From Pseudomonadota bacterium (GTDB taxonomy: Archaea; Thermoplasmatota; SW-10-69-26; JACQPN01; JAJPHT01), in contig JAJPHT010000030.1 of the NCBI GenBank assembly GCA_021325135.1, positions 62,001-126,000 on the forward strand: 64,000 bases of DNA, in the 5' to 3' direction. Position 1 is the first letter of the stretch. Each line of letters opens with the position of its first letter. The notes beneath the pieces were generated by a model, which saw only the letters and a list, made by a program, of their open reading frames with translations, made no database searches and was not told the origin of the DNA. Shown piece by piece: positions 1-64,000 of the stretch. The translations under genes were made by a program, and so were the position numbers.

Positions 1-789
1 GGCTTGGGTGGAACCGTGGTTGTTGGTCGGGTCGGTGTCTGCCCAGGCGAAGACGTCCACATTGAGCGACAACGTTCCCACTCGGCCGGTGCCGCTCCAT
101 GTGAACGTGAACGTGCGGGTGGTGCCCGCTGGCACATCGACGCGCTCGTCGGAGACGAAAGTCCCTGTGAGGTTGTCGTAGCCGTGGTCGATCAGGCGCA
201 CTTCGGTGTGCGGCGCATCGCCCATCGTGGGATTGCGAAGCGTCACTTGGACGCGCTTGGTCTCGGGCTTGTGGATCTCGCCCGTGGGAGGGCTCGCGAC
301 GGGAGCCTGCTCGAGGACTTGGACGTTGAGCACTTGGACGTCAGGGACAATGGCGATTCCGTGGGTGACGGTGTAGGTGGCGACGCGGTCGAAGAACTGG
401 GGGTGCATGTCGATGCAGAGGATGGCCTCGCTGGTGGGGACGATGGCTCGGACGTCGTAGACGTTGCCGGGGGGCCACTGGGAGTCGGCGAGGATGGTGC
501 CATCGGGCGTCATGAGGAAGACGAAGAGGGGCGCATAGTCGGGGCTCGTCTTCGTCACCGTGTAGGCCATGGGCGTGCCGGGGGTGAGGGTGTCTTGATA
601 ACAATCGGAGCCGTCGATGTTACTTCCCATCTCGCCGCTGAAGTTGCCCTCTGGCATGGGCATGGCGTCTGTGAGGCTGTTTTGGGCGTCTTGGCCCGTC
701 CCAGCGTCATCGTCGTACCGCGCGCTTGCGAGGTTCATCGAGCTGAGCATCAGGAGGAAGACGAGGGCGAGGATGGTGATGAGGCGCAC
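1..789 (-). CDS. Secreted PPC-CARDB domain protein, 3' end off the window
   Basis: An exported protein of unknown function with two beta domains. A signal peptide (MRLITILALVFLLMLSS then an Ala-rich region) is followed by DDDAGTGQDA, the typical opening of a pre-peptidase C-terminal (PPC) domain, over about residues 25-140. A CARDB-like domain covers about 150-263 (KRVQVTLRNPTMGDAPHTEV, then TWSG...VFAWADTDPTNN) and is still open at base 1. I chose the GTG at 789 because AAGGAG lies 6 nt upstream; an in-frame ATG at 813 would add eight residues. It follows the gene ending at 845 on the same strand by 55 nt, so the two are probably co-transcribed. The paralogues at 3612 and 4588 have the same domain order. 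CARDB and PPC domains usually mediate adhesion or stabilise exported enzymes; no catalytic domain is visible in the part seen. Confidence 0.75.
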   Translation of the reverse strand, partial: MRLITILALVFLLMLSSMNLASARYDDDAGTGQDAQNSLTDAMPMPEGNFSGEMGSNIDGSDCYQDTLTPGTPMAYTVTKTSPDYAPLFVFLMTPDGTILADSQWPPGNVYDVRAIVPTSEAILCIDMHPQFFDRVATYTVTHGIAIVPDVQVLNVQVLEQAPVASPPTGEIHKPETKRVQVTLRNPTMGDAPHTEVRLIDHGYDNLTGTFVSDERVDVPAGTTRTFTFTWSGTGRVGTLSLNVDVFAWADTDPTNNHGSTQA

Positions 790-844
790 GGGGATTCTCC
801 TTGAGGGCAGCATAGGACCCGGTTCATTTCGCATTTGTAACGGT

Positions 845-3421
845 TCAGGGCAGCGAGGCGGCCTGGAGGAGGCTGGCCAAGCTGAATCCCATGCCCAGGC
901 CTCCGATGAGGACGCTTTGATGGGTGCAGGCGGCGTTGTTGTCTGGGTCGCGCTCCGCCCCGTGGGGCGAGGCTTGGGCGCAGAGGGAAACGTCTCCGAT
1001 CGTCCCCGTGGTGTTCCAGGTGGTCTCCACCAAGGCCGAGTCGCCTGCCGGGATGGACGGAATCAGGATGCGCGCGATGATCTGCGGCGCGGAGCTGAGC
1101 CCAGTGGGGTCTTGGGCCTCGGAGGTCAGGAGGAGCTGGCCGCCTTCGGAGGCAGTGGCGCCGCGGTTGTGGATCCGGACGTGGACGACGCGTTCGGGGG
1201 AAGCGTGGTTGGGCACGGTGCCCCCGTCGGTCGTGATGGGGTTCTGCGTGACAGTGATGTCGGTTGGGCTGAGGGCGAGGTCGGGGCGGTTGTCCACGTT
1301 GAGGTGGAGCAACGCGCCCGTGCTGGCTCCCTGCTCGTCGGTGACCAGGACGTAGATGTCGGCCGTGGCTTGCGGGCCGAGGAGGCGCGCGTCGAACGTG
1401 AAGCTCCAGTTCTCCTTACCGAAGGCCGTCCTGAGCGGGCCCCCGTTGAGGGTCCATTGGACGCTGGCCAGGCTCGCAGTGGGGGAGTAGGCGTGTCCTT
1501 GGACGGTCACGCTGCCGTTCTGGGTCGCGTTGGCGAGGGGCGAATCGATGCTCAGCGCGGGCGGGGCCGCGTTGCGCACGAGGAACTGCACGTCCGCAAC
1601 GGCAGAGGTCGCCACACCGTCCGAGGCTTGGGCCTGGAGGTCGTGGAGGCCCTCGGCGAGGGCGATCGTGTCCACGAAGCGCGACCAGGGGGCGGCGCCC
1701 TGGGCGGGCATCCAGGGGCCCTGGTCCACACGGACGGACACCGTGACGGGATCGCCCTCAGGGTCGCTGACGGCGCCCGAGACGCGGAGAATGCCGCTGA
1801 CGTTCTCCAGGCTCGCCGGGGACGTGATGGCCAGCGTGGGGGGCTGGTTGGGCAGGGCTGGGGCCACCTCGACGCGCACGAACGCGACTGCGAGAGACCC
1901 GCCGGGGGGTTGGACGTGGGCCTCCAGGAGGAGGGGCGTCGCGACGTCGGGCCGTAGGCTCAGGTCGTACATGCCGTCCTGGCCGAAGCCCGGCGAGCCG
2001 TCCCCGTTGACGGGGAACGGGTTGACGGGGACGGTCTCGGTTGTGACAGGCGTGCCGTCCTCGAAGAGGCCCGTGATCGTCGCCGTCGGAGCGGGGTTGC
2101 CGAACGCATCGCGGACGGTGACGGAGAGCTCGGAGACGCGGCCGGCGTGGATCGAGTTGGGGTTGGACTCCGCGAGGGCGCCATTTGCGGTGGGAACGGC
2201 GAGCGTGCGCGCCCCCACACCGGGCCACGTCACGGCGAAGGACACTTGTCCAGCGCCCGAGGGCACGAGGCCCGAGACCGTCGCGACGCCCGTGGACGGG
2301 TCGTAGGAGGCGCTCCCGGCCGAGAGGAGCACGCCGGAGACCACGACATCGTGGGCGGCGTAGTCCGTGATCTCCTGCGCGGTGGGAGGCCGGCCGGTGG
2401 CGGCGTTGAGGCACGCGGAGGGCCCGCCCGTCTCACAGAGAGGATGAGCAGAACCCGCGTCGTCCGCGATGGCGAGCGTCATCGTCTGCGTCTGGAGCGC
2501 GCCGTTCGCGGAGGGGAGGACGGGGATGGAGGAGATGCCGTTGCCCGACACGTCGTGCAGGGAGAGGGCGAAGGGAGGGAGCGTGACGGTGAAGTTGGCC
2601 TGCCCTTGGACATCGGGGATGCCGTCGCCCGTGACGTCGGCCAGGACGGTGAACTCGTAGGTCCCGACTGGGGGTGTTCCGGTTTGGAAGGACGCGAAGG
2701 AACCGTGTGCGTCAGTAGTCACGCCATCGGGCACGCCGCTCCCAGGTGGGGCGTGGATTGTCGCGCCCGCCACAGGGGCGCCGGTCTGGTCGAGGGCCGT
2801 GAGCACCTCGGAGAAGCCACCTGTCGAGGAGTAGGTCGCCGTGGAAGGGCTCAGGTGGACCTCGATCTCGGCGTGGGGCGAGATGAGGATCATCGCCGCC
2901 TGGGTGCCAGCGTCCGCATCCAGGACGGTCCAGACGCCGGCCTTGTTGAAGCGCACGTTGGGGAACGTGGCGTTCGCAAAGGCAGTGGGCGTGGCGCAAT
3001 CGTTGGGATAGACTGCGTCGCCGCAGTGCTCGGTGTCGTTGTAGGCCTGCCGCGTCGAGCCGACGTTGGTCCCCTGGGGGTCCACGAGCTGCAGACGGTG
3101 GGCCACGCCGCCGAGGTCCAAGCCGGCCGCATCGAGGGCCGTGAAGGTGAGGTCGTAGGTCTGGTTGTAGTCGATCGTCCCGTTCTCGGGATAGACAACG
3201 GGGGAGATCGAGTCGGAGGTCCGGAAGTGGACGACGCGGATGGAGTTGCCCACGGTGAGGACGTTGGCCGGGTCCTTCACGTTCCGGGCCCCGCTGGTGC
3301 TGTCGTCTGCAACGGAGTCGGCGCCCGCCCAAGACGTCAAGAGGCTCGGAGCGAGACAGAGAAGCGTGACGAGGAGGGCAATCGGCATTGTCGATCGCGT
3401 GGTCGGACGCACGCCCCGCAC
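845..3421 (-). CDS. Large secreted protein with Ig-like and C-terminal CARDB domains
   Basis: An 858-residue exported protein of unknown function. After a basic n-region (RGVRPTTRST) comes a hydrophobic signal segment, MPIALLVTLLCLAPSLL. The mature part is beta-rich. Residues about 170-270 look like a carboxypeptidase-regulatory or big-Ig fold (GAPVAGATIHAPPG). Residues about 590-660 are a bacterial Ig-like unit containing SDPEGDPVTVSVRVD. Residues about 735-850 are a CARDB domain ending with DPDNNAACTHQSVLIGG. There is no C-terminal TM anchor. The start is the GTG at 3421: the leader motif TTAGGAGAAGCC lies 19 nt before it, close to the 15 nt seen before the ATG at 22754. An ATG at 3388 is the alternative. 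It heads a two-gene operon with the gene at 789. Confidence 0.8.
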   Translation of the reverse strand: MRGVRPTTRSTMPIALLVTLLCLAPSLLTSWAGADSVADDSTSGARNVKDPANVLTVGNSIRVVHFRTSDSISPVVYPENGTIDYNQTYDLTFTALDAAGLDLGGVAHRLQLVDPQGTNVGSTRQAYNDTEHCGDAVYPNDCATPTAFANATFPNVRFNKAGVWTVLDADAGTQAAMILISPHAEIEVHLSPSTATYSSTGGFSEVLTALDQTGAPVAGATIHAPPGSGVPDGVTTDAHGSFASFQTGTPPVGTYEFTVLADVTGDGIPDVQGQANFTVTLPPFALSLHDVSGNGISSIPVLPSANGALQTQTMTLAIADDAGSAHPLCETGGPSACLNAATGRPPTAQEITDYAAHDVVVSGVLLSAGSASYDPSTGVATVSGLVPSGAGQVSFAVTWPGVGARTLAVPTANGALAESNPNSIHAGRVSELSVTVRDAFGNPAPTATITGLFEDGTPVTTETVPVNPFPVNGDGSPGFGQDGMYDLSLRPDVATPLLLEAHVQPPGGSLAVAFVRVEVAPALPNQPPTLAITSPASLENVSGILRVSGAVSDPEGDPVTVSVRVDQGPWMPAQGAAPWSRFVDTIALAEGLHDLQAQASDGVATSAVADVQFLVRNAAPPALSIDSPLANATQNGSVTVQGHAYSPTASLASVQWTLNGGPLRTAFGKENWSFTFDARLLGPQATADIYVLVTDEQGASTGALLHLNVDNRPDLALSPTDITVTQNPITTDGGTVPNHASPERVVHVRIHNRGATASEGGQLLLTSEAQDPTGLSSAPQIIARILIPSIPAGDSALVETTWNTTGTIGDVSLCAQASPHGAERDPDNNAACTHQSVLIGGLGMGFSLASLLQAASLP

Positions 3422-3440
3422 CCGGGAAGAGGGTTCAAAA

Positions 3441-3503
3441 GGCTTCTCCTAAACTCCTGCGCGTAACGCCCCCATTTTGTGTAGGATTCTTGTCAATTTC
3501 CCC
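3441..3503 (-). promoter_or_regulatory. Promoter/leader element shared with the operon at 22754
   Basis: Read on the minus strand, GGGGAAATTGACAAGAATCC (3503-3484) is followed 31 nt later by TTAGGAGAAGCC (3452-3441), just upstream of the start at 3421. The same two blocks, with nearly the same spacing, precede the operon starting at 22754. I infer a common activator or promoter class plus a common leader; no transcript data support this. Confidence 0.5.
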
Positions 3504-3562
3504 GCCGAGCCGGCCTAACCCGCAGACCCGCCAATCCATGTCACTCACGAGGGGCCAAGGCA

Positions 3563-3602
3563 GGATTTAAGGCGCATCGTCTCCTCGGCCGTTCCGGGAG
3601 GC
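3563..3602 (+). promoter_or_regulatory. Probable TATA box and ribosome binding site for the gene at 3612
   Basis: GATTTAAGG (about 3564-3572) is the only TATA-like block in this GC-rich intergenic region and sits about 45 nt before the TTG start. GGGAGG at about 3597-3602 is a ribosome binding site 9 nt upstream of TTG 3612, which supports that unusual start codon. Confidence 0.4.
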
Positions 3603-3611
3603 CATCCCAAC

Positions 3612-4583
3612 TTGCGCCCAGCGGTCCTCATCCTCGTTAGCCTCTTCCTCGTCAATCTCCTCCCTCTCGCCGCGGCCCAAGACGATGCCGGCACGGGCGC
3701 CGACGCCCCCGACAACCGAGCGAACGCGCTTTCATTCAACGGGACTGACCTCACGGGGACTCTGGACGACCCCAACGGTGATAGCGCCGACTGGTACCTC
3801 ATGACCGGCCTCCCCGCTCATCAAGGACTCAGCGTGGACCTCCAAACAACTGGCCTCTGGGGAATCGCAATTACGCTCTTGGACCAGAACGGCAACCCCT
3901 TCCTTCACGACCAAAACGGCCAGCTCATCAGCGGATATTACACCGACAACTTCGGTGGTGCTCCAGCACGCTACCACTTCGACATCATCCCCTCCCCCGG
4001 CGCCTTCTACCTCGGCATCACGCGCAACTTCTGGTCGAACCAAGGCACCTACGAGTTCAACTTCACCACCGTCGCGCTCGCCGACTTGGCCGTCGATTCC
4101 ATCACCATCACCCCCGTGACCATCCAGTCCGATCTTGGCCCTCTCCCGGCCTCGGTCGAGCGGATCGTGAACGTCACCGTCGAGAACCATGGCGCCGCCG
4201 ATGCCCCCAGCGTGGTGGACGTCTGGGTCAACCCCGCCAACGACCCCAGCGGCTCTCGCCGCCACGTCGGCACCATCAGCCTGACCATCCCCGCGGGCCA
4301 GAGCCGGACGGTCTTGCTCGAGTGGCAAACCACGGGCGAGCTTGGCGACATGGACGTCCACGCCCACGCCTCGACGCATTGGGAGGCCAACTTGGGCGAC
4401 AACGAGCTCGTCACGCGCCAGTTCGTCCTCGTGGGCCAACTGGGACAAGGCGTTGACCTGCTCAACCACAACGTGGACGCGGACGGCGTCGCAAGCGCTG
4501 GCACCAGCTACGGCCGCGGCACGGGCGCCGGCATCACCCTCCCGCTCCTCGGAACGACCAGCGTGGGCCAATACGACCCGTGA
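3612..4583 (+). CDS. Secreted PPC-CARDB domain protein
   Basis: A 323-residue exported protein. The signal peptide (RPAVLILVSLFLVNLLPLAAA) is followed by QDDAGTGADAPDN, the start of a PPC-like beta sandwich (about 24-155) containing a typical DSADWYLM strand. A CARDB domain (about 160-285) carries ERIVNVTVENHGAADAPSVV and a closing HWEANLGDNELVTRQ. The last 40 residues are Gly/Thr-rich with no obvious anchor. TTG is the start, with GGGAGG upstream; no ATG lies before the signal peptide. The next gene begins 4 nt after the stop, so the pair is surely co-transcribed. Function unknown; the architecture suggests a cell-surface or matrix binding protein. Confidence 0.8.
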   Translation: MRPAVLILVSLFLVNLLPLAAAQDDAGTGADAPDNRANALSFNGTDLTGTLDDPNGDSADWYLMTGLPAHQGLSVDLQTTGLWGIAITLLDQNGNPFLHDQNGQLISGYYTDNFGGAPARYHFDIIPSPGAFYLGITRNFWSNQGTYEFNFTTVALADLAVDSITITPVTIQSDLGPLPASVERIVNVTVENHGAADAPSVVDVWVNPANDPSGSRRHVGTISLTIPAGQSRTVLLEWQTTGELGDMDVHAHASTHWEANLGDNELVTRQFVLVGQLGQGVDLLNHNVDADGVASAGTSYGRGTGAGITLPLLGTTSVGQYDP

Positions 4584-4587
4584 GACT

Positions 4588-7239
4588 ATGCGCGCCCCCC
4601 TCCCCGTCTTCCTCGCCCTCTTCCTGCTCGTCCCCAGCGCCCACGCCGAGGCACCCGGCCAGGACGACAACGCAACCGGCGCGGATGCTCCCGACGACGC
4701 AACCCACGCCATCGCGATCCCCTTCGCGGACATCGCCGGCACGCTGGATCCCGCCAACGGCGACCACGCGGACTGGTACGCATTCAACGTCACGCCCGGC
4801 AAGGTCCTCCAGTGGACCTACCACACCACGATTCCCCGCTCCTACGTCTACATCCTCGACGACGCGGGCCGCACGATCACGGCCCACGACATGTGGAACT
4901 GGGACAGCGTCTTCGGCGGCCCCGCCAACGCGACCTTCTACCCTGTGAACACGCTCCTGGGCAACGTGACTCACGTCCGCCTCGGCATCGCCGAACACGA
5001 CGGCGGAGGCGACTACTGGATGGAACTCGCCCTGCTCGATCCCGCCGACGTCAGCCTCGACACCCTGACGGTCGCGCCGGCGGCGGGCCCCACGGATCCG
5101 CAAGCGCCCACCAGCCTGCACCACACGATCCTCGTCAACCTCTCCAACCAGGACCAGGGCGCGACCGTGGCCCGAGTCCACGTGACCGTCATCGCGACCG
5201 CGACGGGCGGCACGCGCGACTTGGGCACCCAAGCCGTCGGGCTCAACGGGGGGCAGCGGGCGGTCTTGACCTACGACTGGAATGGCCTGGGCGAAGCGGG
5301 CGAAATGCGCATCGACGCCACCGCCACCTCAAGCTGGATCGAGACCCGCAGCGACAACAACGCCATCACCACGACCAGCAGCGTCCTCGTCAACCACACC
5401 GGCTTCGGCCTGGATGTCTTGAACGGGGGCGCAGGCAACTCCCTCCTGGGCGTTGGGTGGAGCTCGAATGGCCACTCGAGCGTCGGCGTCTGCGCCGGCC
5501 TCGTCGTGACCGGCGCGTGCGAAGGCGCCACCGATCCCATCCAGCCCGGCATCAGTCCCACCGGAGATGCGGAGGGAGACAAGCTGGCCATCAGCGGGAC
5601 TGGCCACGCCCATTCTGACTCCGGCCTCGCCGTGAGCGGAACGGGCGACTCGGACGGACCCGTCGCCGTCTCCGGAACGGGCACCAGCAACGGAAGCCTC
5701 GTGGCGGCCGGAGCAACCGGCACAAGCAACGGCTGGGCCCTCGCCGTGAACCCCTTGGGCAACGCGACGTGCACCGTGGGCTTCCTGTGCATCGCGGCCA
5801 CCGCCACGGGCGAAGCCAACGGATGGCTCCCCCTCGGCGTGACCGGGACATGCAACGGTGGGCCCTGCAACGACGTCGAGACCACCCAGAACGCCCAAGC
5901 CAACTCCATCGCCGTCAGCGGCACGGGCCAGAGCCAAGCCCCCATCGCCACCAGCGGGACCGGCCCGAGTACAGGCAACTTCGCCACCAGCCTCACGGGC
6001 CCCGCGGAGGGCAACGACACCGCGCTCAGCGGCACGGGCGACGCCACCACAACGTGGAACGCGCTCAGCCTCGCCGCAAGCGGAATGGGGAACGCCACGG
6101 GGGGTTCCGCCCTCGCGCCCGTGGGCAATGCGCGCTGCTTCGGCTTGGACTGCGCCGCGGTGAGTCTCACCGGCGATGCCGACGCCTCCTGCGACGCGGC
6201 CCTCGTCGAAGAGTGCGTCGCAATCAGCGGCACCGGCCAGGCGCACTGCGAATCCGGCAACGCGGGGGATCAGTGCACAGCCGTGCGCATCGCGGACCTC
6301 ATTCCATCCCCCGACGTTGCAATCAGCCCAACCGGCGACGCCAACGGAGGCGACCTCGCGATCAGCGGCACCGGCAACGCCCACACCGACCACGGAACCA
6401 GCCTGAGCGGAACCGGCAACGCCAGCAACGGAGGCGACCAGGACGACTCGTGCGCACACCCCGGCGCGGTCTCGTGCATCGCCCTGAGCGCCGCCGGCGA
6501 CGCCTCGAACGGCGGCAACGGAGCCCGCGCGTGCGAAACCCAAAGCTCTGCCTCGGTCGGTTGCGTGGCGCTCAGCGGGGCGGGAAGGAGTACGAATGGG
6601 GGAGACGGCGAGGAATCGTGCCTCACCAACGGCGTCCTCACCGACGACATCAACCTCAACTGCATCGCGATTTCCTTGCTAGGAGACGCCTCGAACGGGG
6701 GAGACGGAACCTACAGCTGCGCGACGGTGCTCGCAGCCAACCCAAATTGCATAGCCATATCCGCCTTCGGCACCGCGCGCAATGGCGGTGAAGGAGGCGG
6801 CTCCTGTGAGGTCATCTTGGGCATCGGCTCCACGACCTGCACGGCAGCCAGCCTCACCGGCAACGCCTCCAACGGTGGCGATGGCGCAGGCTCCTGCGCG
6901 CAAGGACTCGGCTACGCGTCCCTCAGTTGCGTCGCAATCTCCGTCATCGGGGACGCCTCCAACGGTGGAGCTGGCCAGGAAAGTTGCGAGAGCAGCGTCG
7001 AGACCGCCTCCGTGAACTGCGTTGCGATCAGTCCGGCGGGCCGCGCTGCCAACGCCGGAGGGGGCCCGCTCGCCTGCAGACAGTTCGACGCAACTGCATC
7101 GGCCAACTGTATCATGGTCGGTTCACCCGCCCCGCCAGCCTCCCACGGCTTCTTGCAAGGTGGAGAGGAGCGCGAGTCGGGATCCAACTTCATGCGCACA
7201 GTCGTGGCCTGGCTCATCCACGCGATCTCGTCACGATAA
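4588..7239 (+). CDS. Secreted PPC-CARDB protein with long SGTG and Cys-NGG repeat domain
   Basis: An 883-residue exported protein. The signal peptide is residues 1-20 (RAPLPVFLALFLLVPSAHA). A PPC-like domain (about 22-150) opens with GQDDNATGADAPDD and contains DHADWYAFNV. A CARDB domain (about 155-270) ends with RSDNNAITTTSSVLVN. From about 318 to 610 runs a Gly/Ser/Thr-rich array built on S-G-T-G-x-A (AISGTGNAHTDHG). It then changes into about eight units of roughly 30 residues with the pattern C-[IVT]-A-x-S-x2-G-x-A-x-N-G-G-x-G-x3-C-x(7-12)-C. Paired cysteines suggest disulphide-closed loops on a beta-solenoid, a fold inference only. I chose the ATG at 4588 because the long open frame upstream of it overlaps the previous gene and lacks a signal peptide. 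There is no C-terminal anchor. Confidence 0.82.
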   Translation: MRAPLPVFLALFLLVPSAHAEAPGQDDNATGADAPDDATHAIAIPFADIAGTLDPANGDHADWYAFNVTPGKVLQWTYHTTIPRSYVYILDDAGRTITAHDMWNWDSVFGGPANATFYPVNTLLGNVTHVRLGIAEHDGGGDYWMELALLDPADVSLDTLTVAPAAGPTDPQAPTSLHHTILVNLSNQDQGATVARVHVTVIATATGGTRDLGTQAVGLNGGQRAVLTYDWNGLGEAGEMRIDATATSSWIETRSDNNAITTTSSVLVNHTGFGLDVLNGGAGNSLLGVGWSSNGHSSVGVCAGLVVTGACEGATDPIQPGISPTGDAEGDKLAISGTGHAHSDSGLAVSGTGDSDGPVAVSGTGTSNGSLVAAGATGTSNGWALAVNPLGNATCTVGFLCIAATATGEANGWLPLGVTGTCNGGPCNDVETTQNAQANSIAVSGTGQSQAPIATSGTGPSTGNFATSLTGPAEGNDTALSGTGDATTTWNALSLAASGMGNATGGSALAPVGNARCFGLDCAAVSLTGDADASCDAALVEECVAISGTGQAHCESGNAGDQCTAVRIADLIPSPDVAISPTGDANGGDLAISGTGNAHTDHGTSLSGTGNASNGGDQDDSCAHPGAVSCIALSAAGDASNGGNGARACETQSSASVGCVALSGAGRSTNGGDGEESCLTNGVLTDDINLNCIAISLLGDASNGGDGTYSCATVLAANPNCIAISAFGTARNGGEGGGSCEVILGIGSTTCTAASLTGNASNGGDGAGSCAQGLGYASLSCVAISVIGDASNGGAGQESCESSVETASVNCVAISPAGRAANAGGGPLACRQFDATASANCIMVGSPAPPASHGFLQGGEERESGSNFMRTVVAWLIHAISSR
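5539..7125 (+). repeat. Protein-level repeat array: SGTG units then Cys/NGG units
   Basis: In-frame repeats inside the gene at 4588. The first part (to about 6420) repeats S-G-T-G with a variable acidic or His/Asn spacer every 9-15 residues. The second part repeats a roughly 30-residue unit with two cysteines and an A-S-N-G-G core. The two types share the A-x-S-x2-G-x-A segment, so the second probably arose from the first by adding a Cys-bounded loop. At DNA level the copies are diverged, so this is not a recent expansion. Confidence 0.75.
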
Positions 7240-7262
7240 GCCCGCAATCGTGGTGCAGGACT

Positions 7263-7763
7263 ATGTTTGCAACCAGCAGCGCGGATCTCGCATTCAACGT
7301 GGATCTTGAGTTCCGGGACTACCTCGCGTTCTACCTTTACGGCTTCCGGCGGATCATGATGTTCCTCGGGCCACCAACGGCGGGGTTGGCCCTCGCGTAC
7401 GTGATCGCACCACAGAAGTACCCCACATTGGGCATCATCGTCCCGTTGGCCTTGCTCTGCATCGGCCTCATTGTCGTCGGGATATTCCGGGACGCGTGGC
7501 AGCAGAGCAAGAAACCGAGTCATGAGAGGATGTTCACGATGGAAACGACCGCCGAAGGGTTCACCATCCGCACGGGCGGCCGATCTGAATCTTTCACATG
7601 GGACGGCTTGTGGAGAAACGTCGAACTGCGGGGACATTTCTTGTTCTTCGCCACACGCCGCATCATCTTCATTGTGCCAAAAAGAAGCCTGGGCGGGGAA
7701 AGAGTGGTGGAGATGCTCAGGGCGCGCTCCAACCCAAAGGCAAGAGAGCGGCGCACGGAATAG
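7263..7763 (+). CDS. YcxB-like membrane protein
   Basis: A 166-residue protein with two TM helices (about 27-48 and 55-76) and a C-terminal soluble domain. Residues about 90-150 follow the YcxB-like pattern: a FTMETTAEGFTI strand, a WDGLWRNVE turn, then ATRRIIFIVPKRSL, the characteristic aromatic/basic strand ending in PKR. YcxB-like proteins are widespread, have no firmly established role and sit at the membrane. I chose the ATG at 7263, 23 nt after the previous stop. Reading upstream of it would give an arginine-rich frame antisense-like to the neighbour. Family assignment is by eye. Confidence 0.7.
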   Translation: MFATSSADLAFNVDLEFRDYLAFYLYGFRRIMMFLGPPTAGLALAYVIAPQKYPTLGIIVPLALLCIGLIVVGIFRDAWQQSKKPSHERMFTMETTAEGFTIRTGGRSESFTWDGLWRNVELRGHFLFFATRRIIFIVPKRSLGGERVVEMLRARSNPKARERRTE

Positions 7764-7798
7764 GAATGGCCTTCTGCCACTGAGCAGCGCGTGCCCTT

Positions 7799-7816
7799 GC
7801 TGCGTTTCAGCGCAGC
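7799..7816. terminator. Weak hairpin between convergent genes
   Basis: GCTGCG-tttcag-CGCAGC lies in the 113-bp gap between the convergent genes ending at 7763 and 7877. There is no T-tract, so terminator function is only a possibility. Confidence 0.2.
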
Positions 7817-7876
7817 CGCGTCTGGAGTGTTGGGTGGAGGCGTTCCTCGAACCGTACTGTGTCCACCTCGCGCGCC

Positions 7877-8560
7877 TCAGCGCGATGGATTGGCATCTTC
7901 GGTCGTCCATTCGAAGGACGCGTTGGCCTGAATCCCGCCGTGGTCGTCGCCGTACCAGCGTGCGGTGGCCAGGAAGCTGAGGTTGCCGGCGGGAAGCCAA
8001 GTCCAGGGTGCGTCGGAGCCGCCCTGCTGGACCCAGCCGGGAAAGGTGTACGTGGCCTCGTAGGTCTGGTTGGGCGCGAGCTCTCTGGCACCTGTCTCGG
8101 GCTGCGAAGCGTTGTAGTCAAAGCTGCAGGGATCCATGCATGGACGCCCCATTCCCATGGTTCCAGGTTGGGGTTGGCAAGCCGAGTTGTAGGGCACGTA
8201 GATCGTGCCGTTGGCATCGCGGATGCTCATGCCAAACGGCTGCTGGCACGGAGGCCACCAGATCGTGAGGTTCTCCCCGCCGAGATTCGTGGCCTCGGCC
8301 TGGACGGTCACATGCCCGGCCTGCTGATCGGACGCGTGAACCTGATCCACGATCTGAAGATCAAACCGAAGCGATGAGGCGGAAGGCGAATTGTTGGTGG
8401 TCGATGCGTTGAGGGAGTTCGCTCGCGTTGTGGCCGTGAGGATTGGAGTTGCAGATGGCGCGGCGCTCACTGTCGTGTTGGTCAGCGTGTGCGTCGGGCT
8501 CTCGGATGGCGAGAGGCAGCCAATCAGGAAGATCGCAAGGACAAGAGGGAACGAGCGCAT
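7877..8560 (-). CDS. Lipoprotein with BsuPI-like beta domain
   Basis: A 227-residue exported lipoprotein. RSFPLVLAIFLIGC is a clean lipobox signal peptide, with Cys about residue 15. A Ser/Thr/Asn-rich linker runs to about 60. A beta domain (about 62-225) has the order N-x-G-G-E-N-L-T, a D-A-N-G-T turn and P-N-Q-T-Y-E-A-T-Y-T-F before a final aromatic strand, which resembles the intracellular proteinase inhibitor (BsuPI) fold. Four cysteines in the middle may pair. I chose the ATG at 8560 so the lipobox follows directly; a TTG at 8599 would add a poor leader. It lies 194 nt after the preceding gene on the same strand, so it may have its own promoter. Role unknown. Confidence 0.65.
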   Translation of the reverse strand: MRSFPLVLAIFLIGCLSPSESPTHTLTNTTVSAAPSATPILTATTRANSLNASTTNNSPSASSLRFDLQIVDQVHASDQQAGHVTVQAEATNLGGENLTIWWPPCQQPFGMSIRDANGTIYVPYNSACQPQPGTMGMGRPCMDPCSFDYNASQPETGARELAPNQTYEATYTFPGWVQQGGSDAPWTWLPAGNLSFLATARWYGDDHGGIQANASFEWTTEDANPSR

Positions 8561-8754
8561 CGTTGCAGGGACCGCAAATAGGTGCATAGCAGTTTCCAAG
8601 ATTGGCTGCCGCCGTCAAGGAGCAGGCCAGGAGCGACCTGTTTCCAAGACGGCGAAGGATCATCGACGCCACGGGCAGGAAGATAAGGGGTGCTCGGGCA
8701 ACCATCACGAGCAAAACCCCCCCGGGTTCTTTCGCCCGCGAGCTATCTCGAACT

Positions 8755-9186
8755 TCACTGGGGGAATATCTCGTTGAGCGTACAGACGATCTCTTGGTTT
8801 GCCGATTCTTCGCCAAGCCCCTCCTGCGTCACGCACCCTCCTGCAACATGTCCTCGTTGGATGCTGTCGCTTGTATGGAACCATCCTTGGTCGTCGGTGT
8901 AGTCGTACTCGTGGTGGACATGCCATCCGTCTGCCTGAAGGCTTGATTCAAGCTGTTGGAAGAGTTGCGACGCGTTCAACGACCGCGGGTAGGCGTACGC
9001 GACCTGGGCCGTTGCGCTGTTGTTGCTCCCCGCAGCCGCGAACATGATGAAACGATGGCCTCCCGAGGGGAAGGTGATTTTCTCGGCCTCAGCCCGAATC
9101 GCAGCGGCCCGATCGCTGATGCACCCGCTGGTCACGAGCACAGCAAGCAGGACACCGCATGCGGATCTGAGGCCGGGATTCAACAT
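8755..9186 (-). CDS. Small lipoprotein downstream of the 3,627-residue surface protein
   Basis: A 143-residue exported protein with a lipobox (GVLLAVLVTSGC, Cys about 22). The remainder is a small alpha/beta domain (FIMFAAAGS, then SLNASQLFQQLESSLQADGWHV) that I do not recognise. The motif D-Y-T-D-D-Q-G-W-F-H and two C-terminal cysteines are visible. Its ATG lies 3 nt after the stop of the giant gene at 9190, so translation is probably coupled and the two products may act together at the cell surface. There is no catalytic motif. Confidence 0.75.
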   Translation of the reverse strand: MLNPGLRSACGVLLAVLVTSGCISDRAAAIRAEAEKITFPSGGHRFIMFAAAGSNNSATAQVAYAYPRSLNASQLFQQLESSLQADGWHVHHEYDYTDDQGWFHTSDSIQRGHVAGGCVTQEGLGEESANQEIVCTLNEIFPQ

Positions 9187-9189
9187 GGC

Positions 9190-12100
9190 TTAGCACCCGA
9201 ACGTGATGGCCAAGGGTTCCAGTTCGATATATACCTCCACGACGCTGTTCTGAACCGCTACCATGGGAAGGTAGGCAGACCGCGTTGCCGGGTGCCCCGC
9301 ATTCCAGGCCTTGATTGTGTCCTCCGCGCTCTTGAGTTCCTTGGGAACGTTGAGCACTTGGTCCGTGTCGAGTGGACTTCCGACCACCAAGGCGCCGAGG
9401 TCGTTCCAGGCTCCATTGGAACTGGAGATTGTGACCGTGTTAAGGTTGTTAGATGCGACAGGCGCCATCGACCCGACCGTGTTGCACCTCTTCGACAGGT
9501 TGGACGGATCTTCCCAGTACCAAGGCGGTGCGTATGCACATGGCCTGGCGTTGCCTTGGGCGGCGTTCATCGCAAGCATGGCGATGGTGAGCTCGTACTG
9601 CTGTTGGAGCTTGTTGTTCGCCCAGTCGCAGACCTTGCCCGGGATGATCGTGTAGTCGCAGACGGAACGCACCACGGCGTCGTTCAACGCCTGGGGAAGC
9701 TCGGGCATGGGGAACCTGGTGACCTCTGCATTACCGCTCTTGCCGTCCAAGATATGGACGAATGATTGAGGCTCGATCTTCCCGTGGTCCACGATCTTGA
9801 GCATCAACGCCCACATGGTCGCCGCGCCGAGAAGCTGGATGATCTGGTCCACGCTGGCCGGGTCGTTGGTCGGGGTGCGGTCCTCGTAGGTGATGCGGGC
9901 GGGGTCGCAGCTAGTGGGGTCGAGCTGCAGATGCCAGCGGTCGATGAACTTCCCGGCGTAGTCCACGTACATCAGGACGCCGGTGAAGGCGTCGAGTTGG
10001 AAGACGTACTTGGTGCCTTGGAGCTCTGTGCGCAGCTTGGACTGCACGTCCGAGATGGCGTTGTAGCCTCCGGTCGTGAAGGCCGAACTGTAGGCCGCCA
10101 CAATGCCGTTCGCGTCGCTGGTCGCGTACGCACCGGCGGCGGGGCCGGCGAGCAGGCGCAGGGCGCTGGAGCACCCCAAGCTTCCCGCGGCGATGTTGAA
10201 GTCGCTGAAGGGGAAGTCCTGGACGATGCCGCGGGTGTAACGTGGATCATACGGGTTGTACACGTCGCGGACGACTTGCGTGGTGCCTTGTTGGGGCGTA
10301 TGCTGGTAGGTCTGAGCCACGATGGTCCCGATGCCCACGGTCACGATGCCCCCGGCGACGAGCGCGAGCGCGCACCAGCCCTCGGTGATGGCGACGCAGA
10401 CGGCGTCCGCCGTGGGCGAGATGGTCGCGACGGAGCCAGCGAAGGTGGTGGCGATGACAATCCCAGTTTCGCTCCACTCGCGCAGGCTGGTCTGGATCGT
10501 CTGCGGGTGCTGCTGCGCGTTGTAGGTGAGGATGACCTCGGCGTTGTTGCGCAGCGAGTCGTTCACCTCCAGGCGGACGCTGGAGACTGCGCCCAGGTCA
10601 CTGGGGAAGTCCCACTGCCACGTGTTCCCATCCTGGTTGGAGGGAACGAGCTCGCGGCTGTTGCCGGAGCTTCCAGTGAAGACGAGGCGCGCATCTGAGA
10701 TCCCGTACCGGCTGGTCAGGTGAGCCTGCAGCGAGGTAGGCCAGCCGGAGGTCGTCTTGGGTCCGAGCACGTCGATGGAGGGGGGCGCGTCCGAGGTGAA
10801 GGGCCGCGTGTCGAAGGCGTTGAGGAACCCGTCGTTGTCCGGGTCTCTTGAGAGTGGGTCCACGCCGGCCACGTTGAGCGCGGCTCCATCGGTGAGTCCG
10901 TCGCCGTCGCTGTCGCCGAGCATGTACTGCGTGTGGCCCGATGCGAGCAGGAAGTACCCGTACTGGTTGACGCTGCCGCTGCCGAGGGTCGTCACGGTCA
11001 GCGTGAAGGTCTGGGGCGTGTCGAGCTTCTTCGCGTTGAAGCCGGCCTGCACGAGGTTCGTCAAGAGCACGAGCGAGCTTCCGTCGGAGAGGCCCGCGGT
11101 GCCAGTGCCGAAGCCGCTGCATGTGCCGTTCATGAGCGTCGTGCTCCAGTCCGTCGTGTTGAGCACGACGCGCACGTTGCAGGTGCCGCTGAGCTTGACG
11201 GCCGCGTACACGCTCTCGGGGAACGAAGCTTGCAGGCCCCACTGGTGGCTGATGAGCTGGCTGTTGCCGGGCACGATGCCAGTCCCGTCGGGGCTGCGCC
11301 AGATCGTCATGACGGTGGTGTTGCGCTCGACGGAATCGGGGATGCCGTCGTTGTCGCGGTCCGTGCCGACCGTGAGCTGGTTGATGAACCAGCCGCGGTA
11401 GTTGTTGGCCTGGCCATCGCCGGTGGCGAACTCGAAGCGGACGCGGACGGTCTGGTTTTGCCACTGGCGCAGGCTGATGGAGACGGGCCACCACTGGTGG
11501 TTGCCGTGGTAGGGCGCGCTGAGCGTGTCCACCTGGGTTTCGTGCCCGTCTGGGCCGATGACGTAGACCTTCTTCGTGTCGTTCTGGGTGCCGTTGTCCT
11601 GCGTTTCGAAGTACGTCCAGAATGTCAGCGCTGGGTTCTGCGCAAGTTCGAGGTGCATGGGCGGCGTGATGACGCTGCCGTGCGCCTCGTTCGTGCCGTT
11701 GGCGTACGTTCCGGTGGCGTTGTCGCCGAACCAGAGGCTGACGCTGGGCTCGGTGTTGATGCCGGTGGGCCAGTCGGGCGCATCGCGCAGGCCCGGCGCG
11801 TTGGGCGTGTTCACGGTGTGCCAGAAGGGCCCCTGCGAGGTCGCGGACTTGCCGGTCTCCACGCGCGTCCATTCCGGGGAAGGCAGTCCGTTGGCGGTGC
11901 TGTCGTATTTGATGGTGGCGCTCATGGCGACGATGCGGTACACGGGTCCGACGCTGGCCTGCGTTGTGCTCTGTTCAGGGCCCGTGCCGTCCGTGTACAC
12001 GTACTTGTAGCTGTGCGTTCCGGGGTCAAGTGTCGTGTTGTATGCGTACACCACGCCGCACGTGTAGACGCAGGGCGAAATCGGCGTCATGACGTGCCGG

Positions 12101-15100
12101 ATCCCATCGATGACGACAGCGGGGTAGCCTGCGGGGGGCGCGTCGTTGTCCACGTCCGTGTAGCGGCCCTGGAAGCTCACTGGTGTGTCCTCGTAGCTCG
12201 CGGAGGGGAAGGTCTCCAGGCTAGTCCACGTGGGCGGGCTGTTCGTGGTCACGTTGCCCAGGCTGTTGGTCGAGGTGCCGCGTTCGTTCTTGATGATGAG
12301 GCGGTACTGGTACTGGGTGGCCTGGACCATGTTCGTCGCGGTCTGCGAGACTTGGATGGGTGTGGTGCCGGTGTAGTGGACGGGTGTGGTGTTCTGTGTG
12401 GCTCCTCCGGGGGTTCCGTACTGGAACCAAGCGAGAACGCCGGCGCTATCGCCGCCGGTGTCGGTGATGTTGCCGTTGAGAACGGCGCTCGTTCTGCCCA
12501 CGTTGTTGGCTGCACTCGTCGTGCCGGCGGCGAAGTCCACGACGTCGTGGGCCTGCTGCGTGGTGGGCGCGACGACGCCATACTCGTCCGTGGCGGTGGC
12601 CGTCACGAGGTACGTGCCGCGCGAGGAGTACGTGTGGGTCAGGCTGAAGGTCGTGCCGCTGCTGACGTTGCCGCTGGCCGGGAAGGTGCTGGTGTTGGTG
12701 CCGTCCTTCCAGTCGATCGAGTATGTGAGGTTCGCACCTTGCGGGTGCACGGCGCTCCCGTTGGCCCACACAAGCTCGCTGCGGGCGGTCACGCTGGGCG
12801 AAACGCTCAGGGTGGGCGCGCCCGCGCCGTTGTCGGCCGTCGAGACAGTGCGGTCGCCGCCGTCCGAGGTGCCCATGCTGTTCTGCATCATGAGTTTGTA
12901 ATGGAACAGCGTGTTCGTGGCCAAGCCGGGGACTTGGACGCTGAAGGAGCCCGTGGCCGAGCGGGTCACGTGCGAGGTGGAGCTGCCGTAGCTCGTCGTT
13001 TGGCCGTAGACGAACCACGTGTCCACGCTACTGAGCCCATTCATGCTTGAGACCGTGCCGTTGAGCGTCAGGCTGGTCAGGCCGCCCCAGGATGGATCAG
13101 TGCTGCCCACGGCGACGTCGCGGATGTTCACGTTCCCCGTGTTGCTGTTGGATAGGCCGAACTGGTCCGTGACGGTCACGGTCGCGGTGTACGTGCCCAC
13201 GGCCCCGTAGTTGTGCTGGGCGGAGTACGATGTCCCACTCGCGAAGGGCCCCAGGGGGGGCGAGGTCGTGCTGTCGCCCCACGCGATGGTGTACGTGAGC
13301 GTGGATCCGCCCGTGGCGCTTCCGTTGAGCCAGGTAGGCTGGTTGGGGAACTGCGGATTGGGTCCCTGCGCGATCGTGGGCGCGCTGGGCTTCGAGCGCA
13401 GCGTCGCCGTCAGCGTGTACTGGCCCGAGCCCTGCACCGCGTTGACCATGATGTACCACGTGCCCGCGCCGGCGGGCGTCTTCGCGATGGACTCCGAGCT
13501 CGTGCTGCCCGTGCTGCTGGCGTCGAAGCTGGTCGTGGTGGGCTCGCTGCCGAGCTTCGCGTAGAGGTCATAGTTGGTGCCGCTGGGTCCCGTGAGCACG
13601 ACGCTGAGTTGGTCCGCGCCGCTGGGCAGGCTGATCTGGTAGTAGTCCGACTCGCCCGCGCCCGCGATGCTCTGCGTGAGCGCGACACCGTTGGTGAGAG
13701 CGGCGTCGGTGATGGTCACGGCCTGGGGGGCGCTTGTGGTGGAGGCGCCGTTCGTGTCGGTCACCGTGAGCTGGATCTGGTAGGTGCCGCTCTTGGTGTA
13801 GCGGTGGCTCGCGGTGGCGGTGCTGACGCCGGCTGTGTTGTCGCCCCAGTTCCACGAGTAGGTGATGGGATCGCCGTCAGGATCGCTACTCGTGCTTCCA
13901 TCCACGTTGACCACGTCGATCGTGGTTGCGCTGGTCTTGTCTTTGGTGAAGTTGGCGAAGGGCGGGCTGTTGGAGCCGGTGTAGTGGTAGGTGCGGCCGC
14001 TGAAGTCGTCGGTCCAGCCTTCGTTGTTCCCCTGGAACCCAATCCCAGCGAACCCGTTATCACTGGCGAAGATGCCAGCAGTCCACTTGGTCCAGGTACC
14101 GCTGACGTAGCGGTACATGGCCGCATTTCCGGAGGCGTTGGAGCCCACGGCCCACGCCTCCCTCGTGCTGTCGCCGTAGATGCCTACGCCAATGAAGTCG
14201 GTGCCCGCAGGCAGGTTGGCGTTCGTCCAGGACGTGCAGGGGAGCTGGCAGTACGCTGCCTTGATGCCGTTGATGGCCCAGAGGACCGTGCGGTTCGAGT
14301 TCAGCACGACCGAGTCAGCGTACGGGGCGGGGACGAAGGGGATGTTCGTCGCGGTCGTGAGGGAGTTGTGGGCGAGGTCGTACTTCAGGAGCGTGCTGGT
14401 TTGCTTGTCGTAGACGAAGCAGTCGCTGTCGTCGAAGCAACGGGTGTGGTTGAACCCGTGGCCATTGTTGACGACGCGCGTCCAGCTTGAGCCATCGTAG
14501 TGGTAAATGCCGAGCTCGCCGGCGGCCCAGACGTCGGTGCTCGTGAGCGAGTCCACATCGTAGAAGGTTCCACAGCCCGTGGTGGGGTTGGAGCCCGAGA
14601 ACTGCCAATCGCCGGTGAAGGAGCTTGCTCCTTCGTTGGCCGGGTTGAAGGCGAGACGCAGGATCCAGCCGACGCTGGGGGTCTGCCCGCAGTCGTTGCC
14701 GCCCACGTACCAGGCCTCAGAGGGGCCCGTAGACGCGACCGCGCGGTCGTGCGCGCGGTTCTGGTCAACGTCGTTGGGGAAGAGGCACCCTGGCGATCCG
14801 CCGTTGCAGTTCACGGTGGGTCCCCAGATCATGCCGTCCCAGACGACGGCGCGGTTGAAGCCGCCCGAGAGGAACGCGTTGTTGGGGTTGTTGGGGGCGA
14901 TGGTCGCGTAGGTCAGCGGGGCGGGAGTGATGGAGGAGCTTCCGAACCATGCCCACGCCTTGGAGAAGTGGGCGAAGGTGAGGACGTAGTCGTTGATGCC
15001 GTCGCCGTCGACGTCGCGCCAGGCGATGGTGGTGCTCGCGGCGTGGCTGGGGTCAATGCTGGGCGGGGCATACGTCGAGGCGTACCCCAGCGCGCGCAGG

Positions 15101-18100
15101 GTCGCGCCGTAGACGACGATCGTGCTGCCCGTCGTGCTGTGGTCGCTGGGCTCGAAGACGAGGCGGGTGGCCGGCTTGTTGCCCACATGCGAATTCGCCG
15201 GGGTCTCCTCGAAGCTCCAGTCGAACGCCCGCGGGCTGGGCGCTCCGATGTCTGCCGCGGCGAGGGTGCCCTGCGGGATCGAGAACGTGACGCCCGTGGA
15301 GCTGAGCGTGGTCTGGGGCGCGCCGTACCAGGCTGGGCTCGCGCTGGAGGGAGCCGGATTGGTGAGGCCCGTTGCGGCGGCCTGCGCTTGGACGAAGGCG
15401 ACCACCTGGGGGGCAAGGCTCGCAGCCTGGTATTCCGTGCGCAGTTGCGTGAGGAGGCCGCGCATGGCGAAGCTCGCGTTGGCGCCGAAGAGGCGCATGC
15501 CTTGCGTGGTGGGGAACTGGGCGCAGGATCCGTCGCGGAGGAACGCGTTGTACGAGAGGCACTGCGTCTGCGCGCCAGAGTCGCTGTACCAGGGCGTGTG
15601 GCCGTTGGGCACGGCGGGCGCGTTCTGCATGTTGATGAAGTGCCAACTCACGTGCAGCGCGTCCATGTTGGGGAGGCTGCTCTGGGGGAGGCTGGCGTCG
15701 ATGCTCATGCCGGCGAGCGTGAGGGTCACGCCGGTGACGTCTGTGTCGCGGATGAGCGTCCACGTTCCTTCGGCGCCGGTGCCAGCGAGGAAGTCGAGCG
15801 GCACGCCGGCCTGAAGCCCGGGTGTTGCGGGGGTCTTGACGAGGTTGAACGTCATGCCCGCGTTGAGGTGCTGGCGCAGCACGCTGTCCAGGAACATGCC
15901 TGGCTGGGCCTGCACGGTGGGCGAGAGGCCGGTCGTGGCGTAGTAGCTGCTCAGTTCCGAGAAGAACTGGGCGTAGGAGATTTGGGATCTCGTCGTAGAG
16001 GTGGCGCCGTTGCCGATCTCGACGAGCGAGGTGCTCTTCCAGTCGGGCGGGACGAGGATCGCGATCTGCATGCCCGTCTTGGCGACGCTGAAGGCGAGCG
16101 CGTTCTGCGCAGGGTCGGTGCCGACGAGGACCGCCGTGGCCGCGGGGTCGTTGGTGAGGTCCGCGAAGTCGGGCACGCCGTCGTTGTTGCTGTCGGTGAT
16201 CTGCTCGCCGTCGTTGACCAGTTGCGTCGTCTCCCGGAGGCTGGAGTGCTCCCAGTCCACGCCCGTGAGCGGGCCTTGGACGTACGAGGCCAGCGCAGTG
16301 GAGAGCGGGTCGAGGGCGGCGGTGCGGGTGGGCTCGAGGATGTTGGGGACGCCGTCTGCGTCGTCGTCCGTGTAGGGCGTGCTGCTCGCGTTGAAGGGGT
16401 CCGAGTGGCCGCGGATCTCGGCCTTGTCCGAGAAGCCATCGCTGTCCGAGTCGATTTCGTAGCGCAGGCGCGTGTCGTTGGTTGTCTCCTCGGGGTTCGA
16501 CGTGCTCGTGAGGCCCGTGTCGTAGCGGGCCGTGGCTTGGTTGTGCCAGTTCCAGTGCAGGATGGGTTGGTTCTGGGCGCTGACCTTGCCGTTGCCGGTG
16601 CCCTCGATGGCTTCGCTGGCGGGGCTGACGTCGTCGAACGTCTTGCCCCCCACCACAAGCTGCGTGCCGCCCACGCCCAGAAGGGTGGGGGCCCCGTGGA
16701 TCGTCCACGTGCCGCTGGTGGGCTGGCCGACCCAGACGCCGTTGGTCACAACGAAGCTCGTATTCGAGACGGGCGTCGGGTTGCCGCCCACGACAAGGGC
16801 CTGGCGCGCGGTGAGCGTGCCGTCGGCGGCGAGGCGCGCGACGACGTCGCCGTTGTTGCCCGTATACTTCACGCTGACCGTCTGGCCGTTGGGCGTCGTG
16901 AAGTTGGCCGTTTTGCCGCTGGATTCGAAGTAGGCGTAGAATGCATCAGCGCTTGTCGTGTAGGCGTTGTAGGGCTGCAGGGGAGACGTGCCCGTGGCGA
17001 GGCTCGTGACGAGGAAGTCGCTCACGTACCATCCTTCGCTCTGGAGGGCGTCGTCGCTGGTGAAGACGAACCGGAGCTGGACCTTGCGGTAGGCATAGGG
17101 GCTGAGGTCGAACGTGGTCAGCCTCCAGCCCAAGGAGTTGCCGCTCCAGCCCAAGCTGCCGTCGGGGAGCCGGTCGTAGAGGAGCCCAGTGGCGGGTCGG
17201 AGGACTTGCCAGGTGGCGCCGCCATCCGGGCTGATCTCGACGTGGGCGCTGTCGTTGCCGTACTCCGTGTGGAACCACTGCTCGAAGCTGAAGCTGCCCT
17301 GTCCCACGCCGCTCAGATCCAGCGTCGGGAGCTGGAGGAGGCTGTGCGAGGAGGCAGGGTAGGGCGCGAAGGGCGCGACGCTCCAGGCGTGAAGCGTCGA
17401 GTCACCGCGCTGGGGACCCGTCGTGGGCACGGCGAGCGTCCACGTGCCCGTCTTGGTCCAGACGTTCTCCATCGAGTCGCTGAACACCTGGGATCCATCG
17501 GCGGTGACCTGGAGGTCGTCGAGGAACCAGCCGCGCGCCTGCTGGAGCGCGTCGCTGCGGAACTCGAACTGGACGTCGATGGGGCCTCCGGCGTAGGGCG
17601 AGAGGTCGAAGGTCGCGGCCTTCCAACCGCCGCTGGATCCAGCGTAGCCCTGGCTACCGTCCATGAGTTGGGCGTAGGCGGGGCCCGAGGAGGGCGTCAG
17701 GAGCGTACGCTGGCCGTTGGCCTGGACCCAGACTTGGCCCGCGTCGTAGCTGTCCGCCGTTTCGAAAAGCGTGTTGAACGAGAGCGTGGCGCTCGCCTTG
17801 CCGGTGAGGTCCACCGCGAAGTGGAACGTCCCATCAGCAAGCGGCGGGTAGTTCCCCGCCAGCGTCGTGCCCCATGCCATGGAGCCTGAGTGGCCCGTGG
17901 TGGGCAGGTCGGCCTCGGGGCCTTCGGCCCAGATGGCGGAGGTGCCATTGTTGGTCACGTTGTAGGCGGTCTGGCCGGCGCCGGCATCGTACGTGGCGTC
18001 GTCCAAGTTGGGGGCGAAGATGATGCCCGCCAGCAGGGTGTAGCTGACCTGCCAGGAGGAGTTGGCGTCGGCGCGGGCGGCGACCTTGAGGTAGTGCGGG

Positions 18101-20073
18101 CCGGGCGTGAGCGGGGGAACCTGGACGCTGCGGTTGATCGTGTACGCGATCAGGTCGCCGTGGGCGGAGTGCTGGTTGCTCCCGCTGTCGAGGAGCTGGC
18201 CGTCGGGAGAGTTCGCACTGGTGCCGTCGAGCAGGATCTTCCAGTCGTTCTGGATCGAGCAGGAGTCGGTGGGACGGCACTGCTTCTGGAAGACGCTGTA
18301 GTTGCTCAGGACCTGGATCTGCGTGTTGCCCGTCGTCGTGGTCGCGTTGAGCTGCGGCGTGCTGGGTCCGATAAGGTAGCCGGGCGCGGGTGCGTCGAGG
18401 TGGAACGAGAGGCTCGACTCGTTCCACTGCGTGCTGCCCACGCGCGGATCCGCCGCGACCTGGAGCAAGTGTGTGCCGTCCGCGCCGGTGGGATGCGTCG
18501 TCGTGCTGACGCTGTAGGTGACGATCTCGGCGTGGCCGGGGTGCGTGTTCGTCCCGTTGGCGAGCATCGCGCCATCGACGCCGCCCGGCGTGCCATCCTC
18601 AAGGACCATCCACTGGTGATCGACCGGGCACGTCTGGCTGGGGTCGCATTGGCTGACGGCGACTTGGTAGGTGAAGTTGACCGTGCGCGGGTCGCCCGTC
18701 CAGCCCGTCGTCGGGTAGATGCTGACGCCGGTGGGCGCCCAGGCCTGGTCGGGCTTGGGCGTGCTGTTTGCCTCTGCGCTGGCGGTGCCTTCGCCCACGA
18801 GGTTCGTGGCCGTGACGGTGTAGAACCAGGCCGTGCCGTTGGGGCGGTGCGTGTCCGTGTAGGTGCGGTTCGCGCCGATCTGGGCGAGGAGGGCTTCTGA
18901 GCCGGTCGTGTTGCCGCGGTAGATGGTGTAGTTCGTGACCGGCGTCCCGCCGCTCGATACGGGCGCGTTCCACGTGAGCGCGATTTCACCCACGTTCACG
19001 CCGGACGCGGCCTTGAGGTTCTGGGGCGGGCTTGGGTAGTTGAAGGTCGTGGCGCTCGCTTCGTTGCTGGCCGGACTCGCGCCGACGGCGTTGACGGCCT
19101 TGACGACGTAGTACGCCTTCACGCCGTTGCCCAGGCCAGAGTCGGTGAATGACTGAATCGTGGTGTTCGCCACGAGAGTCGTCTCGTTGCCCGTCGCGTT
19201 GCCGCGGTAGAGCAGGTAGTTGAGGATGGGCATGCCGCCGTCGTCCGAGGGAACGCTCCAGTTGAGAGCGATCTGGCCGGCGCCGGGGCCCGCGAGAGCG
19301 GCGAGGGTGGGCGCTTGTGGCGGATCCGGCAGCGTGACCTGCAAGTCGTCGTAGAAGACAGGGTGGGGCGGTTGGCCTACGAGTGGGTCCGTGCCGTAGT
19401 AGTAGTTGTCGAACGTGAGGGAATTCAGATGGCTCGCATTGGCTGAGATGCCCACGCTGGAGCTGCTGGCAAGGAGGTGCCCAGTGAGGTCGCGTACCTC
19501 GCCATGTACTTGGCCGTCGATGACATCCAGCTTAAGGACGAGCCGGTACCAGGTCTGCTGTGTGTAGCCGAACGTCTGGTGGCTGGGCGTGGTGAAGAGC
19601 GAGGTGGCGCTGCTCTTCGTGATGAGGCGCAGGTTGTTGTTGCCCGCGCCGTAGGTCAGATTGGCTTGAACCCACTCTCCGCCCGGGAAGCGAAGGGTCA
19701 GCGCGCTGCTATCGGTGCCCCCGGTCCACTGGTTGTAGAAGTCCACACCCACCTCATACCCAGACCCAGTGATGTTCAGGGTGGGACTCGCAGTGGCCGT
19801 GACGGTCTGGCCCGTGGTCTGGGCCTGGACCTCCAAGACACAAGGCGGTGTCACAGCTGTCACGTCATGCGGGTTGCAATCCTGGCCTGCGAAGGTCGGC
19901 GTGGGCGGGTTGTACGTCCAGACCGTGTTGGGCAGGTCCCATTCCTCCTGGAACAGGACCGCACCCGCCTGCGCCGTGTCGGCAAGGAAGGGAAGCATGG
20001 GCAGGCCGGCGAAGAGGAGGGTGGCGACGCTGAAGAGGGAGAAAGCGCGGGCTGGGAGGAACTGCTTCTGCAT
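9190..20073 (-). CDS. Giant mosaic surface protein (jelly-roll, Fn3, PKD, PPC, propeller, TSP3 modules)
   Basis: A 3,627-residue exported protein. In order, with rough residues: signal peptide 1-36; jelly-roll 37-250; two Fn3 domains 250-440; a roughly 110-residue C-x(4-6)-C Ig-like unit repeated twice, 443-685; two MAM-like jelly-rolls 710-1025; acidic thrombospondin-3-like calcium loops 1202-1318 (DSDSDGFSDKAEIRG); WAVG/DVWAAG propeller blades 1705-2030; PKD 2040-2128; PPC 2129-2225; alternating PKD and Fn3-like domains 2228-2605; a third MAM-like domain 2752-2905; calcium loops 3048-3095; a hydrophobic helix about 3228-3255; a C-terminal domain of about 370 residues that I do not recognise, ending ITFGC. 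GGTGAT lies 4 nt before the ATG. It starts 21 nt after the propeller gene. It is probably a calcium-stabilised cell-surface or matrix protein; no enzyme motif was seen. Confidence 0.88.
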   Translation of the reverse strand: MQKQFLPARAFSLFSVATLLFAGLPMLPFLADTAQAGAVLFQEEWDLPNTVWTYNPPTPTFAGQDCNPHDVTAVTPPCVLEVQAQTTGQTVTATASPTLNITGSGYEVGVDFYNQWTGGTDSSALTLRFPGGEWVQANLTYGAGNNNLRLITKSSATSLFTTPSHQTFGYTQQTWYRLVLKLDVIDGQVHGEVRDLTGHLLASSSSVGISANASHLNSLTFDNYYYGTDPLVGQPPHPVFYDDLQVTLPDPPQAPTLAALAGPGAGQIALNWSVPSDDGGMPILNYLLYRGNATGNETTLVANTTIQSFTDSGLGNGVKAYYVVKAVNAVGASPASNEASATTFNYPSPPQNLKAASGVNVGEIALTWNAPVSSGGTPVTNYTIYRGNTTGSEALLAQIGANRTYTDTHRPNGTAWFYTVTATNLVGEGTASAEANSTPKPDQAWAPTGVSIYPTTGWTGDPRTVNFTYQVAVSQCDPSQTCPVDHQWMVLEDGTPGGVDGAMLANGTNTHPGHAEIVTYSVSTTTHPTGADGTHLLQVAADPRVGSTQWNESSLSFHLDAPAPGYLIGPSTPQLNATTTTGNTQIQVLSNYSVFQKQCRPTDSCSIQNDWKILLDGTSANSPDGQLLDSGSNQHSAHGDLIAYTINRSVQVPPLTPGPHYLKVAARADANSSWQVSYTLLAGIIFAPNLDDATYDAGAGQTAYNVTNNGTSAIWAEGPEADLPTTGHSGSMAWGTTLAGNYPPLADGTFHFAVDLTGKASATLSFNTLFETADSYDAGQVWVQANGQRTLLTPSSGPAYAQLMDGSQGYAGSSGGWKAATFDLSPYAGGPIDVQFEFRSDALQQARGWFLDDLQVTADGSQVFSDSMENVWTKTGTWTLAVPTTGPQRGDSTLHAWSVAPFAPYPASSHSLLQLPTLDLSGVGQGSFSFEQWFHTEYGNDSAHVEISPDGGATWQVLRPATGLLYDRLPDGSLGWSGNSLGWRLTTFDLSPYAYRKVQLRFVFTSDDALQSEGWYVSDFLVTSLATGTSPLQPYNAYTTSADAFYAYFESSGKTANFTTPNGQTVSVKYTGNNGDVVARLAADGTLTARQALVVGGNPTPVSNTSFVVTNGVWVGQPTSGTWTIHGAPTLLGVGGTQLVVGGKTFDDVSPASEAIEGTGNGKVSAQNQPILHWNWHNQATARYDTGLTSTSNPEETTNDTRLRYEIDSDSDGFSDKAEIRGHSDPFNASSTPYTDDDADGVPNILEPTRTAALDPLSTALASYVQGPLTGVDWEHSSLRETTQLVNDGEQITDSNNDGVPDFADLTNDPAATAVLVGTDPAQNALAFSVAKTGMQIAILVPPDWKSTSLVEIGNGATSTTRSQISYAQFFSELSSYYATTGLSPTVQAQPGMFLDSVLRQHLNAGMTFNLVKTPATPGLQAGVPLDFLAGTGAEGTWTLIRDTDVTGVTLTLAGMSIDASLPQSSLPNMDALHVSWHFINMQNAPAVPNGHTPWYSDSGAQTQCLSYNAFLRDGSCAQFPTTQGMRLFGANASFAMRGLLTQLRTEYQAASLAPQVVAFVQAQAAATGLTNPAPSSASPAWYGAPQTTLSSTGVTFSIPQGTLAAADIGAPSPRAFDWSFEETPANSHVGNKPATRLVFEPSDHSTTGSTIVVYGATLRALGYASTYAPPSIDPSHAASTTIAWRDVDGDGINDYVLTFAHFSKAWAWFGSSSITPAPLTYATIAPNNPNNAFLSGGFNRAVVWDGMIWGPTVNCNGGSPGCLFPNDVDQNRAHDRAVASTGPSEAWYVGGNDCGQTPSVGWILRLAFNPANEGASSFTGDWQFSGSNPTTGCGTFYDVDSLTSTDVWAAGELGIYHYDGSSWTRVVNNGHGFNHTRCFDDSDCFVYDKQTSTLLKYDLAHNSLTTATNIPFVPAPYADSVVLNSNRTVLWAINGIKAAYCQLPCTSWTNANLPAGTDFIGVGIYGDSTREAWAVGSNASGNAAMYRYVSGTWTKWTAGIFASDNGFAGIGFQGNNEGWTDDFSGRTYHYTGSNSPPFANFTKDKTSATTIDVVNVDGSTSSDPDGDPITYSWNWGDNTAGVSTATASHRYTKSGTYQIQLTVTDTNGASTTSAPQAVTITDAALTNGVALTQSIAGAGESDYYQISLPSGADQLSVVLTGPSGTNYDLYAKLGSEPTTTSFDASSTGSTSSESIAKTPAGAGTWYIMVNAVQGSGQYTLTATLRSKPSAPTIAQGPNPQFPNQPTWLNGSATGGSTLTYTIAWGDSTTSPPLGPFASGTSYSAQHNYGAVGTYTATVTVTDQFGLSNSNTGNVNIRDVAVGSTDPSWGGLTSLTLNGTVSSMNGLSSVDTWFVYGQTTSYGSSTSHVTRSATGSFSVQVPGLATNTLFHYKLMMQNSMGTSDGGDRTVSTADNGAGAPTLSVSPSVTARSELVWANGSAVHPQGANLTYSIDWKDGTNTSTFPASGNVSSGTTFSLTHTYSSRGTYLVTATATDEYGVVAPTTQQAHDVVDFAAGTTSAANNVGRTSAVLNGNITDTGGDSAGVLAWFQYGTPGGATQNTTPVHYTGTTPIQVSQTATNMVQATQYQYRLIIKNERGTSTNSLGNVTTNSPPTWTSLETFPSASYEDTPVSFQGRYTDVDNDAPPAGYPAVVIDGIRHVMTPISPCVYTCGVVYAYNTTLDPGTHSYKYVYTDGTGPEQSTTQASVGPVYRIVAMSATIKYDSTANGLPSPEWTRVETGKSATSQGPFWHTVNTPNAPGLRDAPDWPTGINTEPSVSLWFGDNATGTYANGTNEAHGSVITPPMHLELAQNPALTFWTYFETQDNGTQNDTKKVYVIGPDGHETQVDTLSAPYHGNHQWWPVSISLRQWQNQTVRVRFEFATGDGQANNYRGWFINQLTVGTDRDNDGIPDSVERNTTVMTIWRSPDGTGIVPGNSQLISHQWGLQASFPESVYAAVKLSGTCNVRVVLNTTDWSTTLMNGTCSGFGTGTAGLSDGSSLVLLTNLVQAGFNAKKLDTPQTFTLTVTTLGSGSVNQYGYFLLASGHTQYMLGDSDGDGLTDGAALNVAGVDPLSRDPDNDGFLNAFDTRPFTSDAPPSIDVLGPKTTSGWPTSLQAHLTSRYGISDARLVFTGSSGNSRELVPSNQDGNTWQWDFPSDLGAVSSVRLEVNDSLRNNAEVILTYNAQQHPQTIQTSLREWSETGIVIATTFAGSVATISPTADAVCVAITEGWCALALVAGGIVTVGIGTIVAQTYQHTPQQGTTQVVRDVYNPYDPRYTRGIVQDFPFSDFNIAAGSLGCSSALRLLAGPAAGAYATSDANGIVAAYSSAFTTGGYNAISDVQSKLRTELQGTKYVFQLDAFTGVLMYVDYAGKFIDRWHLQLDPTSCDPARITYEDRTPTNDPASVDQIIQLLGAATMWALMLKIVDHGKIEPQSFVHILDGKSGNAEVTRFPMPELPQALNDAVVRSVCDYTIIPGKVCDWANNKLQQQYELTIAMLAMNAAQGNARPCAYAPPWYWEDPSNLSKRCNTVGSMAPVASNNLNTVTISSSNGAWNDLGALVVGSPLDTDQVLNVPKELKSAEDTIKAWNAGHPATRSAYLPMVAVQNSVVEVYIELEPLAITFGC

Positions 20074-20094
20074 GGGAAATCACCATTTACGGGG

Positions 20095-21606
20095 TTAAGA
20101 GGGAAGTTTGGGGGCGGATTCGAGGCCGAGGTTCGTGTTGTAGGCGACGGTCATGATCGCGCCCATCGAGTTTCCGTACGACTCACCCGTGACGAAGACG
20201 TGCGCTCCATCCGGCGCGGCAGTCACCATCCAGACCTGCTGGAAGCCGTTGCCGGCCACCACGCGCCAGACTGGATGGCCATTGGTGGCGTTGAGCGAGA
20301 AGGTCTCGTAATGGCCCCCGAACCGGCCATCCGTAACCACGTCATGCCCCCCGCTGTCCGTTAGGTACACCCTCGAGCCATCAGGACTGAGAGTGATGTC
20401 GCTCTGGTAGAAGTCGCTCTGGGGAGTCGGGTAGACCGCGCCTGTCGGGGACCCATCGGAGACGTGAATGGGTAGCGCCCAAAGCGTCGAACCTGTGGCC
20501 GTGTCGTACGCGGCGACGGTTTCGGGCGTGCCAGCGAAGAGGCGAGTCCCGTCTGGGCTCAGCTTCACGACGCACTCACGCAGCACGCCGCGTGGCGTAA
20601 GGACTGGGCACGTTGCCGTGGCCTGGTTGGCCCAGCGCATTTCGCCCGTGAGGCTATCGTACGCCACGGCGCCTGCCGATCCCAAGACGTAGACTGCCCG
20701 ATTGATCGGGGAAGAGACGAGGCTGTATGCCTCGGAATCGGTGGGCGCGCCTTGGGCGTCTTGGCCGTGATAGCGCGCCAGCCAGCGTTGCGCACCGGTC
20801 GCGGCGTCGTACGCCAAAGTCGCGTACTCCATGGGACCGGGGGCACTTGCGCTGATGCCGGTCACGTAGATGGCGCCGCCGTCTGAGCTCGTTGCGATGG
20901 AGAAGGCGCTGTCGTACGCCCTGGGGTAATACTGGGGTGCTGTTCCACCTTCGCCGTCATACGAGGTTGACCAGACCGGGTTGCCGTTTGCACTGTCGTA
21001 GGCGACGGTGACGTAGTTGTCGCTCCTTTCTCCCGTCGTGTAGACGCGGGTACCGTCGGGAGAGACGGCCAAGGCGTATCCGAACGAGTTAGCCGGCACG
21101 GTCGCGTTCCAGGCGATCGTCCCGTTCGACGCATCCAACGCGAGTGTGAGGCCCTTCGAAGTCGTCAGGCCGCCGGGGCCGCCGATGAGAGTCCCGACGA
21201 CGTAGAGACGTGCGCCGTCGGGCGAAACGACCATCATGCGTTCCCCAGGGCTGTAGTCGGGCGCCGTGAAGGTCGTCGTCCAGACCGGGGCTCCTGTCTG
21301 GGAGTCGTAGGAGACGACGATAAGCTTGAGGGAGCTCGTAGAGAACGCGACGAAGACGTGCGAGCCATCGGGGCTGCTCGCCTCAGTGGGTTGGCTGTCT
21401 TCCGAGTGGTCGTCGAACACGGTCGACCAGGTCTCGCAGCCGATCGGGACCACGGTTCCGCACAGGGGGGGCGGCGCGAGCTCGGCGGAGCTCGTGGGGG
21501 CGAGGGACCACATGAGCAGCAGGGCGACGGCCAGCGTGATGGCGGCTCGGCCCGACTCCCTGGGTGGCGTCGTCACGCCCGTGTGAATCACGTGGAGCAT
21601 CTTCAC
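20095..21606 (-). CDS. Secreted eight-bladed PQQ-like/YVTN beta-propeller
   Basis: A 503-residue exported protein. After a signal peptide (AAITLAVALLLMWSLAPTSSA, about 21-41), eight blades repeat S-P-D-G-x-R-[VL]-[YF]-V-x-G followed by A-Y-D-S-x-T-G-x-x-x-W, the tryptophan-docking motif of quinoprotein-like propellers. A PQQ cofactor is not implied: most such secreted propellers are binding scaffolds. The start is the GTG at 21606 with GGAGGAGG 5-6 nt upstream; an ATG two codons later has worse spacing. The gene starts 17 nt after the upstream stop and is followed after 21 nt by the giant gene, so it sits mid-operon. A fourth position in the array (SPINRAVYVLG) is degenerate but still forms a blade. 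Confidence 0.85.
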   Translation of the reverse strand: MKMLHVIHTGVTTPPRESGRAAITLAVALLLMWSLAPTSSAELAPPPLCGTVVPIGCETWSTVFDDHSEDSQPTEASSPDGSHVFVAFSTSSLKLIVVSYDSQTGAPVWTTTFTAPDYSPGERMMVVSPDGARLYVVGTLIGGPGGLTTSKGLTLALDASNGTIAWNATVPANSFGYALAVSPDGTRVYTTGERSDNYVTVAYDSANGNPVWSTSYDGEGGTAPQYYPRAYDSAFSIATSSDGGAIYVTGISASAPGPMEYATLAYDAATGAQRWLARYHGQDAQGAPTDSEAYSLVSSPINRAVYVLGSAGAVAYDSLTGEMRWANQATATCPVLTPRGVLRECVVKLSPDGTRLFAGTPETVAAYDTATGSTLWALPIHVSDGSPTGAVYPTPQSDFYQSDITLSPDGSRVYLTDSGGHDVVTDGRFGGHYETFSLNATNGHPVWRVVAGNGFQQVWMVTAAPDGAHVFVTGESYGNSMGAIMTVAYNTNLGLESAPKLPS

Positions 21607-21623
21607 AATACCCCTCCTCCGTG

Positions 21624-22754
21624 CTAGTTGAACGGGGTTGTCACCATGGCGACAACCTGGCCGTGGTCATTGGCCACTCCCATGCCTGCGCTCGTCAGGC
21701 CCAGGATGAGAGGCGCGAGGGGATCGCACCAGGGATACTGGTTGGCGACTATGCCTCCGGGGTTCGTGACGAGGTGGAGCGGGCTGTTGTCGGCGCTGAA
21801 GGAGTAGCCGCCGCCAAGGTGGTTTTCGTCGACGGCCGTCTTCACGTACACGGGCTCCAGACTCAGCGCGATGCACGACTGCTGCATGGCGCCGCACCCG
21901 TGCGTGGTTGCCACCGACGATGACCCATCAGGCGCAATGAGCGAGAACTCGTACCGGCTTGAGTACGCGTTGCAGTCAGGGGTGAACGTCGCCGTGAGAA
22001 GCCCGAGAGCGATCCCGCCCGGGTCTTGGCTGGCCGCGATCGTGTGGACGCGGAACCAGTCCTGGTCGGGTCCGAGGGGCGCGCGGTTGGGGAGACCGCC
22101 CTTGATGGCCAAGACGTCCTTCGTGATCGTGTCCGAGGGGAACGCCGAGTAGTCCAGCGCGCTCTGGAACGTGTTCCCGATATCGTACCCACCCGGCTGG
22201 TTGGTCCCCATCCCCGCATCGTTGGGGACGATGCCCGTGTTGAGCGTGTAGGGAGTTCCCGCCGCGCCGGAGGTCACCTTCATCGGGTACCAGGCATCGT
22301 CGCCCACGTTGACGTTCCCCCCGTACGTGATATCGAGAAGGGCACAGTTGGGAGTGGCGTATTGCACCGTGTCCCCGGTCAGAGTGAGCGACTCGGTGCG
22401 CACGAGCCAGACGCTGGACCAGTCGGCAGGATCGGCCTTCCCGCCGACATAGCCGGTGCTGCTGGCGGTTTGCTCGAGGGGCCACTGGATGGCGCCGGCG
22501 CAGTCGTTGTTGGCCGGCTCGTTGACGCACCGATCGACGAGGCCCGTGAGGCTGTCATCGCAGGTCGGCGGAGGGGGTGGGGGAGGCGGATTGCCACCGC
22601 CGCCAAGGCCGCCACCGCCGCCGCCATCGCCCGGGACATCGGCTTCCCCCTCGGGGTTGACGGGGGTGTTGACGGGGTCAGCCATGGCAGGGAGGGTGAT
22701 CGAGCCTGCGAGGGTGAGGATCGCGAGGGCAATCCAGAGGGTTCGAGTTCGCAT
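21624..22754 (-). CDS. Secreted beta protein with Gly/Pro linker, first gene of the operon
   Basis: A 376-residue exported protein of unknown function. The signal peptide (RTRTLWIALAILTLAGSITLPAMA) is followed by an acidic stretch and a low-complexity linker of eight-plus glycines and eight prolines (about residues 40-62). A Cys-containing beta domain then runs to the C-terminus, with repeated W-x-P-M-K-V/D-W-F-R-V strands typical of tandem PPC-like sandwiches (DDAWYPMKV and DQDWFRVHT). The ATG at 22754 is chosen because the signal peptide starts there and the shared leader motif ends 15 nt before it; the frame upstream is open but has no protein-like composition. It heads the operon 22754 to 7877. 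Confidence 0.8.
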   Translation of the reverse strand: MRTRTLWIALAILTLAGSITLPAMADPVNTPVNPEGEADVPGDGGGGGGLGGGGNPPPPPPPPTCDDSLTGLVDRCVNEPANNDCAGAIQWPLEQTASSTGYVGGKADPADWSSVWLVRTESLTLTGDTVQYATPNCALLDITYGGNVNVGDDAWYPMKVTSGAAGTPYTLNTGIVPNDAGMGTNQPGGYDIGNTFQSALDYSAFPSDTITKDVLAIKGGLPNRAPLGPDQDWFRVHTIAASQDPGGIALGLLTATFTPDCNAYSSRYEFSLIAPDGSSSVATTHGCGAMQQSCIALSLEPVYVKTAVDENHLGGGYSFSADNSPLHLVTNPGGIVANQYPWCDPLAPLILGLTSAGMGVANDHGQVVAMVTTPFN

Positions 22755-22769
22755 CCGACAGTCTCCGGT

Positions 22770-22827
22770 GGCTTCTCCTAACACGACTCGTGCCATAAGC
22801 TCGACTGATGGATTGTTGTCAATTCCC
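22770..22827 (-). promoter_or_regulatory. Promoter/leader element of the giant-protein operon
   Basis: On the minus strand GGGAATTGACAACAATCC (22827-22810) is followed 28 nt later by TTAGGAGAAGCC (22781-22770), then ATG at 22754. It matches the element at 3441-3503 in both blocks and spacing. CTTATGG between the blocks is a candidate TATA box. Confidence 0.5.
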
Positions 22828-22897
22828 TTGGGGGGACGTGGATCTGACGCATGGCTGACGCTGGTGTAGGCGTCGCCATTTCCTGCGAATGGTTGGC

Positions 22898-23176
22898 CTA
22901 CGGTTCTCGCTCCGGGGGCGGAGCTGTAACAATCAGTTTGCGCGCTGCGTTGCGGGCGGTGGAAGGCCGCCCCCAGAGGACGACGCATGGCAAGGCCGAG
23001 GCCAGCCATTCGCTGTGTGTTCGGTGGAGCCGTGGGCGCCAGGTGTGGCCGGGGTCGGCGAGGGTGGAGGTCGTTGCCCAGGGGTCGAGCTGGGTTTGGT
23101 TCTCTGCACGGTCCGCGACGAGCGCGCCCGTGCCGTCGCTGCGGAGGAGAAGTTTCAGTCTCATTCCTTCACGCAT
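22898..23176 (-). CDS. Small hypothetical protein, third gene of an overlapping cassette
   Basis: A 92-residue basic protein that I do not recognise (REGMRLKLLLRSDGTGALV at the N-terminus, then an Arg/His-rich middle RPRLHRTHSEW). The ATG at 23176 overlaps the upstream stop by 8 nt (ATGCGTGA), the same kind of overlap as between the first two genes of the cassette. That repeated arrangement and the high GC at third positions are the grounds for calling it real. It has no signal peptide and no TM segment, so it is probably cytosolic. Confidence 0.55.
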   Translation of the reverse strand: MREGMRLKLLLRSDGTGALVADRAENQTQLDPWATTSTLADPGHTWRPRLHRTHSEWLASALPCVVLWGRPSTARNAARKLIVTAPPPEREP

Positions 23177-23486
23177 GAGAGGGCTTCCCCCCGGAGGCAT
23201 GGTGGAGCGCGACGAGGGTGGTTTCCAGCTTGGCATGGCAGTGACGCAAGGCTTGGCGCGCCGTGCCTGGCTCATGGCGGATGCCGCGATCCGCGAGGGC
23301 TTGGACGAGGTCGTAGATTTCGGTGCGGGTCAGGAGGAGAGCGAAGAAGGGCGTCTCCGCGTCGTTGCGCGTAACGAGCGCATCGGGGAGTGGGAGGCCG
23401 CGCGTGTGGGCGGTGGCGACGAGTTCGGCGTGCTCGGTCGCGGTCAGAATGACAGGGACACGATCCGGCCTCCGCGCGTCAGGCAT
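23169..23486 (-). CDS. Small hypothetical protein, second gene of an overlapping cassette
   Basis: A 105-residue soluble protein of unknown family. It is mostly helical: a segment TATEHAELVATAHTRGL, then LTRTEIYDLVQALADRGI and a long amphipathic C-terminal helix TARQALRHCHAKLETTLVAL. AAAGGAG lies 6 nt before the ATG at 23486, which overlaps the previous stop by 8 nt (ATGCCTGA), so translational coupling is likely. No enzyme or DNA-binding motif is obvious. Confidence 0.65.
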   Translation of the reverse strand: MPDARRPDRVPVILTATEHAELVATAHTRGLPLPDALVTRNDAETPFFALLLTRTEIYDLVQALADRGIRHEPGTARQALRHCHAKLETTLVALHHASGGKPSHA

Positions 23487-23850
23487 GGGCTCTCCTTTGG
23501 GCTCGTCGTTTAGCTTGGAGGCGCGTTCGGAAGGGTCGGGGGAGGATGGGGGGCTTGGAACGGATGGTCGCTTCTTGGTGGCCGAGGATTTCGAGCAGGC
23601 AGTCGCGGCAGGCCTTGGCGATGGGAAGGCGTTCCTTGGCCCCGAGGGCGCGAGACGGGGCCAGGATGGCACGGCCGCAGACAGCTCGTCCTTGATGGGT
23701 GAGGAGAACGCAGATTCGCCGCGCGTTTTGGTGTTCGATCCACCATGTTCCGGGGGGAAGGCTTATCCTGATTTCGGGTGGTCGCTTGAGGTGAGGCCGT
23801 GGTTGGGCTGCGGCGATGTCGTCCTTCCATAGGGGAGAAAGTCCGACCAT
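23479..23850 (-). CDS. Small basic hypothetical protein, first gene of an overlapping cassette
   Basis: A 123-residue protein, strongly basic at its C-terminus (RTRLQAKRRAQRRAHA), with an aromatic strand PPGTWWIEHQNARRICVLL and a C-x2-C pair (KACRDCLLEIL) that could be part of a metal site. I do not recognise the family. The ATG at 23850 is preferred because it leaves the 19-bp palindrome at 23880-23898 upstream as regulatory DNA; the frame also opens at a TTG at 23904 (141 residues), inside the intergenic region. It is divergent from the winged-helix gene at 23909, which probably controls it. Confidence 0.6.
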   Translation of the reverse strand: MVGLSPLWKDDIAAAQPRPHLKRPPEIRISLPPGTWWIEHQNARRICVLLTHQGRAVCGRAILAPSRALGAKERLPIAKACRDCLLEILGHQEATIRSKPPILPRPFRTRLQAKRRAQRRAHA

Positions 23851-23879
23851 GCCGCAACCCAACCAATAGCCGACGCGGT

Positions 23880-23898
23880 CATACGACCGCGTCGTATG
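23880..23898. promoter_or_regulatory. 19-bp palindromic operator between divergent genes
   Basis: CATACGAC-CGC-GTCGTATG is a perfect inverted repeat between the cassette start at 23850 and the winged-helix start at 23909. Its position suits an operator bound by the product of the adjacent regulator to control both directions. A third CATACG half-site on the minus strand lies at about 23905-23910. Confidence 0.6.
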
Positions 23899-23908
23899 GT
23901 TCAAACGT

Positions 23909-24295
23909 ATGTCGGTGCTTAATGGTTATGTGCCCGCACCCGATGCTTCAGGTGGCCGTCGTGCCCGGCGAGGGGCGGTGTTGGAAGTCTTCCGTGAATA
24001 CCTAAGGACTCAGGGAGTCCAACTCCTTGTCGTCGCTCTGGAAAGCGGTCCCAAGACGTTCCGCCAATTGACGGAAGCGGGCGGCTTCTCCGCCGACTAC
24101 ACCAAGAAAATTCGCGACAAGATGGCCGCCTGGGGGCTTATCAACGTCACCTGGATCAGCGGCACAACCCAGCAGCACGAACTCACCGCCCTCGGGAAGC
24201 GCTTCCTGGCCTACACCTACAAGCAAGCTGAATTGCTGGAAGAAGGCGCACGAACAGCCGCCAAGGCCACGCGAGACGACGAGAAGCCCCTCTAA
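23909..24295 (+). CDS. Winged-helix transcriptional regulator
   Basis: A 128-residue cytosolic DNA-binding protein. Residues about 24-110 fit a winged helix: LEVFREYLRTQGVQLLVVAL, the turn SGPKTFRQLTEAGGF, a recognition helix SADYTKKIRDKMAAWGLI and a wing TWISGTTQQHELTALGKRFL. A C-terminal helix (AYTYKQAELLEEGARTAA) may dimerise. This is typical of archaeal MarR/ArsR-type regulators. It is transcribed away from the cassette 22898-23850 across the palindrome at 23880, suggesting autoregulation and control of that cassette. It converges with the gene ending at 24298, leaving only 2 nt between stops. Confidence 0.75.
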   Translation: MSVLNGYVPAPDASGGRRARRGAVLEVFREYLRTQGVQLLVVALESGPKTFRQLTEAGGFSADYTKKIRDKMAAWGLINVTWISGTTQQHELTALGKRFLAYTYKQAELLEEGARTAAKATRDDEKPL

Positions 24296-24297
24296 AA

Positions 24298-25905
24298 TTA
24301 CCCTTGCTTCGCGAGGGCCCCGCGAGCCGTGCGCACGATCGCGTCGAAGTCCGGCCGCCCACGCAGCGACTCGAACTCCGGCTCGCCGTTCAACTCACAC
24401 ACATGATCAGGCCGGCCGAGCAGATCCTTCCTCAGGGTTGCAACGGCCCGCTCCAGGTCTCCCACGCGGACGAGCGTGAGGGCCAGTTCAATCTTAGCCA
24501 TCTCGGCACCCGCCAAGTCCGCGAGTTCGAAGGCGTCCAGCGCGGCTTCGAGGTTGCCGAGGCGGCGAAGATGCCGCGCCTTCGACATGCACAAATCGAT
24601 GTCCCTGGGCGCGAACTGCAAACCGGCGTCGGCCCACATGAGGGCCTCTGGCCATTCTCCGAATCCCACAGCCAGATCCATCCGGGCTTTGGCCTCCAGA
24701 GCCGTGTTTGGCGCGAGATTCACAGAGACGCCATCTCGCGATGTGGCGTACTCATCGACGGCGTCCTGTTCTTGGGTGGGAAGTGCTGTCGGTTTCCTTC
24801 GCTTGTAGAGGAGAAGGCCTCCTCCCACCGCGAGACCGGTGGTCACGACTGCGCCTGCGACAACGAGAGGAAGGTTCGTCTGTCTCCATGGCGCCGGGGG
24901 AACGGGCACCCGTTGCAGGGATGTCGCCGTAAGCGGCCCCTGGAGCGTTAGGTGTGACGCTGGACCCGTTGTCTCACTTGGAGAAAACCTCAGATCAAAT
25001 GTGCCTGTGATTTGATCGCGGAAAGTTGAGTTAGACGGAAGGTAGCGTGCTTCGCTAGCCACCAGGAGCCCTTGTTCAGCGGAAAGCGAGATTGTGCCTC
25101 TGACTGTCCCGGTCACGGCGCTTGCCGCAATTCTGACGGGAGCGCCTGATCGGAAGGTGAAAGATGCATTCTCCGCTCTCACCGAAAGCCAGCTCTCAGT
25201 CTGTTCGCCGGCAACACCGCTGGGGTTTTCCTCTCCCGTGTTGTGCTCTTCGGTTCCCGCGCTGGAGGTTGTCGTGGTGACTAGGCCGCGGATCTTCAGG
25301 GTGCCAGAGAAGACGCCCGAGAATTGGCCCGTGCCAGAGAAGACAACGTTCGATCCGTTGAGGTCTTCGGCGAAGAACAGGTTTCCATCCGGATCCCCTG
25401 GAGTAGCGGTTTGCGCGTCCGTGCTTGCAAACCGTGTGTCGTGCTCCGTGTCTACCGTGATCCCGGAGGCGTTTCCTGTCAGGGACATGGTGTCAACATA
25501 CCAGCCGATGTACATCGGCCCAGTCGCGCTGCCTGTGGCGTCGAGGGTGAAGTCTGATTGGACCCCGCACGGGTGGTTCTTGGGCGGGATGGCGACGCTC
25601 GAGTCTGGGATCGGTCCGATACCCTTTGCATGGGCGAAGGTCTCGTTTGTGTAGCAGACGTACGCTGAGGCGACGCTGAGATGGACGGCTGCCCCTTTGC
25701 TGAGGTCAGGCGCCAACATGGCGGAGGGATGGACGAAGGTCGCGTCTGCCAGGTCCGCAAGGTCAACGACGTTGCGAGTCGTGAAGGTCCCGCTGACATT
25801 CTCCAGAGCCGAGGCTTGAGGGGCTATCAACACGAAGAGAACAAGGAATAGAACTGCGCACGCAGAGCTATAGGCTCGCACCCCCCTGGCCTCGGCAACG
25901 CCCAT
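24298..25905 (-). CDS. Single-pass membrane protein: exported beta domain, TM, cytosolic TPR domain
   Basis: A 535-residue protein. The signal peptide or N-terminal helix (YSSACAVLFLVLFVLIAPQASA) precedes an exported Thr/Ser-rich beta region (about 35-350). A TM helix follows (LPLVVAGAVVTTGLAVGGGLLLY) with a KRRK stop-transfer sequence, then a cytosolic domain of about 150 residues. That domain has TPR-like helix pairs (MDLAVGFGEWPEALMWADAGL; LGNLEAALDAFELADLAGA) and closes with EFESLRGRPDFDAIV, a TPR ending. It resembles four free-standing TPR proteins between 30422 and 42574. The topology suggests a receptor or tether passing an outside state to a cytosolic TPR. The ATG at 25905 is preferred: a TATA box lies 30 nt upstream, and the 33 in-frame residues before it are not signal-like. 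Confidence 0.72.
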   Translation of the reverse strand: MGVAEARGVRAYSSACAVLFLVLFVLIAPQASALENVSGTFTTRNVVDLADLADATFVHPSAMLAPDLSKGAAVHLSVASAYVCYTNETFAHAKGIGPIPDSSVAIPPKNHPCGVQSDFTLDATGSATGPMYIGWYVDTMSLTGNASGITVDTEHDTRFASTDAQTATPGDPDGNLFFAEDLNGSNVVFSGTGQFSGVFSGTLKIRGLVTTTTSSAGTEEHNTGEENPSGVAGEQTESWLSVRAENASFTFRSGAPVRIAASAVTGTVRGTISLSAEQGLLVASEARYLPSNSTFRDQITGTFDLRFSPSETTGPASHLTLQGPLTATSLQRVPVPPAPWRQTNLPLVVAGAVVTTGLAVGGGLLLYKRRKPTALPTQEQDAVDEYATSRDGVSVNLAPNTALEAKARMDLAVGFGEWPEALMWADAGLQFAPRDIDLCMSKARHLRRLGNLEAALDAFELADLAGAEMAKIELALTLVRVGDLERAVATLRKDLLGRPDHVCELNGEPEFESLRGRPDFDAIVRTARGALAKQG

Positions 25906-25930
25906 GTTTGCTCGCCCGCGGAAGGGGAAA

Positions 25931-25942
25931 TCAGATAATAAG
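25931..25942 (-). promoter_or_regulatory. TATA box of the membrane-TPR gene
   Basis: On the minus strand CTTATTATCTGA is centred about 31 nt before ATG 25905. With the usual archaeal spacing this predicts a transcript starting only a few bases before the ATG, a near-leaderless mRNA. Confidence 0.5.
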
Positions 25943-26240
25943 TCGTCGGCCCCCCATGACACGGCGAGGAATTCACAAGAATTCTCGAACCCAGTCGGCT
26001 GCACGGGAGCGCCTCCGTGACCAACTGCCTAGGCGAGACGCAGATTTCTAATATTGAGTCTTTTCGTCCATCATTGCTTCTATCACACGACAACTCCAAT
26101 CAATCGTGAGAGGTCTTGTCAAGGATGGCCACGACCTTCTCCAATGCGGAGGACAATTTCCTCAGTCCTCCCGATCTTGGACCAGGCTTGACGTGGATGC
26201 TCAGCCAAAGCCATTATGGGTCGCCCGGGAGGTGGCCGCC
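25943..26240. other. Intergenic region between divergent genes
   Basis: A 298-bp gap with no convincing gene. It holds an unusually AT-rich patch (about 26040-26110, including TTCTAATATTGAG), a candidate promoter region for the plus-strand gene at 26241. The region just before 26241 (about 26106-26240) is open in that gene's frame, but the residues do not look like protein. Confidence 0.4.
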
Positions 26241-26678
26241 GTGATTCCGATGAAGGCCCGAGGCATCGTGCTCATCTTCGCTACGATCGCTCTCATCGTC
26301 ACGAGCACGACCACGTCCGCCTTCGGCGATGCTTCCCAACCTACCGCCGCGATCGCCATCTCCCAACCAGGCGGCGCCATCGTCACCTGGGGCCCCGCGC
26401 CTGAAGCCCCCGACTACTACGAGGTCTACGGAATCAACGGCACGTCGTGGCATTCGGTGGATATCGTCCCATCGGATGCTCCGCCCTCAACCGGAATTGT
26501 GCCAGCATTCCCTGAGTACGCGGTCGTGGCAGTTACCAACGGAGTCCCGTCACCGCCGACACTCGCGGTTACGATGGTCGAGAGTTGCCTGCGCGTCGAA
26601 TTGGAGCCGCCTGCCGTGTCATATGGCTGCAACCCCTCCACACCCAGCCGTGCTGAGCTCGAACTGGACCTGCCGTAG
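26241..26678 (+). CDS. Small secreted Fn3-like protein
   Basis: A 145-residue exported protein. The signal peptide is KARGIVLIFATIALIVTSTTTSAFG. The mature part resembles a single Fn3 domain: ISQPGGAIVTWGPAPEAPDYYEVYGING, then EYAVVAVTNGVPSPP, the Y-x-V-x-A-V-x-N-G edge strand. A short C-terminal extension contains two cysteines. The GTG at 26241 is chosen because GGGAGG sits 8 nt upstream; the ATG at 26250 is the alternative with a poorer distance. No partner gene is directly adjacent; downstream there is a possible gene remnant. Confidence 0.6.
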   Translation: MIPMKARGIVLIFATIALIVTSTTTSAFGDASQPTAAIAISQPGGAIVTWGPAPEAPDYYEVYGINGTSWHSVDIVPSDAPPSTGIVPAFPEYAVVAVTNGVPSPPTLAVTMVESCLRVELEPPAVSYGCNPSTPSRAELELDLP

Positions 26679-26737
26679 ACACTGATGGGCGTGCGCCGGA
26701 CCCCGGAGTCGCATAGGATGTTGCGACGAAATTGACG

Positions 26738-26836
26738 ATGCAGGCGAAGACGGGCGACGTGCTCGTCACGGTGACGAGGATTTCGGCCCCACCTTGGGAG
26801 ACGGCTGCCTACGACCTCACGGTCAACGTCCTCTAA
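26738..26836 (+). pseudogene. Possible remnant of a PPC-type domain
   Basis: A 32-codon frame (MQAKTGDVLVTVTRISAPPW, ending in ...AAYDLTVNVL) reads like the last two strands of a PPC beta sandwich. It lies in a different frame from the gene ending at 26678 and has a stop a few codons upstream. It may be the decayed 3' part of a longer secreted protein whose 5' part is the gene at 26241, or a chance frame. Confidence 0.3.
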
Positions 26837-26908
26837 CGCCACGCAAGCCCTTGATCGGGGAAGCCGCGCGCCGCAAGGCTTGAATCGAAGGACACCGCTT
26901 AGGTGGAT

Positions 26909-26963
26909 GCGCACACGTATAGGGGCGTGCGCGTCAACTGCGACGGAACGTCGTGCACGCCCC
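26909..26963 (+). promoter_or_regulatory. TATA-overlapping operator of the winged-helix gene
   Basis: GCGCAC (26909-26914), a TATA-like block with GTATAGGGGCGTGCG (26917-26931) and an inverted copy GCACGCCCC (26955-26963). GCGCAC and GTGCGC flank the TATA box, and GGGGCGTGC pairs with GCACGCCCC 24 nt further on. The same arrangement recurs at 27731-27783. A repressor bound here would block TBP/TFB access. The rest of the 355 bp between 26679 and 27034 shows nothing beyond this and the possible remnant at 26738. Confidence 0.6.
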
Positions 26964-27033
26964 AGGACCGCCTCCAAGCGGTGCCTCAAAGCCTCCTCAT
27001 CCTGGGGCGCTGCACGACCTCCTCGCCGAGGTG

Positions 27034-27705
27034 ATGCCTCGCGACCCTCTCCGCGCCCCTACCATCTTCCCTGCACCACGACGGCCTCCCCCCAGACGCC
27101 CTCGAAAGGTCGTGGTTGGCCTGACCGGCCACCGGCGGAAGGACGAAGGTGAAAGATCACCGCGAGCCAAGCGCACGGCCAGAATCCGGGACGAGTTGCT
27201 GGACATCGTTGCGAAGCGGCCTGGCATTTCACTCACGGCGATCACGCGCGAGATGAACACCGCCTGGAGCGGAGTCTACCACCACCTCCGGGCCTTGGAG
27301 CGCGAGGGCAAGGTGAAGCGCGTCACGCACGGCCGCCGGCGCCTCCTCTATCCTATCAATGCGAACCAGCCAGATCCCGTAGCCGATGGGCTTCTCCATG
27401 GCGCCACCGCTCGCCTGATCGCCCAAGCCATTGCCGAGCACGAGCAACTCGACATCGCCCAACTCGAGATGGTGCTCGACTTGAAGCCACGCGTGGCGTA
27501 CTACCACGTCCGAAAACTACTCGCCGCGGCCCTCATCACCGCTGGATCCACCACAAGGTATCGAGAACTTCGCGCCACGCAACGGCTCCTCCAAGCCCTC
27601 GGGCGACCCGCGCAAGACCCGACCGGCTCACCCCCGCGACCCGATTCGGCGCATGGCCATGGGAATCCCAGTCGAATCGAAAGCCATGAGGCGCGAAAAG
27701 TTTGA
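27034..27705 (+). CDS. Tandem winged-helix transcriptional regulator
   Basis: A roughly 223-residue DNA-binding protein with two winged-helix domains in series. The first includes RDELLDIVAKRPGISLTAIT and SGVYHHLRALEREGKVKRV with wing HGRRRLLYPI. The second includes ATARLIAQAIAEHEQLDIAQ and KPRVAYYHVRKLLAAALI. The tail is Arg/Pro-rich. It is a clear paralogue of the gene at 41456. The frame is open back to a GTG at 26953, but the codons there are Pro-rich with poor third-position GC and overlap the operator. I use the only upstream ATG (27034); a GTG at 27112 after AAAGGTC is equally plausible. It probably binds the twin operators at 26909 and 27731, regulating itself and the 27866 cluster. 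Confidence 0.72.
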   Translation: MPRDPLRAPTIFPAPRRPPPRRPRKVVVGLTGHRRKDEGERSPRAKRTARIRDELLDIVAKRPGISLTAITREMNTAWSGVYHHLRALEREGKVKRVTHGRRRLLYPINANQPDPVADGLLHGATARLIAQAIAEHEQLDIAQLEMVLDLKPRVAYYHVRKLLAAALITAGSTTRYRELRATQRLLQALGRPAQDPTGSPPRPDSAHGHGNPSRIESHEARKV

Positions 27706-27730
27706 ATCCAAGAACCGTATTGAGAGTTTT

Positions 27731-27783
27731 GCGCACGTTATAGGGGCGTGCGTTCGCAACCGCGAAGCCATCGCGCACGCCCC
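27731..27783 (+). promoter_or_regulatory. Twin operator/promoter in front of the 27866-42574 cluster
   Basis: GCGCAC (27731-27736), then GTTATAGGGGCGTGCG (27737-27752) containing the TATA box, then CGCACGCCCC (27774-27783), a perfect 10-bp inverted copy of GGGGCGTGCG after 21 nt. The order and spacing match 26909-26963 within one or two bases. Transcription should start near 27765, so the inverted repeat spans the start region. A further stem CCGCCG-n7-CGGCGG follows in the leader. Confidence 0.6.
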
Positions 27784-27865
27784 GCTCCGCCGCATCAAAC
27801 GGCGGATCCACCCACGCGCCAGTGGGCTTGGGGCTCTGCGTTGACCTCGCGAGAGGTGAACCCGC

Positions 27866-29827
27866 ATGAGCCCCCCGATCCGCACCCTCTCACTCCTCGT
27901 GGCCCTCGTCCTCTCCTTGCCTCTGGGTCACGCTGCAGGCGCCCCCTCGCGCCCCGCGCTGCTCCATGCTCCACCGGCCGGCCTCGCGAGCGTCGAGCCG
28001 CCCCCACTCGCCTGGGCACACGCGAATCCTCGCGATCCCCATACCTACTTCGACGCCACGATGAACCTCCTCAAGCCCGTCTTGCCCGGCATGGCGACGA
28101 GCACCTCCGCCGCACCAAACACGGAGGCCAACCGGGCCGCGCCGTGGCGTTACCCCTTCGCAGCCGGTGATCTGCGCGGCACAGGCGGCCAAGACCTCCT
28201 CGTCTTTGACGTCCTGCTAGACGAGAACTACACGTATCCGGCCACGCGCTTGGAGGCGCTCAGTGGCGCCACGGGTGCCACGCTCTGGACCCTTGCGATG
28301 GATCCGCCCAGTCCGGCGGGCGCCGCGTCGATTCCCGACGTGGATGGGGATGGCGGTCGCGACGTCATCCTGCTCACCTTCACCGTGGACGGCTCGCGCC
28401 CCGACTGCCCCCTCGGCGTCATGGCACCTCCTGATCCCACGGGGACGTTCAACACAGACTGGTACTGCTCCAGCGTGACCACCTACCACTGGACGCTCCA
28501 TGTCCTCAACGGCGCCACCGGCGCGCCCCTCTGGACCCGCACCTGGCAGGGCAAAGAGGGCTACACGACCTTGGGCTTCCCCTACGCGACGAACGCCAGC
28601 GTGGTTGTCGCTCCCCTCGTGCCCACGCAGGGCAGCGCTCCCGAGCTCGTCCTCGACTGGCTCGACGCGGCCGGGGAAGCTGTGCCCGACTATTCGCCCA
28701 CCACCGGCCTCATCACCAACCCCGTCCAAGTCCACGACGACATGCAGGCGAATCTCCTGCGCTTCACCAGCACGGCCCAACTCGTCGTGGGCGCCACCGG
28801 CGCGCCTGTCACGACGCAGGTTCTGCCCCGCAGCACAGCGGAGGCTCTCCTCGTCCCAGGGCCCCTCCTCGGGGGAGGGCAGGGGAGTCTCTTGTGGCTG
28901 AACTTCACCTACCCCCCCGGCGCCCAAGCCTGCGCCAACCTCGCCGAAGGCTCCACACCCCTCACGCCGCGCACCTGCGCGGGAGACGGCGCGAGCGCCA
29001 CGGCCACGCTCCTCGACGCCAGCAACATGGTCCCCCAGTGGAATACGAGCCTGGCTCCAGATGCGGCGTGGGTGGGCACGTTCGGGGACCTCGACGGGGA
29101 TGGCATCTCGGACCTCCTCGTCTTCCGCTTCCCACTGACCGACTCGCCCTCCTGGGAGGCCATCAGCGGCGCGACAGGAGCCCACCTCTGGAGCAGGCCC
29201 ATCGAGGCGTTCTTCCTCATACCAATCGGCAACGTGGATGACGGTCCCGGTCTTGACGTGGTCACCTTCGATACCGCGGCCACAAGCGGCGGGACCATTG
29301 GCCTCAACGTCACGCGCTGGGATGGCGCCACTGGAGCCAGGCTCCTGAGCACGACGCCCACGGCGAGGGCGGGCTGCGACGGCACGGGCTATGCGCTCGA
29401 CGTCGCCCCCGACGCCCTCCACGAGGGCGCTGGCATCGTCCTCGTCAGTTTCATCGCGGATTGCAACGGCACGCATACCAGCACGCTCCATGCCGAATCC
29501 GGCCGCAGCGGCCGCGCCCTCATCCAAGAGGAGAACCAGTCGGGGAGTCGGGTCCTCGTAGGCAACCTCCCAGCCGCGTGCGCTTGCGCGCCAAGCGCCT
29601 ACGAGTATGACTGGGAGCATGGGAGCGGCACGCTGCGCGCGCTCGACCTTGCGACCCAGACCACGCTTTGGACGCGCGCGCCCAGCCCGGGCAGCTACAT
29701 CCTGCCAGACCTCACCGCGGATGGCGCGCCTGACCTGGTTGAGGTCCAATACGACTCCCTCGCCGGGAGCACGCTGGTGGCGTTGAGCGGAGCCACCGGA
29801 ACGCCCGTCTGGACCAGCCCCCCGTGA
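27866..29827 (+). CDS. Secreted FG-GAP/VCBS-type beta-propeller
   Basis: A 653-residue exported protein, first of the long cluster. The signal peptide is SPPIRTLSLLVALVLSLPLGHAAG. The mature part alternates acidic calcium loops of integrin/VCBS type (DVDGDGGRDVILLTF, DLDGDGISDLLVFRF, DGAPDLVEV) with L-x-G-A-T-G-A-x-L-W segments as in PQQ-like blades, giving a propeller over most of its length. The sequence ends directly after the last LSGATGTPVW motif, with no anchor, so it is either released or held by a partner. GAGGTGA lies 6 nt before the ATG. It is probably expressed from the operator-promoter at 27731. It likely binds sugars or surface ligands, but nothing identifies which. Confidence 0.82.
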   Translation: MSPPIRTLSLLVALVLSLPLGHAAGAPSRPALLHAPPAGLASVEPPPLAWAHANPRDPHTYFDATMNLLKPVLPGMATSTSAAPNTEANRAAPWRYPFAAGDLRGTGGQDLLVFDVLLDENYTYPATRLEALSGATGATLWTLAMDPPSPAGAASIPDVDGDGGRDVILLTFTVDGSRPDCPLGVMAPPDPTGTFNTDWYCSSVTTYHWTLHVLNGATGAPLWTRTWQGKEGYTTLGFPYATNASVVVAPLVPTQGSAPELVLDWLDAAGEAVPDYSPTTGLITNPVQVHDDMQANLLRFTSTAQLVVGATGAPVTTQVLPRSTAEALLVPGPLLGGGQGSLLWLNFTYPPGAQACANLAEGSTPLTPRTCAGDGASATATLLDASNMVPQWNTSLAPDAAWVGTFGDLDGDGISDLLVFRFPLTDSPSWEAISGATGAHLWSRPIEAFFLIPIGNVDDGPGLDVVTFDTAATSGGTIGLNVTRWDGATGARLLSTTPTARAGCDGTGYALDVAPDALHEGAGIVLVSFIADCNGTHTSTLHAESGRSGRALIQEENQSGSRVLVGNLPAACACAPSAYEYDWEHGSGTLRALDLATQTTLWTRAPSPGSYILPDLTADGAPDLVEVQYDSLAGSTLVALSGATGTPVWTSPP

Positions 29828-29840
29828 GGAGACACAATCC

Positions 29841-30413
29841 ATGTCTCGCGCATTCCTCCCCCTCACGTGCATCCTAGCCCTCGCGGGCCTCCCCGTGTCA
29901 GTCCAAGCGCGCGAAGCAGGCTTCGACACGAGCTGGCAGCAAGCGGGACACGCCTGGACGTTCCTGGGCGTTGAGCAGCCCGGAGGCTTCGCGCGCGGCT
30001 TCGCCCCCGATCCGGACGCCTGGTTCAGCGACCACGCCACCGTCCTGGGCGTGAGTCCCACCCAGATCACGATCCAGTTTGAGGCATGCGCGTCCCTAAC
30101 GGCAGCCACGCCATCCAGCGTCGCGACGGTCACGTACGTGCGCCAGACGCGCCTCGATGCCACGGAGCAGGCCTCGTTCCTCTGGATCAACCCAAGCGAC
30201 GTGGCGATGGGTCACGCCCAACTGGGCGATCACGAGTACGTCCTGCTGATGGCGAACAGCCCCCTGGTGGAGTTCAGCGATGGGCACACGGACTACTGGT
30301 TCGACGCGCACACCGGCCTGCTTCACCACGTCACGGACGAATGGAACGGCGCAGCATCCACTCGAACGCCGGGTCCTTCCGCCTGCCCCAACGCCTCCAT
30401 GGAACACGCCTGA
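29841..30413 (+). CDS. Secreted hypothetical protein
   Basis: A 190-residue exported protein that I do not recognise. The signal peptide is SRAFLPLTCILALAGLPVSVQA. The mature domain is mixed: GHAWTFLGVEQPGG, a strand pair SVATVTYVRQTRLDATEQASFLWI, then HEYVLLMANSPLVEFSDGH and a DYWFDAHTGLLHHV motif. Two cysteines are far apart. It starts 13 nt after the propeller gene, with GAGGAG upstream, and is followed 8 nt later by the membrane TPR gene, so it is within the same transcript. Confidence 0.7.
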   Translation: MSRAFLPLTCILALAGLPVSVQAREAGFDTSWQQAGHAWTFLGVEQPGGFARGFAPDPDAWFSDHATVLGVSPTQITIQFEACASLTAATPSSVATVTYVRQTRLDATEQASFLWINPSDVAMGHAQLGDHEYVLLMANSPLVEFSDGHTDYWFDAHTGLLHHVTDEWNGAASTRTPGPSACPNASMEHA

Positions 30414-30421
30414 GGGACACG

Positions 30422-31267
30422 ATGGTCGAGATTGCGCCGGATACCCTCATCACGTACGCGCGCCTCGCCGCCGAGGACGAGGACCCCCAACGCGCCTTGG
30501 CCTACGTCACGGAAGCCCGACGCGTCGCCCCCACCAGCGTGGAAGCCGTCGAGTTCGAAGCCTTCATCCGCGGCCGCCTCCACGAATACGACCAAGCCTT
30601 CGATCTCTACGCCCAGGCCATGATGGCCGGCAGTGAGAACGCGCCCTTCAACGCGGCCTACCTCGCAGCCAGTCTCGAGGACACAGCGACCGCCAAGCGG
30701 TTCTTCCTTCGCTGCTTCGAAACGCGTCCGGCTGAAGCCGTGGCCGCCGTCCACGCGGACCCCTTCTTCGCCAGCCTCACCGAGCAATCCGACATCAAAG
30801 AAGCCCTCGACGCGGCCTCCCAACGCCTCGACGACCTTCACACGCCTCCGGGACCCCGAGTGAGGCCGGCGCACCCTCTTCCACCAGCGGCCCCGACTCT
30901 TCGCTCCGCCCCGGCTTGGCGCCTTCGCGCATGGCACCTGGGCTACTACCCGGCGTATCTCGAACTCCTCCTCGGCCTCGCCTTCCTGCTTCCCGCCCCC
31001 TTCGTCCAGCTCGGCTTCCTCTTTCTCACCGTCGGACTCGCACTTCTCGCCTCCGGCAGTTGGCTCATGTTGCTCCGCCTCAAGCGCCGACGCGCTTACA
31101 TCCACGACCTCCACGAAGCCTGGACCAAGTACCCCATCCTCCACGAGGAAGTCTTCTCGGCCCTCCTGAGCGCCCAAGCCGACTTGGGCCTGAGCGGCGA
31201 GGAGGCCATCAGCCTCGAGAAGATCGCGCTCGCGCACTTCCCCCAACGCGTCCAGGAGGAAGCATGA
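30422..31267 (+). CDS. TPR protein with C-terminal membrane hairpin
   Basis: A 281-residue protein. The N-terminal 130 residues form TPR helix pairs (ARLAAEDEDPQRALAYVTEARRVAPTS; GRLHEYDQAFDLYAQAMMAGS) closed by HADPFFASLTEQSDIKEAL. A Pro-rich linker leads to two TM helices (YPAYLELLLGLAFLLPAPFV and LGFLFLTVGLALLASGSWLM). A cytosolic tail contains EAWTKYPILHEEVFSALLSAQADLGLSGEEAI, which resembles the helix LQEELGLSATEAMGI in the protein at 39691. With no signal peptide, the TPR part should face the cytosol. It overlaps the next gene by 4 nt (ATGA). Probably a membrane-bound adaptor. Confidence 0.78.
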   Translation: MVEIAPDTLITYARLAAEDEDPQRALAYVTEARRVAPTSVEAVEFEAFIRGRLHEYDQAFDLYAQAMMAGSENAPFNAAYLAASLEDTATAKRFFLRCFETRPAEAVAAVHADPFFASLTEQSDIKEALDAASQRLDDLHTPPGPRVRPAHPLPPAAPTLRSAPAWRLRAWHLGYYPAYLELLLGLAFLLPAPFVQLGFLFLTVGLALLASGSWLMLLRLKRRRAYIHDLHEAWTKYPILHEEVFSALLSAQADLGLSGEEAISLEKIALAHFPQRVQEEA

Positions 31268-31761
31268 TCAACCGCTTCCTTCAGAGGCTGGGACGACATC
31301 TCGCGCGCCCCCTCAGCTTGGGAAGCGCGCGCCTTCCCCATGACCTGACCGTGGATCAGTACGCGGCTCTCTTGGACGTGGCCATGATGAGCCGCGAATT
31401 CGAGCGCGCCCTCGAACTCACCTCACTCCTGCGCGGACTCGCACCTGGAAGCGTGCATGTTGTCGAGACAGAAGCCTGCGCCCACGCTGAACTGGGTCAC
31501 ACGCAGGAAGCCTACCAGCTCTACAGGAAGGCCCACGAGGTCGGCAGCAAGGACGCCGCTTTCGCCGGGCTCTGTGTTGCCTTGGATCACGACGACATGG
31601 AGGCCGCCCGCGAATTCATCGCTTGCTACCTCACCGCCTCTCTTCCCCAAGAGGATCTCAGGGACATCGGAGATCCACGCGTCGAGAAGCTCACCCGCGA
31701 ATGGAGAGCCACACGCGTGGGGTGGTCACCCAAACCTACCCGCACAGAGGTGAAACCATGA
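31264..31761 (+). CDS. Small TPR protein
   Basis: A 165-residue cytosolic protein with two to three TPR-like helix pairs: DQYAALLDVAMMSREFERALELTSLL, then TEACAHAELGHTQEAYQLYRKAHEVG, then FAGLCVALDHDDMEAAREFI. It ends with the same type of capping segment as its paralogues (DIGDPRVEKLTREW). ATGA overlaps link it to the genes on both sides, which implies coupled translation. Likely partners are the other TPR and membrane proteins of the cluster; there is no enzymatic motif. Confidence 0.75.
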   Translation: MINRFLQRLGRHLARPLSLGSARLPHDLTVDQYAALLDVAMMSREFERALELTSLLRGLAPGSVHVVETEACAHAELGHTQEAYQLYRKAHEVGSKDAAFAGLCVALDHDDMEAAREFIACYLTASLPQEDLRDIGDPRVEKLTREWRATRVGWSPKPTRTEVKP

Positions 31762-32222
31762 CGACCGTGCCCCGTATTCCTCCTCTCGACGTAGTGTTCT
31801 TCATCGTGGGCGCGCTGCTCTTCGGGGGCGCGCTCACTGCCATTATCATCACTCAAGGCCCCGGAGCTTTCACTGGGCCCGCGCAGTCCGACACGATCCC
31901 CGTCGTCTCGCTGACGGTGGAGAACTTCACCTACACGGCGTTGAACGGGGTGCTCAACGCCACCGGCAGCGTCGTGAACCTGGACACGAAGCCCATCACG
32001 GCCGTCGTGGTCACGATCACCGGCTACGATGCGGGCCATCACGCCCGAGACCACGAGCTGCTGACCTTCAACGGCACACTCCAGCCCGGCGAACGCTGGC
32101 CCTTCAACGCTACCTTCTGTCCTCCCAAGGACACGGGTGAGATCGCCGGCTACGAGGCGGACGTGACTGGACGAACGGCCGATGCACCCGGGCTCACGCC
32201 GCACCGCCGGGAGGACGCATGA
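31758..32222 (+). CDS. Membrane-anchored FxLYD-like protein
   Basis: A 154-residue protein with one N-terminal TM helix (VVFFIVGALLFGGALTAIII) and an outside domain. That domain follows the FxLYD pattern: TGSVVNLDTKPITAVVVTITGYDAGHH, then LQPGERWPFNATF, a small Ig-like fold common in archaeal and bacterial surface proteins. GAGGTGA lies 5 nt before the ATG at 31758, which overlaps the previous stop (ATGA). The helix may serve as a signal anchor, as no cleavage site is clear. Function unknown. Confidence 0.7.
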   Translation: MTTVPRIPPLDVVFFIVGALLFGGALTAIIITQGPGAFTGPAQSDTIPVVSLTVENFTYTALNGVLNATGSVVNLDTKPITAVVVTITGYDAGHHARDHELLTFNGTLQPGERWPFNATFCPPKDTGEIAGYEADVTGRTADAPGLTPHRREDA

Positions 32223-32845
32223 TCCGCCCAGCACGCAAGGACAACCATCGGCGCGTGTTCGCCCTCATCGTACTGCTCACGATGGCCGGCTGCGTGAGCC
32301 CCTCGCCGCCATCGGAAGTGCCTGCGGCGCCGGCGCGCGCTGACCTTGCGGCGCAGCCTACTACGAGCGGCGCATCGACCATGCCGACGAACACCACGCA
32401 GTCAGCGCCCTTCGTGCTCCGGTACGACGGCCAGACCAACACGAGCGCGTTCGTCTGCGCGAACGCGACTGTCGGGGACGAGGTATGCCAATGGACCCCG
32501 ACGGACCCCGGCGGCTACCGCTCGCTGACGAACGGCTCCTACAACCACGCGCACCTCACGCTGACGTGGACCGCGACCTCGCCCGCGACGCAACAGCTCC
32601 ACCTGAGCCTCAACGACGTTGTACCCGATTCAGGGGACTGGAACACGCTCTGCCAAGCCAACGCGACGAGCTCCCCCTTCCCCTTCGACTGCGACCTGAA
32701 GGGCCACAACGCCACCTTCGACCTGCTCCTCTTCGTCCGCCCACCCAACTATCCCACAGGCAACCCGCCCTTGGGCGGATGGGTCGGCACAGACCAGCCG
32801 TTCCACGTCGAGATCACCCTCACAAACACGACCCGCCAAGTGTGA
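32219..32845 (+). CDS. Lipoprotein
   Basis: A 208-residue exported lipoprotein: the basic n-region RPARKDNHRR, hydrophobic FALIVLLTM and lipobox AGC (Cys about 25), followed by a Pro/Ala/Thr-rich linker. The outside domain (about 65-205) is beta-rich with paired cysteines (FVCANATVGDEVC and NTLCQANATSSPFPFDC) and many N-x-T sequons. I do not recognise the family. Joined to the previous gene by an ATGA overlap. Confidence 0.72.
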   Translation: MIRPARKDNHRRVFALIVLLTMAGCVSPSPPSEVPAAPARADLAAQPTTSGASTMPTNTTQSAPFVLRYDGQTNTSAFVCANATVGDEVCQWTPTDPGGYRSLTNGSYNHAHLTLTWTATSPATQQLHLSLNDVVPDSGDWNTLCQANATSSPFPFDCDLKGHNATFDLLLFVRPPNYPTGNPPLGGWVGTDQPFHVEITLTNTTRQV

Positions 32846-32850
32846 AACCC

Positions 32851-33762
32851 ATGGACGATCCCCTCCTCTCTGCCCTCGAAGTCGTCGGCCTTCTTGCCAC
32901 GTTCAGCCTCGCCGCGTGGCTCCTAGTCAAGCGCCACCCCGTCGCCCGCGCCCTTGGAGCCTCCGCGGTGCTCAATGGCCTGCTGACCATGGGCATCAGC
33001 CTTGGCGACTACGGATTCCCTGACTCGTGGAAGCGCGCCACTTGGATGTCGTGCTTCTTCGCCCCGCCCCTGCTCGTCTTGGCGTGGAAGTGGTTCCACT
33101 CCACCAGTGGAACGAAGGAGCCCTGGACGTCCCGGTTGGGCTTCTTCTACGGCCTCGCCTGGATCTTCACGGGCGTCTGCGTTGTTACGTTCCTCGCCGT
33201 GCCTTGCGCGTGGAGCTGCACGCAAGGCAACGCGGGCGTGACGGGGCCGCTGGTGCTCACTCTCTCCCTCACGACTCTCGTGCCGCTGGCCTGCGCGTTC
33301 CTGCTCGTGAGCGACGCGCGCCGGCCGACGCCCCTCCTGGGCGGGACCGCGGCCGTCGCGGGCGCCGTGATCCTGCTGCTGCGCGCGCTGGCCTACGAGG
33401 GCATCTTCATGGGCGCCCTCGCCATGGGCCACTGGCCCACCGGGGCTTATCTCGTTGCGTTCGATGCCATCAGCGTGACGCTGGGCCTCGCCGCGCTCGG
33501 CGGGCTCGCCTGGATCGCCAAGACCCAGTGGCAGGCGGGCCTCCGCCTGCGCGCGGCGACCATTCTCGTCTGGAGCGGGACCGCGCTCCTCGTGGGCGCC
33601 ATCTTCGGAGGCATCGCCGCGCCCCTCGTGGGCCCCTACGCGGGCTACCCCTACGTCTTGGGCGGGATCGGGCTGAGCCTCGCGCTGTTCATGGTGCTCC
33701 GCCGAGCCACCTTCCAGCCCGCGCGCTCGCAGGAGGCCACGCTGGGGGCCGAGCACGCATGA
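32851..33762 (+). CDS. Polytopic membrane protein, C-x3-C family (first of three paralogues)
   Basis: A 303-residue integral membrane protein with about nine TM helices. It shares layout with the genes at 33842 and 37058. Common features are a first helix ending in A-A-W-L with K/R following, and a loop after the fourth helix with a short C-x3-C motif (here VPCAWSC), probably outside and possibly a disulphide. No transporter, rhodopsin or kinase motif is visible. Start ATG at 32851; a GTG at 32842 three codons earlier is possible. It lies 5 nt after the lipoprotein gene. It may be a sensor or channel-like partner of the exported proteins, but this is inference. Confidence 0.72.
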   Translation: MDDPLLSALEVVGLLATFSLAAWLLVKRHPVARALGASAVLNGLLTMGISLGDYGFPDSWKRATWMSCFFAPPLLVLAWKWFHSTSGTKEPWTSRLGFFYGLAWIFTGVCVVTFLAVPCAWSCTQGNAGVTGPLVLTLSLTTLVPLACAFLLVSDARRPTPLLGGTAAVAGAVILLLRALAYEGIFMGALAMGHWPTGAYLVAFDAISVTLGLAALGGLAWIAKTQWQAGLRLRAATILVWSGTALLVGAIFGGIAAPLVGPYAGYPYVLGGIGLSLALFMVLRRATFQPARSQEATLGAEHA

Positions 33763-33845
33763 GGACCACCCAGGGGCCCAGCGGGAGACCTTCACCTTCG
33801 CAGGCGTTCTGTCGAACACGTCCATCCACGAGTGAATCCGCATGA
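33759..33845 (+). CDS. Possible bridging micro-ORF (28 residues)
   Basis: An ATG overlapping the stop of the upstream membrane gene (ATGA at 33759-33762) opens a 28-residue frame. It ends in a TGA overlapping the ATG of the next membrane gene (33842-33845). The peptide is polar (RTTQGPSGRPSPSQAFC at the start). The double ATGA linkage recurs at 37948-38088. It may keep ribosomes moving across the gap rather than make a functional peptide. Confidence 0.3.
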   Translation: MRTTQGPSGRPSPSQAFCRTRPSTSESA

Positions 33846-34768
33846 GCGATCCGATCATCACCTCATTCCAAGCCCTCGCCAGCGCTGCCAACTTCGCCCT
33901 TGCAGCATGGCTGATCCTCCGGCGCGGGCAGCCCTCCGCCCGTGCCGTCGGCTGGTTCTTCGCCATCTACGGCTTCACGTTCCTTAGCAGCGTCCTGGCC
34001 GCGCTTGGCGAGCGTGGCGCGTCGTCCTTCGTCGTGGTCGCCTTCTTTGGCGCCCTGCCTCTTTCCGTCGCCCTCTCCGCGACCTACCAGACGCCTCCCG
34101 ACGCCCCTGCGAGCTACCGTTGGTCCGTGGGCCACCGCTTCTGGTTCGTGCTGATGGCGGTCATCGCGTTCTTCTTCGCGGTCGCCGCCTGGGCAGACCC
34201 CTGTGTGTACCTCTGCGGGGCGAGCCCTGGCGGCCTGTTCATCTTCGCGTTCGGCCACACGGTCCTCTCGGTCTACGTCGTCTGGCTTCTCGTGCAAGAA
34301 GCGCGGGCGCCGCGGACCATGCAGAACGCCATCTTCGCGCTGGTTGCCGCTGCCACGCTCTTGATCCGCCTCTCGTCCACGGTCGCCTCCACGCTCACCG
34401 TCGTGGCGCACCACGGATGGCCTTCAGATTTCCAGCGAGAGATCGGCGACGCCACGATGATCTGCCTCGCCCTGGTCTCTGCCCTGCTGTTCTGGACCAT
34501 CCACAAGACGCTCCTCCTTGCCGGGCGCATCCGCACCTCGATGGGCATCCTGGCCGCGACCCTGCTCGCATCCTTCATCGGGAGCGTTGACGCGGGGATC
34601 GGGCTTGGCATCCCGGACTCCATCGCCACGTCCGCCTTCTTCGCGTTCTTGGCCGGCATCCCCATCGCCTTCGGCCTCGCCATCCGCAAGGCGCTCTCAA
34701 GCCCAGCAGGGACCCACGGATCATCTGCCGCGCACCCGACCAGTCCCGCCACGACCACCACCGAGTGA
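33842..34768 (+). CDS. Polytopic membrane protein, C-x3-C family (second paralogue)
   Basis: A 308-residue integral membrane protein with about nine TM helices and a short Ser/Thr/Pro-rich cytosolic tail (AGTHGSSAAHPTSPATTTTE). It matches the gene at 32851 in helix order, in the NFALAAWLILRR start and in the loop after helix four, where ADPCVYLC gives the C-x3-C motif. It is followed 6 nt later by the protease lipoprotein. Family function unknown. Confidence 0.72.
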   Translation: MSDPIITSFQALASAANFALAAWLILRRGQPSARAVGWFFAIYGFTFLSSVLAALGERGASSFVVVAFFGALPLSVALSATYQTPPDAPASYRWSVGHRFWFVLMAVIAFFFAVAAWADPCVYLCGASPGGLFIFAFGHTVLSVYVVWLLVQEARAPRTMQNAIFALVAAATLLIRLSSTVASTLTVVAHHGWPSDFQREIGDATMICLALVSALLFWTIHKTLLLAGRIRTSMGILAATLLASFIGSVDAGIGLGIPDSIATSAFFAFLAGIPIAFGLAIRKALSSPAGTHGSSAAHPTSPATTTTE

Positions 34769-34774
34769 AACGCC

Positions 34775-37051
34775 ATGAATCGCCCGTTCTCCTTCGCCGC
34801 CCTCCTCTGCCTAATGGCTTCCCCCGTCCTCGCTGGCTGCCTCTCCAACGCGCCCGCGGCCACGCTTGCCCCCTACCCGGAGGCCACGCTCACGCTCGAC
34901 CTGCCCATCCACATCGTCACGGTGGGCTTCCAGAACTTCGATGAAGCCTCGCTGCGCAAGAACCTGGCCGAGACGCCCATCTCGTTCGTCGAGGCGCAGC
35001 TCGAAACCACCGCGCACCTCGCGCCCGACGCGCTCCAGTACCACGTCACCTACGAGGTCCACCAGGCGCCGGCGAGCTTCGCGCACGACCTCTTCGCCTA
35101 CGCCGAGAGAATCGCCATGCCGGCCGCGCCGGACCCGTGGCTTGCCCAGCACGACCGCGAGGGGCTGCACCGCATTTGCCGGCCCGGCCATGCGCCGGGC
35201 CTGCCGGGCTCTCCCGTTCCCCTTCCCGTCGCGCCCCCGAGCGATCCCACCACGCCGGACTGCAAGGACGTGGAGCGCATCGACGCCAACAAGATCGAGG
35301 CCTGGATCGCGGAGCACCGCGACGCCGTCGGGCTGAACTTCTCGGCGCCCAGCTACACCATCTTCCTCCTTGACACCTGGGATACGCCGGGACTCCCCAA
35401 GGAGACCTATCACCAGTACGCCGTGCCCGACAACCAGACGCGGCCCGCGATGAGCACGCTGCGCGCCTGGGGCGGGGCGCACGACTTCGTGTTCCTCGAC
35501 GTGGGCGCGGCGCCCAACCAGATCGACTTCAAGCCCTGGGCGAACATGACGAAGGCGTTCACCCAGCGGCGCCTCGTGGACCTCACCGACCCGCCCATCT
35601 ACGAGGTCAAGAGCAACCAGACGTTCTACGCGAACCTGGGCCGCGACGTGAGCGACGCCGCGCACATATTGTGGGCCCGCCCGCCGCTCTACCGCTACGA
35701 GTACGCGGACGAGTACGACCTGCCCGTGACCGTCTTCATCGACTCCCAGGCCCACGGGAACCCTGGAAGCCTCGTGGGCAAGATCGACCCCTTGGACTAC
35801 GCGCGCCACACCGACCAGGCCGCCTACGTGCGCGCCTTCCAATCCCTCGTGCCCTGGGCGCGCGTCAATGCGAGCTTCCGTTTCGTCGTCCTGCCCAACG
35901 ATGATCCCGGCATGGCCGCGGCGTTGCAGGACGCCAAGAGCCGCTACGAGGGGCAGGACGTAAGCGTTGGCGTCCTGAAGCACTACCTCAACACGCACTG
36001 GAACGACTACGTGCCCAAGGGCCCGCCCGGCTCGCGCACGTACCCGACCTTCGCGTTCGTCCTCGATGCGCCCAGCGCCGTGACCTACGGCGAAGCCATG
36101 GGCGACGAGGTGGGCAACAGTTGGGGCGTGTACTTCAACATTCAAGACGTGATCGCCTGCAACCGCATCCCGCCCGAGTGCAACCCCAGCGAAGCGCCGC
36201 GCTTCGGCACCGAAGCCGCGTGGTGGGAGTGGTACAACGCGGTCCTCGCCCACGAGGGCGGCCACAGCTTCGGCCTCACCCACGCCCACGACACCGGCAG
36301 CCCCGACGACGTGGGCCTCGACTCCTACAACCTCAACTGGCTCTGGGACAGCACGGCCAGCGTCATGTCCTACCGCTATAACGGCGAGCAGTTCGACCAG
36401 TTCGACAAGGACGCCGTGCTGCGCGGCAACGCCGCCGAGATCGCCCGAGAAGTGCTTGCGAAGCCCGCGACCAAGACGGCCACGGTGCCCGCGCACAGCG
36501 CGGCGCTGCTCGCCCGAGGAAAAGCCGACCCCGCGCACACCCACGCGCATGAGGCGCTTGACCTGATCCAGCGCGGCGACTACCAGGGCGCGCTCGACCT
36601 CGCCCGCCAGGCGCGGCGCGAGGCCAGCGTGACGCAGCCCCCCGTCCTCGACGCGACGCCAGGCAACACGACCACGCTGGCCTTCACGTTCCCGGCCACG
36701 CCCGGCCTCCCGCCGCTGCCCAGCATCGTGCCCTCCGCACCCCTGCCGGACGCGCCCGATCTTGGCATGAGCGCCGCCGACTTCCCCATCAAGGTCCCCG
36801 AGGGGGCGAAGGCCATCCGGATCGAGTACGACGAGGACGCCGCGCCCTCGCACGCAGGCTGGGCCGCATCGCTCTACGTGACCAACGCGGAGCACGACAC
36901 CCTGACCCGCGTCTATGACGACGCCCACGGCGCCGTCGTCCTGGTGGGGCTCGACCACTGTGCATCAGGATGCACTGGGCACCTCGTCGCCTACTCCGGG
37001 GCCGCCACGAGCTACACCGTGAAACTGACCCCATACTTCGGCAGGGAGTGA
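34775..37051 (+). CDS. Metzincin-type zinc metalloprotease lipoprotein
   Basis: A 758-residue exported lipoprotein: signal SFAALLCLMASPVLAGC with the lipobox Cys about 21. The catalytic domain carries HEGGHSFGLTH (about residues 493-503), the H-E-x-x-H-x-x-G-x-x-H zinc motif of metzincins, with an SVMSY Met-turn about residue 531, the expected distance downstream. This predicts an active cell-surface peptidase. The roughly 450 residues before the motif form a large unrecognised domain. After it come a helical hairpin (AHEALDLIQRGDYQGALDLARQ) and a C-terminal beta domain of PPC type (GAKAIRIEYDED to TSYTVKLTPYF). GAGTGAAA precedes the ATG. Flanked by two C-x3-C membrane proteins. The substrate is unknown; giant surface proteins nearby are candidates. 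Confidence 0.85.
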   Translation: MNRPFSFAALLCLMASPVLAGCLSNAPAATLAPYPEATLTLDLPIHIVTVGFQNFDEASLRKNLAETPISFVEAQLETTAHLAPDALQYHVTYEVHQAPASFAHDLFAYAERIAMPAAPDPWLAQHDREGLHRICRPGHAPGLPGSPVPLPVAPPSDPTTPDCKDVERIDANKIEAWIAEHRDAVGLNFSAPSYTIFLLDTWDTPGLPKETYHQYAVPDNQTRPAMSTLRAWGGAHDFVFLDVGAAPNQIDFKPWANMTKAFTQRRLVDLTDPPIYEVKSNQTFYANLGRDVSDAAHILWARPPLYRYEYADEYDLPVTVFIDSQAHGNPGSLVGKIDPLDYARHTDQAAYVRAFQSLVPWARVNASFRFVVLPNDDPGMAAALQDAKSRYEGQDVSVGVLKHYLNTHWNDYVPKGPPGSRTYPTFAFVLDAPSAVTYGEAMGDEVGNSWGVYFNIQDVIACNRIPPECNPSEAPRFGTEAAWWEWYNAVLAHEGGHSFGLTHAHDTGSPDDVGLDSYNLNWLWDSTASVMSYRYNGEQFDQFDKDAVLRGNAAEIAREVLAKPATKTATVPAHSAALLARGKADPAHTHAHEALDLIQRGDYQGALDLARQARREASVTQPPVLDATPGNTTTLAFTFPATPGLPPLPSIVPSAPLPDAPDLGMSAADFPIKVPEGAKAIRIEYDEDAAPSHAGWAASLYVTNAEHDTLTRVYDDAHGAVVLVGLDHCASGCTGHLVAYSGAATSYTVKLTPYFGRE

Positions 37052-37057
37052 ACGGTC

Positions 37058-37951
37058 GTGATCTTCAACCTCTTTGACGCGCTCCTCGTCGCCGGACCTT
37101 TCGCAGCAGCCGCCTACCTTGCGTTGAAAAAGGAGCGCGCGGCCGTCATCTTGGCGCTCCTGTTCGTCCTCGATGGGACAACCGCCTTGGCGTGGCTCTT
37201 TTCGGACAGCTTCGGCATGCCGGTGAGCTGGACCGATCCGCTCCGCTTCGCCTACCTGCTGACCCCCCTCCCCGTGGGGCTGGCGTTCTTGTTGGTTCCC
37301 TCGAAGAATACCAGCAAGTTCCGGCGTGTCATGGACGGGGCACTTTTCCTCATCGCCATCGCCACCTCTGTTGCCGCCATTGTCCTGACGTTGCGGGCCG
37401 GCTGTCCCTGGACCTGCAACGCTGGGGGCGGACCTGCGTACGGCGGGGCATTCCTGGCGCAGATCGCCATGGCGCCCGCGTACCTCTTCGTGGGGGCGCG
37501 ATTCGGATGGAGCGGAAAGACGCGGCTCACCATCGCCAGCGTGCCCCTACTTCTGCGCGCCGCCCTCCGCGGGGGCATTCCCTTCGGAACCCTCCTGACG
37601 ACCGGGCACTGGAGCACGCTGCCCGTGATGGAGATGCCGTACTTGGGCCTCTTCATTGTCGGCCTCGTGGTCCTTCCCGTCGTCGGGTTCCGCTTCTGGT
37701 TCCTCTGGCTCCTGGCGATTCTGCTGGGCGCGGCCGAAGCGGGATTCGCCTCCGACTGGATCGGCATGCTCGGACGCCTGGCGTTCATGGCCTGGGCGGT
37801 TGCCACCCCCATCATCGTCGCGTTCCTCTGGAGGATGACGATCACGCCCGAGCGCCAAGAAGGAGGCCACTTCAGTTTCTACGCAAGTTGGAGGATCGAA
37901 TCCGCCGATCCTCCATCGGACGAATCTCCACAACATGCGGGAGCCGAATGA
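37058..37951 (+). CDS. Polytopic membrane protein, C-x3-C family (third paralogue)
   Basis: A 297-residue integral membrane protein with eight to nine TM helices. It is paralogous to the genes at 32851 and 33842, with the loop motif here reading GCPWTC. The C-terminal tail is acidic and Ser-rich (ESADPPSDESPQHAGAE), probably cytosolic. Start GTG at 37058, preceded by GGGAGTGA; no ATG occurs before the first helix. The stop overlaps the ATG of a 46-codon frame (ATGA). Confidence 0.7.
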   Translation: MIFNLFDALLVAGPFAAAAYLALKKERAAVILALLFVLDGTTALAWLFSDSFGMPVSWTDPLRFAYLLTPLPVGLAFLLVPSKNTSKFRRVMDGALFLIAIATSVAAIVLTLRAGCPWTCNAGGGPAYGGAFLAQIAMAPAYLFVGARFGWSGKTRLTIASVPLLLRAALRGGIPFGTLLTTGHWSTLPVMEMPYLGLFIVGLVVLPVVGFRFWFLWLLAILLGAAEAGFASDWIGMLGRLAFMAWAVATPIIVAFLWRMTITPERQEGGHFSFYASWRIESADPPSDESPQHAGAE

Positions 37952-38088
37952 GGACCGGAATAGGCGGAGCGCGAGACGATGAGCGACAAGTACGACACCG
38001 CGGAGAGAACTCGATGACGCCAGCGTTGCGCATGGATAGCGACGCCTTCGATGGCCGCGCCGTGAGCTCCGGGAGGGTGGCCCGATGA
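37948..38088 (+). CDS. Small bridging ORF (46 residues)
   Basis: It starts with ATGA overlapping the upstream stop and ends with TGA overlapping the ATG at 38085, filling the gap exactly. The peptide is hydrophilic and Arg-rich (RTGIGGARDDERQVRHRG at the start). It has no recognisable domain. The two-sided overlap, also seen at 33759-33845, argues for translation; whether the product matters is unknown. Confidence 0.4.
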   Translation: MRTGIGGARDDERQVRHRGENSMTPALRMDSDAFDGRAVSSGRVAR

Positions 38089-39686
38089 TCGAATCCTCAA
38101 GCACCACTGAGGGGTCCACTCAGACGGCGGCCGAACCGGGCTTCCTCGAAACGACGAGCCGCCCCCTCATGATCTCGGGAAGCTCTCTGATCGTCTCGTA
38201 CTTGGGTGCTCAAGCGCTTGTGCGCGCCCTGGATACAATCCGGGGCCACGCCGGTGCAGACCCCCTTCCGAGCGACGCCACAATCTGGGGGGTCGGCCTG
38301 GCGATCTGTGCCTTGGGCCTGCTGGCAGGCATGTGGGCCCGAACTCGGAGAGGGCTCCCCGAAATTGCTCCCCTGCGTGCGTACGAGACGAAGGACGGCC
38401 TCCTAATCGTCTTCTGGGACCTCATCCAGGCGGCCATCTTCAACTTCTTCTTCGCCTTCGCCGTGGGAGCCCTCGCCCTCATCGCCTGGAACATTCAACC
38501 TAGCCTGAGTCGCGCGTTCCTACAGCCTGTCCTCTGGCTAGGCTTGGGAATCATAATCCTCCCGCTGGGGGCTCTCGGGCTTCTCGGGGCACGGGCCCTC
38601 GCACACCGCGTTCTACCTCGCCCGCCGCCCGCCGCACCCAGCTTGGACTCACCCTCGAAGATGCTCCAGTTCCCCTTCGAGGCTCCCAAGGGGGAAACGA
38701 AGGGGGAGAGACATAGGCGCGAGCGGCGCCTGCTCGACCTCCTGGCCGCCCCGCACTTGGCCGAAGCGCCGAAGGAGATGAGCCAACGTGCCTTTCTCTG
38801 GGCGACGGCGCTTGCAGGAGCATGCGCCGCCGCGCTGATGTTCATGCCCGTCCTGCTCCCAGGCTGGGGGCTCTACACGGGCCTCGACGACATCGCGTTC
38901 AGCTTCGGGGGCGCCGGTCTCGCGCTGGGATGCTTCGTTGGCCCGTTCTTCCGCGTGCTGCTCCGCCAGCCCTCCCGTGCCTCCCTGGAAATCGCCTGGG
39001 GAACGGGCTTCCTGGCGGCAGGCCTGGCGAGCCTCATCAACCATGACACGCCGGCCTGTTGGATTCTCCTCGCCGCGGCCCTCGGCTTCTTCCTGAGGAC
39101 GCGGCGCGCTTTCTCCCACCAAGAACGTGTGGCCCGCGCGCGCATGGAGGGCGAGATGCTCGAGGCCAGCCGCCGACCTTGGCGCACCGAGCCCGACTCG
39201 CGGCGGTGGGTCTTTCTCCAAGCCGTGTGGATCCTCTGTGGCCTCGTGTTCTGCCTCATGGCCGCACTCTTGGCCACGCAGCCCCTGACCCCGCTGGGCC
39301 GGGTCAGCCTCGCCGCATTCGAGGGGGCCGGGGCGGGTTTCGCCTTGGGATGGGTATTCTTCTTGCTCAAGGGAATCCACCGCAATCGCGGCCCCGGGGC
39401 CAGCGCGGGCAACGTCTTCGCCGCCCTCGCCCTCTTGGGCGGTCTGGTCAGCTACCTTGTACTGATGACCCTTCCCGCCGTCCCCGCCTTCCGCACCTCG
39501 GCGCCTTTCGAAGACGTGCCAGTAGTCTTCGCCGCATTGGGAGGCCTCCTGAGCGTTCTGAGTCTGCGCGCTGCCCTGCGGGCGTGGGAGGGGAAGGTGA
39601 CGAGGCTCGGCCTTTGGCTGGCCCACGAGCACGCCGCTCCCACTTCATCAGGCCCTCTGAGCGCGCCCCCATCCTCGGAGAGCTGA
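38085..39686 (+). CDS. Twelve-TM membrane protein
   Basis: A 533-residue integral membrane protein with about twelve TM helices in two groups. The groups are separated by a basic cytosolic loop of about 60 residues (PPPAAPSLDSPSKMLQ, then KGETKGERHRRERRLLDLL). The overall look is transporter-like, but no family signature such as a Walker motif or conserved charged TM residue is evident. The N-terminal 30 residues are soluble and Ser/Thr-rich. It is fourth among the large membrane proteins of this cluster and is followed after 4 nt by the STAS-like membrane gene. Confidence 0.75.
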   Translation: MIESSSTTEGSTQTAAEPGFLETTSRPLMISGSSLIVSYLGAQALVRALDTIRGHAGADPLPSDATIWGVGLAICALGLLAGMWARTRRGLPEIAPLRAYETKDGLLIVFWDLIQAAIFNFFFAFAVGALALIAWNIQPSLSRAFLQPVLWLGLGIIILPLGALGLLGARALAHRVLPRPPPAAPSLDSPSKMLQFPFEAPKGETKGERHRRERRLLDLLAAPHLAEAPKEMSQRAFLWATALAGACAAALMFMPVLLPGWGLYTGLDDIAFSFGGAGLALGCFVGPFFRVLLRQPSRASLEIAWGTGFLAAGLASLINHDTPACWILLAAALGFFLRTRRAFSHQERVARARMEGEMLEASRRPWRTEPDSRRWVFLQAVWILCGLVFCLMAALLATQPLTPLGRVSLAAFEGAGAGFALGWVFFLLKGIHRNRGPGASAGNVFAALALLGGLVSYLVLMTLPAVPAFRTSAPFEDVPVVFAALGGLLSVLSLRAALRAWEGKVTRLGLWLAHEHAAPTSSGPLSAPPSSES

Positions 39687-39690
39687 CACC

Positions 39691-40866
39691 ATGGCCATCT
39701 CGCCGACGGGACGCTTGCCTGGACCTGGTTCTTCATGCTCCCGCAGGGAGGAACCTGACGTGGCACATCGGCGCCGCTGGAGGTGGCCATCTCCCCGCCT
39801 CTTGCACCACGGCTACTGGCCCCACTACCTCATCCTGGCAGTAGCTCTCGTCCTGCTCATCGTCGCCATCGCGGTCTCGCAGGTTGCTGTCCTGGTGGCG
39901 GCGCTCTTCGCGGGCGCACTCGGTGTCGCGTTGTGCGCGCCCGGCTTGAGGAGACGCCACCAGTTCCGGCGCGCAGCAGCGAAGGCGTTCGAGAACTCCA
40001 TGCCCGCGGGCGTGGCCTTGCCGAAGCTCTTCGAGCTCCAAGAAGAACTCGGCCTAAGCGCCACCGAGGCCATGGGCATCATGAACGACGAAGCCGCCCG
40101 CCGCGCCCCCCCACCCCAGCCTCGCGACAAGCGGCGTTTCGTCCCACCTCGCCCCCCGCCAGACAGCCCGGAGTGGCGCTGCGCAAACGAACTGGCCCAG
40201 TGGGACCCAACGACGAAACTCCTCGTGATCCACGCCAAGCCCCTCACTCAGTTCAACAAAGAGGAGGCGGTGAAGATCATCGACGCCGCCCGCGCGCTCT
40301 TGGGCAAGGCGCGTGGCTACACGCTGCTCTTCGATGGTGCCGCGCACCCTGACTTGTACGATGCGACGACAGAGACGATGGAGTTCTGGTTTCCCCTCTT
40401 CCGGACCATCCGGCGGCCCAAGCACTTCGTCGCCATCAACGTCCCGCGCAATGCCTCCTTCATCGTCGAGGCGTTCGGGCGTGCCGCCCAGCGCCATGCA
40501 TACCTCTTCCGCAACCGACGGATGGCCCTGACTTGGCCAGAGCAACCATTGGAGGTCCGCATCCAGGGGGCGCGGCTCTGTTGGAGTGACATGGAAATCC
40601 GACGCTTCCGCATCCGAACCATCACCCCGGGCACGCTGATCCTCCTACCTGGGCTGGTCGGTCTCGTCCTACGTGGGTGGCTGTGGACCTCCAACAAGCC
40701 CCTGGCCATCGCCCGGGCGCTGGGGTACCTCTTCGTGCTCGTCGGTGGAGTCCTCATCGCCGTGGGCTTCTTCACGTTCCCCTGGGAGGACGAAGAGGAG
40801 CGGGCGGCGCGCCTGGCGCTGGCATCCAACGGAACAGACGACCTGAGCCAAGGGGATCAGGCATGA
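39691..40866 (+). CDS. Membrane protein with STAS/SpoIIAA-like cytosolic domain
   Basis: A 391-residue protein: an Arg-rich N-terminus, two TM helices (YLILAVALVLLIVAIAVSQ and VLVAALFAGALGVALCA), a cytosolic middle, then two more TM helices (TLILLPGLVGLVLRGWLW; LGYLFVLVGGVLIAVGFF) and an acidic tail. The middle (about 165-290) resembles the SpoIIAA/STAS-like fold: KLLVIHAKPLTQFNKEEAVKIIDAARALL, a core strand GYTLLFDGAA, PKHFVAINVP and a closing YLFRNRRMALTW. STAS domains usually mediate protein contacts that respond to nucleotides or phosphorylation. A helix LQEELGLSATEAMGI echoes the C-terminus of the TPR protein at 30422. Overlaps the next gene by ATGA. Confidence 0.6.
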   Translation: MAISPTGRLPGPGSSCSRREEPDVAHRRRWRWPSPRLLHHGYWPHYLILAVALVLLIVAIAVSQVAVLVAALFAGALGVALCAPGLRRRHQFRRAAAKAFENSMPAGVALPKLFELQEELGLSATEAMGIMNDEAARRAPPPQPRDKRRFVPPRPPPDSPEWRCANELAQWDPTTKLLVIHAKPLTQFNKEEAVKIIDAARALLGKARGYTLLFDGAAHPDLYDATTETMEFWFPLFRTIRRPKHFVAINVPRNASFIVEAFGRAAQRHAYLFRNRRMALTWPEQPLEVRIQGARLCWSDMEIRRFRIRTITPGTLILLPGLVGLVLRGWLWTSNKPLAIARALGYLFVLVGGVLIAVGFFTFPWEDEEERAARLALASNGTDDLSQGDQA

Positions 40867-41393
40867 TCCCCAGCTTCCCCCCTCGACTCCAAATGCTCCT
40901 GGACAAGCTCTTCCCTGTCGTTCAGAAGCCCTTGTCCGTGGAGGACCTCTGCACGCTCTATGAGTTCCATGTCGAGCGCGAAGATTACGCGGCTGCCTTG
41001 CGCTGGATCCAGAGTGCCAGGAAACTTGCGCCCACGAGCGTGGACCTGATGGAACGCGAGGCGGACGTGCTTGCCTTCATGGGCAAGACCGACGAGGCCA
41101 CGGTCCTCTGGCAACTGGCGCATGCGGCTGGAAGCGACAGCGCGGCCTACCACGCCGCGCTTCACGCTGAACGGGCCCACGACGTTGGCAGGCTCAAGGA
41201 ATTCCTGCTGTTGGCCATCGAGCGCGATCCGGATCCTGACGAAGTGCTCCTTTTCATCGGTGCATTGGATCCTTCCCTTCACGTTGTTGCGCGGGACCCC
41301 GAGATCAAGCGGGCGATACGCAGGGCTCGGAAGTGGCCGCCTATGCCCGTGCAGGGGAGGCGCATCGAGCCGCCTGCTCAAGATTCCCTGTAG
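40863..41393 (+). CDS. Small TPR protein
   Basis: A 176-residue cytosolic protein, paralogue of the genes at 31264 and 42002. TPR-like helix pairs: EDLCTLYEFHVEREDYAAALRW, ESARKLAPTS-type turn (ARKLAPTSVDLMEREADVLA), GKTDEATVLWQLAHAAGSDSA. The same capping segment follows (ARDPEIKRAIRRA). It is ATGA-coupled to the STAS-like membrane gene, suggesting that the two products meet at the inner face of the membrane. Confidence 0.75.
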   Translation: MIPSFPPRLQMLLDKLFPVVQKPLSVEDLCTLYEFHVEREDYAAALRWIQSARKLAPTSVDLMEREADVLAFMGKTDEATVLWQLAHAAGSDSAAYHAALHAERAHDVGRLKEFLLLAIERDPDPDEVLLFIGALDPSLHVVARDPEIKRAIRRARKWPPMPVQGRRIEPPAQDSL

Positions 41394-41455
41394 GGGGCGT
41401 AGTGTCTCGTGTGCGTCGCCATGGTTTGTTCCCGATTGCTTGGTGAGGGGTTGCG

Positions 41456-42001
41456 TTGAAGCCGCGGGCTGAGAAACCGATGCGAGCCAAGGAGAGCAAG
41501 AAACTCCCCTGGACTCCGAAGCGAGGGCGCTCGAAGGTTCCTGCGAAGCTCTTGCGAATCATCCAGGAGCGGCCAGGGATACCAGTGACCGAGCTTGAGG
41601 GCCGCCTTGGCATCGGAACGGGCACCATGCGCCATCACCTGCAGACGCTCCAGCGGGCGGGCAAGCTGCACTTCGTCCGACAGGGACGCAGGCTCCTCAT
41701 CTACCCCCCCGGGGCCGGAAGCGACGCTCTCGCCGAAGGACTCCTCAGGGGAGCCACCAGCCGTGCAGTAGCAACCACCATTCGAGAGCATCCGGGTGGA
41801 GACGTCGCTTCCCTCCACCGACTCCTGGGACTGAGCGAGCGAGTCGTCTACTATCATTTGCAACGTCTCATGGAAGCGGGATTGGTCGCATCATCCGGCG
41901 AAAACCGTCTGCGCGATCTATCCGCGACCGGCAAGCTCGAAGCCCTCCTCGCGCGGCTCGAACCGAGTCCCACTGACGAAGTCTCAAGGGAGACGGAGTG
42001 A
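41456..42001 (+). CDS. Tandem winged-helix transcriptional regulator
   Basis: A 181-residue DNA-binding protein with two winged helices: KLLRIIQERPGIPVTELEGR with GTMRHHLQTLQRAGKLHFV and wing RQGRRLLIYPP; then ATSRAVATTIREHPGGDVAS with ERVVYYHLQRLMEAGLV. It aligns with the regulator at 27034 throughout, including the GLLRGATSR/GLLHGATAR linker. Start TTG at 41456 with GGTGAG 7 nt upstream; ATG 41480 is the alternative. It is followed without a gap by the TPR gene at 42002. The two regulators at the ends of the cluster may compete for, or form heterodimers on, the twin operators. Confidence 0.75.
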   Translation: MKPRAEKPMRAKESKKLPWTPKRGRSKVPAKLLRIIQERPGIPVTELEGRLGIGTGTMRHHLQTLQRAGKLHFVRQGRRLLIYPPGAGSDALAEGLLRGATSRAVATTIREHPGGDVASLHRLLGLSERVVYYHLQRLMEAGLVASSGENRLRDLSATGKLEALLARLEPSPTDEVSRETE

Positions 42002-42574
42002 GTGCAAGCCCCAACTGTTGACCGGATAACCGGCTGGCGATATCGGGGCCACGCGCGAACCGTGGCGCTACGTGCCACGTGGAACCGCGCTTTGGCGCTG
42101 GTCAAAATCAGGCGCGCAAGGGCCAAGGACTGGGGGAAGCTCGCGGACGCCGCGGGCAACTGGCACGATTTGGCCAATTGCCTCGCATATATCGAGGAGG
42201 CCCGCCGCTTGGCTCCCCAAGATTCCGAGTATGTGATGACCGAGGCCTGGGCTCGCACGGAGCTCGGAATCGCGACGCAGGACGATGCACAGATGGAGCG
42301 CGCCTGGTCCTTGTGGCGCGAGGCTGACGCGCTGGGCAATCTCGAAGCGGCATACGAGGCCGCCATCTACGCGGCTCAACAGAAGGACGCAAAACACGCA
42401 GCCGAGTTTCTCTGCCTCGCCATTCGGGACAGGCCCGATGTTGTAACCCGCCTCCTCGCCGCTGACGTGGACGAGCCTATCGTTGTCTTCCTCAGACAGG
42501 TTGCCTGGAACCCAGAAGTCCGGGCCGCGCTTCACGAAGCCCGAGAAAAGACAAGCACGCCTGATGGAGCGTGA
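42002..42574 (+). CDS. Small TPR protein
   Basis: A 190-residue cytosolic TPR/SEL1-like protein: NWHDLANCLAYIEEARRLAPQ, SEYVMTEAWARTELGIATQD, ERAWSLWREADALGNLEAAYEA, then a capping helix (WNPEVRAALHEAREK). Start GTG at 42002 directly follows the regulator's TGA, with GGAG inside the upstream gene's end. It is the fourth free TPR paralogue in the cluster and probably its last intact gene; the next gene is truncated. Confidence 0.72.
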   Translation: MQAPTVDRITGWRYRGHARTVALRATWNRALALVKIRRARAKDWGKLADAAGNWHDLANCLAYIEEARRLAPQDSEYVMTEAWARTELGIATQDDAQMERAWSLWREADALGNLEAAYEAAIYAAQQKDAKHAAEFLCLAIRDRPDVVTRLLAADVDEPIVVFLRQVAWNPEVRAALHEAREKTSTPDGA

Positions 42575-42654
42575 TCGAACCCGTGCAACCCCGCCCAAAT
42601 CGAAGATGCTCGAAACGACCCGGATCGCCCTCAACCCACGACATGCGTGAAACC

Positions 42655-42798
42655 ATGACCATCCGCATACTGCTCCTACTGGCCGCAGGCCTCACCTTCG
42701 CTCCCTTGATTTCCTTCTTGCCGTCCGGCTACGCGGTGGACCCGACCGGCAACGACGCCGGCACCGGCCACGACGCCGGCGAGAACGAGGCTGAGGCG
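42655..42798 (+). pseudogene. Truncated head of a secreted PPC-domain gene
   Basis: An ATG preceded by GTGAAACC opens a signal peptide (TIRILLLLAAGLTFAPLIS) and the PPC opening NDAGTGHDAGENEAEA. These match the starts of the proteins at 789, 3612 and 4588. After about base 42,798 the frame reads only the antisense of the giant minus-strand gene, so the rest of this gene is missing. It belongs to the family of exported PPC-CARDB proteins and was probably a late gene of the 27866 cluster, 81 nt after the TPR gene. The cause is a rearrangement or a wrong join. Confidence 0.65.
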
Positions 42799-45700
42799 GT
42801 AGTCGCGGGCCGTTCCGCTGGGCAGGTTGAGCGTGACGCTTCCCGTCAAAGGCCCGTTCAGCATGGTCTGGGCGCTGGCCTCTTGGGAGAGGAAGTCGTC
42901 GTTGCTGGTGTTGATCCAGGCCACGACGAGGCCATCGGCGGCCGCGTTGAGGGTGAGGCTTGCGGCGAGGCTGGCCTGCGTTGGCGTGCCCGCGCTGCGG
43001 ATGGGACTGACCCACCGGGCGCTGGATGTGCCGGGGGCAATGCGCAGCACGCCTTGGCTCGTGTCGATGCTTTGCGCGGGGCCGTGCTGGTTCCAGTCCG
43101 ACTGGTTCTGGACCACCCACGTTTGCCGCGGCAGGATGAGGCTGCTGGTGGGCGCGGCGGGCGCGTGGTGGTCGTACTGGCCGGGGCTCGTGATCCACTC
43201 GCGCCCTTTGAGCTTGCCTTGGGCTCCAGCGGCGAGGCTGAGGTACGTGTCGCGGTATCCCGTGCGGTCGGTGCTCGTGTAAGTGTAGGAGAGGTTGAAG
43301 GGGCTGGCCTGGTTGGCGAAGGACTGGTTGAACGTCCACAGCGACGTGCTCCCATCGTCGTAGTCGCTCAGGTGGCCCGAGACGCCTTGGAGTGGGCCTG
43401 CGCTGAAGTCGAGCACGCCATTGTCGCTCAGGTCCACGAACGAGTCCGCAGCCGTGACGACGATGCTCTGGGTCTGGGATCGCAGGATGAGGGTTCGGGC
43501 GGGGTCGATCTTGGCGAAGGCGTAGTGGACCCGTGCGCCGGTGAGTTGGGCGGGACCGGGATCAGGCCGGATGGTCGTGGCGCCGTGCGTGTCGCTCGAT
43601 TGGAGCGTGTACGAGGCGCTGCTCGTGGTCCAAGCGGTCCAAGGGCCCCAGGCGGTACGGTAGAGACCCGTGGCGGGATTCAGAGGCGTCAGCGGGAGGC
43701 TCGTGGTGGAGGTGACTTGGGCGGTGAAGGGGTTCGTCAGCGTGCGCAGGACGCTGAGGCCGTTGAACTGGTTGGTGGGCTCGCCACGGACGTTCTTGAC
43801 GCTGACGCGGGAGTAGTCGCTGTCAGGGGCGTTGCCTGGTGAGTCGTCGAGGCCTGAGTTGTAGTCGGTGTCGCTGGGATTGTCCGTGTCGTTGCGGCTT
43901 TCGACGTATTGGGCCACGTAGAGGCTTTTGTCGATGTCGAGGCGGTTGGGCGAGTTGAGGTCGTTCCCGAGGGCGTTGCTCGTCAGGCTCGAGGTGCCAT
44001 CAAACACGCGGAGGCTGTACCCCCAGTTCCCGTCGTACGTCGCGCTGTGCGTGCTCGTGTACGTGGACGTCGCGCTGTTGGGCACGGGGAGGCTCGTGGT
44101 GAAAAGGCCCGTGGCGGGATCGACCCCGACGGCGGATTGGTTCGCGAAGGCATCCGTGCCGTACTCGGTCGTGCCGCTGCCGCGATAGACCATGACCGTG
44201 ACGTTGCGGGCGTACCCCAGGGAAGCGTTCGGGTTCTTCACGCGGTACGCAGCGCCGTCCGCATGGCGCAGCAGGCCGCCCACCTGAACGACCTCGCCGG
44301 GCTCGTAGGCCTTGAATGGGGTCGTGGTGTTGCCCGTGATGTTGGTGTCGAGCCAGTCCGCCTGGATCGCGCGACTGACCTGCCAAGTCTCGTTGTAGGG
44401 GTCGGGCGTGGTCTGCGTGCCGTTGGGGAGCTGGAAGCTGAGGGTCCACGATCCGGCAGGGTCGGAGGACGCGTGAAGGAGGTCCGCGTTCGGAATCAGG
44501 CCTCCCGTGGTGGTCCGGGTGAGGACCTGCGTGGCGAGGGAGGGGCGCGTGAAGATCACTTGGACTTGGGTTCCGTCGGGGGCGGGCTGGCCGCGGCTGC
44601 CCCAGAGGGTGGCGTTCGCGCGCTGCGTGTCGCCCGCCATCAAATCGGCATAGGGCGCGACGGCGCCGCGGTAGGCGAGGGTGCTCTGGGCGAGCCAGAC
44701 CTTGTTGCTCACGTCGAGCAGGTTCGGCGTCGTCGCGTTGGGCGCATCGGGGAGGCTCAGGCCGGTTCCGCCCGTGGTGGTCGTCGCGCGCTGCGGCTGG
44801 TCGCCAAGGAGACGAATATCCGGGCTGTCCAAGGCGGGGGATGCTCCGGGTGTCAGGAGGACGTAGTGGTAGTCCAAGGGATCGGGGGCCAGGAGCGTGG
44901 TGGCGTTGTAGGTGTCGGGCTGGCCGGCGAGGCTCGCGGTGCAGGGCGCGCAGGCCACATCGCCAGTCTGGTTGGTGGCGCTCTGGACGGGGTCGTTCGT
45001 GCCGAAGCCGCTCGCGAGGAAGATTTGAACGGTCGTGTTGCGCAGGGGGTTTCCCCAGCGGTCCTTCAGGGTGGCGCCCACTTGAAAGGCGTCCGTCGTC
45101 GCGTACGCGGGCGTCGTCGCGCTGGCGCCCACCTCGCCAAGGACTTGGGGGGATCTGGTGCTGCCCAACAAGATCTGGTTGTCGATGTAGTAGGAGGCGT
45201 TGGTGCGCTGGCCGGTGTCGGGCCGCGTGATCATCGTCTGGAATGCGAGGCTGGTCGCGTTGTACGCCGGGGCGCGTTGGGTGTTGAACTGGACCCACGG
45301 CTGCAGGCTGTTGAAGGGGAGCTGGCGCGCGACCAGGACAGTCTCCATGATGGGTCCTGGAGACGCGTTGGGAGCGGTCTGGACTTGGTAGGTGAGCGTC
45401 TTGCTGGTCCAGGCGAGCTCGCCCCAGGCGAGCGTGTTGTTGAACGCGTCGGCCTCGCGGACCAAGAGGCTCTCCTGGGGCATGAGCACGGTGTAGTTCC
45501 ACGCCGTCGTGGACGCGTCCGGCGTCATGCCCAGCCACATGAAGGTCGCGCTCGTGCCTGTCGTCCAAGCGTAGCTGCTCAGGGCGAAGCCGGCGCTCCC
45601 AATGGGGTAGACGGCGGTCTGGGGGGCGGTCACGATGGTGACGAACGGGCGCAGCGTCTCGCCCTCGGCGCTCAGGAGCGCGTACGAGAAGGTCGCGTCC

Positions 45701-48700
45701 TGGGAGGTGCTCGTCTGGGCGTCTTGGACCATGACGCCCAGGAAGCAGAGGACTTCTTGCTGGTAGCTGACGAGCTCGACCTCGACGTTCAGGCTGGACG
45801 TCGCCGCGGTGATCTGCTTCATGGTGCCCACCACGGCGTTGGTCGTGGGGTTGACGGGGATGGCGAAGACGCGACCATCGTTGGTCGTGGCGGCGACGAG
45901 CCAGTACCTACTGCGCGCGTCGTAGGCGACGCCGTAGGCGTGCGTCATGCTGCCACTGTTGGTGGGCGTGTCGGTGCTCCGGTCGAGGATGTCGAACGTG
46001 CCCGTGCCCAAGGGGTTTCCGCGCTCGTCGAGGAAGCGGCCGCTCAGCTTGAGCGCCGTGCCCGTGCCGACGCGCTCGGCCGTAAGGAGGAACTCGCCGT
46101 TGCCGTAGACGACGTTCGGGTTCTGGGTGGCTCCCGTCGTGACGGTGAGGACTTGGCCCACCGTCGTGATCGCGTCTTGCGTGGGATCGTAGAAGGTGAC
46201 GCTGATGCCCTGGTTCGTCTGTCCGTAGTAGAGCACGATGCCTTGCTTTCCCGCGATGGCGCCCAGGCTCTGGGTGCACGATCCGCAGAGGGAGCCGACG
46301 TTGAAGCTGCGCACCAGGTTGAGGTTCGTGTCGAACTGCTTGAGGTACCACTTCTGGTCGCCCACGAGCTGATAGACGAGATAATAGGCGTCTTGGGGGC
46401 TATAGTAGGTGAGGCTGAGCAGTTGGCCCGGCGTGCCTTCCTGGTTCTTGTTGATGAGGACGACCCTGCTCTGCTGGATCTTCATGTTCGCGTCGTAGGC
46501 GCGCGCGTAGACACCGCCCGCGTCGCCGAAGAGGAAGATCGTCCGGGATCCGGTCTGGAGGGGCGTCTGCATGGTGCCCACGTCGCCTTGGCTGCTCACC
46601 GTCTGGACGCTGCCGTCGAAGGCCGTGTTGGCGGTCTTCATCCAGTTCTGGTCGTAGTCGGGCTGGAGGCGCCAGGGAGTCGTCTCGGTCTGGATCTTGC
46701 CACAGATGGACTCTCCGCGAGTGATTTGGCTTTCGGGTTGGGCGCAGCCCTCGTCGGCGTGGTACGTCTCGTAGGAGGTGACGTTGGCCGTGGTGGTGAG
46801 GTATCCGGCTTGGCTGTTGCCGTAGCTGCCGGCGGGGCCTTGGTCCCAGTCGCTGTTGCTGGTGCTGTCGATCTGATTCGTGGCGCCATTGCGCCAGGCG
46901 GCTGTGATGGCCATGCGGTAGGAGCCCGCGTAGGCCAGGTTCGCGGCGGCGGGGCCCAGCGTGTTGGCCGCGTTCTTGTTGATCCACCATTGCGTGGTGA
47001 GCGTCTGCGTGCTCGTGCCTCCCACGCCGGTGACGCTCTTGTACGAGATGCACCCCTGGGTTTCGCAGAAGGGGATGGCGAATTGGCTCGTGGTGCTGAC
47101 CTGGCTGGTGGCGAAGTTGAAGAAGGTCAGAGTCGCGTAGACCCAGTCCGTCGTGGCGTTCTGGAGGGTCCGGTTGCCCGTGGGTCCGTTGCCCCAGACC
47201 AGGTAGAGCGTGAGGTCCACGCCGTTGGCGGTGAGGCTCGTCGTCTCGGGGTAGAGGTAGAACTTGGGCGTCGCGCCCGTCGTGAACATGGATTGACCGG
47301 ATTGGGGATTGCTGGTGGGATCGTTCTGGTCGCGAGCACGAAGGGTCACGCGGTAGTTGTTCACGCCGTCGGTGCTCGTCGCGATGGCCACGCCGGGGTT
47401 GGAGAGACCGTTCCCAAAGGGGTTCCCAGCCTGGCTCAAGGTGGGCATCCCCTGGGGCGCGCCAGTGACGCGCAGGGTCACGTTGCGCAGGTCGCTGGGG
47501 CTCAAGAAGTCGCGAGATGCGACGCTCACGGCGCCCGATTGGCCCACGTCGCCTTCTCCGGCGAGGCTGACTGCGCTTACGCCGTACGTGTAGGCCTGGG
47601 GGTCCCAGTTGGGCCGGGCGTCGCTGTAGCTGGTCGCGTTGATCGTGGCGATGAGGGTTTGGGGATTCATCCGGTAGAGCCGGTAGTAGAGGATGGGCAA
47701 GCCACCATTGGCGGGAGGCGTCCATGTCAGGTGCACGATGTTGTCCGGGCGCACGCTCGCCACTGGGGTGGGTGCGTACGGGACGCGGGCGGGCGTCGCG
47801 TTGAGCCAGGCAAATCCGCCTTCGCCTTGGGCGTTCTGGGCGGCGAGCCGGTACGTGTAGGTCACGCCATTCAGGAGAGGCGCGTCCTGGTAGGTGGTGG
47901 CCGTGGGGGGCAGGGTGGTCAGGAGGGTCCAGTTGAGACTCGTGCCACGGTAGAGGTTGAGCTGGGTGATGGGGTTCCGACCGTCCCAGGCAGGAAGTAT
48001 CCAGCGCAGGCTCAGGGCGGCGTCCTGGACGCGGGCGCTCAGGTTCCGGGGCGGCGTGGGCGCCACGCCGCATCCCGCGCAAGGCAGGACGGCGACCTGG
48101 GCGCTGGGCGACGCGTTGTGGAAGGAGGAGTCGTAGGCCACGAGGCGGTAATAGGCGGGCTGGGCGTTGGGGATGCCCGCGTCGGCGTAGCTGATTGACG
48201 ACCACGAGAGGTTCGCGACGGGCTGGCCCAAGTCGAAGCCGGGCACGGCGCCGCGGTAGACGTAGTAGCCAGCGAGGCTCGTCTCGGGGTTGGCAACCCA
48301 GGTGAGGAGCGCGCCCCCATCGCGCGGCACGGCCGCAAGGCCGCTCACCGCGCCCGGGAGGGGGGGAGCATTCAGCGTGGGCGTGACGGTGAGGGAGTTG
48401 CTGGGATCTCCCGGAGTGCCTGCGAGGGCGGCCACCTGGAGACTGACCGTGACGCCGTTGGTCAAGCCGTTGAGCGTGAACGTCGTGTTCGTGCCCCCCA
48501 CGAGGGCGACCTGCGCGCCGTTCTTGAGGACCGCGTAGTTCGTGACTGGGGTACCGCTTGACTTGCTGGGCGGGCTCCAGGCCAGATCCACGGCGCCGTT
48601 GCGTGGCTGGGCCACCAGGAGGTTGGGCGAGTAGGGAGCGAAGCTGGGCGTGTCGGTCACGAGGTTCGAGGGGGCTGATTCTTGGCCGTTGGCGAGGGTC

Positions 48701-51700
48701 GTGACGACGAACGCGTAAGCTTGGCCCTTGACGAGGTTGTTGACGAGGTAGGACTGGTTCGCGCCGCCCGTGTCACCCACGAGCACCCGGCTCGTGCCCG
48801 TCAGGCCGGCGTACACGTTGTAGTCGGTCGCCGCAGGCCCTTGCGAATTGGGCGTCCAAGAGAGTTGGATGCTTGGCGAGGAGCCGGAACCGGCCGCGTG
48901 GGCCAGGGTGGGCGCGATGGGGGCGGGGCCTGCCACGGGCATGACGCCTTGGGAGGGGCCGAGCGGCCCCTCGCCGGCCGTGTTGACGGCGCTGATCGCG
49001 AAATAGTACGACCCTCCGTTGGTCAGTCCGTTGGCGCGGAACGTGGTGTTGCTGCCGCCCGTGTCGCTCAGGTTGACCAGGAGGCCCGGGTTGGATCCGG
49101 CGTAGATCACGTAGTCGGTGGGCGCCGCGCCGCCCGTGCTCGCGTTCATGCTCCACGCGACATCGACGAAGCCGTTGCCCGGCGAGAGGGTGAGCGCGAC
49201 GGGCGCGCCCGGGGGCATGGCGTGGGGCATCGCCCAGAGGGGGCTCGTGGGCGGGCCTTCGCCCGCGCCGTTGAGCGCCGTCACTTCGAAGGCGTAGGTC
49301 TGGCGGTTCTGGAGGTTGTTGACGTCGTAGGAGGCGTTGAGGCCGCCCGTGGCGCCCACGAGGCTGTAGGTCGTGCCGTCCGTGCTCTTGTAGACGCGAT
49401 ACGTGGTGACGCTCTGGCCTGCCGTCGTGCCGTTCGCGGCCGCCTGGGGCGCGTAGGAGGGACCGAAGGGACCCACGCGGCTCTCGAGGAAGACGACGTG
49501 GTTGGATGCGTCGAAGAAGTACGTTCCTGGTGCGAGGCTGGAGAGGCTGCCCACGCTCGTCGGGGCGGGCTCGCCGTAGACTTGGGCCGTGGAGAGGGTG
49601 GTGAGCTTGGGGCTCACGGGGATGCGGTAGATGCCGTTGGCGGATTGCCAGGCGTTGGGGCCTCCGAAGGTCGCGCTGAGCGGGCCGGGGGTGAAGACGT
49701 TGGTCTCGCTGCTTCCGCTCTGCGAGCGTTGGACGCTCGTGCTGACGAGGTAGTTTGGAGACCACGTGACGCTGATGCCGTTGGTGGGCACGCTCAGCGC
49801 GAGGCCGCTGTCGCCGATCCATTCCAGGGTGGCCGTCAGCGTCCGGGGCGTTCCGGGCAAGTTTCCCACCTGCTTGCTGAACATGGGATTGAACCACTGG
49901 CCATTGATGTTCATGTCGAGTTGACAGAAGAGGCACCCGTTCGTGTTGAACACGACGGGCGTGACTTGGTAGGAGTTCGCGTCGTTTGGCGTCGTGAGCG
50001 GGTTGCTGGTGAGGTAGGCGTCGGGCGCGTACGTGCTGCTCCAGAGGTTGAGGTAGAACCCCGTGTTGCCGTCCTTGGTCCAGCCGCACGTGTTGTCCGC
50101 GCAGGGGTGCGTGATCACGTAGTAGTTGGCCCACGTGGCGGCACCTCCCGTGGTGTCGGTGCCGTAGGTGCAGGTCGCCGTGTTGGTGCCTCCGATCTTG
50201 AGCGCGTACGTGTTCGCGGAGCTCAGCGTGGGCGGGGGGTCGAAGACGAGGGATGCAAAGCCGTCGGACTGGAGCGTGAGGGGCGAGCTGGTGGCGATGG
50301 GCGTGGTGGGCTGGCCGCTCGAATCGGTCGCGTAGAGCGTCCACGCGCCTTGAGTCAGGCCGGCGCAGCCGGTGATGCTCAAGTCGATGCGGTCCACGCG
50401 GCTGGTCGTGGTGACTTTGAAGCCGGCGTACCGCGCGTTGAGGCCGTTGGGGCCCGCGTAGCTGGTCGGCAGCGTCTGGGCTGGACCGGGGGCACGCACG
50501 TCGGTGGAGGGGATGCTGGGGGGCCACCATTTGCTCGCAGCTTGGTTGATCGTGGTGTCGTGTAGGCTGACGAGGAGGCCGCAGTATTGGCCCACGTCGT
50601 TCATGAGGCCCGTGGTGGGATCTTTGGAGACGCAATGCCCAGCGAGGTTCGCTGTTCCCCCGCTCAAGCTGTCCATGAGGCTCACCTTCTCGTTGGCGCA
50701 CATGCGCGCCGAGGGCAGCAAGCGCAGCGCGTAGGTCACTCCGGGGTTGAGCGGGACGGCTCGGGTGAAGGTGGCTGGGAGCCCCCATGGGCTGTGGGTT
50801 CCCACGATCCAGGGCGTGATGGCGTCCGAGGCGCTGTCCGCGAGCATCGTGGTGCCCTGCCAGAGTTGGATCTCGAACCACTCCGTCTGCGAGCAGGCGG
50901 GGGTGAATTGGAGTTCGAAGCTGGCCTGGTAGAGGAAGCCGGAGGTGGGCACGGTGAAGGATTGCTGGAGGTAGGTGCTAGGGATGCTGGCGAGGCCGGT
51001 CTCGATGTTCTGCGCCGTCTGGAGGGTCGTGGCTTGGCTCGCCGGTTCCCACGTGAAGGCTGCGGCGTTTTGGTCGGGCGCGAGGGAGTCGCGCACGCTG
51101 GCTGCGTCGGTCGTGCTCGTGGTCGTGGCGCCCACGGGAGGATCCCAGGTGAGGTTGATCGTGCCGCTTCCCGGGACGGCGCGCAGGTTGCCCGGCGCGG
51201 CAGGGGGTGAGCCTTGGCCCGCCACAAGGGGCACGAAGAGGAGCACGACCATGACGCCCATCGCGAGTCCCAGGAGGCACGTGGCGAAGGGGCGCGCGGG
51301 GGCGCGCTGGCAGGGTCCCCGGGAGGGCTTCGCCGTGCGTGGGCGCGCCAGCAAGGCTGCGAGGGCGACGACGAGGAGGGCGCCGGGAGCAGACGGGCCC
51401 GGGATGAGGAAGGGGCGCTTGAAGACGCCTTGGGCGACTTCCTGGGTGCTCGTGGGCGGCGTGACGATGGGCCTCTCGGGGGCGTGGTACGTCACAATGA
51501 TCCAGTTGTGCTGGGGGGCCGCGGGGTCGGTCTCTTGGTTGCCCACGGCGTCCGTGCTCGTGCTCTTGAACTCGTACGCGACGCCGTCCAGCGCGTTGGT
51601 CCACGCGGCGCTGCCCTGCCTGGAGGCGTTGGCCACGAGGAGGGTCCAGTCGCCCAGGCCCACGGGGCGGCCCCAGACGGTGACGCCCGTGACGAGGTTC

Positions 51701-54700
51701 TGGGTGTCGAAGGCGCTCCAGCCCACGATGATGGTGTTGGGCGCCTCGAGGCTGACGCTGGCGTAGAGGACGCTGGTGGGCGCCGTGGTGTCGTTCGTCG
51801 TGAGACCGGGGATGTAGAGCCGGACGCTGCGGGTCAGGTTCTCGTTGATCGCGGCCAAGGCGTCCTGGATGTCCTGCGTCGTGTTCTGCCCCAGGGCCGC
51901 CTGGACCTCTCCCAGCGTCGCCTCCAGGCGCAGCCCCGTGGCGTCCATCCGGTCGATCAGGCGCGTCGTGTTGCTCGCCACGTCCCCGCGCAGCGCGGCC
52001 AAGGCAAGGGCTTCATCTTGGCCGAATTGGGCTTGTTGGGCGAGGATGCTCTGAATCGTGTCGGCGATGGTCGCATTGCCCAGGCTTCCGACGCGCTGGG
52101 AGAGGAGGGCCAAGGCGTCCAGCGTCGTGCTCACGTTCTGGCCCACAGAGGATTCGACGTCCTGCGCGGTGCGCAGGAGGGCATCCGCCAGGCTCGTGTT
52201 GACAAGGCGGAGGCTGGCGCTCAGGTTGAGCGTGGCGTTGATGACGTCGTCCTGGCGGGTGCGCGCGTCGCCCAAGAGCGCGGCCTCCGCGCTCAAGACA
52301 GTCGCCACGGCGGTCTGGTTCTGGGATTCGATGCTGGCGAGGATGTCGAGGGTGTGGTTCACGATCTGGTCGCTACGGGCGTTGAGCTGGGCCAGCACGG
52401 CGACCTCTTGGGCGGTGAGGTGTTGCGTGATGCTGGTCGCGTTGGTCTCCAATCCGTCGAGGATGTCGAGCTCCCGCTGGTAGACGGCGTCACTGCGGTT
52501 GTCCACCTGGGCCAGGATGGTCAAGGCGGCGAGCGTCACGCTCTGGTTGAGGCTCGCGGTGCCGAGGGTCAGGTTGGCGAGGATCGTCGTGCTGCGGTTC
52601 GCCAGGTCGTCGCTGCGGGCATCGACGCGCGCCAGGACGGTGAAGGCCGTGGTCGTGAGGGCCTCGTTGGTCTGGGTCGCGTTGGCCGCGATGCTTGCCA
52701 GGATGGCCTCTTGGCGCGCGACGAGGTCGTCGCTGCGGTTGTCCACCGCGGCCAAGATGCTCAAGGCGCGCTCTGCAAGGTCCTGGCTGAGCGTGGCGTT
52801 GACGCCCGTGAGGGTGTCCAGGAGGTGGAGAGTCTGGTTGACGAGGGCGTCGTCGCGCTGGTTCACCACGGTGAGGACTTGGAGCGTCTGGGCGCTCAGT
52901 GTGCTCGTTGTGGCGCTGGCGTTCAGGGCAATGCTCTGAAGAATTTGGTCCTCCCGCGCCTGGGCCTGGCTCGACTGGTTGGCGAGACTGCCCAGGACGT
53001 CCAGTTCGAGGCCCACGAGGGACTGGTTCTGCTGGGCCTGGTTGGTGCTCAGGGCGGAGAGGATCGCCGTGGTTTGGTTGAAGGCCGCGTCTTCCTGGCC
53101 CGCCAGGCTGGCGAGGATGCTGAGGGCTGTGGCATGGAGTGAGTCATTCAAGCCCTGGCGGGCGTTGGTGAGGTTCTCCAGGAGGCTTGTGCTGCGGAGG
53201 GCCAAGTCGTCCGAGCGCGCGGAGATGGTGGCCAGGATGCTCACGGCGTTCGCTTGGAGGCTCGCGTTGAGCGTCGTGTTGGTGGAGGCCAGGTTGGCGA
53301 GGATCGCCTCGGTGCGGGCGACAAGGTCGTCGCTGCGGTTCGACACGGCCCCCAGGATCAGGAGTCCTTGGGCCGCGAGGCCGGCGTTGAGGGTCGCGTT
53401 TTGCGCGGTGAGATTGCTCAAGAGCGTGGTCGTGCGCAGGACCAGGTCGTCGCTGCGGGCGTTGAGCTGGCCCAGGATCAGGGTCGCGTTGGAGGCGACG
53501 CTCGTGCTCACCCCCGTCAGGTTCGAGAGGAGCAGCGCCTCTTGGCCTACGACCTGGTCGCTGCGCGCGTTCACTTGAGCCAAGAGCGTCGTGAAGTTGT
53601 CGCGGAGGCTCTCGTTCAATCCGCCTTGGTTCGTGACGAGGAGGTTGAGCAGCGTCGTGGTCCGAAGCACCAGGTCGTCGCTGCGCGTCGTCACGTTGCC
53701 CAGGATCAAGAGCAGGTTGGACTCTGCTTGCTGGCTCAGGTTCGACTGGGCGCTTGTGATGTTGGCCAGGACGAGGAGGGTCTGGTTGTAGACAGCGTCG
53801 CTGCGCGCGTCCACGTGGCCGAGCACCTGGGTGGTCTCGTTGAGGAGCTGGGCTGTCAGGTTTCCTTGGAGTGTGGTCACGTTGGCGAGGACCCAGAGGG
53901 TCTGGTTGAGCGCGTCCTGCCCCCGGGCGTCCACGTCGCCGAGTACCTCTTGGAGGCGGGTCTGGAGGCTCTGGTTGAGGCTCGTGAGGTTGTTCAGGAT
54001 TGTCGTGTTGGTGAAAGAGAGGTTCGCCTGGACCTGGGCGAAGCTCGTGTTGATCTGCGCCTGGTTAAAGTCGATTTTCCCCGAGAGGATCGTAATGCTC
54101 GTCCCCAAGGACGAGTTCGTGTTGTTGAGCGTGGCCCAGACGAGGTTGACCTGCTGCTGCGCCGAGAGGTTCGAGTTGGAAATCTGGGCGCTCAAGGCGT
54201 TGACCTGGGACTGGAGGCTCGCGTTGAGGTTCGACACCTGGAGCGTGACGCCCTGGAATTGCGTCCCCACGCTCGCGTTCATGTTGCTGATGTTCACGAG
54301 CAGGCTCGACGATTGGTTCGTGACGTTGGTCTCCTCGTTGTGGATCTGGAGGGACTGGAGCGCAAACTGGGTCGAGACGTTCGTGTTGGCGTTGTCGATC
54401 TTCGATCCCAAAAGGAGAGTCTGCGTCTGGAGGGTCGCGTTGGTGTTGTTCACGCCGAACCAGACCTGGTTGACTTGCGAGGTGATGTTCGCCTCCTCGT
54501 TGCGCACGAGGAGCGAGAGAGAATTGTACTGGTTCGAGACGTTGGTGTTTTGGTTGACGATCTGGCCCATGATGGCGTTGGCTTGGCTGGCCACCGAGGC
54601 GTTCGTGTTCTGCACCTGGCTCGTCACCGTGGAGAGCTGTGAGCCCAGGCTCGCGTTGGTGTTGTTCACCACGAGGCCCACGTAGCTGACCTGGGCCGTG

Positions 54701-57700
54701 ATGTTCGCGTTGCCTTGGGCGAGGCTGACTTGCACGCTGTTGAGTTGGGTGCCCACGCTGGCGTTCGTCTGGTTGAGCAGGCTCGTCACGTAGTTCGTCT
54801 GCGCCGAGAGGTTCAGGTTCGTGTTGACGACTTGGCCGACCAGCCCGTTGTACTGCGATCCGACGGTGGCATTCAGCGTGGAGAGGTTCGCGCTCACCAG
54901 GTTGACTTGGGCCGACACGTTGGTCTCGACGTTGGCGACGTGCGCCTGCAGGAGGTTGACCTGCGACTGGAGGCTGGTGTTGAGGTTGGAGAGATTCACG
55001 AGAACCGTGTTGGTCTGGCTCGAAAGGTTCCCGTTGAGGTTCATGACTTGGGACTGGAGCAGGTTCAACTGCGTCGTCCCTGAGAGGTTCGCGTTCGAGA
55101 CGGCTTGGCTAAGGAGGTTGTACTGCAGCCCGATGCCCGCGCTCGCCCCCAAGTACAAGGCGAGGGCTTCCGAGTCGGTGATGGGGCGCCGGTAGACGTG
55201 CAGCTCGTCGAGGGTGCCATGGAAGCCGGCCTGGTGTCCGCCCACCGGGTCCGGGTTGGTGGCCTCGCCGCCGCTGCGCGCAAAGCTGGCCGTGATCACG
55301 CCGAGGGTGACGAGGCTCAACGTGCTCGTGCCGGCCGGGGCGCCGTCGATCCAGAAGCTGGCGCCGCGCGTTGCGTTGTTGTACGAGGCGGCGACGTGGT
55401 GCCACTCGTTCGGGGCCAAGCCGCGCGAGGCCCACGCGGTCTCGTTGCGCGTCCCATCGGCCATCGTGAAGGCGGGCGTGTAGTTTCCGGGCCCCAGGCC
55501 GAACCAGTACCCCGCGGGCGCGTTCTTGCCCTTCGCCATGGTTGTGAAGATCGTCTCGCCCAAGGAGCCGCTTCCTGTGGGCAAGACCCACGCGCTGAGC
55601 GTCTTGTTGGAGAGGCCCGTGAAGTCGGAGGCGGGCGCGTAGTCGAGCGTGTCGTTGACGCCGTTGAAGAGCAGGCCGGTTCCGTAGCGGCCCTGGACCC
55701 AGGTGGGCGCGCCCCAGCTCACGGTGCCGTGGCGCCCGTTCGCGGTCGTGTCGTAGGCGGTCGTGCCTGTTCCTTCGTCGTAGGCGTACTTGGCGACCGT
55801 GTCGGTGGGGGCGAGGGGGTCGTTGGCGTTGGCGAACTGGTTGATGACGCGGGCCAGGAGCGTGTTTTCCTGCTGCGAGAGGCTCGCGTTGCTGTTGAGG
55901 ACCTCTGTCAGGATCGCATTTGTCTGGTTGACCATGGTCGCATTCGCCGCGACGATTTGGAGGCTCACGGCGTTGGTCTGGTTCTGGAGCGAGGCGTTGG
56001 TGCTCGCAATCTGGGCCGAGAGCAGGTTCGATTGGTTCAGGACCGTCCCGTTGAGCGTCGAGAGTGTCGTGACGAGGACGTTGTATTGGGTCGAGACGTT
56101 CGTGTTCTCGCTCACGATCTGCGCGCTCACCACGTTCGTGACGTTGGTGAGATTCGCCTCCGTCGTCCGGATCTCCCCATAGAGGAGGTTCGATTGGTTC
56201 ACCAGCGTTGCGTTGCTCATGGCGATTTGCGCCGCGAGGGCGTTGGTCTGGTTGAGCAGGGTGAGGTTCTCGCTTGTGATCGCCGCGCTCAAGGCGTTGT
56301 ACTGCAAGGACAGGTTCGCATTTTGGCTGACGAGCTGGGCCTGGAGGGTGTTGGTTTGGTTCTGGAGGCTTGCGTTCGTCGTGCTGATCAAGGCCGAGAG
56401 CTGGCTCGATTGGTTCACGACCGTGGCGTTGGTCGTCGCCACGCTCGAGAGGACCACGTTGAACTGGCTCGTGATGTTGGCGCCTTGGCTGACGATCTGG
56501 CCCTCGACGTAGTTGGACTGGTTGGTGAGATTCGACTCCGAGACCCGCACCTGCCCCAGGACGAGGTTCGTCTGGTTGCCCACCGTCGCGTTCACGCTGC
56601 TCAGGCTCGACAAAATGAGGTTCGTCTGGTTCTGGATCGACGTGTTGCTCGTCTGGATTGCCGCGCTGATGGCGTTGAACTGCGCGGAGAGGTTGGTGTT
56701 CGTCGAACTGATGCTCGCCTCGATCTGGTTCGATTGGTTGGCCAGGCTGAGATTCACGTTGCTCACCTGGGCGCTCAACGCATTCGCCTGCGACGATACC
56801 GAAGCGTTCAGCGTCGTGATGTTCGAGAGCACGAGGTTGAACTGCGTCGAGACGTTCGCGTTCTCGCTGACAACCTGACCAGCCAGGAGATTGGACTGGC
56901 TGGAGAGGTTCGCCTCGGTGGTCCGGATTGTTCCGGTCACCAGATTCGTCTGGTTCGTGGCGTTGAGGTTCGCCGAGAGAATCTGGGCACTGAGAAGGCT
57001 CGTTTGGTTGAGCAGCGTGAGGTTTTCGCTTGTGATGCTCGCGGCAAGCACGTTGTACTGCGCGCTCAGGTTCACGTTCGTGCTGGCGATTTGAGCCGAC
57101 AAGCTGCTCGTTTGCGCTTGGAGGGACGAGTTGAGCGTCGTGATGTTGGCCTGCAACGTGCTCGACTGGTTCTGGATCGAGGCGTTCGCGCTCGCCACGC
57201 TGGCCAGAATGAGGTTGAACTGGCTCGACACGTTGGCGTTCTCGCTGACGATCGCGCCGCTCAGGAAGTTCGACTGGTTGGTCAGGTTCGCCTCGCTCGT
57301 GCGAATCTGGCCCAGAACGAAGTTGGTCTGGTTGCCCACCGTGCTGTTGCTGGCCGCGATCTGCGAGAGTATCGCATTCGTCTGGTTGACGAGGGTGGCG
57401 TTGCCGCTCAAGACGCTGGCCACGAGGCTGTTGTACTGCGCCGTGACGTTCGCGTTCTGCGTGACGATCTGGGCCTCAATCGTCGTGGTCTGGTTGCCCA
57501 ATGAGGCGTTGGTGCTCGCCACGCTGGCCTGGATGGCGAGGGTCTGGTTCGTGATGGCGGACTGCGCATTCTGCACGAGCGTGTTCGTCGCGGCGAACTG
57601 TTGGACGACGCTTGTGTTGAGATTGACGACCTGGGAGCTGACGAGGCTCGTCTGCGTCTGTACGCTCGAGTTGGTGTTGTTGACCGTGAACCATATGAGG

Positions 57701-60700
57701 TTCGCTTGGCTCGACAGGTTCGCCTCCTCGTTGTGCACCACGAGGCTGAGGCTGTTGAACTGGTTCGACACGTTGGCGTTCTGGTTCTGGATTTGCGCGA
57801 GGATCTGGTTGGCCTGCGTGACCACCGTCGCGTTGGCGTTGTTCACCGCCCCCAGGACCGTCGAGACTTGGCTCTGGAGGCTCGCGTTGGAGTTGTTGAC
57901 GAGGAAATCGACGTAGTTGAGCTGCGCGCCGAGGCTGGCGTTCTGGTTTGCGATGCTCACCTGGACGGCATTCAGTTGCCCAGCGAGGGAGGCGTTGGTG
58001 TTGTTCACCAGCGCGCCCACGATGTTCGTCTGGGCCGAGAGGTTGGCGTTGGTGTTTTGGACCTGGGCGGTGAGGCTGTTGTACTGGTTGAGGACCGAGG
58101 AATTCAGGTTCGAGACGTTCGCGCTGAAGGCCGAGATCTGCGTGGTGAGGTTCGTTTCGGTGTTGGTGACGTGGGCCTGGAGGAGGTTGGCCTGCGTCGA
58201 GAGGTTGGCGTTCAGGTTCGAGAGGTTGACCAGGACCGTGTTGGTTTGGGCGGTGAGGTTGGACTCCGAAGTCCGAATCTGGGACTGGACGAGGTTCACC
58301 TGCGTCTGGATGCTCGCATTGGACGTCGCGATGCTCTGGCTGAGGAGGTTGACCTGGTTGAGCAGGCCGGGGCTGACGCCGACTGCGTCAGCCTGCATCT
58401 CGGTCGGGTTGAGGCTGCGGTCCCAGACCTTGGCCTCGTCGATCATGCCGTGCCAGCCGAAGATGGGGGCGCAGCAGGCCAGATCCCCCACCGTGAGGCC
58501 GTGCTGGCCGAAGTACGTCTCGTTGGGCGGCGCCATGGGCCGGGGCGCGCTGGGAGCCAGGCTTTGGGCGTCTTGGGCGCCGTTGAGGTAGAGCCGGAGG
58601 CTGGACTGGTCGTAGACCAGGCCGACGTGGTACCACGCGCCGGGCTGGAGTGGGGTCGCGCCTGTGGCCGTGAGCGTCGTGGTGTTGTCGAGCCAGACTC
58701 GACCCTGTAGTTTTGGCGTGCCCCCGGCGACGTAGAGGCTGAACCCGCCCCAGGCCCCGCTTGAGCACGTGCAGTCCCGGTCGTTGCCCAGGACGTACCA
58801 CGCGGAGCTGCCCAGGCTCTGGGTCCAGTTGTCAAAGTCGGCCGCGTAGATCCAGGCGCTGGCGCTGAGGCTCCCGCTGTTCAGGGTGAGGTTGCTGGGC
58901 GATTGGGCGTACTGGCTGATCCCGTGCTGGCTGATCGCGCGCCAGGCGACGTCCTGGGGGCCTTCGGCGAAGTTGTAGGCGCGGATCTCGTCGAGCCGGC
59001 CGATCCAGCCCGCCTTGTTGCCCCCCTGCGTTTCGGGCAGGACGGCCTCCCCGCCCAAGAGCGCCCGCCCGCCCACGCCCGGCGCCAGGCCAAGGGTGCC
59101 CGTGGCAATGGGCGACCCGTTCACGTATAGGGTGGCGGTGTTGGTGGCCTGGGCGTAGACGGCCACGGCCTGCTCCCAGGTGTTGAGGGGGAGAGACGCG
59201 CTGGCGGTGACGTTGGACTCGGCGCCCGAGCCGTCGCTGGTCACGAAGCTGAGCCGGCCGGCGGCGTCGAGGCCGAACCAGTAGCCGGGGCTCGTGCCGT
59301 CAGGGTAGTTCTTCGTCGTGAGGATCGTGGCGCCGTTCCGGTCGAGCCCCTGGGGGTAGATCCACGCCTCCAGCGTCCGGTCGCCCGTGAGGCCCGAGGT
59401 GAAGGGCGCGGTGGGGAGGATGACCTCGTCGTTGGCGCCATCGAAGGTGGCGGCGTAGCCGTACTTGCCGTGGACGTGGCTCATGTTCGCTTGCGGGTTG
59501 TACGACCCGTCGCGTCCCAGTTGAGTGCTGTCGTTGGCCGCGCCACCGTAGTGCTCGTCCAGCCGGTACCACGCAACGAGGCCCGTCGTGTTCACGTTGG
59601 GCGCGAGGGGCTGGAGATCGAGCGAGCTGCCCACCCGGCCGCCCGCGACCTCGACGGCGCCCCCCTTGAGGATCAAGTCGTGACCCTTGCCGCTCTGGTC
59701 CTTGGCCAGCGTGTTGTTCGAGAGGTCGTCGAAGGGTGCGTAGAGCGCCGCGCTCCCGTCGATGCCGCGCTGGATGGCGAATTCGTTGAAGATCCGCGCC
59801 AGGATGAGGTTCGTCTGGTTCGCGATCGTCGCATTCGAGTTGACGATGCTCACCAGCAGCGAGTTCGTCTGGTTGAGCATCGTGCTGTTCTGGCTGCTGA
59901 TGTTCAGGAGGATCGTGTTGGCCTGCGAGGTGAGGTTCGTCTCCTCTTGTGAAATACGTCCCGAGAGGAGATTAGTCTGGTTGACCACCGTGCCGTTGAC
60001 GACGCTGAGGTTCGACAGGACGAGGTTGAACTGGGTGGAGACGTTCGCGTTCTCGCTGACGATCTGCCCGGCGACGAGGTTGGTCTGGTTCGTGATGTTG
60101 CCTTCCGTCGAGCGGATCGTCGCTGAGATGAGGTTCGATTGGTTCGTCGCGTTGAGGTTCACGCTGGCCAGTTGCGCCATGAGCAGGTTGGTTTGATTGA
60201 CCACCGTGGCGTTGCTGCTCGTCTGCGCCGCCACGAGGGTGTTGTACTGCGCGCTGAGGTTGAGGTTCTCAGCCACGATCTGCGCCTGGATCGCGTTGGT
60301 CTGGTTCACGCTCGTGCTGTTGGCGCTGGAGATCTGGGCGCTCACTTGGCTGGTTTGGCTTGTGAGATTTGTCTCGGTGTTGCGTACCTCGCCGTAGATG
60401 AGGTTGAACTGGCTCGTCGTGCTCGTGTTGGCGTTCACGATGAGCGCTGAGACGAGATTTGCCTGGCTGACCACCGTGCTGTTGGTGTTGTTGACGCTTG
60501 CCCAGAGGGCGAAGGTCTGGTTCGTGATGTTCGTCTCAGTGTTGTGCAGGCCGAAGCTGAGGGTGTTGAACTGCGTCGTCACGTTCCCGTTCGTCGTCGC
60601 GATGTCGCCCCTGATCAGGTTCGCCTGGGTGCCAATCGAGAGGTTGGTGTTGTTCACCGCGCCCCAGACTATGTTGACCTGGTTCTGGATCGAGGCGTTG

Positions 60701-63700
60701 GTGTTCACGAGCGTCGTGGCCACGCTGGTCACTTGCGCCTGGAGACTCGCGTTGACGTTGCTGAGGTTCGTGTTGACGACGTTGATCTGGCCGGTGAGCG
60801 AGGCGTTCTCGTTCTGCACTTGGGCGTTGAGCAGGTTCACCTGGGTGAGGATGGCCGGGCTCATGCCCAGGGCGTCGGCCTGGATCTCGGTTGGGCTCAG
60901 GCTGCGGTTCCAGGCCTTGACTTCGTCGAGCTTGCCATGCCAGGGGTACTGGCGGGCGTTGCTGCTCAAGTCGCCCACGGTTGCCTTCTGGTTGTAGGGG
61001 TAAGTCGCGTTGGGCTGGACCAAGGGCGTGTAGGTGCCGAAGGGCGTGGTGGCGGCCTCGAGGGTGCCGTTGAGCCAGAGGCGCAGGCTGTAGCCGTCGT
61101 ACGTGAGGCCTGCGTGGTACCAGACGCCGGGTACGAGGGTCGTCGTGCCCACGGCGGTGACTTGGCTCGTGTCGGTGGTGCCCGTCCAGGCCCAGCCTTG
61201 GAGGTGGGCAGGCGTGCCGGTGGCGTAGAGGCCGAAACCGCCGTAGCTCCCAGCTGCGGTGGCACAGCAGGAGCGGCCGTTGCTCAGGATGTACCAGTTG
61301 GTCGCGCCGCCCTGTTGGCGGTTGAAGTCGTCCGCCTCGACCCATGCGGCGGCGCTGAGCTGGCCACTCGCGAGGCTCAAGTTGCCCAGCGAGTACGCCA
61401 TGGTATTGGGGCTGGTCGTGGTCGTGTTGGGCAGGTAGAGGGCCGCGCCGGCGTGGCCTTCGGGGGTGAGACTCGCGTTGCCCGCCAGGTACACGGTGTT
61501 GTTCTTGCCCGCCAAGTCCGGGACGCTGGACGGGGTGAGGTTTCCATCGGGCGAGTCGAAGCTGGCGTACAGGTTCGTGCTGCCGTCCACGCCGTGCTCG
61601 GTGGCGAACTGGTTGGCGATGCGCGTGAGGATGAGGTTCGTCTGCGCGACGAGGCTCAGGTTCGTGTTGCTGATCTGGACGAGGACGCCGTTGAATTGCG
61701 ACTGCATCGAGGCGTTGAGGTTCGAGATGGTCAGGGCGATGGCGTTGGTCTGGTTGGAGACGTTGCCGCCCAGGCTCGTGATCTGGGCTTGGAGGTAGCT
61801 CGACTGGTTCGTCAGATTGAGCTCCTCGTTGTGCACGGTCACGTTGAGCAGATTGAATTGTGTCGAGAGGTTCGTATTCGAATTGACGATCTGGGCTTGG
61901 ACGGCGTTCACCTGGGTGGACACGTTGCTGCCCGTCGAATTGACGCTGAACCAGACCTGGCTCAGTTGCGTCGAGATGTTGGTCTCCTCGTTGTGGATCG
62001 AGACGTTGAGCAGGTTGAATTGGTTCGACACGTTGGCGTTCTGGTTGAGGATCGCCGTCTGGATCGCGTTCACTTGGGAGAGCACGCTGGCGTTCGTGTT
62101 GTTGACGCTCGCCCAGACGGCATTGACCTCGGACTGGAGCGTGGCGTTGGTGTTGTTCACCTGGAAGTTCACGTAGTTGAGCTGCGCGGACACGTTCGCG
62201 TTGGCCTGCACAATCTGGACCTGGACAGCGTTGATTTGTGAGCCCAGGCTCGCATTCGTGTTGTTCACGAGGCCACTGATGCTGACGTACTGGCTCGACA
62301 GGTTCGCATTCGTGTTCACGATCTGCGCTTGGAGCACGTTCGTTTGGCTGGTGATCGTTGCCTGGGCATTGCTGACGTTGGCCTCGATTTGGTTGAACTG
62401 ATTCAACAGGAGCGGGTTGAGGTCCTGGTAGAGGCCGTACACTTCCGCGTCGGTGAGGGTGCGGTTGTAGACCCAGACCTCGTCGAGCCCCCCAAACCAG
62501 GCGTTTGAAGCGCTCAGGGCCCCGCTCGTGCCCAGGGTGATGAGGCGGCCGCCGTTGGCGTCGAGCCCTCCGGGCGCGGGGACGCTGGCCACGAGGCTGC
62601 CGTTGATGTACACGCGCAGGGTCGCGTTGTCGTACGTCATGGCGGCGTGGATCCAGGCGCCGCTGGAGAGGTTCGCGCCCGTGCTGCCCGTGACGATGGC
62701 ACCGCCGATGGTCTGGGCCTTGTAGTTGAGCACGCGCGTCGTGCTGCTCGCGTAGAAGGTGGCGTTGTGCTGGCCGAAGAGGCCCCAAGGGTGAGCGAAG
62801 CTCCAGCCCGAGCTGGCTGGATCGAGGCGCAGCCAGCCCGCGATGCTGAAGCTCGTGGAGCTCAAGGTGGAGACGTTTTGGCTGGCCCACTCGTTGCCAT
62901 TGAAGCTCAGCGCGCCCCCCACGTGGCCCGCCGTCCAGTTGCCTAGGCTCGTGGCCACGAGGGATGCGTCGTTGTGGTACGGGCTGGCGTCGTGAACGAC
63001 CGTTCCATTGGCGTCGTCGAAAGGGTACATGGCGACGACGCTGCTGTCGATGGGCGGCGCGACGCCGTGGTTGAGCACCTCGCTGCGCAGGATGTTGAGC
63101 TGCGATTGCGTCGAGACGTTGAGGTTGGTCACCTGGGCGCTGAGCGCATTCACCTGCGTGCCCAGGCTGGCATTGGTCGTGTTGATGAGTGCCCCGATGG
63201 TGTTGAACTGGCTCGACACGTTCGCGTTCTGGGTCACGATGCTGGCCTGCACCAGGTTGGTCTGATTCGTGAGGTTCGACTGGGAACTCGCGATCATGCC
63301 CGAGAGGGCGTTGAACTGCGCCTGCGCCGAGACGTTGAGGTTTGAGATGCTCGCGCTCACCAGGCTGATTTGGTTGAGGATCGAGGCGTTCGTGTTGTTC
63401 ACGCTCGCCCCGACTTGATTCACCTGGGTGGCGATGCTCGCGTTGGTGTTGTTGACCAGGGTCGAGAGCGCGTTCACTTGGGTCGAGACGTTCGCGTTCT
63501 CGTTGACTATCTGGGCCTGGACGAAGTTGAACTGGGTTCCGACCGAGGCGTTGAGATTGGAGAGGTTCGTGCTCACGCCTGTGATTTGCGTCTGGATGCT
63601 CGTGTTCGTGTTGTTTAGCAAGAGGTTGGAATAGACGATTTGGCTCCCCAGGCTCGCGTTGGTGTTGTTCACGAGCTGCTGGGCGTAGGCGAGTTGGTTC

Positions 63701-64000
63701 GTCACGTTGGAATTGAGGTTCACGAGGCTCTGGGAGACGCTGGCGACCTGCGTGCTCACGTTCGTCTGAAAGTTGTTGATGTTCTGCTGGATCATGGCCG
63801 CCTGGGCCGAGACGTTCGTGTTGGTGTTGTTGATGCCCGCGTAGATGCCCAGGATCTGCTGGCCGACCCAGGAGTTGGAGGAATTAAAGAGCGCCGCGAT
63901 GGTCGTGGTCTGCTGCTGGATCGTGGAGTCCTGGTTGTTGATGTGGATGCCCACGTTGACTTGCTGGTTGTAGACCTGGCTGGCGACGTTGTTGATCAGG
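42676..64000 (-). CDS. Giant surface protein (>7,100 residues): helical-repeat stalk, LamG inserts, Fn3 region; both ends incomplete
   Basis: The open frame enters from the right edge and runs about 7,107 codons to a stop at 42676. From the N-terminal side, the regions are as follows. 64000-54070 holds about 120 copies of an 18-residue helical repeat (V-N-N-T-N-A-S-I-x-x-Q-V-N-x-V-x-A-x) broken by LamG domains at 63050, 61595, 59760 and 55812. 53950-52230 holds about 14 copies of a 40-residue repeat with A-R-S-D-D. 51850-51450 is an Fn3-like unit. 51410-51340 is an anchor-like segment (IPGPSAPGALLVVALAALLA, then RPR). 51310-51225 is a signal-peptide-like helix (MGVMVVLLFVPLVAGQ). 51220-47450 contains about eight Fn3 modules. 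47450-42800 contains propeller-like and Ig-like regions. The last 40 residues (from about 42,790) are antisense to a gene head, so the true C-terminus is lost. Nearly every stalk repeat holds an N-x-S/T sequon. Probably a glycosylated fibre. Confidence 0.85.
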   Translation of the reverse strand, partial: LINNVASQVYNQQVNVGIHINNQDSTIQQQTTTIAALFNSSNSWVGQQILGIYAGINNTNTNVSAQAAMIQQNINNFQTNVSTQVASVSQSLVNLNSNVTNQLAYAQQLVNNTNASLGSQIVYSNLLLNNTNTSIQTQITGVSTNLSNLNASVGTQFNFVQAQIVNENANVSTQVNALSTLVNNTNASIATQVNQVGASVNNTNASILNQISLVSASISNLNVSAQAQFNALSGMIASSQSNLTNQTNLVQASIVTQNANVSSQFNTIGALINTTNASLGTQVNALSAQVTNLNVSTQSQLNILRSEVLNHGVAPPIDSSVVAMYPFDDANGTVVHDASPYHNDASLVATSLGNWTAGHVGGALSFNGNEWASQNVSTLSSTSFSIAGWLRLDPASSGWSFAHPWGLFGQHNATFYASSTTRVLNYKAQTIGGAIVTGSTGANLSSGAWIHAAMTYDNATLRVYINGSLVASVPAPGGLDANGGRLITLGTSGALSASNAWFGGLDEVWVYNRTLTDAEVYGLYQDLNPLLLNQFNQIEANVSNAQATITSQTNVLQAQIVNTNANLSSQYVSISGLVNNTNASLGSQINAVQVQIVQANANVSAQLNYVNFQVNNTNATLQSEVNAVWASVNNTNASVLSQVNAIQTAILNQNANVSNQFNLLNVSIHNEETNISTQLSQVWFSVNSTGSNVSTQVNAVQAQIVNSNTNLSTQFNLLNVTVHNEELNLTNQSSYLQAQITSLGGNVSNQTNAIALTISNLNASMQSQFNGVLVQISNTNLSLVAQTNLILTRIANQFATEHGVDGSTNLYASFDSPDGNLTPSSVPDLAGKNNTVYLAGNASLTPEGHAGAALYLPNTTTTSPNTMAYSLGNLSLASGQLSAAAWVEADDFNRQQGGATNWYILSNGRSCCATAAGSYGGFGLYATGTPAHLQGWAWTGTTDTSQVTAVGTTTLVPGVWYHAGLTYDGYSLRLWLNGTLEAATTPFGTYTPLVQPNATYPYNQKATVGDLSSNARQYPWHGKLDEVKAWNRSLSPTEIQADALGMSPAILTQVNLLNAQVQNENASLTGQINVVNTNLSNVNASLQAQVTSVATTLVNTNASIQNQVNIVWGAVNNTNLSIGTQANLIRGDIATTNGNVTTQFNTLSFGLHNTETNITNQTFALWASVNNTNSTVVSQANLVSALIVNANTSTTSQFNLIYGEVRNTETNLTSQTSQVSAQISSANSTSVNQTNAIQAQIVAENLNLSAQYNTLVAAQTSSNATVVNQTNLLMAQLASVNLNATNQSNLISATIRSTEGNITNQTNLVAGQIVSENANVSTQFNLVLSNLSVVNGTVVNQTNLLSGRISQEETNLTSQANTILLNISSQNSTMLNQTNSLLVSIVNSNATIANQTNLILARIFNEFAIQRGIDGSAALYAPFDDLSNNTLAKDQSGKGHDLILKGGAVEVAGGRVGSSLDLQPLAPNVNTTGLVAWYRLDEHYGGAANDSTQLGRDGSYNPQANMSHVHGKYGYAATFDGANDEVILPTAPFTSGLTGDRTLEAWIYPQGLDRNGATILTTKNYPDGTSPGYWFGLDAAGRLSFVTSDGSGAESNVTASASLPLNTWEQAVAVYAQATNTATLYVNGSPIATGTLGLAPGVGGRALLGGEAVLPETQGGNKAGWIGRLDEIRAYNFAEGPQDVAWRAISQHGISQYAQSPSNLTLNSGSLSASAWIYAADFDNWTQSLGSSAWYVLGNDRDCTCSSGAWGGFSLYVAGGTPKLQGRVWLDNTTTLTATGATPLQPGAWYHVGLVYDQSSLRLYLNGAQDAQSLAPSAPRPMAPPNETYFGQHGLTVGDLACCAPIFGWHGMIDEAKVWDRSLNPTEMQADAVGVSPGLLNQVNLLSQSIATSNASIQTQVNLVQSQIRTSESNLTAQTNTVLVNLSNLNANLSTQANLLQAHVTNTETNLTTQISAFSANVSNLNSSVLNQYNSLTAQVQNTNANLSAQTNIVGALVNNTNASLAGQLNAVQVSIANQNASLGAQLNYVDFLVNNSNASLQSQVSTVLGAVNNANATVVTQANQILAQIQNQNANVSNQFNSLSLVVHNEEANLSSQANLIWFTVNNTNSSVQTQTSLVSSQVVNLNTSVVQQFAATNTLVQNAQSAITNQTLAIQASVASTNASLGNQTTTIEAQIVTQNANVTAQYNSLVASVLSGNATLVNQTNAILSQIAASNSTVGNQTNFVLGQIRTSEANLTNQSNFLSGAIVSENANVSSQFNLILASVASANASIQNQSSTLQANITTLNSSLQAQTSSLSAQIASTNVNLSAQYNVLAASITSENLTLLNQTSLLSAQILSANLNATNQTNLVTGTIRTTEANLSSQSNLLAGQVVSENANVSTQFNLVLSNITTLNASVSSQANALSAQVSNVNLSLANQSNQIEASISSTNTNLSAQFNAISAAIQTSNTSIQNQTNLILSSLSSVNATVGNQTNLVLGQVRVSESNLTNQSNYVEGQIVSQGANITSQFNVVLSSVATTNATVVNQSSQLSALISTTNASLQNQTNTLQAQLVSQNANLSLQYNALSAAITSENLTLLNQTNALAAQIAMSNATLVNQSNLLYGEIRTTEANLTNVTNVVSAQIVSENTNVSTQYNVLVTTLSTLNGTVLNQSNLLSAQIASTNASLQNQTNAVSLQIVAANATMVNQTNAILTEVLNSNASLSQQENTLLARVINQFANANDPLAPTDTVAKYAYDEGTGTTAYDTTANGRHGTVSWGAPTWVQGRYGTGLLFNGVNDTLDYAPASDFTGLSNKTLSAWVLPTGSGSLGETIFTTMAKGKNAPAGYWFGLGPGNYTPAFTMADGTRNETAWASRGLAPNEWHHVAASYNNATRGASFWIDGAPAGTSTLSLVTLGVITASFARSGGEATNPDPVGGHQAGFHGTLDELHVYRRPITDSEALALYLGASAGIGLQYNLLSQAVSNANLSGTTQLNLLQSQVMNLNGNLSSQTNTVLVNLSNLNTSLQSQVNLLQAHVANVETNVSAQVNLVSANLSTLNATVGSQYNGLVGQVVNTNLNLSAQTNYVTSLLNQTNASVGTQLNSVQVSLAQGNANITAQVSYVGLVVNNTNASLGSQLSTVTSQVQNTNASVASQANAIMGQIVNQNTNVSNQYNSLSLLVRNEEANITSQVNQVWFGVNNTNATLQTQTLLLGSKIDNANTNVSTQFALQSLQIHNEETNVTNQSSSLLVNISNMNASVGTQFQGVTLQVSNLNASLQSQVNALSAQISNSNLSAQQQVNLVWATLNNTNSSLGTSITILSGKIDFNQAQINTSFAQVQANLSFTNTTILNNLTSLNQSLQTRLQEVLGDVDARGQDALNQTLWVLANVTTLQGNLTAQLLNETTQVLGHVDARSDAVYNQTLLVLANITSAQSNLSQQAESNLLLILGNVTTRSDDLVLRTTTLLNLLVTNQGGLNESLRDNFTTLLAQVNARSDQVVGQEALLLSNLTGVSTSVASNATLILGQLNARSDDLVLRTTTLLSNLTAQNATLNAGLAAQGLLILGAVSNRSDDLVARTEAILANLASTNTTLNASLQANAVSILATISARSDDLALRSTSLLENLTNARQGLNDSLHATALSILASLAGQEDAAFNQTTAILSALSTNQAQQNQSLVGLELDVLGSLANQSSQAQAREDQILQSIALNASATTSTLSAQTLQVLTVVNQRDDALVNQTLHLLDTLTGVNATLSQDLAERALSILAAVDNRSDDLVARQEAILASIAANATQTNEALTTTAFTVLARVDARSDDLANRSTTILANLTLGTASLNQSVTLAALTILAQVDNRSDAVYQRELDILDGLETNATSITQHLTAQEVAVLAQLNARSDQIVNHTLDILASIESQNQTAVATVLSAEAALLGDARTRQDDVINATLNLSASLRLVNTSLADALLRTAQDVESSVGQNVSTTLDALALLSQRVGSLGNATIADTIQSILAQQAQFGQDEALALAALRGDVASNTTRLIDRMDATGLRLEATLGEVQAALGQNTTQDIQDALAAINENLTRSVRLYIPGLTTNDTTAPTSVLYASVSLEAPNTIIVGWSAFDTQNLVTGVTVWGRPVGLGDWTLLVANASRQGSAAWTNALDGVAYEFKSTSTDAVGNQETDPAAPQHNWIIVTYHAPERPIVTPPTSTQEVAQGVFKRPFLIPGPSAPGALLVVALAALLARPRTAKPSRGPCQRAPARPFATCLLGLAMGVMVVLLFVPLVAGQGSPPAAPGNLRAVPGSGTINLTWDPPVGATTTSTTDAASVRDSLAPDQNAAAFTWEPASQATTLQTAQNIETGLASIPSTYLQQSFTVPTSGFLYQASFELQFTPACSQTEWFEIQLWQGTTMLADSASDAITPWIVGTHSPWGLPATFTRAVPLNPGVTYALRLLPSARMCANEKVSLMDSLSGGTANLAGHCVSKDPTTGLMNDVGQYCGLLVSLHDTTINQAASKWWPPSIPSTDVRAPGPAQTLPTSYAGPNGLNARYAGFKVTTTSRVDRIDLSITGCAGLTQGAWTLYATDSSGQPTTPIATSSPLTLQSDGFASLVFDPPPTLSSANTYALKIGGTNTATCTYGTDTTGGAATWANYYVITHPCADNTCGWTKDGNTGFYLNLWSSTYAPDAYLTSNPLTTPNDANSYQVTPVVFNTNGCLFCQLDMNINGQWFNPMFSKQVGNLPGTPRTLTATLEWIGDSGLALSVPTNGISVTWSPNYLVSTSVQRSQSGSSETNVFTPGPLSATFGGPNAWQSANGIYRIPVSPKLTTLSTAQVYGEPAPTSVGSLSSLAPGTYFFDASNHVVFLESRVGPFGPSYAPQAAANGTTAGQSVTTYRVYKSTDGTTYSLVGATGGLNASYDVNNLQNRQTYAFEVTALNGAGEGPPTSPLWAMPHAMPPGAPVALTLSPGNGFVDVAWSMNASTGGAAPTDYVIYAGSNPGLLVNLSDTGGSNTTFRANGLTNGGSYYFAISAVNTAGEGPLGPSQGVMPVAGPAPIAPTLAHAAGSGSSPSIQLSWTPNSQGPAATDYNVYAGLTGTSRVLVGDTGGANQSYLVNNLVKGQAYAFVVTTLANGQESAPSNLVTDTPSFAPYSPNLLVAQPRNGAVDLAWSPPSKSSGTPVTNYAVLKNGAQVALVGGTNTTFTLNGLTNGVTVSLQVAALAGTPGDPSNSLTVTPTLNAPPLPGAVSGLAAVPRDGGALLTWVANPETSLAGYYVYRGAVPGFDLGQPVANLSWSSISYADAGIPNAQPAYYRLVAYDSSFHNASPSAQVAVLPCAGCGVAPTPPRNLSARVQDAALSLRWILPAWDGRNPITQLNLYRGTSLNWTLLTTLPPTATTYQDAPLLNGVTYTYRLAAQNAQGEGGFAWLNATPARVPYAPTPVASVRPDNIVHLTWTPPANGGLPILYYRLYRMNPQTLIATINATSYSDARPNWDPQAYTYGVSAVSLAGEGDVGQSGAVSVASRDFLSPSDLRNVTLRVTGAPQGMPTLSQAGNPFGNGLSNPGVAIATSTDGVNNYRVTLRARDQNDPTSNPQSGQSMFTTGATPKFYLYPETTSLTANGVDLTLYLVWGNGPTGNRTLQNATTDWVYATLTFFNFATSQVSTTSQFAIPFCETQGCISYKSVTGVGGTSTQTLTTQWWINKNAANTLGPAAANLAYAGSYRMAITAAWRNGATNQIDSTSNSDWDQGPAGSYGNSQAGYLTTTANVTSYETYHADEGCAQPESQITRGESICGKIQTETTPWRLQPDYDQNWMKTANTAFDGSVQTVSSQGDVGTMQTPLQTGSRTIFLFGDAGGVYARAYDANMKIQQSRVVLINKNQEGTPGQLLSLTYYSPQDAYYLVYQLVGDQKWYLKQFDTNLNLVRSFNVGSLCGSCTQSLGAIAGKQGIVLYYGQTNQGISVTFYDPTQDAITTVGQVLTVTTGATQNPNVVYGNGEFLLTAERVGTGTALKLSGRFLDERGNPLGTGTFDILDRSTDTPTNSGSMTHAYGVAYDARSRYWLVAATTNDGRVFAIPVNPTTNAVVGTMKQITAATSSLNVEVELVSYQQEVLCFLGVMVQDAQTSTSQDATFSYALLSAEGETLRPFVTIVTAPQTAVYPIGSAGFALSSYAWTTGTSATFMWLGMTPDASTTAWNYTVLMPQESLLVREADAFNNTLAWGELAWTSKTLTYQVQTAPNASPGPIMETVLVARQLPFNSLQPWVQFNTQRAPAYNATSLAFQTMITRPDTGQRTNASYYIDNQILLGSTRSPQVLGEVGASATTPAYATTDAFQVGATLKDRWGNPLRNTTVQIFLASGFGTNDPVQSATNQTGDVACAPCTASLAGQPDTYNATTLLAPDPLDYHYVLLTPGASPALDSPDIRLLGDQPQRATTTTGGTGLSLPDAPNATTPNLLDVSNKVWLAQSTLAYRGAVAPYADLMAGDTQRANATLWGSRGQPAPDGTQVQVIFTRPSLATQVLTRTTTGGLIPNADLLHASSDPAGSWTLSFQLPNGTQTTPDPYNETWQVSRAIQADWLDTNITGNTTTPFKAYEPGEVVQVGGLLRHADGAAYRVKNPNASLGYARNVTVMVYRGSGTTEYGTDAFANQSAVGVDPATGLFTTSLPVPNSATSTYTSTHSATYDGNWGYSLRVFDGTSSLTSNALGNDLNSPNRLDIDKSLYVAQYVESRNDTDNPSDTDYNSGLDDSPGNAPDSDYSRVSVKNVRGEPTNQFNGLSVLRTLTNPFTAQVTSTTSLPLTPLNPATGLYRTAWGPWTAWTTSSASYTLQSSDTHGATTIRPDPGPAQLTGARVHYAFAKIDPARTLILRSQTQSIVVTAADSFVDLSDNGVLDFSAGPLQGVSGHLSDYDDGSTSLWTFNQSFANQASPFNLSYTYTSTDRTGYRDTYLSLAAGAQGKLKGREWITSPGQYDHHAPAAPTSSLILPRQTWVVQNQSDWNQHGPAQSIDTSQGVLRIAPGTSSARWVSPIRSAGTPTQASLAASLTLNAAADGLVVAWINTSNDDFLSQEASAQTMLNGPLTGSVTLNLPSGTARDYRLSLVLAGVVAGAGVVAGRVHRVAGRQEGNQGSEGEACGQ
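51225..51410 (-). other. C-terminal anchor-like segment followed in frame by a signal-peptide-like segment
   Basis: RPFLIPGPSAPGALLVVALA plus LLARPR looks like an archaeal PGF-CTERM-type sorting tail: a PG motif, one TM helix, then arginines. Some 30 residues later, RAPARPFATCLLGLAMG leads into VMVVLLFVPLVAGQG, then an Fn3 domain: an ideal signal peptide. An in-frame ATG at 51261 could restart translation, but no good ribosome binding site precedes it. Confidence 0.55.
52230..53950 (-). repeat. About 14 copies of a 40-residue helical repeat
   Basis: Protein-level repeat with the pattern L-G-x-V-x-A-R-S-D-D-L-x-x-R-x-x-x-L-L-x-N-L-T-x-x-x-x-x-L-N-x-S-L. Leucine/valine spacing fits an amphipathic helix, so this is probably a second coiled-coil segment near the membrane end of the stalk. 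Individual copies vary between 36 and 40 residues. Confidence 0.7.
55140..55812 (-). other. LamG/concanavalin-like domain 5 in the stalk
   Basis: Starts TVAKYAYDEGTGTTAYDTTA, contains LSAWVLPTGSG and ends GTLDELHVYRRPITDSEALA. It is most like the inner nested domain at 58935-59615. Confidence 0.75.
58370..59760 (-). other. LamG domain 3 with another LamG domain nested inside it
   Basis: The outer domain begins ALYAPFDDLSNNTLAKDQSG and resumes after a gap at GSLSASAWIYAADF, closing with GMIDEAKVWDRSLNPTEMQ. The inner domain (about 58935-59615) begins TTGLVAWYRLDEHYGG and closes with GRLDEIRAYNFAEG. Both are complete. Confidence 0.7.
60870..61595 (-). other. LamG/concanavalin-like domain 2 in the stalk
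   Basis: Starts NLYASFDSPDGNLTPSS, contains LSAAAWVEADDF, a CC pair (NGRSCCATAAG) and ends GKLDEVKAWNRSLSPTEIQ. It is the closest relative of the outer domain at 58370-59760. Confidence 0.75.
62430..63050 (-). other. LamG/concanavalin-like domain 1 in the stalk
   Basis: Starts VVAMYPFDDANGTVVHDASP, contains the core FSIAGWLRLDP and ends GGLDEVWVYNRTLTDAEVYG, the usual LamG closing motif. It interrupts the helical array cleanly. Confidence 0.75.

What the first reader, a model, noticed from the sequence alone, without database searches (positions are those of the whole stretch)
27866..42574. A 17-gene membrane-spanning cluster with no recognised counterpart
The genes are on one strand with 4-bp overlaps or gaps mostly under 15 nt: exported propeller, exported unknown, membrane-TPR, TPR, FxLYD-like, lipoprotein, three paralogous polytopic proteins, metzincin lipoprotein, 12-TM protein, STAS-like membrane protein, TPR, winged-helix regulator, TPR. 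The set has outside binding and proteolysis, membrane-spanning parts, cytosolic adaptors and its own regulator, as expected for a signalling or surface-remodelling apparatus. I know of no named system with this composition; the functional reading is inference.
Basis: partly seen in the sequence, partly recalled or inferred. Interest (0 to 1): 0.78.

Follow-up and report, generated by a model that had tools for sequence, protein, structure and literature searches.

The report
Mobile-element copy of archaeal receptor operon
The gene block is a large, mobile-DNA-borne version of a small surface-receptor and gene-regulator module that this archaeon's family carries in many copies; the block itself was found nowhere else, but its control unit is shared and can be tested.

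Summary
The gene block is real: 15 confident same-strand genes at 27866-42574, plus two tiny coupled ORFs. It matches no named system (Pfam, NCBIfam, PADLOC). As a 15-gene set it is not conserved: in the only same-family genome held the metzincin stands alone, and g11, g12 and the polytopic proteins have no convincing relative in 30-60 relatives.

It has a receptor-like protein (beta-rich ectodomain, one TM, cytosolic TPR), a small secreted protein and a double winged-helix regulator. I found eleven divergent receptor/secreted pairs in two genera, eight with the regulator. One chromosomal paralogue fuses ectodomain and TM directly to the double winged helix, so the module is best read as a split transmembrane transcription switch.

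The block looks like an extension of it: four more TPR paralogues and a duplicated regulator (sister to the first), plus surface-binding, protease and membrane parts. It lies in an atypical segment of about 150 kb with integrase-, ParB- and methylase-like genes (GC3 0.83-0.90 versus 0.97), beside an 8,774-aa exported protein. Signal and target genes are unknown.

The parts
24298..26004 (-). receptor-like protein: exported beta-rich ectodomain, one TM, cytosolic TPR domain (REC)
   Evidence: A6 family; AlphaFold2 pLDDT mostly above 85 over ectodomain and TPR; TPR fold match
26250..26678 (+). small secreted protein (SEC), Fn3-like by eye
   Evidence: A8 family; 10 of 11 hits in two genomes lie next to a REC gene
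26953..27705 (+). double winged-helix regulator (likely start internal to this ORF)
   Evidence: Pfam HTH_HVO_0163_N 3.2e-9; A7 family
27866..29827 (+). exported FG-GAP-type propeller
   Evidence: Pfam FG-GAP_3 and Beta-prop_FAM234A_B above cut-off
29841..30413 (+). exported protein of unknown family
   Evidence: signal-like N-terminus; no Pfam
30422..31267 (+). TPR domain + 2 TM + LGLSxxEA domain
   Evidence: TPR paralogue; C-half 36% identical to 39691-40866
31264..31761 (+). TPR protein
   Evidence: paralogue in A4
31758..32222 (+). FxLYD-domain protein with N-terminal TM
   Evidence: NCBIfam NF038353 2.7e-7; 47% relative over 98 aa on contig C15
32219..32845 (+). lipoprotein
   Evidence: lipobox-like N-terminus; 30% relative beside the REC/SEC locus on contig C45
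32851..33762 (+). polytopic protein with C-x3-C (paralogue 1)
   Evidence: A1/A11
33759..33845 (+). possible 28-aa ORF overlapping both neighbours
   Evidence: reading frame only
33842..34768 (+). polytopic protein with C-x3-C (paralogue 2)
   Evidence: A1/A11
34775..37051 (+). metzincin-type metalloprotease lipoprotein
   Evidence: HEGGHSFGLTHAHD and MSYR; zinc-motif residues kept in five relatives; 44% orthologue in G001
37058..37951 (+). polytopic protein with C-x3-C (paralogue 3)
   Evidence: A1/A11
37948..38088 (+). possible 46-aa ORF overlapping both neighbours
   Evidence: reading frame only
38085..39686 (+). orphan polytopic protein (8 strong TM segments)
   Evidence: hydropathy; no convincing homologue in 30 relatives
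39691..40866 (+). TM + LGLSxxEA domain + alpha/beta domain (STAS-like unproven) + C-terminal TM
40863..41393 (+). TPR protein
   Evidence: paralogue in A4
41480..42001 (+). second double winged-helix regulator, sister of 26953-27705
   Evidence: Pfam 2.9e-13; 38% identity; tree support 90/91
42002..42574 (+). TPR protein
   Evidence: paralogue in A4

Best explanation
The block is the extended, mobile-segment-borne form of a recurrent archaeal transmembrane signalling module. Shown: the module's three gene families, their divergent order and recurrence, and a paralogue in which ectodomain, TM and double winged helix are one chain. Inferred: the ectodomain of 24298-26004 binds an outside ligand or surface state, perhaps with the small secreted protein; the change crosses the single TM to the cytosolic TPR domain, which holds or releases the double winged-helix regulator encoded divergently, so that the module behaves like a one-component receptor cut in two. 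Inferred for the extension: the extra TPR proteins and the duplicated regulator add further adaptor/regulator pairs; the propeller, FxLYD protein, lipoprotein and metzincin act outside, binding and trimming surface proteins; the polytopic C-x3-C proteins and the two LGLSxxEA membrane proteins are the membrane partners. A plausible output is surface remodelling, possibly including the neighbouring 8,774-aa exported protein; no target has been shown.
For: REC/SEC/winged-helix triads in the own genome (window, C19, C7, C11, C33) and in G001 (C87, C50, C29), always divergent. SEC profile: 7 of 8 hits in the own genome and 3 of 3 in G001 lie next to a REC gene; three of these (C45, C42, G001:C29) were not used to build the profile. 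Fusion of REC ectodomain+TM (1e-14) to double winged helix (1.8e-30) in L095:7846-9453, with a small exported gene divergent to it; other TM-winged-helix proteins in the same genome. The TPR domain is confidently modelled. The block holds four more TPR paralogues and a second regulator that is sister to the first. The C19 and G001:C87 modules share a neighbouring operon.
Against: No interaction, DNA-binding or expression data. Most forks in the regulator tree are unresolved. Not every REC copy has a SEC or a regulator (C7:4.9k, C36), and one SEC (C15) has no REC beside it. The profiles were built from the first seven triads, so the scores of those copies are not independent evidence. A 160-nt gap separates the regulator 26953-27705 from the block, so one transcript is not shown. 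The ectodomain match of the fusion, although significant, is distant.
Confidence: 0.55

Rival explanations
1. The block is mainly an effector/surface apparatus of a mobile element (adhesion, cell-cell interaction or transfer), and the receptor module beside it is an unrelated neighbour.
For: Segment of about 150 kb with distinct GC3 (0.83-0.90 against 0.967), one dominant strand, an integrase-like gene at one end, ParB and methylases. Two giant exported proteins flank the block. Large unclassified membrane proteins at C46:131-147k.
Against: The TPR and winged-helix families of the receptor module are repeated inside the block, and the two regulators are sisters, which a chance neighbour would not explain. 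No conjugation ATPase, capsid, portal or terminase family was seen among the families listed for 74 scanned segment proteins (PHROG list cut at 25 of 40).
Confidence: 0.25
2. Extracellular protease system: the metzincin with the three C-x3-C polytopic proteins forms a protease/processing unit, and the other genes are its regulators.
For: The only polytopic paralogue found outside the block (C26) is next to an exported trypsin-like protease, so the family is seen twice beside an exported protease.
Against: Only two loci; in G001 the metzincin stands alone and no polytopic homologue was found in that genome.
Confidence: 0.12
3. STAS/partner-switch signalling: 39691-40866 is a membrane STAS protein switched by TPR partners, stressosome-like.
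For: Order of strands and helices in a low-confidence model is compatible.
Against: No STAS profile hit; no fold match; no kinase or phosphatase domain found in the block.
Confidence: 0.05

Closest known systems
ArnR/ArnR1, membrane-bound one-component regulators of Sulfolobus acidocaldarius (PMC6396743)
   Same: archaeal HTH transcription factors anchored in the membrane that control surface structures
   Different: ArnR has an N-terminal HTH, HAMP and sensory domains and two C-terminal TM segments on one chain; here the ectodomain is N-terminal, there is one TM, and in the window the regulator is a separate protein beside a TPR receptor
ArsR/HVO_0163-type winged-helix regulators
   Same: the regulators match winged-helix profiles; PDB matches are mostly ArsR-type proteins
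   Different: tandem double winged helix genetically tied to a receptor-like gene; fused to TM ectodomains in some paralogues
Metzincins (serralysin, reprolysin, myroilysin)
   Same: HEXXHXXGXXH and Met-turn
   Different: long N-terminal region of its own, lipoprotein anchor, few archaeal relatives found
Large archaeal extrachromosomal elements (Borgs, PMC9605863; Methanoperedens plasmids, PMC9674854)
   Same: large, mostly hypothetical genes; a dominant coding strand in this segment
   Different: joined to chromosome-like DNA in the contig, about 150 kb, another lineage; no gene-level relationship was tested

Membership tests
membrane-bound one-component regulator (ArnR-like) | HTH DNA-binding domain | tested here: met
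   Pfam and PDB profile matches
membrane-bound one-component regulator (ArnR-like) | sensor, TM and HTH on one polypeptide | tested here: not met
   split in the window and the other modules; met only by paralogues such as L095:7846-9453
membrane-bound one-component regulator (ArnR-like) | binds promoters of surface-structure genes | not testable with these tools
   needs binding assays
two-component system | histidine kinase and receiver domains | tested here: not met
   no such Pfam hit in the block or module
type IV pilus / secretion cluster | secretion ATPase, platform protein, prepilin | tested here: not met
   no such family in the block
known anti-phage defence system | PADLOC model hits | tested here: not met
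   no hit for ten proteins
metzincin protease | HEXXHXXGXXH zinc motif and Met-turn | tested here: met
metzincin protease | proteolytic activity | not testable with these tools
   needs an assay
STAS domain protein (39691-40866) | STAS profile or fold | tested here: inconclusive
   no profile hit; low-confidence model
integrated mobile element | integrase at an end with a compositional border | tested here: inconclusive
   integrase-like gene at C46:154270-155862, four family copies in the genome, GC step near 157k; no Pfam hit for the integrase and no repeats longer than 15 nt between the ends examined
conjugative element or virus | VirB4/VirD4, or capsid/portal/terminase | tested here: not met
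   none among the Pfam families of 74 proteins or the 25 of 40 PHROG families shown

The most novel reading that the evidence does not exclude
A previously undescribed archaeal class of split transmembrane transcription switches (ectodomain-TM-TPR plus secreted partner plus double winged helix), present in many copies per genome, which a large mobile element has captured and expanded into a surface-remodelling operon.
Probability: 0.4. Interest if true: 0.75.

Novelty: new variant of a known kind. Interest (0 to 1): 0.52.

Why it matters
How archaea carry signals across the membrane to transcription factors without kinases is poorly known. A repeated module with a fused paralogue as a guide makes a concrete, testable receptor-to-regulator pairing, and its capture by an apparently mobile segment would show such elements carrying surface-sensing programmes. 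The same data also show that the 15-gene block itself should not be called a conserved system.

Tried and rejected
Named-system matches by Pfam, NCBIfam and PADLOC: none. Recurrence of the block in relatives: not found. STAS identity by fold: uninformative because the single-sequence model is poor. Ectodomain fold by Foldseek in PDB and BFVD: only the TPR part gave credible matches. Viral collection for the segment's integrase, two large membrane proteins and 39691-40866: no relatives. The weak second hit of 38085-39686 on C47 falls in a soluble protein, so it was rejected. Named relatives through a genome scan with the metzincin: none; with ribosomal protein P0: Euryarchaeota and Thermoplasmata MAGs at 40-47% as best hits. 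Attachment repeats for the segment: none convincing. My home-made gene caller misses some real genes of the block, so gene calls outside the window are approximate.

Full report
The window is G000:C46:62001-126000 of a 3.77-Mb genome in 51 contigs. Its ribosomal protein P0 has its nearest named relatives among Euryarchaeota and Thermoplasmata MAGs at 40-47% identity, so it is a deep archaeal lineage, probably within Thermoplasmatota; only one other genome of its family (G001) and five more of its class turned up among the relatives searched.

Fifteen genes run on the + strand from 27866 to 42574, mostly coupled by 4-nt overlaps or gaps under 15 nt. Domain labels were checked one by one: propeller, FxLYD, TPR, metzincin and winged helix stand; '12 TM' and 'STAS-like' are not confirmed.

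The block is not a conserved system in the genomes searched. The metzincin has a 44% orthologue in G001, but it lies alone between unrelated genes. The proteins 38085-39686 and 39691-40866 and the polytopic trio have no convincing homologue in 30-60 relatives. Single parts have relatives elsewhere in the own genome: a polytopic paralogue on C26 next to an exported trypsin-like protease, an FxLYD relative on C15 and a lipoprotein relative on C45 beside a receptor locus.

What does recur was found through the TPR proteins. A profile of the block's TPR genes plus 24298-26004 hits further loci in G000 and G001. Most of these carry the same arrangement: a receptor-like gene (REC: exported ectodomain, one TM, cytosolic TPR), and divergent from it a small secreted protein (SEC) and a double winged-helix regulator. 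In the window this is 24298-26004(-), 26250-26678(+), 26953-27705(+), ending 160 nt before the reported block. The divergent REC/SEC pair is seen at the window, C19 (twice), C7, C11, C33, C45 and C42 in G000 and at C87, C50 and C29 in G001, eleven in all, of which eight have a matching regulator. In a separate whole-genome search the SEC profile gave 8 hits in G000 and 3 in G001; 10 of these 11 lie beside a REC gene (the exception is C15; the short C33 SEC was not picked up in that search). With some twelve REC genes in 3.8 Mb, a random gene would fall that close perhaps 1% of the time (my arithmetic). Seven of the triads went into the profiles, so only C45, C42 and G001:C29 are independent confirmations.

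The mechanism rests on a fused paralogue. L095:7846-9453 joins the REC ectodomain and TM (profile positions 3-343, E 1e-14) directly to the double winged helix (E 1.8e-30), with a small exported gene divergent to it. Other proteins of this genome also join a signal-like or TM region to the same winged-helix family. I therefore infer that in the split form the TPR domain does the work of the direct fusion, controlling the separate regulator. The TPR domain is confidently modelled and matches consensus TPR structures; the ectodomain is a mostly confident long-stranded beta structure without a credible fold match. The TPR-to-regulator step is inference, not shown.

The block looks like an outgrowth of the module: it holds four more TPR paralogues, a second regulator that is sister to the first (38% identity, support 90/91), and a duplicated membrane domain shared by 30422-31267 and 39691-40866. 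Propeller, FxLYD protein, lipoprotein and metzincin are predicted to act outside.

The genomic setting matters. From about C46:9k to 157k the contig has lower GC (mostly 0.63-0.69 against 0.70-0.75), a dominant strand and lower GC3 (0.83-0.90 against 0.967), then changes to ordinary chromosomal genes. The window's REC and regulators have GC3 0.69-0.70; the REC genes of the C19, C7:58k, C11 and C33 triads have 0.956-0.977. The segment carries ParB-like, methylase, ligase and XPG-type nuclease genes and, near its right border, an integrase-like gene with three more copies in this genome, two of them (C7, C45) within about 10 kb of REC genes. Its large membrane proteins at 131-147k match no informative family, and the one searched was found in no relative. 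I read this as an integrated element of unknown type; assembly chimerism cannot be excluded, and the integrase call rests on sequence look and copy number, not on a profile.

Compared with known systems it works most like archaeal membrane-bound one-component regulators such as ArnR, but it is split, has the opposite layout and includes a secreted partner. It is not a two-component, pilus, secretion or PADLOC-listed defence system by the tests run.

Noticed in passing
window 42676-64000 (-), continuing to C46:131000: One open frame of 8,774 aa with a signal-like N-terminus, ending 101 nt from the end of the block and convergent with it.
   Followed up: partly
window 9190-20073 (-): Second giant exported protein, 3,627 aa; shares stretches with a 1,671-aa protein at C46:163-5178.
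   Followed up: no
C46:9k-157k (L064, L065, L066, L061, window, L062, L063): About 150 kb of atypical DNA, mostly one strand, with ParB, several DNA methylases, a DNA ligase, an XPG-type nuclease and unclassified large membrane proteins.
   Followed up: partly
L058:6645-8661 (G000 C26): Exported trypsin-like protease directly before a paralogue of the C-x3-C polytopic proteins, in low-GC3 DNA near integrase-like genes.
   Followed up: partly
L095:7846-9453, L098:9697-11256, L056:3116-4597: Exported or TM proteins carrying the double winged helix at the C-terminus; the first is a natural fusion of the receptor ectodomain and the regulator.
   Followed up: partly
window 21624-23009 and L054:10633-12129 (C7): Exported protein shared (39%) between the window segment and the C7 locus that also has the integrase-like gene and a REC copy.
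   Followed up: no
L051:5305-17694 and L059:34-5986: A shared operon (looks MoxR/DUF58-type by eye) neighbours the receptor module in both G000 (C19) and G001 (C87), suggesting that this copy is ancestral in the family.
   Followed up: partly
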